Under the pieces are notes generated by a model, which had not been told where the DNA came from, did no database searches, and saw nothing but the letters and a program-made list of their open reading frames with translations. DNA of 23,253 bases from a virus. Made by a program: the position numbers and the translations under genes. The DNA lies in IMG/VR virus record IMGVR_UViG_3300037502_001973, positions 1 to 23,253 of that record, one strand, 5' to 3'. How positions within the stretch are numbered: the first letter of the stretch is position 1; the number at the start of each line of letters is the position of its first letter. Below are positions 1 through 23,253 of the stretch, in pieces.

Positions 1-456
1 TCCGTTCCGCCGCAGGGCGTGCTTCGGCAGCTCTGGCAGCTCAACGAGGCTTGGAAGCTTTACCGGCGCAGCGGGCCGACCGACCATGAGCTAATCATTC
101 GCACGCGCCCGGACTTGTGGTTTTCCGGCTTCGTGGCCGAAGACTTGGAGCGAATGACCGCCGACGCGCTGACGCCGTGGTGGGGCCGGTTTGGCGGGAT
201 TAATGACCGGTTCGCGATCATGGTGCCGTATGCGGCAGAGGCGTATTTCACGACGTTCGCGCGCTTGCCTATGCTCGCGGACAAGGGCGTGCCGCTGCAC
301 CCTGAAACGCTTGTGCGTGTCAGCATGGAGGCGGCGGGCTGCCAAGTGAACGACCGGCTGCGCGTCGAGTTCTCGACGGTGCGGGAAAATGGCGAGGTTC
401 GGGCGCCGGAGATTGGGCCGATTGACCTAGCGCACGCGGCACTCGGCAAACATTAG
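1..456 (+). CDS. Sugar-transferase-like protein, 5' end outside window
   Basis: The reading frame is open to the left edge (SVPPQG precedes a possible GTG start at 19), so the gene probably begins outside the window. Visible features are an IIRTRPDLWF segment, a later DRFAI motif, an HPETL motif and a C-terminal R-E-N-G stretch. In this order they recall a family of capsular-polysaccharide or glycosyltransferase-related proteins found in bacteria and large viruses (D/RPDL, DRFAIG, HPE). I recognise the motif order only; no catalytic residue can be assigned. The gene ends 84 bases before a strong terminator, so it is the last gene of an upstream transcription unit. A second, clearer glycosyltransferase lies at 7496, so this phage seems to carry two sugar-related enzymes. 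It could instead be an unrelated hypothetical protein. Confidence 0.5.
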   Translation, partial: SVPPQGVLRQLWQLNEAWKLYRRSGPTDHELIIRTRPDLWFSGFVAEDLERMTADALTPWWGRFGGINDRFAIMVPYAAEAYFTTFARLPMLADKGVPLHPETLVRVSMEAAGCQVNDRLRVEFSTVRENGEVRAPEIGPIDLAHAALGKH

Positions 457-540
457 CTTGACAGTCCGATTTCGGCGTGCACCTTGGCGCACGTAGCGGC
501 CGGGAATCCGCTAAAGCTCTTGGCGGACGAACGCCGCTAA

Positions 541-575
541 AAAGCCCGCAGCCTTCCCGGCCCTGCGGGCTTTTC
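541..575 (+). terminator. Rho-independent terminator
   Basis: A perfect 12-bp inverted repeat (AAAAGCCCGCAG at 541-552 and CTGCGGGCTTTT at 564-575) encloses an 11-base loop. The T-run on the right suits rightward termination of the gene ending at 456, and the A-run on the left would also allow leftward termination. It separates the upstream unit from the head-gene operon. Confidence 0.9.
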
Positions 576-933
576 CGTTTGCTAGAGCCGAAACCCTCAA
601 ATGGGATGCAAACAAACCGGGCAACCGGTGCGGTGCGGCCTAATAAGCCATGACCGCGATTCACTGGCGCACGCGATCCACCCGAAGCGTGCTTAATCTC
701 GCGAGAGGACTGCAACTCTGGTGAATGATGCCGGATGCCGCACCAGCGGCAACGAGGGCACAGAGCGTAACCAACTCGGTCCGGCATGATGTGGCGAAAG
801 GTCTCCCAACTTTTTCGACTGCTGCTAACACCATACTTTGCCCATGTAGGGTGAAGTATGGGCTCACGGTTCAACCCACTTTTTCGAGACCGAGCTAACT
901 TGTAGGCTCCTGTTGACGTGCGCACCGAGGTAG
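576..933. other. Non-coding interval before the head operon
   Basis: About 360 bases contain no convincing gene. Leftward frames crossing this stretch either run through the terminator or have no recognisable protein character. The interval does hold a strong hairpin at 831-861 between two similar 25-base direct repeats (805-829 and 875-899). It is the obvious place for the promoter or regulatory region of the structural operon starting at 934. I see a TTGACG hexamer at 913-918 but no convincing -10 box at the right spacing, so no promoter is called. Confidence 0.6.
805..899. repeat. Direct repeats flanking a 13-bp hairpin
   Basis: The two 25-base copies (805-829 and 875-899) both begin CCC(A)ACTTTTTCGA and both end GCTAAC, with a diverged middle. 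Between them, 831-843 (CCATACTTTGCCC) pairs with 849-861 (GGGTGAAGTATGG). This gives 13 bp, two of them G-U, closing a five-base loop ATGTA. No T-run follows, so it is not a simple terminator. It lies 73 bases upstream of the first head gene, so an operator, a processing site or a structured RNA are all possible. Confidence 0.55.
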
Positions 934-1212
934 GTGAAGACGCTCGTCCAAATCCTAATCCGGCAAGCCCTGCGCAACAACGAAGCGAACCCGCGCGAGT
1001 GGCTGGAAGACCTGCAAGCTACCAAGTGGACTAGCGTTAATACGCAGTCCGGCCAGATCATTGGAACCAGCGTAAACGGCAAGAGCGTCAACTTGCAGGC
1101 GCTGCCGGGCATTAACCTGGCTGACGTTATCATGGCGACGGAACTGGCGATTCAGACGCTAGACGCCGGCATGATGTCGCCGCGCTCGGAAAGCTACGGA
1201 ATCCTGCGCTAA
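934..1212 (+). CDS. gpW-like head-tail joining protein (putative)
   Basis: This 92-residue protein lies directly before the portal gene, where lambda-type phages encode the small gpW joining protein. The central part (NTQSGQIIGTSVNGKSVNLQ) reads as a short beta-hairpin followed by helices, similar in layout to gpW, which plugs the portal before tail joining. The GTG at 934 is the first possible start because an in-frame TAG lies immediately upstream. A GAGG at 927-930 is only three bases away, which is short for a ribosome site. The stop is one base before the portal ATG, so the two genes are probably translationally coupled. The assignment rests mainly on size and position. Confidence 0.55.
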   Translation: MKTLVQILIRQALRNNEANPREWLEDLQATKWTSVNTQSGQIIGTSVNGKSVNLQALPGINLADVIMATELAIQTLDAGMMSPRSESYGILR

Positions 1213-1213
1213 T

Positions 1214-3130
1214 ATGTTCCCGACACTCAAAGCCCGTGTGAAATTTGCCCGCGCTGCCCTCGGCGCTTTGTTCGACGCGACCAACTGGCGCGAGATTTGC
1301 CGGCGCCCGCAGGAGCCGATCACCACGAAGCCGATCACGGAGGAGGTCAATTCGTGGGACCGCGCGCAGCTTCTAAGCGACTCGCGAAAGCTTTACGCGA
1401 ACCTTGGGCCGGTGAAGGGCGGAACTGACGCGCGTAGCATGTACGCAGTGGGGCGTGCGTGGCTGCCGCATTTTACCGGAAAGGATCGTGCTTGGGGCGA
1501 ACGTGCCGCGGAGTGGCTGCGGGAGGAATGGTATCCAATTGCGGACATTGCAGGTCGCGACTTCCAGACGGCGCTTTTTCTGGCTTCGGTTTCCGTGGAC
1601 CGCGACGGAGATGTCGGCGTCATGCTGTCGGAGTACGAAACGGGATTCCCTGCAATTCAGCTTATTCCGGCGCACAACATCGGCAGCCGCGAGTCTTACG
1701 ATGGCCGCGGCAAGCGGCTGGAGAGCGGGCCCTACAAGGGGCTGCGGCTGTGTGATGGCGTGGTGCTAAACGACGCGGGGCGGGCGGTCGCGTATAACAT
1801 TCTCGGCGAGTCTTCGGACGGCAAAGGTGACCGCTACGTTTCCGCGCGCGATCTTGAGCTTCTGTACGATCCGCAGTGGATCGACCAAGTGCGCGGATTC
1901 CCTGCCTTTTCGCACGCGATTCTCGACCTGAAAGACCTGCGGACGGTGCAGGGTTACGAGAAAATGGCGTGCGCGCTGGCCTCCGCCATCGGGTTGATCG
2001 AATACAACGAAACCGGGCTGGCCGACATGGATGACCCGCAACGTGTGCTGCGCGGGCTGAACAACGGCAGCAATGCCGAGGTGATGGGGAAGGAAATGTT
2101 CGGCGGAACGGTCAAGCACTTCAAGGCCGGCAGCGGGCAAAAGCTGGAGGCGTTCAAAAACGACCGTCCGGGCGACGCTTGGGAGAAATTTATGAACCGG
2201 CTTTTGCGTAACGCTATGGCCGGGATCAACTGGCCGTATGAACTGGCGTGGGACATTTCCGCGCTCGGCGGGGCGAATACGCGCTTTATTGTGGCGACGG
2301 CGATGCGGTCGATTGAAGACCGGCAGGACCTGCTGAAACCGTTTGCGAAACGGGCGGTCGGCTACGCTATCTCCAAGGCGATCAAAAGCGGCATCCTTCC
2401 GCCGTCCGATGATTGGTGGCGCTGGACGTTCGCGCTTCCGCCGCGGATGTCCGTGGACTTCGGGCGCGACACTCAGGCCGAGCTGAACCTTTACCTTAAC
2501 GGCCTGCTGACGCTGACCGATTGGTGCGCCGAGCAGGGCAAGACGGTAGACGAGCACATTGCGACCAAGAAGGAGGAAAACGAAAAGCTGAAAGCCGCGG
2601 GCCTGCCGCTGCCGGTTTCGATGGAGCAAGTGCAAGCCGCGTTTGCGAAGGATACGCAGGAAAAGGGCGAGGCGACGATGGCGGCGCTTGAGAGCCGGCA
2701 CGCGCAAACGCTCGCCACCCTCGCCGCGCAGCCGCCGCCCAATGTCACGATCACGCAAGCGCCTATCAACATCGCTCCGCCTAACGTCACGGTGCATCCG
2801 AGCCAGTTCGCGCCGCAAATCCACGTTGAGGCTCCGCCGGCTCAAAACATCACGGTAAACCCTGCCGCGGTTGCCATGTCGCAGCCAATCACGGTAAACC
2901 CTGCCGCGGTCACGGTGCAGCCTCCCGCGGTCAACGTCACGGTTGAGCCCGCGACGGTGAACCTGGAGCAAGCGCCTGTTGTGGTGCCTGCGCCGGTCGT
3001 GAACATCGAGAACGAGGTTAACGTGCCGGCGATGTCGGCGACGCTGGAATTGAAACGCGATCCGATGACCGGGCGGCTAAAGTCCGGCGAACTTACTCCC
3101 AAGCCGAAGCCGGAAGACACGGAGGACTAA
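1214..3130 (+). CDS. Phage portal protein, lambda family
   Basis: The 638-residue protein would form the dodecameric ring at the capsid vertex through which DNA enters and leaves. Supporting features are an early Arg/Trp-rich segment, an N-domain with QLIPAHNIG (the lambda-family 'QLI...' strand), a RGFPAFSHAILDLKDLR segment and a following helix-rich crown region. Length and position after a gpW-like gene match lambda gpB-type portals. The last ~110 residues are unusual: a low-complexity, Pro/Val/Asn-rich series of N-V/I-T-V-x-P units, including an exact 23-base DNA repeat (2849-2871 and 888-910 of the same kilobase block, i.e. 2888-2910; 13-residue period). Such a tail is not part of the usual portal core and may be a surface or binding appendage. 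The ATG follows the previous stop by one base. Confidence 0.85.
   Translation: MFPTLKARVKFARAALGALFDATNWREICRRPQEPITTKPITEEVNSWDRAQLLSDSRKLYANLGPVKGGTDARSMYAVGRAWLPHFTGKDRAWGERAAEWLREEWYPIADIAGRDFQTALFLASVSVDRDGDVGVMLSEYETGFPAIQLIPAHNIGSRESYDGRGKRLESGPYKGLRLCDGVVLNDAGRAVAYNILGESSDGKGDRYVSARDLELLYDPQWIDQVRGFPAFSHAILDLKDLRTVQGYEKMACALASAIGLIEYNETGLADMDDPQRVLRGLNNGSNAEVMGKEMFGGTVKHFKAGSGQKLEAFKNDRPGDAWEKFMNRLLRNAMAGINWPYELAWDISALGGANTRFIVATAMRSIEDRQDLLKPFAKRAVGYAISKAIKSGILPPSDDWWRWTFALPPRMSVDFGRDTQAELNLYLNGLLTLTDWCAEQGKTVDEHIATKKEENEKLKAAGLPLPVSMEQVQAAFAKDTQEKGEATMAALESRHAQTLATLAAQPPPNVTITQAPINIAPPNVTVHPSQFAPQIHVEAPPAQNITVNPAAVAMSQPITVNPAAVTVQPPAVNVTVEPATVNLEQAPVVVPAPVVNIENEVNVPAMSATLELKRDPMTGRLKSGELTPKPKPEDTED
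2849..2910 (+). repeat. Tandem coding repeat in portal C-terminus
   Basis: An exact 23-base sequence occurs at 2849-2871 and again at 2888-2910, a 39-base (13-residue) period encoding ITVNPAAV. Degenerate units (NVTVHP, NITVNP, NVTVEP) extend from about 2740 to 3010. This is consistent with recent unit duplication within a beta-strand-like Pro-rich tail. Confidence 0.8.
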
Positions 3131-3133
3131 GCC

Positions 3134-5233
3134 ATGTCGGTTACCTACCAACAGACACGCCCGGCCACGCCTCCGCCGGATACCGCAATTGCGACCGATG
3201 AAGTCAGCGGCCTGCAATTCCAGCGGGTCAAGCTGGATTCCGGCGCCGCGGGCGCATCGCTGCCGGTAACATCGGACGCGCCACTGCCTGTTTACTCCAG
3301 CGCCGTCGCATCGTCCGGCAATAGCACGACCACGCCGCTTGCGAGCGGGGCGACTTTCACGGGCTCAGCAGAGCAAAACAGCCACACCGATGTCATGGTT
3401 TCTTGCGTTGCCGATAATGCCGGCACGCTATATTTTGACTTCTCGGTAGACGGCACCAACTGGAACACGTTTCCGACCGCGGGCTTTGCTATCGCAAGCG
3501 GAATCCACGAATTCCACACGGCGGTCAAGGGGCCGCGTTATTTCCGCGTGCGGCTGGTAAACAGCACCGGAGCGCAAAGCTATCTTAGGCTCTACACCTA
3601 TTACGGGCAATTCCGCCACAGCAACGCGCCGCTGAATCAGAGCGTCAGCACGGATGCAGATGCGATCATCACTCGGTCCGTTTTGATGGGCGCGACGACG
3701 AGCGGAAGTTACGTCAACGTGCCCGTGACCGAAGAGGGCCACATTGAGGTTGCCGTACACGATCCGCGGTTGCCGTTTGGCTCGCTTCATGCCGAATCGC
3801 TCACGCCTATTTTCCAGTCAGATGCCGTGTACGGCATCAATCCGCAGCAACAGCTCGCAACCACGAGCGGAAGCGGAACGGCCACGGCTACCGACTCGTC
3901 TTTTGTATGCAGCACCGGAACGACCGTCTTTTCGTTCGGGACGATTCAAAGCCGGAAGCGGCTGCGCTATCGGGCTGGGCAGGGCGTTGTCGCGCGGTTT
4001 GCCGGCGGCTTCACGGCTGGCGTTGCTGATTCGATTCAGGTGATGGGCGTTGGTCACGCCGAGGACGGTTATTACTTCGGATACAACGGAACGGCGTTTG
4101 GGATCCTACACGTTGCGCGCGGCGTTCGCGAGGTGCGCACGCTCACCGTGACGACTGCCAGCACGGCAACCAACAATTACAACGTCACGCTGAACGGCAC
4201 GACGTACAACGTCACCGCAACGAACAACGGCAGCACGGCGCGCACGGCCTACGAGATTTCTCAGGGCACGTTTACCGGATGGGACGCCGAGGCTATCGGC
4301 TCGACGGTTGTGTTTGTTCGCAATTCTGCCGGCGCGGCTTCGGGCAGCTATTCGCTCGCGCAAAGCGGAGCAGGCACGCCCGCCGCCGGCACGTTTGCGC
4401 AGACGAAGGCCGGCGTCGCCTCAACCGATACTTGGTACGCGCAGAGCACTTGGAACGGCGACAAGCTGGACGGCACCGGGGCCAGCGGCGTCACAATCGA
4501 CCCGACCAAGGGCAACGTATATCAAATCGGGATTCAGTATCTCGGCTACGGCACCGTTTCCTTCAAGGTAGAGGTTGCGCCAGACGGCGACAACAACGCC
4601 GACTTTGTAACGGTTCACACTCTCAAGTTTCCGAATACGCTGACCGCCACGCATGTCGGCAATCCGTCGTTCCCGTTTACAATGGCCGCTTACTCCGCCG
4701 GCAGCACGACAGACTTGCGTGTATACGCTGGATCGTTCGCCGGCATGATCGAGGGCCAAAAGATTTTGCACGGTCCGCGGTTTTCCTACGTCAACACGCT
4801 GACGACGGTAGGAGCGACCAACTTTCAGGCGCTTTTCACGATCCAGAACAAGCGTTATTACGGCGGAAGAAGCAATCAATCGGTCATCAATCTTCTCAGC
4901 GTTTCCGGCGCGCTAAAGCATACGCAACCGTGCATTTTCTACCTGATCAAAAATGGCACGCTGGCTGGGACGCCGAACTTTCAGGCGTTCAGCGTGGGCA
5001 GTTGTTCCAACTGGGACACTGCGGCCACGACGGTTTCATTCTCCGACAACTCTCAAATCCTCTGGACCGGGCACCTTGGCGAAACGGGCGACATCGACCA
5101 CCATTTCACCAACGGCGAAACCTCGGGCGAGATCACATTGCAGCCGGGCGAGTGGATCACGCTTGCTGCAAAGGCATCTACCGGAACGCCGGCCTATGTT
5201 ACTGGCTCAATTAACACGCGCGAAGACCAATAA
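3134..5233 (+). CDS. Large beta-rich virion protein (putative head fibre/decoration)
   Basis: The 699-residue protein is Gly/Thr/Ser/Asn-rich, has almost no Cys and shows beta-strand periodicity throughout. An N-terminal domain (FDFSVDGTNWNTFP, YFRVRLVNSTG) looks like a jelly-roll or lectin-like module. A central stretch (RKRLRYRAGQGVVARFAGGF, DGYYFGYNGTAFGIL) and a 'YNVTLNGTTYNVT' segment resemble domains in large structural proteins of uncultured phages. A good ribosome site (GGAGG, 8 bases upstream) supports the ATG at 3134. It sits between portal and protease, which is unusual for a fibre gene and hints at a head-associated fibre or decoration protein. No enzymatic motif is seen. It could also be a neck or whisker protein. 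Confidence 0.55.
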   Translation: MSVTYQQTRPATPPPDTAIATDEVSGLQFQRVKLDSGAAGASLPVTSDAPLPVYSSAVASSGNSTTTPLASGATFTGSAEQNSHTDVMVSCVADNAGTLYFDFSVDGTNWNTFPTAGFAIASGIHEFHTAVKGPRYFRVRLVNSTGAQSYLRLYTYYGQFRHSNAPLNQSVSTDADAIITRSVLMGATTSGSYVNVPVTEEGHIEVAVHDPRLPFGSLHAESLTPIFQSDAVYGINPQQQLATTSGSGTATATDSSFVCSTGTTVFSFGTIQSRKRLRYRAGQGVVARFAGGFTAGVADSIQVMGVGHAEDGYYFGYNGTAFGILHVARGVREVRTLTVTTASTATNNYNVTLNGTTYNVTATNNGSTARTAYEISQGTFTGWDAEAIGSTVVFVRNSAGAASGSYSLAQSGAGTPAAGTFAQTKAGVASTDTWYAQSTWNGDKLDGTGASGVTIDPTKGNVYQIGIQYLGYGTVSFKVEVAPDGDNNADFVTVHTLKFPNTLTATHVGNPSFPFTMAAYSAGSTTDLRVYAGSFAGMIEGQKILHGPRFSYVNTLTTVGATNFQALFTIQNKRYYGGRSNQSVINLLSVSGALKHTQPCIFYLIKNGTLAGTPNFQAFSVGSCSNWDTAATTVSFSDNSQILWTGHLGETGDIDHHFTNGETSGEITLQPGEWITLAAKASTGTPAYVTGSINTREDQ

Positions 5234-5235
5234 CC

Positions 5236-5400
5236 GTGCTCCTGCTGCTGTCATCGGCCTACGTCGCGCCGGCTGGCGACCTGTACGAATTGCGGCGCCG
5301 CTATGAGGCGGAGATTGACGCGGACGATGAAGAGGTGATTTGCGCGCTGTTGGCTTCGCTGACCGCAACGGGCCAGCAAGTTGACGCGCCGGAACAATAG
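5236..5400 (+). CDS. Small hypothetical protein (54 aa)
   Basis: A GTG-initiated frame of 54 codons starts two bases after the previous stop and ends eight bases before the protease ATG. It fills the gap exactly, as expected for a real gene in this packed operon. The product starts MLLLLSSAYVAPAG, followed by an acidic/charged helix (ELRRRYEAEIDADDEEV) and a hydrophobic segment (ICALLASLTA). The hydrophobic N-terminus is too short and uncharged for a convincing signal peptide. Function unknown. Confidence 0.55.
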   Translation: MLLLLSSAYVAPAGDLYELRRRYEAEIDADDEEVICALLASLTATGQQVDAPEQ

Positions 5401-5408
5401 GAAGAACC

Positions 5409-6452
5409 ATGACCGAACAACGCGCCCAACTCGAAGCCCTGTCCGTATCTGCCGGCGGCCTGCGTGACGTTACGATCCTGACCGGCGACACCGAGGCAAT
5501 CGGGCACGGCTTCTATATCGACGAAAAGAGCATTGATGGCGCGATGAAGGCGCTGCTCGGCAAATCGGTCGCGGCGTACCTTGGGCACGACGGTGCCGAC
5601 AAGGAACGGCTCGGGCAGGAAATGGGCTTTTTCTCCGGCGTCTACCGCGAGGGAATGAAGCTCAAAGCGCGGGCGTTCGATTTCCTTGAAAGCTTCCGCA
5701 AGTCGGCGGGTGACCTGGCTGACAAGATCATGGAGATCGCAGGCAAGCATCCTGACCAGCTTGGGCTTTCGCCGGTCATTTCGTATGCTCCCTTTTGGGT
5801 CATGGCGGACGGCAGCGAAAAGCCGGCGCGCCTCGGCGAAACTGCTCCCGCGGGCGCTGTTCGCCCCATCCCTTCCGCGCGCATCGCTCGCGTGGCCTCC
5901 GTCGATTTCGTCCGCCATCCCGCGGCAAATCCTGACGGCCTCCTTTCCATCAAGGCGTCATTGGCTCCGACCGTTGACGCCCCAACCTATAACAACACCG
6001 CAGCCATGTCCGATTCTATCAAACTCGAAGAACACAAGGCGCAGCTCGCGAAGGTCGAAACCGACGTGGCTGCCAAACTCAGCGCCGAGCACTCCGCCGC
6101 CCTTGCCAAAAAGGACGAGGAGCACGCCGCCGCCCTGTCCGCCGTGAAGGCCGAACTCGAAACCGCGAAGGCTGACTATACGGCCAAGCTCGCCGCGGCT
6201 GACCTCGAACACAACAAAGCCGTCGATGCGCTCAAAGCCGAACACAAGGCCGCGCTTGAAAAGGCCGAGGCGCTGTCGGCTGCCAAGCTCGGCATTCCGC
6301 CGCTCGTCCTGTCCGCGGTCGAGGCGAACCTGTCCGCGCTGCCCGCTCCCGAGGCGACCGACGCCGGCAAGTGGGCCCAATACGCCGACCTGTCCGCCAA
6401 AAACCCGGAGCAGGCTAAAATTTTCTTCCGCACCTACCTGCGGCGCGGCTGA
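5409..6452 (+). CDS. Prohead protease fused to scaffold
   Basis: The 347-residue protein combines two functions of head assembly. Residues ~20-185 resemble phage prohead serine proteases: HGFYIDEKSIDG, a candidate catalytic His60 in AYLGHDG, a candidate Ser121 in LGLSPVIS, and the closing VDFVRHPAANPDGLLS that typifies these enzymes. From about residue 200 the protein becomes an Ala/Lys/Glu-rich coiled coil (to ~290), typical of scaffold. It ends with a conserved-looking YLRRG that could bind coat protein. An in-frame ATG at 6006 (Met200) sits exactly at the domain junction and could give a separate scaffold, as in lambda C/Nu3, but I see no ribosome site before it. The 5409 start is supported by AGGAAG four bases upstream. 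The major capsid gene follows. Confidence 0.8.
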   Translation: MTEQRAQLEALSVSAGGLRDVTILTGDTEAIGHGFYIDEKSIDGAMKALLGKSVAAYLGHDGADKERLGQEMGFFSGVYREGMKLKARAFDFLESFRKSAGDLADKIMEIAGKHPDQLGLSPVISYAPFWVMADGSEKPARLGETAPAGAVRPIPSARIARVASVDFVRHPAANPDGLLSIKASLAPTVDAPTYNNTAAMSDSIKLEEHKAQLAKVETDVAAKLSAEHSAALAKKDEEHAAALSAVKAELETAKADYTAKLAAADLEHNKAVDALKAEHKAALEKAEALSAAKLGIPPLVLSAVEANLSALPAPEATDAGKWAQYADLSAKNPEQAKIFFRTYLRRG

Positions 6453-6489
6453 ACGTATTTCAGCGAAACCAACTCAGCACTAACCTAAA

Positions 6490-7371
6490 ATGGCCACGAA
6501 TACCCTCAATGGTGTAAATGCCACTCGGATTTCGCAGCTCACGCTCGAAGCCCTTCAGACCACCGTTCTCCCGTTCTCGGCGTTCACGACCGACTTCTCC
6601 GGCGACATCGCCGACCGCGGCTCCGCCGTGACGACCCGTTTCGTCACGAATCCCTCGGTCTCGAACTTCGCCGCGTCGCGCAGCTCGCAGAACTCCACCA
6701 CCACCGCCCGCACCGTCACGTTGTCGAACTACGTCGGCGTTGACCTCGGTTTCGGCGACACGGAAATGTCGTTCAGCGACGTTAAGCTCGCTGAAATGTA
6801 CATCAAGCCGGCGGTCGTCGCGATCTTCGAGAACGTCATGGCCGCGGTCCTCGCGCTCGTCACGTCCGCGAACTACTCGGCGAACACGCTGATCACCGCC
6901 GCGAACTTCAACGCGGCGAACGTGGCCGGTCTGGCGACCTCCATGAACACGGACAAAGTGCCGACGTTCAATCGCCATATCATCGCCCCGCCGACCTACT
7001 GCGACACGCTCCGCAAAGATACCACGATCACCCAGGCTTACGCCATCGGGTCGCCGGAGTACCTGCGCAGCGGCAAGCCGCCGCCCATCCACGGCTTCAC
7101 GATCCACGAGTTTAACGGCACGATCCCGACCAACTCGGAATCCCTCGCTGCCGTTGCGCTCGCGCCGCAGGCTGCGTGCATCGCCGCCCGCGTGCCGGTT
7201 GTCCCGCGGAATTGGGCCGGCCAGGTGACCAACATCACCGATCCGGCTTCGGGCCTCACGCTCCAGTTCCGCGACTGGTACGACGGCCAAGAGCAGCGCA
7301 CGCAACTGTGCCTTATTTACGGGGTGCAGATCGGCGTGACCGGCAATCTCCGCCGCATCCGCTCCGCCTAA
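6490..7371 (+). CDS. Major capsid protein
   Basis: The 293-residue protein follows the protease/scaffold gene and has the character of an HK97-fold coat. It has an N-terminal FSAFTTDFSGDIADRGSAVTTR segment, a LGFGDTEMSFSDVKLAEMYIKPAV spine helix and a C-terminal QFRDWYDGQEQRTQLCLIYGVQIG strand. That closing pattern is common in coat proteins of this general type. Codon use is strongly biased to C-ending codons (CTC, GCC, ATC), more than in neighbours, as expected for the most abundant virion protein. No Shine-Dalgarno sequence precedes the ATG. Two very stable hairpins follow the stop codon (7382-7443). No separate decoration gene is evident next to it. Confidence 0.85.
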   Translation: MATNTLNGVNATRISQLTLEALQTTVLPFSAFTTDFSGDIADRGSAVTTRFVTNPSVSNFAASRSSQNSTTTARTVTLSNYVGVDLGFGDTEMSFSDVKLAEMYIKPAVVAIFENVMAAVLALVTSANYSANTLITAANFNAANVAGLATSMNTDKVPTFNRHIIAPPTYCDTLRKDTTITQAYAIGSPEYLRSGKPPPIHGFTIHEFNGTIPTNSESLAAVALAPQAACIAARVPVVPRNWAGQVTNITDPASGLTLQFRDWYDGQEQRTQLCLIYGVQIGVTGNLRRIRSA

Positions 7372-7381
7372 CCCACAGGTT

Positions 7382-7443
7382 CCCGGCGTGTCGTCGCCGG
7401 GCGTCCGTGTCCTACCGCCCGCCGGCGTGCATCCGGCGGGCGG
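7382..7443 (+). terminator. Tandem GC-rich hairpins after capsid gene
   Basis: Hairpin 1 pairs 7382-7388 (CCCGGCG) with 7395-7401 around a six-base loop. Hairpin 2 pairs 7415-7425 (CCGCCCGCCGG) perfectly with 7433-7443 around a seven-base loop. Neither is followed by a T-run, so classical intrinsic termination is doubtful. Partial attenuation, or protection of the abundant capsid mRNA 3' end from exonucleases, is as likely. The stems lie in a 124-base gap, the longest within the head-tail operon. Confidence 0.6.
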
Positions 7444-7495
7444 CTAGGAGCGGAAATCACCACGACACTCTTGCACGGAGTCACAGCTTTTTCCC

Positions 7496-8290
7496 ATGAC
7501 ACAAAACGCCACCGCCACGACAAAGACCGAGGTAAAGTTCCCCGAAGCGCTGCCCGTATCGAAGCAAATCTACTGCGCGCTTCCCTGCTACGGTTCGCAG
7601 ATGACGACCGTATTCACGCAATCGCTGATTCAAACGCTGTTGCGCACGCCGTTTATCGGCAAACTGGATTTCATCACCAACGATTCGCTAGTGTCTCGCG
7701 CCCGCAATACGCTCGCGGCTCGGTTCCTCGATTCGGAATACGATTGGATGCTGTTCCTCGACGTGGACCTTGAGTTCCAGCCGGAGCATATCGCGCGGCT
7801 GTGGCTCCACGGGATCAAAGAGGGCCGCAAGCTGATTGGCGGACTGTACGCGATGAAGCGGGTAATACCGCGTTTCGTGTTCAACCCGGCCGGCAACGAA
7901 AAACCGGACGCGAACGGTGCCTTGCGCGTGCAGGAAGTTGGCACCGGGTTCCTCCTGATCCACCGCAGCGTTTTCGAGACGATGCGCGATAAGATGCCGG
8001 ACATCGCTTACACGACCGACAGCAACCACGCAGGCGGCATCCGCACGGAATGGGACTTCTTCGCGGTCGGGCCGTACAAGTACCCGAACGGGCTTGTCCG
8101 TTATCTGTCGGAGGATTGGTATTTCTGCCAACGGTGGCGCGACCTCGGCGGCGACGTTTGGGCCGATACGAAGATTCAGCTCCGCCACATGGGGCCGCTT
8201 GTGTTTCCGCCTGCTGCGGAGGAGTTGCACGAAGCGGTCAAGGTGTGCCGCGCAATGGGCGCCGCGAATCTGCCAGAGGAAAAGGTTTAA
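7496..8290 (+). CDS. GT-A fold glycosyltransferase
   Basis: The 264-residue protein begins its core with IYCALPCYGS, then NDSLVSRARNTLAARFL and DWMLFLDVDLEF. The DVD at residues 89-91 matches the metal- and nucleotide-sugar-binding DxD of GT-A enzymes. A later SEDWYF (205-210) fits the general-base region, and LRHMG (His231) fits a C-terminal metal ligand. It probably transfers a sugar in the infected cell's cytoplasm; donor and acceptor are unknown. It is inserted between the major capsid and head-tail connector genes in the same orientation, so virion glycosylation is a reasonable inference. Modification of phage DNA or host surface sugars remains possible. No Shine-Dalgarno sequence is seen before the ATG. 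Confidence 0.75.
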   Translation: MTQNATATTKTEVKFPEALPVSKQIYCALPCYGSQMTTVFTQSLIQTLLRTPFIGKLDFITNDSLVSRARNTLAARFLDSEYDWMLFLDVDLEFQPEHIARLWLHGIKEGRKLIGGLYAMKRVIPRFVFNPAGNEKPDANGALRVQEVGTGFLLIHRSVFETMRDKMPDIAYTTDSNHAGGIRTEWDFFAVGPYKYPNGLVRYLSEDWYFCQRWRDLGGDVWADTKIQLRHMGPLVFPPAAEELHEAVKVCRAMGAANLPEEKV

Positions 8291-8305
8291 CCGCTGCCAC
8301 CGCCC

Positions 8306-8641
8306 ATGAGCGCTTTCGATGACATCAACGATCTAGCAGCCGACTTCAATGAGGCGCTTATGGGCGAGTCCTTTTCGTACACGTCGCCCGCGGGCGTCAC
8401 GGTCTCCGGGCTGACTGGCGTGTTCAACCAGGTTGCGGTCGATTACGCCTTTGAGGACTACGCGCAGCGGGCGCAGACCGAAGTAGTGCTTGTGGCCTCC
8501 AAAACGCAATGGGGGGCCACTGTGCCGGCAAACCGCGGGACTATTACCTACGGCGCGATTGGATACAGCATCGAAAAGGTAGACGGAGCCAATACCGGAG
8601 GCGAACCGTGTTTCACGCTCCAGCTCAAGCGGCTGACATGA
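8306..8641 (+). CDS. gpFII-like head-tail attachment protein (putative)
   Basis: The 111-residue protein has a helical N-terminus followed by beta strands (FSYTSPAGVTVSGLTGVFN, EVVLVASKTQW, FTLQLKRLT). It contains an 'I-x-Y-x-I-x-K-V-D' strand before a G-G-E-P loop. Size, strand pattern and position after the head genes match lambda gpFII-type proteins, which form the interface between the completed head and the tail. The stop codon overlaps the next start (ATGA), indicating coupled translation. There is no ribosome site before its own ATG. Confidence 0.6.
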   Translation: MSAFDDINDLAADFNEALMGESFSYTSPAGVTVSGLTGVFNQVAVDYAFEDYAQRAQTEVVLVASKTQWGATVPANRGTITYGAIGYSIEKVDGANTGGEPCFTLQLKRLT

Positions 8642-9459
8642 TCGGATTCAGCGTACAGTCCACGCGGGAAAACGACATCGCCTTCCAGCTCGGGCGTATC
8701 CGCGAATTGGCGCGCAAGGGCATAGTCGATCCGGCAATCGGAACGCTGACGGTGCAGGGCCGGCTCGCAACGGAGGCGTGCATGGAAATGACGCCGTTTA
8801 AGACGATGGGACAGGCGCGCAAAAAGGTAACCGCCGACCTTGAACGCATCTTCAAGCCGCTCGACCCGAAGGAATTTCGGCAACCGCGAATCCGAAACAT
8901 CGTGCGGACCGGCGACAAAAAGGCTTGGGATCACGCGTCCCAATACATGGAAGGCCGGCTGCGGAATACCTACGCGGTCCTGCCTAGCGTGCAGATGCAC
9001 CGCGAAGCCCGCGGAAAGCGTGGGCGCGTCAAAACGAATCCGCGAGCGTACAACAACGTGACGCTGTGGCCGGAGCGGGCGCAATTCCGCACGGTCCTTA
9101 ACGCGGCGATGGCAAACGTAGGCTGGGCGCGGGCAGGCTGGCTGCGCGCATACCGCGGACTTGGTGGCACGCGGGCGCCGGCATGGGTCACGCGGCACAG
9201 CTCGGCACCGGGCGACTTTGAGGACGGGCGCAACGATCCGACGATGCCCTACGTTGGCGCGTCGAACGCGACCAAGTATTTCACGCAGCGCGACGACAAC
9301 GGCGGGCAGCGGCTCGTATGGGCGGCAATGCGCAAACGCGAAAGCGCGATGCGGCGTTATTACGAGGAGATGATGCGGCTTGCGTCAGAGGGCACGCTGA
9401 CGCCGTTTCAGGCGCAGCAAGCGCAGATTGGCGCCGCGTTCTTCCAAGAGGCCGCTTGA
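8638..9459 (+). CDS. Tail completion/neck protein (gpZ position)
   Basis: I choose the ATG at 8638, which overlaps the previous stop in an ATGA, rather than an upstream in-frame start inside the preceding gene. The 273-residue product is basic and Arg/Ala/Tyr-rich, with a segment of Lys/Arg residues (GQARKKVTADLERIF) and no enzymatic motif. Being between the FII-like and U-position proteins suggests the gpZ/neck role, finishing the tail's head-proximal end. The assignment is from gene order; family membership is not evident by eye. A minor head protein is an alternative. Confidence 0.45.
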   Translation: MIGFSVQSTRENDIAFQLGRIRELARKGIVDPAIGTLTVQGRLATEACMEMTPFKTMGQARKKVTADLERIFKPLDPKEFRQPRIRNIVRTGDKKAWDHASQYMEGRLRNTYAVLPSVQMHREARGKRGRVKTNPRAYNNVTLWPERAQFRTVLNAAMANVGWARAGWLRAYRGLGGTRAPAWVTRHSSAPGDFEDGRNDPTMPYVGASNATKYFTQRDDNGGQRLVWAAMRKRESAMRRYYEEMMRLASEGTLTPFQAQQAQIGAAFFQEAA

Positions 9460-9475
9460 CCCGACCCGCTTTGAT

Positions 9476-9973
9476 ATGGCCGCACCTACAAACGCCGCGC
9501 TGCTGGACTACGAGGGCAACATTGAGGACGCCGTTGCCACCTATCTTGCGGCTTCGCTGGCGAGCACGCAGATTCTTACCTCGCGCACGATCCTTTCGAC
9601 CAGCGGGACGCTTAGCACGCCGCGGGTGACGGTTAGCGTGCAAGTCGGCGGCACGAATCCAAACCAGCAAAACAACCGCACGACGGACGGCGGCGAATAC
9701 GATTCGCACAAGCTGGCGACTCTCAGCCTTGATTGCACGGTGCGGCGCGATGCGAGCGGGCAATCGCTCGGCACTCTGCGCGGAAGCGTGCGCGTGGCGA
9801 TGCTACAAGCTACGGCGGCGCTAACGGCGGTCAACTTGCCGTATTATCAGATCATTACCCTGCGCGAATCGGCTTCGGCAATGGCGAGCGATGCCGTAAA
9901 CGACGAGATTTCGCATACGCTCTCCTACCAGTTGGAGTTCTTCATCAAGCCCGATCAATGGGCCGCCAGTTGA
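9476..9973 (+). CDS. Tail terminator-like protein (gpU position)
   Basis: The 165-residue protein (ATG at 9476 chosen, since upstream in-frame codons overlap the previous gene) opens with LLDYEGNIEDAVATYLAASL, a helix typical of tail-terminator proteins. It continues with alternating strands (VTVSVQVGG, LDCTVRRDASG) and ends YQLEFFIKPDQWAAS. Tail terminators cap the tube after it reaches the length set by the tape measure. Position immediately before the tail tube gene supports this. No ribosome site is visible at 9476. Confidence 0.5.
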   Translation: MAAPTNAALLDYEGNIEDAVATYLAASLASTQILTSRTILSTSGTLSTPRVTVSVQVGGTNPNQQNNRTTDGGEYDSHKLATLSLDCTVRRDASGQSLGTLRGSVRVAMLQATAALTAVNLPYYQIITLRESASAMASDAVNDEISHTLSYQLEFFIKPDQWAAS

Positions 9974-10023
9974 CGCCTGCGCGCTTTTCAAGGTTTTCCG
10001 CGAACATTTAACCACCCGCTCCC

Positions 10024-10386
10024 ATGCCCTATTCTGACGGCACTTTCCCCTCTGGCTCGCCCACGGTCACCATCAACAGCGTTGCGTACAAGGCCAACAG
10101 CTTCACGGTCAACAAGCCGGCGAACACGGTGAACATCACCGACAACAACGGCGACCCGTCCGGCGCGCTTTCGTTCAAACAGCCGTACACCGGAACCGCG
10201 GAGGTCCAGTTCTCGGCGTCGAATATCGCCGAGCCGACGACCGCCGCGGAGAACAGCACGACCGGCACCTTCGTCGCGAACATCGAAGGCGGCAACGTAA
10301 ACGTGTTTATCACCGCGGTCACGATCAACAAGCCGAAGGACGCTCCCTGGACGGCCTCGCTTACTTGGCAGGAGAAGATTAACTAA
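10024..10386 (+). CDS. Major tail tube protein (putative)
   Basis: The 120-residue protein is almost entirely beta-type (TVTINSVAYKANSFTVNKPA, TAEVQFSASN, NVNVFITAVTINKP). It ends in a WTASLTWQEKIN strand, as in tail-tube subunits. It precedes the chaperone and tape-measure genes, the canonical order. Rings of such subunits form the tail tube. Codon use is C-rich, in keeping with an abundant virion protein. The first seven residues (MPYSDGT) are the same as those of the 605-residue protein encoded at 12506. Confidence 0.6.
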   Translation: MPYSDGTFPSGSPTVTINSVAYKANSFTVNKPANTVNITDNNGDPSGALSFKQPYTGTAEVQFSASNIAEPTTAAENSTTGTFVANIEGGNVNVFITAVTINKPKDAPWTASLTWQEKIN

Positions 10387-10413
10387 GCGGCGCCGCACGT
10401 CGGCGTTCTGGCG

Positions 10414-11055
10414 ATGTCTGGCTTCGTTGAAATCCCAGGCTTTGCCGAGGCGGTAAAGCACGAGCAGCAGGTGCGCCGGCAGGCTTTTGCGGGCGTGCCT
10501 GTTCGCATTTGCGGGGTTTTGGTGCGCGACCTGACCCTTCGTGACCTTGAGGTTTTGGAGGAGCTGGAAAACGGTTTCTTCTGCCCGTGGCGCTTCGATA
10601 CGGACTTCGAGTTTCTGGCCCACTGCGCGCAGCTTGTGTGGTATCTTTCGGACTGTCCGAAACCCAAAGGCGATTCGCCGCTTTCGTGGGGCTACATCGT
10701 GGCAAACGCCGAGCGGAAAAAGCTGAACCTGCGGCTGGCGCGGCACCCGGATCGGCTGGCAAAAGACACGACCGCCTACCTCAAGCGGCAGTTCATGGAC
10801 GCGCCGAAGGGCCAGACCGGGCACGTCGCCCAATGCGCGACCGCGGCGGGCGTGGCGTACATTCTCGATGCGCTGGCGGCGGGCGGCTACGCGGCGGACA
10901 TTGACCGTTTGATGGCGATGCCGCTCCCGCAGGTCTGGCAACTCGTGCGCCTAGTGCAGCGGCGCGTGTTCGGCCAGACGCTCACCAACCCATCCGACAA
11001 GCTGGCGACGGACTACCTCGCGCAGATGGCGCACCAAAAGCAGGGCAACAACTGA
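10414..11055 (+). CDS. Tail assembly chaperone-like protein
   Basis: The 213-residue mainly helical protein sits between the tail tube and tape-measure genes, the position of lambda gpG-type chaperones that keep the tape measure soluble. Features include VRICGVLVRDLTLRDLEVLEELENGF and a C-terminal helix ending in a charged QMAHQKQGNN. Many chaperone genes produce a longer G-T form by programmed frameshift. I see no convincing slippery heptamer near the 3' end and no long continuation frame, so none is annotated. It ends seven bases before the next start. Confidence 0.5.
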   Translation: MSGFVEIPGFAEAVKHEQQVRRQAFAGVPVRICGVLVRDLTLRDLEVLEELENGFFCPWRFDTDFEFLAHCAQLVWYLSDCPKPKGDSPLSWGYIVANAERKKLNLRLARHPDRLAKDTTAYLKRQFMDAPKGQTGHVAQCATAAGVAYILDALAAGGYAADIDRLMAMPLPQVWQLVRLVQRRVFGQTLTNPSDKLATDYLAQMAHQKQGNN

Positions 11056-11062
11056 CACGGCA

Positions 11063-12493
11063 ATGGCTACTTTCGGCGTAGGCTTCAAACTCACGGCGGA
11101 TGCCTCCCAATTCCAACGGGAGATGCGCGAAGCCGTAGACGCGGGCAAGAAGGTCAAAAGCACCTTTGAGACCATCGGCATCTCGCTTGGGCCGGGCATC
11201 GGCTTGGCGCTGCTGGCTCGCTCCTTTATCAATCTCGCCAACGCGGCGCAGCAGGCGCGCGACGAAGCCAGGGCGGCGGGCATGGAAATCGACAAGTCCG
11301 TCGAAAGCGTGGCGGCGTTCGGCGACGGGCTAGACTCGCTGAAAAAGGGCGTGGTCAACTTTGGCATCGAGGCGCTGTCGATCTTCACCCGCGTCGGCGA
11401 AGAGTTGGGACGTGGCTGGCTGACTTGGACCGAAGGCGCCACAGCGCAAAGCGCAAAGGCCGCGGAGAACATCAGCCGCGACGCCGAGGAGAACATCAAA
11501 CGTATCGCCGCCGCCCGCGCCAAGTTCTTGGCCGACGAAGCGAAGAACATCGAAGCCGCGGAAGCGAAGATTGCGCAAATCCGCGAGGCGCGAGCGATGA
11601 AGGAAATGGACAGCGAGCAGCGGTTGCAGAAGTTGCTCGCCGAGCGCGAGACCATCAGCACGCAGCTTGCGGCGACGGACGAGAAATCGCTAAAGGCGCG
11701 GCAGCTCCGCGTGCAGATCGAGGAATCGCTTACGAAGGAGGCCGAGCTTCGGGCGCAAATGGAGAAACAGGCGGCGGAAGAAGACGCCAAGACGCAAAAG
11801 GCCATCAGCGAAGTTGAGCAGCAGCGGGAAAAGAATCAGGAGCGAATCTTGGCGCTCAAGTATCAGGCGCTTCCGCCGGAGCAAAAGATCGCGCAGCTTA
11901 CGAAAGAGCAGGCCGACCTTGTTTCCGGTATCGCGCGGCTGAAGCAGGCCGGGCAGGATACGTCTGCGCTGGAAGTCCTGCTGCTTGAAAAGCAGGCCGA
12001 GCTTGCGACGTTGCGGCTTGGCGTGGAAAAGGAGCTGACCGCCGAGGGCGAAAAGCAGGCGGTTGCGGAGGAGCGAAAGGCGAAAGCGAAGTCCGCTTTC
12101 GGGCTCGGCCCTATCCGCACTTCCGCGCAATTCGGCGAGTCGAGCGACGAGGCGCTGCGGCAACTGGCGCAGGCCAACCGGCAACTTGCGAACGAGATTC
12201 GCAACCCGGCGCTTGGCGGCGGCACGTTCAACAACGGCGAGGCGGCGCGGCTTGAGTTCGAGGCGCGCAACGCGGAAAACGAGATTCGGTTCCGCGAATC
12301 GCTGCGGCGCGATTTTCAGCTCGGCGGCGAGGACTTGGCGCGTCGCAACTTCAAGGGTGACCCGCTGGCGTTCGATGCCGTGTTCGCGCGCTTCGTTGAC
12401 GACGCCCGCGACTCAAAGGAGATCGCCCGCGAGCAGACGGACCAACTGAAAGACCTGAACGAACGGCTGCGCCGGGCCGGCTTCGGCAAGTAA
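11063..12493 (+). CDS. Tape measure protein (short)
   Basis: The N-terminus (FGVGFKLTADASQFQREMREAVDAGKKV) has the typical opening of tape-measure proteins. It is followed by a hydrophobic stretch (~residues 50-75) and a long Ala/Glu/Lys/Gln-rich coiled coil (~140-360). At 476 residues it is well under lambda H (853), so a comparatively short tail is expected if length scales as usual. The last ~60 residues are charged and helical. No peptidase or lysozyme domain is apparent. There is no ribosome site before the ATG. Confidence 0.65.
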   Translation: MATFGVGFKLTADASQFQREMREAVDAGKKVKSTFETIGISLGPGIGLALLARSFINLANAAQQARDEARAAGMEIDKSVESVAAFGDGLDSLKKGVVNFGIEALSIFTRVGEELGRGWLTWTEGATAQSAKAAENISRDAEENIKRIAAARAKFLADEAKNIEAAEAKIAQIREARAMKEMDSEQRLQKLLAERETISTQLAATDEKSLKARQLRVQIEESLTKEAELRAQMEKQAAEEDAKTQKAISEVEQQREKNQERILALKYQALPPEQKIAQLTKEQADLVSGIARLKQAGQDTSALEVLLLEKQAELATLRLGVEKELTAEGEKQAVAEERKAKAKSAFGLGPIRTSAQFGESSDEALRQLAQANRQLANEIRNPALGGGTFNNGEAARLEFEARNAENEIRFRESLRRDFQLGGEDLARRNFKGDPLAFDAVFARFVDDARDSKEIAREQTDQLKDLNERLRRAGFGK

Positions 12494-12505
12494 CCACGCG
12501 ACGAC

Positions 12506-14323
12506 ATGCCATATTCAGACGGCACATACACTTCCGCGGTGCAGAACGGGCCGAAGCGCACGTTTTACCCGTTTCTCAACTCGCCGACGAAGGACAGCAC
12601 GACGAAGGGCACGGTCCGCAATTACGTTGTCCTTCCGGGCAGCTATTCGCCCGCGGCTGCGCTGACGACCGACCCCGACGACGCGACGCAATACCTGATC
12701 GAAGAAAGCGAGCTTTCCGTAGAGGGCGGCGTGGGCCGGTTCGCGCGCACGTTTTGCAAGGTGCCGGGCACGCAGACGGTGCCGACTAGCGTGGCGGTTT
12801 CCAAGCCGCAGATTCCGGGCGATGACACTTTCCCGAAGGTCATAGGCAGCTACCTTGTGACGCAGCCGGACACGACGCTTCCGCGATTCGATGCGTATTA
12901 TAGGCAGACCGTCACCAGCGACACGGGCGCACCGGGCTTTTACCCGACCGGCGGGACGTACACGCTGACATTTGCCGGCAACACGACCGGCGCGCTGAAC
13001 TACAACGACAGCGCGGCGACGGTGGAAACGGCGCTCGATGCGCTAACCAGCGTGAACAACCGCGGCGGATGCACGGTTACCGGCTCCTACAACTCTGCGG
13101 GCGGGCTCGTTGTGACTTTCGCCAGTTACGCGCAAATCACGATTGCGAGCGGATCGCTGACTGGCACCGGCACGCTTACGGAAATTGAAAGCCTGTCGAA
13201 TTCTGGATATTCTCAAACAGTTGGCGCATACTTTGTTCCGACCGCCTACACGCCTACGGCGGACATGTCGCTTTTGACTTATTCTTTTGGAGCCCCGCTG
13301 CTTTCTACATCTTCGCCGTCATCAAATATCAGGCAATACGAAATTTTCCTGTCCCCTTATGGTGGCAACTTTACGGGTGGAACATATACGCTCACAATAA
13401 ACGGCAACACGACATCCGCAATCGCCTACAACTCGACATTTGCTCAGGTTGCTACCGCCCTTAATAATTTGGGGATAGGTACATTTTCCGTCGTTGCTGG
13501 CCTTTCTTCTGGAACCTCTACTCCGCTTTCTAGTGATGCCCGCTTAATTCAAGCCCAAATCATTTTTGAGGATGCGCCACCCACCGGAGGCACCTTCACG
13601 CTAACCGTAGGCGCCGATACAACCGCATCAATCGACTACGATGCCACGGCCTCGGAGGTTCAAACCGCGCTAAACCTGCTTACATCCGTCACCAACCGCG
13701 GCGGATGCACGGTGTCTGGCGAGATTCAAACGGGCTTTGCCATCGCGTTTGCAAACGCGGTAATGACGGCAAACTCCGCGTCGCTCACTCCAGCAGGCTC
13801 CACAGCAACGCCGAGCATTACGGACGGCAGCATCGGGCGCACGCAGAAGATTGTTTTCGCATCATCCTCCGCGACGCGAGACCTCTATTGCGCCAACCAC
13901 GGGTTGACCACGGCCAACACGCTTTTCCTCAAAAGCGGATCGACCTACTACGCTGGCATTCTCGGCTCCAAGTTCATTGTTCCCGACGCGAATACGATTC
14001 GCTTGCTTGTCGCGGCCTCGGACGATTACGCGGCTGCCGGCACGATTACCGAGCTGGGCGGGCGTACAAAAGCCAGTTACCAGCCCGGAAGCGTGCTGAT
14101 TCCAGGATCGCAGATCACGAACTTCTACTTGCCCGGCGTGACATCCGGCATCACGACCGCCGCAGACATTCCCATCCCTAGCAGCGCGGCCAACGATACC
14201 GACTTGCTGCTGGCGATCTTCTCCGGCTCCTCAACGATCAACACCAACGTCGGCCAGCTCCAACCGTGGCGCGGGCCTATCCTGTCGCTGACCTATGAGC
14301 AGGTGTCAGCGGCCAACGTATGA
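12506..14323 (+). CDS. Distal tail protein with three beta repeats
   Basis: The 605-residue protein contains three ~60-residue modules beginning GGTYTLTFAGNTT (~149), GGTYTLTINGNTT (~291) and GGTFTLTVGADTT (~361). Each continues with a Y-N/D-x-x-A...V-x-x-A-L helix and a second beta part. Modules of this kind recur in very large bacterial surface proteins, so a receptor- or matrix-binding role is plausible. The first residues (MPYSDGT) match the tail tube protein's start, which may mean a shared assembly peptide. Module 2 lies in a markedly AT-richer stretch. The stop overlaps the next ATG (ATGA). No known tail-tip family is recognisable. Confidence 0.5.
   Translation: MPYSDGTYTSAVQNGPKRTFYPFLNSPTKDSTTKGTVRNYVVLPGSYSPAAALTTDPDDATQYLIEESELSVEGGVGRFARTFCKVPGTQTVPTSVAVSKPQIPGDDTFPKVIGSYLVTQPDTTLPRFDAYYRQTVTSDTGAPGFYPTGGTYTLTFAGNTTGALNYNDSAATVETALDALTSVNNRGGCTVTGSYNSAGGLVVTFASYAQITIASGSLTGTGTLTEIESLSNSGYSQTVGAYFVPTAYTPTADMSLLTYSFGAPLLSTSSPSSNIRQYEIFLSPYGGNFTGGTYTLTINGNTTSAIAYNSTFAQVATALNNLGIGTFSVVAGLSSGTSTPLSSDARLIQAQIIFEDAPPTGGTFTLTVGADTTASIDYDATASEVQTALNLLTSVTNRGGCTVSGEIQTGFAIAFANAVMTANSASLTPAGSTATPSITDGSIGRTQKIVFASSSATRDLYCANHGLTTANTLFLKSGSTYYAGILGSKFIVPDANTIRLLVAASDDYAAAGTITELGGRTKASYQPGSVLIPGSQITNFYLPGVTSGITTAADIPIPSSAANDTDLLLAIFSGSSTINTNVGQLQPWRGPILSLTYEQVSAANV
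13196..13580 (+). other. AT-richer inserted segment in tail gene
   Basis: This stretch is visibly lower in GC than its flanks; for example 13321-13380 has 26 G/C of 60, against a typical ~60% or more around it. Codons shift to TTT, ATT, CTT and AAT types. The segment encodes the second beta repeat and its linker. Repeats 1 and 3, on either side, share an exact 20-base sequence (13058-13077 and 13694-13713) that repeat 2 lacks. This suggests the middle module came from another source. Confidence 0.65.
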
Positions 14324-14613
14324 GCCAGATTCCGCAACCGCCGCGGGACGACGTGTTGCCGTGGTTCCTGCAAAATCCGCAGGTTCCGGCGGAAACGGTT
14401 GGCGCCGTGAACAAGTTGCTGCGCGTGCGCGTAGTCGTGCGCACCGCGGGCACTAGCTCACTTCTTATCAGCGATTCAGAGGCCGTTTTGACTATCTCCA
14501 CCAAAGACGTGGACTTGGGCACCATCACGGGATCCAAGGCCGGTAATGCGGCTTTGACGAACCTTCTAGGCGCATTGCGGCGCGTGTTTACGCTCACCGA
14601 TACGACGAGTTGA
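14320..14613 (+). CDS. Small hypothetical tail-region protein (97 aa)
   Basis: The ATG overlaps the previous gene's stop (ATGA), so the two are probably co-translated. The product starts with a Pro-rich segment (MSQIPQPPRDDVLPWFLQNP). It continues with short helices and beta strands (RVRVVVRTAG, AVLTISTKDVDL) and ends GALRRVFTLTDTTS. No transmembrane segment or enzymatic motif is visible. Its place among distal-tail genes suggests a small virion or assembly component, but the family is not recognised. Confidence 0.5.
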   Translation: MSQIPQPPRDDVLPWFLQNPQVPAETVGAVNKLLRVRVVVRTAGTSSLLISDSEAVLTISTKDVDLGTITGSKAGNAALTNLLGALRRVFTLTDTTS

Positions 14614-14635
14614 CGAGTCCCCTAACTTTTGAGCT

Positions 14636-15895
14636 ATGGCGCGCAACGACGTTTACCTTTACACTAACGCGACCTCTCCCGCGGATGCGGTCGTCACGGC
14701 TCAACAGGACACGACAGCGGCAACCGCGCCCGACTTGGTTCTCGGGGACGCGCCGCTGTTCAATTTCCGGTTCACGGACGGTACCGGGAGCTGGCCGAGC
14801 TGGGCAGGAGACAGTAGCTACACGGTAACATGGGCGCTGAGTCAGAGCGTAGCCGGCGACGAGCCTCCGCTTGCCCTGCAAACGCAGGCAACCGCAATCA
14901 CGGGCGGATGGTCGATCCGGCTCCCGGTTAATACGGGCGCGCTGGCGAATGCACTCGGCGCCAAATACGTGCCGCAGGATTTCCCGGTTGTGCGGCTGTG
15001 GCAGCATATCCGCGTCACGGACTCGGACGGCTACCCGGTCACGTATGCGCTTATCCGCACCAACGTCCGGCTGCGCGCAATCTCCGACACGCAGCAGACG
15101 CCGAACTCCCCGCTGCCGAGTGGCACGTCCGCGGTCCTCGTCGATTCCTCCGGCGTGCTGGTTTCGCCGACCAACTTTTTCGAGGCCAATCTCCGCTCGT
15201 CGCTGACTGTGCCGGTGGCCTATATCGCCGGAAGCGCAACCGACGAACAGGGTTACGGCGGATTCACGGCTCCGGTCGCCATGACCGTGCTTGGCGTGCA
15301 GCTCACCGCGCAGACCGCGCCGGTCGGCTCCGCGCTAACGGTCGATCTGACGGACGGCAACGGCAGCGAGCTTTCGCTTGTGTCCACGCTCGCCGCGGGA
15401 TCGCAGCACCAGCAGACCACGTTCGGCACCGCCTATTCGCTCGCCGCAGGCGGCGTGCTTAAGGTCAGGGTCAAGAGCGTCGGCAGCACCACGCCGGGCG
15501 GTTACGTGGCGGTCAACCTCGTGTGCCGGTTTGCCAACTCGGCGGATGCGGGCAAAGCCTATCCGCTCGCGGGCGTTTTCTTCGGCACCGCGACCGACGA
15601 GCAGACGTTCGGCGGCTTCACCGCAATCGTGCCGACGGACATTCTCGGAATCCAACTTTCCGCGCAGGTCGCGCCGGTCGGATCCGACATCACGGTTGAC
15701 CTCGTAGATTCCAACGGCACCGAGCTGGGCACCCTCGGCACGCTCGCAGCCGGCAGCAAGTACCAGGCGACCGACTTCGCCACCGTGACCGCGCTAGCCG
15801 CGTCCGATTACGTGCGGCTTAAAATCAAATCAGTCGGCAGCAGCACCGCGGGCGCCTACCTCACCGCTACGCTCGTCACCCGTCCCACCGCTTGA
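14636..15895 (+). CDS. Tail/adhesin protein with tandem duplicated domain
   Basis: The 419-residue protein has an N-terminal part (to ~190) with FNFRFTDGTGSW and a WSIRLPVNTGALANAL region. Two ~100-residue repeats follow (about 195-298 and 312-416). Each repeat runs: F-x-G-x-A-T-D-E-Q-x-x-G-G-F-T-A, L-G-V/I-Q-L, A-P-V-G-S, T-V-D-L, then K-S-V-G-S-x-T. Duplicated beta-sandwich domains of this kind suit multivalent receptor or surface binding. Neighbouring genes are also repetitive virion-type proteins. No signal peptide is present, unlike the next gene. Confidence 0.5.
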   Translation: MARNDVYLYTNATSPADAVVTAQQDTTAATAPDLVLGDAPLFNFRFTDGTGSWPSWAGDSSYTVTWALSQSVAGDEPPLALQTQATAITGGWSIRLPVNTGALANALGAKYVPQDFPVVRLWQHIRVTDSDGYPVTYALIRTNVRLRAISDTQQTPNSPLPSGTSAVLVDSSGVLVSPTNFFEANLRSSLTVPVAYIAGSATDEQGYGGFTAPVAMTVLGVQLTAQTAPVGSALTVDLTDGNGSELSLVSTLAAGSQHQQTTFGTAYSLAAGGVLKVRVKSVGSTTPGGYVAVNLVCRFANSADAGKAYPLAGVFFGTATDEQTFGGFTAIVPTDILGIQLSAQVAPVGSDITVDLVDSNGTELGTLGTLAAGSKYQATDFATVTALAASDYVRLKIKSVGSSTAGAYLTATLVTRPTA

Positions 15896-15924
15896 CCGTT
15901 CCGCCTATGCACAAGATTCACGCC

Positions 15925-17244
15925 ATGAAATACCGCCTTCTCACTTTCGCCGTCGCGCTTTCGCTCGCTGCCAGCGCGCTCGCTCAGGTCACGATTCCCG
16001 CTTCCGACATCGGCACCGGCACGCTGGCCTCCGGCGTGACGATCACGGTCGGCTCTGGCGCGAACATCACGACCAGCGGCACGGGCGCAATCTCGGCGAG
16101 CAATATCACCAACAACGCCACCGCGCAGGCGATCAAAGCCAGCGGCAGCGCCGGCATCGAGCTTCAAAACAGCGCCGGAACGAACGTCGTCATTGTGGGC
16201 GCTGGCGGGGGCACCGGAATCTCCCTGCTCGGCAACGTGTCGGCGGGGAATATCACGCTAACAGGTAACATCACCGGCAACGGCACGTTCACCACGCCGG
16301 CCCTCGGCACGCCCGTTTCCGCGACGCTGACCAACGCCACCGGGCTGCCAATCTCGACCGGCGTATCCGGCCTCGGCAGCGGCGTCGCTACCTTCCTTGC
16401 AACGCCGAGCAGCGCCAACCTCATCTCCGCCGTCACGGACGAAACCGGCACCGGCTCGCTCGTCTTCGGGACGTCGCCCACGCTCACAACGCCGAACATT
16501 GGAGCAGCTACCGGAACCAGCGTAAACGTCAGCGGTGCGCTCACCGGCGGCTCTGTTGTCACTAACACGATCACCGGCAACCCGACCGTTTCCGGCAACC
16601 TCACCGTGAGCGGGACGGGCACGAGCACGTTTGCGGGGAGCCTCCACCTAGATGGTGGGAGCAAGCGGTTTCGCGTGCGCGACACCGCAATCCTCGACGC
16701 AAATTACGACACCCTGACCATTTCCGCTCAGGCGCAAAAGATTTTTGGTATTGGTGTCGGGGCGGTCGGTGGTGCACCTGCGCAAATCACGATCAACGGC
16801 GAGACAAACGCAGTAGCCATCAAAGGCACCACGACCAACGACAACGCCGCGACCGGCTACGTCGGGGAGTACGTGAGCAGCACGGTGGCGAGCGGGAGCG
16901 CGGTGAGCCTGACGACGGGCGTTTCCGCGAACGTCACGAGCATCAGCCTGACGGCGGGTGACTGGGATGTTACGGGCGTGCTGCTTTTCAACCCGAACGC
17001 GGCGACAACGTTCACGTACCTTGTCGGTGGTGCATCCACGTCATCGGGTACTGTACCGGGCACGGATGCGGGGGCGCAGGTGTACAACAGCTTCAGTTCG
17101 CCGGTCATAAACCCTCGGTTCGCTATCCCAATGAAGAGGGTATCGGTGGCGAGCACCCAAACGGTCTACCTCGTGGCCGAGGCGGGTTTCGCGGTGAACA
17201 CGATGGCAGCTTACGGGCGCATTGAAGCCCGCCGCGTCCGCTGA
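15925..17244 (+). CDS. Tail-fibre-like protein with signal peptide
   Basis: From the ATG at 15925 (439 aa) the protein begins MKYRLLTFAVALSLAASALA followed by Q. That is a textbook Sec signal with positive start, hydrophobic core and A-x-A cleavage. In-frame starts at 15892 and 15907 would spoil it. The mature part is low-complexity Gly/Thr/Ser/Asn-rich, with TPALGTPVSATLTNATGLP and TGVSGLGSGVATFLATPSSA segments that are widespread in phage tail fibres. It ends in a YGRIEARRVR strand like trimeric fibre tips. Sec export is unexpected for a tail fibre assembled in the cytoplasm. It may instead be an exported surface or periplasmic protein made during infection or lysogeny. Confidence 0.6.
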   Translation: MKYRLLTFAVALSLAASALAQVTIPASDIGTGTLASGVTITVGSGANITTSGTGAISASNITNNATAQAIKASGSAGIELQNSAGTNVVIVGAGGGTGISLLGNVSAGNITLTGNITGNGTFTTPALGTPVSATLTNATGLPISTGVSGLGSGVATFLATPSSANLISAVTDETGTGSLVFGTSPTLTTPNIGAATGTSVNVSGALTGGSVVTNTITGNPTVSGNLTVSGTGTSTFAGSLHLDGGSKRFRVRDTAILDANYDTLTISAQAQKIFGIGVGAVGGAPAQITINGETNAVAIKGTTTNDNAATGYVGEYVSSTVASGSAVSLTTGVSANVTSISLTAGDWDVTGVLLFNPNAATTFTYLVGGASTSSGTVPGTDAGAQVYNSFSSPVINPRFAIPMKRVSVASTQTVYLVAEAGFAVNTMAAYGRIEARRVR

Positions 17245-17262
17245 CCTTCACCCTCTGCACCT

Positions 17263-17643
17263 ATGAAATACCTACTCGCCCTCCTCGCCCTCACCGTCGC
17301 GGCCTTCGCCGCCGAACCTGTCGTGACCGTTGACCTCTACGGCAACGTGTTCCTTGACGGGGCCAACACGAACCAGCAGATTGGCGACTTCGCCCGCAAC
17401 AACCCGGCCCTCGCCCCGCAGGTGGACGGCGCTGTGCGCGACGCCGCCCTCGCCGCCCGCGCCCGCATCGCCGCCGACATCAAAGCCGCGACGGACGCCG
17501 CCGCTGCGCAGGTCGCCGCGAAAGAGGCGGAAAAGGTCGCCGCCCTCGCCGCGAAGGACGCGCAGATCGCCGCCCTGCAAGCCCGCATCGCCGAGCTGGA
17601 AGCCGCCGCCCAACCGCCCGCGCCGCAGCCGGAGAACCCGTAA
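17263..17643 (+). CDS. Exported coiled-coil protein (spanin-like candidate)
   Basis: The 126-residue protein starts MKYLLALLALTVAAFAAEP, a signal peptide or N-terminal membrane anchor. A DLYGNVFLDGANTNQQIGDF segment follows, then a long Ala/Lys/Glu/Gln-rich coiled coil (residues ~60-115) and a Pro-rich tail (QPPAPQPENP). Anchor plus periplasmic coiled coil resembles an inner-membrane spanin, and a lipoprotein gene downstream (18551) could be its partner. The first ten bases (ATGAAATACC) match those of the preceding signal-peptide gene. The spanin idea is inference; the TM/coiled-coil protein at 18829 competes for the role. Confidence 0.5.
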   Translation: MKYLLALLALTVAAFAAEPVVTVDLYGNVFLDGANTNQQIGDFARNNPALAPQVDGAVRDAALAARARIAADIKAATDAAAAQVAAKEAEKVAALAAKDAQIAALQARIAELEAAAQPPAPQPENP

Positions 17644-17644
17644 C

Positions 17645-18160
17645 GTGCCCTTCTGGCGTCGCAAACCCACGGTTGAAGTCCCGCGCGTGCCCGCTTGGCG
17701 GGCGCCGCTGGACGGTCGCACGTTCACCGCGATGCAGGTGCGGCAGGAGATTCAGCGCCTGACCACACCGTTTACGGCCATTGACACGACAGACGCGACG
17801 TTCGCGCCGCTGTCGCACGAATGGTTCACGGAGGCGCTTGACTGGTCGTGGCACTTCGCGAAGGCGACTGGTCTGGCGTACACGCCGGAATCCTTCGACT
17901 GCGACAAGTTCAGCCTCGCGCTCGCCCTCGCCGCCAACATCGCCGCCGGGCGCGCGGGCGTCAAAGCCCAGCCGCTTCTTGCCCGCATCCACGTGAACAA
18001 CCTCGTGCCCTGGGCCGGCGTGCGCGACGGCGCCCACGCCCTGAACGCAGCTATGACCGACCGCGGCCTGTTCGTGGTTGAGCCGCAGAACCGCACCACC
18101 GCACCACTCGCGGATTACCCCAACCGCGCGCAAATTTTCCGCGTAAAGCTCGGAGGCTAG
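17645..18160 (+). CDS. Papain-like, MOA-type (agglutinin C-terminal) protein
   Basis: I choose GTG at 17645, one base after the previous stop; a longer frame exists but overlaps the upstream gene in another frame. The 171-residue product contains FDCDKFSLALALA, later DGAHALNAAM and then FVVEPQN. Cys, His and the EPQ/N region in this order are the pattern of papain-like cysteine-protease domains related to the C-terminal domain of Marasmius oreades agglutinin, often annotated in phages as 'lectin MOA-related'. Its role in phages is not settled; sited among exported and membrane proteins, a lysis or cell-envelope function is plausible. The catalytic residues are assigned by eye. Confidence 0.5.
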   Translation: MPFWRRKPTVEVPRVPAWRAPLDGRTFTAMQVRQEIQRLTTPFTAIDTTDATFAPLSHEWFTEALDWSWHFAKATGLAYTPESFDCDKFSLALALAANIAAGRAGVKAQPLLARIHVNNLVPWAGVRDGAHALNAAMTDRGLFVVEPQNRTTAPLADYPNRAQIFRVKLGG

Positions 18161-18161
18161 C

Positions 18162-18554
18162 ATGGGCGCACCATTCCCGAACGGACCGGCTCAAATCAAA
18201 CGCACGGCACCGCGCCGGGGCGAGCTACTAGACGACTTCGTTTTTGATTCTCCGACGATGGGGCGCCTCGTGGTCGAAAAGGGGTTTGATACCGATTACG
18301 CCAGCGTTCCGCGCATCTTTTGGGCGATCTACCCGCCGGACGGTGCCTATACCGATGCCGCCGTGGTTCACGATTGGGCCTATTGGTATCAGACCATGAC
18401 GCGCGAAGAGGCCGACAACGTGTTTCTTGAAGCGATGGCCGCGCTTGGGATTCCCTGGCTGCGACGCCACATCCTACACAAAGCCGTGCGCGCTGGCGGC
18501 TGGCTCGCGTGGAAAACCAACGCCCGCAAGATCGCCGAGCACTCTGCCGCATGA
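18162..18554 (+). CDS. DUF1353 family protein
   Basis: The 130-residue protein carries the DUF1353 signature: VVEKGFDTDYASVPR, then DGAYTDAAVVHDWAYW and a helical C-terminal part with a Trp-rich end. This small family is common in phages and prophages, usually near lysis or late genes; its function is unknown. The DTD and HDW groups look like a potential metal or catalytic site. One of the few good ribosome sites in the window (GGAGG, 1 turn upstream) precedes the ATG. The stop overlaps the next ATG (ATGA). Confidence 0.75.
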   Translation: MGAPFPNGPAQIKRTAPRRGELLDDFVFDSPTMGRLVVEKGFDTDYASVPRIFWAIYPPDGAYTDAAVVHDWAYWYQTMTREEADNVFLEAMAALGIPWLRRHILHKAVRAGGWLAWKTNARKIAEHSAA

Positions 18555-18832
18555 ATACCAACACGTTCGCCCGCGCTTTGCTGTCCATTCTCGCCGCTGG
18601 CCTCGCCGCCGGTTGCACCGCCATCTCCTACAAAGACCAAACCTCTGGCGCGTCGTTCGTTTACCTGTCTCTCGGCACGGATCGCAAGCTTGGCGCCATC
18701 CGCGCCAAGGTTGATGGCGACAAAAAGGATGTTACAATCGGCGCCAGCGAATCCGCGCAGTCGGTCACCGCCAGCAACGCAATCGACGCCGCGCGGTCCA
18801 CCGTCTCACCCATCACCATACCGCAGCCATGA
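18551..18832 (+). CDS. Small lipoprotein
   Basis: From ATG 18551 the 93-residue protein has FARALLSILAAGLAAGC, a lipoprotein signal with LAAGC as lipobox (Cys at about residue 22). The mature part (TAISYKDQTSGASFVYLSLG) is polar and ends IPQP. It overlaps both neighbours by ATGA junctions, so it belongs to a coupled late cluster. In phage lysis cassettes a small outer-membrane lipoprotein is often the o-spanin, but this one is longer than the usual Rz1-type and only slightly Pro-rich. A superinfection-exclusion or envelope lipoprotein is an alternative. Confidence 0.6.
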   Translation: MNTNTFARALLSILAAGLAAGCTAISYKDQTSGASFVYLSLGTDRKLGAIRAKVDGDKKDVTIGASESAQSVTASNAIDAARSTVSPITIPQP

Positions 18833-19098
18833 GCGACGAGCAGCGAGACCGCATCAACACCGCAATCGACATCATCTACAAGCTGGGCACGCCCATCGGT
18901 CTTGCCGCTCTGTTCTGGCTCAACAACACTTTTGCCAGCGTCGAAGAGGTAAAGCAACTAGGTGAGCGGCTGACCAAAGTCGAAACAGCGATTCAGCTTC
19001 TCGTCAAAGACGCCGAGGTGAACGGGCGCCAAGACGCCGCCCTGCAAGATCACGAAGGCAGATTGCGCAGCCTAGAGTTCCGCCGCGCGTCCCAATAA
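18829..19098 (+). CDS. TM plus coiled-coil protein (holin-like or spanin-like)
   Basis: The 89-residue protein has a polar N-terminus, one hydrophobic segment (LGTPIGLAALFWLNNTFA, residues ~19-36) and a heptad-rich tail (VEEVKQLGERLTKVETAIQLLV and beyond). One TM followed by a coiled coil fits either a small holin-type protein or an inner-membrane spanin. It is coupled (ATGA) to the lipoprotein gene, which favours the envelope-disruption module. No signal cleavage site is apparent. Which role applies cannot be decided from sequence. Confidence 0.5.
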   Translation: MSDEQRDRINTAIDIIYKLGTPIGLAALFWLNNTFASVEEVKQLGERLTKVETAIQLLVKDAEVNGRQDAALQDHEGRLRSLEFRRASQ

Positions 19099-19108
19099 AG
19101 CACAACCT

Positions 19109-20119
19109 ATGACCAACGCCGCAATCGTCGCCGAAGCCTGCCAAGAATTTCCAGACACGCCGACGAAAACGCTGGCACGGGTTTTGTATAAAAGGCACTC
19201 GGCACGCTGGCCGACGTTCAACGCTTGTATGCTGGCTATTCGCTACCAGCGCGGCAACCTCGGCAAAAAACACCGACACAATGCAAGGGCTTCATCCGCT
19301 AGGCCGAATCAGCCCTCCGGCTTCAAGTGGGAATTTCCGCAAAGCCACGCGAAGGCGTGGGAGCCGTTCACGTTGGATTCCCCGCGCACGCTGATCCTGT
19401 CGGACCTGCATATTCCGTTTCACGACACGTCGGCAATCATGCCGCTTGTGCGCGACGCGAAACGCTGGCTCAGGCCGGGCGACTGCGTGCTTCTCAACGG
19501 CGACGTTTGCGACTTCTTTTCGATTTCGCGCTTCGACAAAAACCCGACCGAATCCTCGCTCAAGCTGGAGCTGGAAAGCACGCGCGCATTTCTCGGCTGG
19601 CTGCGCGCTCAGTTCCCGCGCTGCCGGATCGTCTACAAGTTTGGGAACCACGACGAATGGTTTGACAAGTACCTTTGGCGAAAGGCGCCGGAGTTGTTCG
19701 GGCTGGCGCAGGTTCGCCTCGAACATTTGCTCACGCAGCCTATTCCCGGCGCCGAGCCTGCAATCGGCGGCATTGAGTTCATCACGGACCAAAGGAAAAT
19801 CGTCGCCGGCCACCTTGACATTCTCCACGGCCACGAACTCGGCAAGGGGTCCATCGCACCACCGGTGAACCCCGCCCGCGGATTTTTCCTGAAAACGATG
19901 GAGTGCACCCTCGCCGGCCACCTCCACCGCACCAGCCAGCACCAGGAGCGCACGAGCAAGGGCAAGCAGATCGCCTGTTGGTCCACCGGCTGCCTCTGCG
20001 GCCTGTCGCCTGATTACGCGCGGATCAACAAGTGGGACCACTCCGCCGCACGCCTCGATCTGTCCGGCGACGATTTTCAAGTGACGCCGCTGCGCGTCAT
20101 CAATGGCAAGCTCGTGTGA
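19109..20119 (+). CDS. Calcineurin-like metallophosphoesterase
   Basis: The 336-residue protein has the full set of calcineurin-superfamily metal motifs: SDLH (98-101), GDVCD (131-135), GNHDE (179-183), HGHE (240-243) and GHLH (270-273). These bind two metals and hydrolyse phosphodiesters or phosphomonoesters. Residues 1-60 form a separate basic helical domain (TLARVLYKRHSARWPTFNACM) that might bind nucleic acid. Phage-encoded enzymes of this group are often called SbcD- or phosphatase-like, with unknown substrate. It is the last rightward gene. Its 3' end overlaps the end of a leftward gene by 20 bases, a convergent junction. Confidence 0.85.
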   Translation: MTNAAIVAEACQEFPDTPTKTLARVLYKRHSARWPTFNACMLAIRYQRGNLGKKHRHNARASSARPNQPSGFKWEFPQSHAKAWEPFTLDSPRTLILSDLHIPFHDTSAIMPLVRDAKRWLRPGDCVLLNGDVCDFFSISRFDKNPTESSLKLELESTRAFLGWLRAQFPRCRIVYKFGNHDEWFDKYLWRKAPELFGLAQVRLEHLLTQPIPGAEPAIGGIEFITDQRKIVAGHLDILHGHELGKGSIAPPVNPARGFFLKTMECTLAGHLHRTSQHQERTSKGKQIACWSTGCLCGLSPDYARINKWDHSAARLDLSGDDFQVTPLRVINGKLV

Positions 20120-20441
20120 CAGCGGCGCGTTCGGCTATCCATTCGAGAGCCAAGCCGGGCCGCATCGTTGCGGCGATTCTACCGGCGTGCATCACGTCGA
20201 GCTGATCCGTTCGCCCGCATACCGACCAGCGCAGCCCCCAGCGTTGCCCATCTGGCGTGCGCACCTCGGCGTAAAGCGTTCCGCGCCGGTCGTCTAATGC
20301 GCGGCGGCGCGCGGTGTCGGCGTCGGGCTCGCCGCAGCGGAATCGGGCATGATGCGCGCCTCCCGGCTGCCACGAATTGCGCAGTCCGCGGCGGATGTTT
20401 TCGCGGGCGCGCGGAGTTAGGCGGCGGACTTTTGAAATCAT
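20100..20441 (-). CDS. Hypothetical protein (113 aa)
   Basis: I use the ATG at 20441 (MISKVRRLTPRAR), five bases after the upstream stop, rather than a longer frame that crosses the zinc-ribbon gene. The protein has a basic N-terminus, then a beta-type part (GTLYAEVRTPDGQRWGLRWSVCGRTDQLDV) and a helix (AGRIAATMRPGLALEWIAERA). This looks like a real small globular phage protein, but no family is recognised. It is the last gene of the leftward segment and converges on the phosphoesterase gene with a 20-base overlap. Confidence 0.55.
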   Translation of the reverse strand: MISKVRRLTPRARENIRRGLRNSWQPGGAHHARFRCGEPDADTARRRALDDRRGTLYAEVRTPDGQRWGLRWSVCGRTDQLDVMHAGRIAATMRPGLALEWIAERAAVTRACH

Positions 20442-20446
20442 GCCAA

Positions 20447-20719
20447 CTACCTGTTCGGCTTGCCATTCCACGCGCAGAGCAGGTTTCCGCTCGGGTCGCA
20501 GGGAAGGCTTGCGTCGGCGCGTGAAGAAGATGGGAAAAGCCACTCATTGCACTTCGGGCAATTTTCTCCGCTGGGGCTGTGGTGGTCGCGGGTAGTCCAC
20601 TCCCATTGGTGCCCGCACTCGCATTTGAATCCGCGCCAGCCTCGGCGCACCTCAGAAGCCGAACCCGTCGCCGGAGCCAACGGAGCGGTCGCTTCCGGTT
20701 TCGTTTCCTGATTCTTCAT
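20447..20719 (-). CDS. Zinc-ribbon protein reading through an attC-like element
   Basis: The 90-residue frame contains CECGHQW (Cys33, Cys35) and CPKC (Cys54, Cys57), a zinc-ribbon arrangement, and two later Cys (74, 82). Residues 1-23 (MKNQETKPEATAPLAPA...) are encoded by the attC-like element at 20658-20783. The same N-terminal peptide recurs, almost unchanged, in the element at 22408-22533 before an unrelated gene. The native start may therefore be GTG at 20650 (RRGWRGFKCECG), just after the element's GTT box. The ATG at 20719 overlaps the stop of a 17-codon leader ORF (20716-20769). Function unknown; nucleic-acid or protein binding are typical of such ribbons. Confidence 0.6.
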   Translation of the reverse strand: MKNQETKPEATAPLAPATGSASEVRRGWRGFKCECGHQWEWTTRDHHSPSGENCPKCNEWLFPSSSRADASLPCDPSGNLLCAWNGKPNR

Positions 20720-20783
20720 AGGTAGTTTGGCCCAGTTGCGGACATTTCATTTCCCGCTCCGTGGCTCATCTTTGACGTTAGCC
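20658..20783 (-). repeat. attC-like element A
   Basis: Read on the plus strand: GCCGAAC (20658), nine bases, GAGCC (20674), arm ACGGAGCGG preceded by an extra A, a long variable middle, the complementary CCGCTCCGT, GGCTC (20763), nine bases, GTTAGCC (20777). The ungapped 112 bases 20670-20781 match element D (22420-22531) at 96 positions (86%). The PAPS-reductase-like gene ends in its GTTAGCC box (TAA on the minus strand). A leader ORF of 17 codons starts at 20769 and overlaps the zinc-ribbon ATG. Box layout follows integron attC sites. Confidence 0.7.
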
Positions 20784-21638
20784 GCCGTCATAGCACCCGC
20801 AGGGAGCGTGCGCCGGCTCAATGTCGAGCCACAGTTTCACCTGACTCGCGTCCATCGCCAGCCAGTTGGCCCAGAGGTTCCGCTCGCCGCCGAGCCCACG
20901 CAACTGCCGGTTCGCGCCGGTCTGCGCGCGGCGCTCGATCTCCAAAGCGCGGGCCAGCAACTCCGGTTGTTCGTCGCGCAGTCGCAGCACCTCGCCGCGC
21001 TTCATCGCCGGACAGAAAAAGCAGGCCGATTTTCCAGGCTGCGGAAGCCCGTGCCGCGCGATTGCGGCCACGCACTCCTCGCGCCGCCAGCCCCACTCGA
21101 CGAGTGGATACCAGTTCACCGCGTAGGCGTCAGGCGATGGTTTCACCCTGTGCGCTTCGCCAGCGTCGAAGCCGATTGCCCGCATTGCTACCTTCACCCC
21201 GCGCTCCTTCATCACGGCGCGCATGTATCTATTTTGCGGCTCGTGCTTGTATTTCACGGAGCAGGCGCGCGAGCCATAGGCCAGCGCCGGCAGCTTCGCG
21301 CCGCGCAGGCACTCACGTTCAAGCCCCTCAAATTCTCCGGCGCGCAGCTTGCGGCACACGCGCAGCTCGATCCCCCACCACGATAGCACCTGCGCCTGCA
21401 TCATCGCGACGTGTTCGTAGGTGTGCGGCATCTCCGAGCCGGTATCCGCGAAAAGCACAAGATCGGGGCGGATTCCACGTTCGCGCAGTCCGCAGAGCAT
21501 AGCCGTGGAGTTGGTTCCGCCGCCGAAAGAAACGGCTAACAAGGCGCCAGAGCCAACGCCGACAGCGGTCAGTGGCTGTTCGGGCGTCTGTCCGGCATCG
21601 GATTCCAGTTGAAATTCTGCGCTGTCGGCGTGGCTCAT
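20778..21638 (-). CDS. PAPS-reductase/ATP-pyrophosphatase-like protein
   Basis: The core starts LLAVSFGGGTNSTAML (residues 33-48), a variant of the SGGxDS PP-loop that binds ATP or PAPS. It continues with LFADTGSEMPHTYEH and RACSVKYKHEP (Cys126), and has a CFFCP pair (Cys206, Cys209) that could bind zinc or an Fe-S cluster. This is the pattern of phage-encoded PAPS-reductase-like proteins, related to DndC/CysH, which adenylate or transfer sulfur; the true substrate is unknown. The first ~30 residues are encoded by attC-like element B, so the native start may be the TTG near residue 33. The stop codon lies in element A. It fills an 869-base unit between the two elements. Confidence 0.75.
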   Translation of the reverse strand: MSHADSAEFQLESDAGQTPEQPLTAVGVGSGALLAVSFGGGTNSTAMLCGLRERGIRPDLVLFADTGSEMPHTYEHVAMMQAQVLSWWGIELRVCRKLRAGEFEGLERECLRGAKLPALAYGSRACSVKYKHEPQNRYMRAVMKERGVKVAMRAIGFDAGEAHRVKPSPDAYAVNWYPLVEWGWRREECVAAIARHGLPQPGKSACFFCPAMKRGEVLRLRDEQPELLARALEIERRAQTGANRQLRGLGGERNLWANWLAMDASQVKLWLDIEPAHAPCGCYDGG

Positions 21639-21652
21639 CTTAAACGTTCGCC
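21534..21652 (-). repeat. attC-like element B
   Basis: On the plus strand: GGCTAAC (21534), AAGGCGCCA, GAGCC (21550), an unpaired A, the arm ACGCCGACAGCG, a variable centre, the perfect 12-base complement CGCTGTCGGCGT, GGCTC (21632), nine bases, GTTCGCC (21646). It has the most regular stem of the five. The small gene 21640-21810 ends inside it (TAA at 21640-21642) and the PAPS-like frame starts at its ATGAGCC (21638). Spacing and boxes parallel class 1 integron attC sites. Confidence 0.75.
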
Positions 21653-21810
21653 AAAATGACTTCTACCTTGATTACGTCGAAATCTACCTCGCACTCCATT
21701 TCGTCGGCCTGCGCGAGTGCATGATCTAGCCGGCCATGAAACCGCTCGGAGTGCTTGGCGTTTTCGCCGTGCAGCGTGATCAGCCAAAAGCGATATGGAT
21801 TCTTTTTCAT
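21640..21810 (-). CDS. Small hypothetical protein (56 aa)
   Basis: The protein (MKKNPYRFWLITLHGENAKHSERFHG...) is compact and alternates strand and helix: YRFWLITLHG, a helix with HALAQADEMECEV, then DVIKVEVILANV. It has the character of a real small globular protein. It lies nine bases after the preceding gene's stop, and its own stop lies one base before the ATG used by the PAPS-like frame. It shares one 474-base unit with the upstream zinc-binding gene. Function unknown. Confidence 0.65.
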   Translation of the reverse strand: MKKNPYRFWLITLHGENAKHSERFHGRLDHALAQADEMECEVDFDVIKVEVILANV

Positions 21811-21819
21811 GCGGCCATT

Positions 21820-22113
21820 TTACGCTGTATCGGCCCGGCAAACCACCCCTGCATCGGTAGTGCGCGACTTGCGGTACCATCGCGCAAATCGCGCCGATGC
21901 GAGCCGGCGGTGGTGCTCACAAACCCGAATGCCGGGGACCACTGGGCGAATGCACGAATGATGCGCGCATATAAGGCCGCGTTCGGCAAGCGGACGCAGG
22001 GCGAACAAGGCGCCAGAGCCAACACGCACAGCCGGCACGGGTGCTGGCGTCTGCGGTTGCTCGGACATTTCGAGCGCGAATGGTGCGGCGTCGCCGCTGT
22101 GCGTGAGGCTCAT
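21820..22113 (-). CDS. Small zinc-binding protein with attC-encoded N-terminus
   Basis: The 97-residue frame has CAHHSC (Cys49, His51/52, Cys54) and CEHH (Cys65, His68). A G-I-R-V-C-E-H-H-R-R pattern recalls small phage proteins with a C-x4-C...C-x2-H zinc knuckle. The C-terminal part is basic (ARFARWYRKSR), so nucleic-acid binding is possible. Residues 1-38 (MSLTHSGDAA...VGSGALFAL) are encoded by attC-like element C and probably are not part of the native fold. No ATG lies between the element and the Cys motif, so translation may need the element's start codon. Confidence 0.55.
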   Translation of the reverse strand: MSLTHSGDAAPFALEMSEQPQTPAPVPAVRVGSGALFALRPLAERGLICAHHSCIRPVVPGIRVCEHHRRLASARFARWYRKSRTTDAGVVCRADTA

Positions 22114-22126
22114 CTAGATGTTGGGC
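22000..22126 (-). repeat. attC-like element C
   Basis: On the plus strand: GGCGAAC (22000), AAGGCGCCA, GAGCC (22016), an extra base in a 9-bp arm (ACGCACAGC pairing with GCTGTGCGT), GGCTC (22107), eight bases, GTTGGGC (22120). GTTGGGC is a perfect match to the integron core GTTRRRY. The membrane-protein gene ends (TGA) at 22127-22129, just outside the box. ATGAGCC at 22113 begins the frame reading into the zinc-binding gene. Confidence 0.7.
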
Positions 22127-22393
22127 TCACTCGATGACCTTCGCTTCCTCGGCAGGCTTCGACTCGTCGCGCGCTTTTATTTCACGCGCCTGCTCCAGTG
22201 AGTCAGCCCGCTTGTGGACCCTCCAGCCGGGGTGACGCACATATTTATAGACCCAGTATGCGCCATCTTCTTTCCGTATCTGAATCGCACCGTCGATGGG
22301 GTCGCCCTGACTGTTTGAGATAGCCCGGAACATTCCAGTGAGGGCAAGCGCCAGGCCGCCGAAGATTAGAAGTGCGTTCATTTTAGGTTTCAT
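22127..22393 (-). CDS. Small single-TM protein
   Basis: The protein (88 aa from 22393, or 84 from an in-frame ATG at 22381) begins MNALLIFGGLALALTGMFRAI, one transmembrane segment or uncleaved signal. It continues with a soluble part (GAIQIRKEDGAYWVYKYVRHPGWRVHKRADSLEQAREI). The 22381 start lies one base after the stop of an attC-encoded leader ORF, suggesting reinitiation there. It fills a 407-base unit between elements C and D. Family not recognised; membrane-anchored with a cytoplasmic or periplasmic beta/helix domain. Confidence 0.6.
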   Translation of the reverse strand: MKPKMNALLIFGGLALALTGMFRAISNSQGDPIDGAIQIRKEDGAYWVYKYVRHPGWRVHKRADSLEQAREIKARDESKPAEEAKVIE

Positions 22394-22469
22394 TCGTGAG
22401 TTTCAAAGCCCAACTAGCCGCCGGAGCCAACGGAGCCGTCGTTTCCGGTTTCGTTTCCTGTGTTTTCAT
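22383..22469 (-). CDS. attC-encoded leader ORF (28 aa, doubtful)
   Basis: A 28-codon frame (MKTQETKPETTAPLAPAASW...) starts in element D at an ATG that overlaps the stop of a 17-codon leader (22466-22519). It ends one base from the ATG of the membrane-protein gene. Its first 17 residues are nearly the same as those preceding the zinc ribbon in element A. It may serve only to carry ribosomes across the hairpin. Confidence 0.3.
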   Translation of the reverse strand: MKTQETKPETTAPLAPAASWALKLTNET

Positions 22470-22533
22470 AGGTGATTTGAGCCGCGTGCGGGTGTTTCAT
22501 TTCCCGCTCCGTGGCTCATCTTTAACGTTAGTC
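22408..22533 (-). repeat. attC-like element D
   Basis: On the plus strand: GCCCAAC (22408, perfect RYYYAAC), nine bases, GAGCC (22424), an extra A, ACGGAGC pairing with GCTCCGT, GGCTC (22513), nine bases, GTTAGTC (22527). It is 86% identical to element A over 112 ungapped bases. The Cys-rich gene's stop (22528-22530) lies in its right box. Leader ORFs of 17 and 28 codons, joined by an ATGA overlap, cross it. Confidence 0.7.
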
Positions 22534-22743
22534 TGCTTCACGGATTTTGTAGCCGTTCTTTCGGTCTATCGCGATAGCGGTTTCGCAGTAGCAGTATTTT
22601 CCCCAGCTTCCTTTGATGTCGAACACCTCTACTTTCCTCACAGTTCCTTGGCAGTCGCCGTCTCGCTTGCACGCACCTTCGCAGACTAACCATGCGGTTA
22701 CAGACAACGGCGACAATGCGAATTGGTTTTTGGAAGAGTTCAT
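22528..22743 (-). CDS. Small Cys-rich protein (71 aa)
   Basis: The protein has five Cys (21, 25, 31, 51, 53) in VCEGACKRDGDC and YCYC, with a GTVRKVEVFDIKGSW strand region between them. The spacing suggests a metal-bound or disulfide-stabilised fold. The ATG at 22743 is the only reasonable start because an in-frame TAA lies three bases upstream of it. Another open frame overlaps its first two thirds. The stop codon lies in element D, as in other units of the array. Function unknown. Confidence 0.6.
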   Translation of the reverse strand: MNSSKNQFALSPLSVTAWLVCEGACKRDGDCQGTVRKVEVFDIKGSWGKYCYCETAIAIDRKNGYKIREAD

Positions 22744-22861
22744 AGTTTACCAGCACAAAAGGCGAAAGGGAAGCCACCACAGCGCGGTCATATTGACCGC
22801 ACCCGCAGCGAAGCAGGCCGCGGCGCGGCTTGTATTTCACGAAGTCCCCAACGGCTAACAA
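22538..22861 (-). pseudogene. Overlapping frame, likely truncated cassette gene
   Basis: The frame can start at TTG 22861 in element E or at GTG 22840. It encodes VGDFVKYKPRRGLLRCGCG and QYDRAVVASLSPFVLV, which looks like a genuine small phage protein. After about residue 40 (near 22745) the sequence turns Arg-rich and loses protein character, just where the Cys-rich gene begins in another frame. I therefore suspect a gene truncated by a frameshift or by fusion. A short intact gene with unread 3' extension is also possible. Confidence 0.35.
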
Positions 22862-22964
22862 AGCGCCAGAGCCAAATGACCACCGCCGACCTTTTGCGTG
22901 CTGGCGGTGGCAGATTTTCCGTCTCGGGCTGATCCGGCTGGCTGGTATGTGCGTTGCTGGTCAT
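22788..22964 (-). CDS. attC-encoded ORF (58 aa, doubtful)
   Basis: Element E lacks the usual ATG because its box reads ATCAGCC, but an ATG five bases further on opens a 58-codon frame (MTSNAHTSQPDQPE...). It crosses the whole element and ends inside the next gene in a different frame. Residues beyond the element (LWRFVSRWGLREI) do not look like a folded protein. It may be only a leader. Confidence 0.25.
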   Translation of the reverse strand: MTSNAHTSQPDQPETENLPPPARKRSAVVIWLWRFVSRWGLREIQAAPRPASLRVRSI

Positions 22965-22985
22965 GGCTGATCTTTGAAGTTCGGC
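22853..22985 (-). repeat. attC-like element E
   Basis: On the plus strand: GGCTAAC (22853), nine bases, GAGCC (22869), two unpaired A residues, ATGACCA pairing with TGGTCAT, GGCTG (22965), nine bases, GTTCGGC (22979). An inner 8-bp stem (CCACCGCC with GGCGGTGG) is also present. It is the least regular member, with one changed base in the right L box. The phage-type gene ends (TGA) one base beyond it. Confidence 0.6.
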
Positions 22986-23253
22986 TCAATAGAGGTTTTC
23001 GCTAAATAGTTGAGTTGAGTCGCCGCCGCATCGCTTACGGAGTTGACCGTTGGTAAGCGCGACTTCCAGCGCATGTTCGCGTGTCAGGAAATTGCCTCGC
23101 TGGTCGATAAATCCCTGCTCCGCGTTTCGCCAGATCACCGCGCCGTCGATGCTGTAATTGATTTGGGCGCGCATCAGCGGATCAAAGTGCCGCGCCGAGC
23201 AGATGATACGGCCGGCCCTGTTCCGAATAGCCGCGCACACGATCCATGCCGAA
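22986..23253 (-). CDS. Phage 'LFSENLY' family protein, 5' end outside window
   Basis: The frame is open to the right edge (SAWIV precedes CAAIRNRAGRIICSARHFD), so the start is probably beyond the window; a GTG at 23240 is the only start inside. The motifs RIICSARHFDPLM, EQGFIDQRGNFLTREHA, GQLRKRCGGD and the closing LFSENLY define a small uncharacterised family that is common in phage genomes. Its presence argues that the leftward segment is phage DNA or phage-derived cargo. It ends one base from element E. Confidence 0.7.
   Translation of the reverse strand, partial: SAWIVCAAIRNRAGRIICSARHFDPLMRAQINYSIDGAVIWRNAEQGFIDQRGNFLTREHALEVALTNGQLRKRCGGDSTQLFSENLY

Follow-up and report, generated by a model that had tools for sequence, protein, structure and literature searches.

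The window analysed here, the whole stretch of 23,253 nt making up IMG/VR record IMGVR_UViG_3300037502_001973, carries a late module of phage genes followed by an array of five elements with the architecture of integron attC sites and by the small genes associated with them (Table 1). The portal and major head proteins were recognised with PHROGs and Pfam, identifying the window as tailed-phage DNA and bearing out the original prediction that a tailed-phage late module is joined directly to the array. We found no relatives of this phage through its major head protein and no match by DNA similarity among the INPHARED phages; relatives of its portal protein, at best 36% identical, are present in Opitutaceae genomes.

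Table 1. Positions of phage genes, attC elements, cassettes and cassette genes in the window. CM R1, covariance model; z, bottom-strand fold.
Feature	Position	Strand	Evidence and remarks
Phage late module	1214..20119	+	PHROGs and Pfam matches; includes tail genes
Portal gene	1214-3130	+	Late module
Major head protein gene	6490-7371	+	Late module
Metallophosphoesterase gene	19109-20119	+	Last of late module; PHROGs and Pfam
Zinc-ribbon gene of C0, 90 aa	20447..20719	-	63% homologue in L143; weak Zn_ribbon_8 match; putative start codon in E1 loop
Probable left boundary, R' box GTTCGGC	20453..20459	+	7/7 complementary to E1 R'' GCCGAAC; near zinc-ribbon stop codon
Cassette C0 (with attC E1), probable	20454..20777	+	R-box rule and gene ends
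attC E1	20658..20783	+	CM R1 42.6 bits, E 7.2e-10; class 1 scorer 39.1; z -1.8
Cassette C1 (with attC E2)	20778..21646	+	R boxes 7/7 complementary
PAPS-reductase-like gene of C1, 286 aa	20778..21638	-	phrog_424, E 1.6e-37, residues 31-246
attC E2	21534..21652	+	CM R1 50.2 bits, E 5.7e-12; class 1 scorer 40.9; z -3.7
56-aa ORF of C2	21640..21810	-	Stop just past boundary, inside E2; no family match
Cassette C2 (with attC E3)	21647..22120	+	R boxes 7/7 complementary
97-aa ORF of C2	21820..22113	-	Putative start in E3 L' arm; open frame, no confident family match
attC E3	22000..22126	+	CM R1 37.2 bits, E 2.4e-8; class 1 scorer 27.8, within background; z -2.5
Cassette C3 (with attC E4)	22121..22527	+	R boxes 7/7 complementary
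88-aa ORF of C3	22127..22393	-	Open frame; no family match
attC E4	22408..22533	+	CM R1 36.9 bits, E 2.9e-8; class 1 scorer 34.1; z -3.2
Cassette C4 (with attC E5)	22528..22979	+	R boxes 6/7 complementary
71-aa ORF of C4	22528..22743	-	Stop codon in E4 R' box; no family match
attC E5	22853..22985	+	CM R1 30.6 bits, E 1.5e-6; missed by class 1 scorer; z -0.1
Cassette C5, incomplete at contig end	22980..23253	+	After E5 R' box; gene matches phage family
C5 gene, 5' end incomplete	22986..23253	-	phrog_839, E 2.8e-24; ends right after E5 R' box

The attC elements and the cassettes they delimit

All five elements lie where the original prediction had placed them and display the R''/L''/L'/R' layout that it described, with AAC...GTT boxes, imperfect pairing between L'' and L', and an extra base on one arm. 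This layout, the nine-base spacers and the position of the extra base on the L'' arm are shared with class 1 cassettes. Since Rfam gave no attC match in the window, attC models were purpose-built. The covariance model CM R1, trained on 19 attC sites drawn from genomes of Opitutaceae and other Verrucomicrobiota with the window sequence excluded, recovered exactly the five elements, all on the + strand, at full length and with exact ends (E 5.7e-12 to 1.5e-6), the next best candidate reaching 11.3 bits (E 0.36); every element was thus detected. A second scorer, built from nine class 1 attC sites in plasmid records and used to rank both strands, gave its four top ranks in the window to E2, E1, E4 and E3, in that order. 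As background, 642 kb of DNA from other phages scored at most 29.0 and 30 shuffled windows at most 29.8, values exceeded by E1, E2 and E4; E3 is by itself not outstanding because its score lies below both maxima, and E5 was not detected, so that the class 1 scorer is insufficient as sole detector.

The bottom strands of the phage attC sites fold less well than those of host attC sites (host z -5 to -6), and E5 is a weak site; predicted folding retains the basal stem for E1, E2 and E3, other folds being favoured for E4 and E5. E4 and E1 are 82% identical across 135 nt (repeat D1), and their loops are similar. With the host-trained model detecting 5/5 elements and the class 1 scorer ranking four at the top, the interpretation of the elements as attC sites is upheld, and it is close to certain that they are attC sites in a phage; from their sequence, they may also be substrates for recombination by an integron integrase.

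Because a cassette carries its own R'' box plus the preceding R' box, neighbouring sites are expected to be complementary, R' of the first to R'' of the second. Complementarity across the window junctions reaches 7, 7, 7 and 6 of 7 positions, host junctions pair at 7/7 between neighbouring sites in 32/32 cases, and such pairing between neighbours is commoner than pairing within one site. The predicted unit sizes of 869, 474, 407 and 452 nt are correct. The five elements and four units of the original prediction stand, and one further cassette is probable at the left, its boundary being placed at 20453 by the R-box rule, since GTTCGGC complements the R'' box of E1. The left boundary could instead be another GTTCGGC, at 20129. 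As part of the overall explanation developed below, the array probably consists of about five complete cassettes (C0-C4) and part of a sixth.

In agreement with the original prediction, the window contains no integron integrase and gave no TIGR02249 match, the contig being a fragment of the phage. The combination of intI and attI beside the array that defines a complete integron is absent within this fragment, and the presence of five attC sites and phage genes, with no intI, corresponds to a phage CALIN, the term for a cluster of at least two attC sites without an integron integrase.

Cassette genes on the opposite strand

A class 1 integron array is read from the Pc promoter; its genes lie in the sense of the attC sites and end near R'', and the attC supplies no start codon. 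The window differs in all its recognisable genes: every gene with a family match runs antisense to attC and starts in or beside one of the sites, and the sense arrangement with gene ends near R'' is not observed. The cassette layout of the original prediction was accurate regarding the attC sites and missed that the genes lie on the - strand, mostly with predicted starts inside attC.

The clearest case is the PAPS-reductase-like gene of C1, whose reading frame opens with an ATG within the E2 L' arm, spans the entire attC and closes with a TAA inside the E1 R' box. The first ~34 residues of the protein are encoded by E2, most relatives align from residue 34, which coincides with the end of the attC, and no ATG, GTG or TTG occurs between E2 and the conserved SFGGGTNST motif. 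Since the gene has no usable start outside the attC, the reading frame establishes E2 as its predicted translated N-terminal leader. A similar leader is found in phage L143 (MSHEDSANFQLASDAG... in comparison with MSHADSAEFQLESDAG...). Homologues of the PAPS-reductase-like protein in Opitutaceae genomes had no attC of the window's family nearby.

For the zinc-ribbon gene of C0, a predicted start inside attC is well supported, and its homologue in phage L143 likewise sits between attC sites. The short ORFs may start in the same manner; the 88-aa ORF of C3 begins outside its attC, 15 nt beyond E4, where it overlaps the stop codon of a short leader ORF whose own start is in E4. Overall, the gene positions offer good support for predicting reversed cassettes with starts in attC.

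The same attC family in chromosomal integrons and in other phages

An exact pattern of the attC arms occurs in 23 stretches of bacterial genomes, mostly of Opitutaceae and other Verrucomicrobiota. At least 21 tandem attC sites of this family adjoin an integron integrase in NEUS01000011.1, an intI lies near two such sites in JAIXWF010000013.1, and IntI scoring above the curated cut-off was found in 55/150 sampled Opitutaceae genomes. The window elements belong to the same attC family as these chromosomal integrons, with which they share the arms, the boxes and the R-box rule. Because the attC family matches Opitutaceae integrons and the portal relatives occur in that family, we infer that the phage probably infects a host in or near Opitutaceae.

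The host integrons display the usual intI/attC geometry, with attC sites read away from intI, and differ from the window in two respects: host genes lie mostly in sense whereas those of the window are antisense, and the loops of host attC sites form long, perfect hairpins whereas the phage loop is a predicted coding leader. When the orientation of each cassette was taken from its longest ORF, which in the host lies mostly in the sense of attC, 17/28 phage cassettes were antisense versus 6/32 in the host (Fisher p 0.0013), a measure that is noisy in GC-rich DNA and draws on partly non-independent sites and cassettes.

Further phage arrays were collected by pattern scans of IMG/VR for contigs bearing attC sites of this family, and CM R1 yielded 58 matches listed at E up to 0.1 on 21 of these loci. 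In these arrays, genes with a family match are again antisense to attC and often start in one. Their content includes methyltransferase genes (L146, L179, L180, L183, L190, L202 and L207), a homologue of Mom (L183), the zinc ribbon of L143, and a phrog_12600 protein matched from residue 34 (L156).

Signs of cassette exchange were found in two pairs of phages. L156 and L159, prophages with separate IMG/VR records under a single IMG genome number, have a stretch of 642 nt in common without any difference. It begins at the AAC of an R box and runs 2 nt beyond the GGCGAAC of the second R box; this GGCGAAC box is 7/7 complementary to the end of the cassette's own attC. Outside this cassette, only one segment of 69% identity is common to the stretches compared, and a search of 252 Opitutaceae genomes for near-identical copies of the L156 cassette found none. 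L002 and L038 have flanks that are 76-90% identical and different genes in between, where only the attC stretches align, so that relatives with different genes between attC sites exist, against a fixed gene order.

A search for the IntI-specific region in IMG/VR returned 33 contigs, for part of which the phage nature was checked. The integrases of L179, L183, L188, L190, L197 and G014 scored 313, 281, 332, 287, 282 and 272 bits against TIGR02249, all above its cut-off of 265, and that of G011 scored 213 bits, below it. On contigs carrying both intI and an array, the sites are arranged as in normal integrons, with attC located 5' of intI and pointing away from it, but the cassette genes run toward intI, in the same direction as intI itself. 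In a tree of 47 integrases, in which several deep forks are weakly supported, the phage IntI fall in clades of their own, apart from the Opitutaceae IntI, the largest with 11 members (100/98). Virus Rctr41k encodes an IntI-like protein, and no attC array was found beside it. The suggestion that shuffling would draw on the IntI of a host is accordingly amended, as the enzyme may be another than the host's: an IntI gene of their own is present in several other array-bearing phages.

A probable array of reversed cassettes and its meaning

Integrating these findings, we consider it likely that the window carries an integron cassette array of reversed, exchangeable cassettes in a tailed phage, probably of Opitutaceae or close relatives. 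In each reversed cassette, the gene would lie on the attC bottom strand, usually begin in the attC and end near the neighbouring R' box; because the gene starts inside it, the attC would at the same time serve, between genes, as a 5' leader that is translated. As the boundaries and the relatives suggest, the bottom strand may fold when the phage DNA is single-stranded and an integron integrase may cut the R' box at G|TT, adding or removing whole cassettes and leaving most reading frames whole. The window's own array would presumably move in the same manner, and the integrase acting on it could be that of the host or a phage IntI encoded beyond the sequenced part. The cassettes may supply accessory phage genes, and the methyltransferases of the relatives would probably counter host restriction.

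It is rather unlikely that the array is a relic, captured once, no longer recombining and kept as spacers that provide start codons and leader peptides. The window without integrase, the weak folding of E1 and E5, and leaders that appear conserved as protein (E2 and L143 differ at 3, 6 and 11 sites in codon positions 1, 2 and 3, respectively) would agree with such a relic, but the R-box rule is still perfect at 3/4 junctions and relatives exchange cassettes at the boxes. Gene content speaks against it as well: of two distant relatives, L143 shares one cassette gene with the window, in another setting, and L146, which also bears attC sites, shares none despite a neighbouring metallophosphoesterase that is 71% identical to that of the window.

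Far less probable is that the array is not the phage's, the contig joining a prophage to a host chromosomal integron or being a chimeric assembly, even though the array sits at the contig end, runs off it and is composed of sites from a host integron family. Sense genes and tight attC folds characterise the cassettes of hosts, unlike those of the window, the C5 and PAPS-reductase-like genes match phage families, and arrays occur amid phage genes elsewhere, directly before the terminase gene in L143 and between the phosphoesterase and portal genes in L146. Finally, that the elements are palindromic leader or regulatory repeats only resembling attC is highly improbable: they do contain start codons and encode leader peptides that resemble each other, and the E1 and E4 loops are alike, but the same arms form arrays beside intI in host genomes, attC models recognise them, repeats would have no reason for R-box pairing between neighbours, and cassette exchange stops at the R boxes.

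Carriage of attC sites by phages is not itself new, since Qi et al. 2023 (PMC9892861) described 21 phages with integrons or attC clusters and observed recombination with IntI1 for 5/6 phage attC tested; the array predicted in a phage is thus present here, and its description as very unusual is tempered by the published clusters. Both studies concern attC clusters in tailed phages with methyltransferase cargo, those of Qi et al. including phage attC usable by IntI1, but they described host-like integrons or clusters of usual structure, in contrast with the reversed cassettes of the window. Their main text does not mention reversed cassettes, start codons in attC, a phage-specific IntI lineage or Verrucomicrobiota, and the scorer used here did not find the attC sites of their phage TJE1. 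No other description of such arrays was found in the freely accessible journal literature searched. Reversed cassettes starting in attC, and their link with phage integrases, therefore appear to be new.

More tentatively, and with slightly less than even confidence, we propose that lineages of integrons proper to phages, combining phage IntI, reversed cassettes and attC as a mobile translation start, swap anti-restriction and other accessory genes, and that such phages may be a source of new attC-tagged cassettes. Neither the conversion of genes into cassettes nor the spread of cassettes among bacteria is fully explained, and phages that carry cassettes, some together with IntI, arranged to fit phage operons would constitute a vehicle and a possible cassette source. 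The use of one sequence as both recombination site and translated leader would be an unusual double use, and the cargo of methyltransferase and Mom-like genes is suggestive of a cassette system serving the phage in its arms race with the host.

Attachment sites and cargo genes in the window

Two of the five attC sites of the window, E1 and E4, share 82% identity together with their surroundings, and the leaders that they encode (peptides read from an attC when an antisense cassette gene starts inside it) are alike, MKNQETKPEATAPLAPA and MKTQETKPETTAPLAPA, while the genes carried differ. Judged from these sequences, it is as if new cargo had been given to one attC. A glycosyltransferase-like gene of the window, matching phrog_1574 and more weakly phrog_34859, is flanked by head genes on one side and tail genes on the other.

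Coordinates of the features in the window and in the compared loci
Locus	Position	Strand	Feature
Window	20656-20790		E1 and surroundings
Window	22406-22540		E4 and surroundings
Window	7496-8290	+	Glycosyltransferase-like gene
L197	3009-3117		Cassette start, first copy
L197	4978-5086		Cassette start, second copy
L047	3979-5139	+	attC array
L047	9448-11249	-	attC array
L146	8760-8857	-	attC of almost host type
L165	12406-13308	-	Joined integrase frame
L175	5239-6141		Same gene as in L165
L186	5364-5416		53-bp direct repeat
L186	10004-10056		53-bp direct repeat

Arrays in other phages

In phage L197, one cassette start occurs in two copies that agree in their leader and in the gene's first residues, as would be seen after cassette duplication. 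The single phage contig L047 holds two attC arrays on opposite strands. Phage L146 carries an attC of almost host type, scoring 85 bits with a covariance model built from 19 host attC sites, whereas the remaining attC sites of this phage are of the coding-loop type; the host-like site may have come recently from an integron of a host.

Integron integrase genes

The open frame shared by L165 and L175 combines three pieces: a leader from an attC, a short stretch resembling a methyltransferase, and an integron integrase reduced to its C-terminal two thirds. It may represent a real fusion, a decayed cassette pair or an assembly fault. The host (Opitutaceae) integron integrases L028, L029, L030 and L031 have frames of ~440-670 aa with long N-terminal extensions, which include GTDGTD-like repeats in L030 and L031.

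In phage L186, the copies of a direct repeat (98% identical) lie just before the integrase gene intI and 4.6 kb further on. For three pairs of phage contigs (L186/L188, L205/L206 and L200/L205), intI is the sole long DNA similarity, which in one pair also takes in the 88 bp before the gene; the pattern looks as if intI with attI had itself moved between phages.
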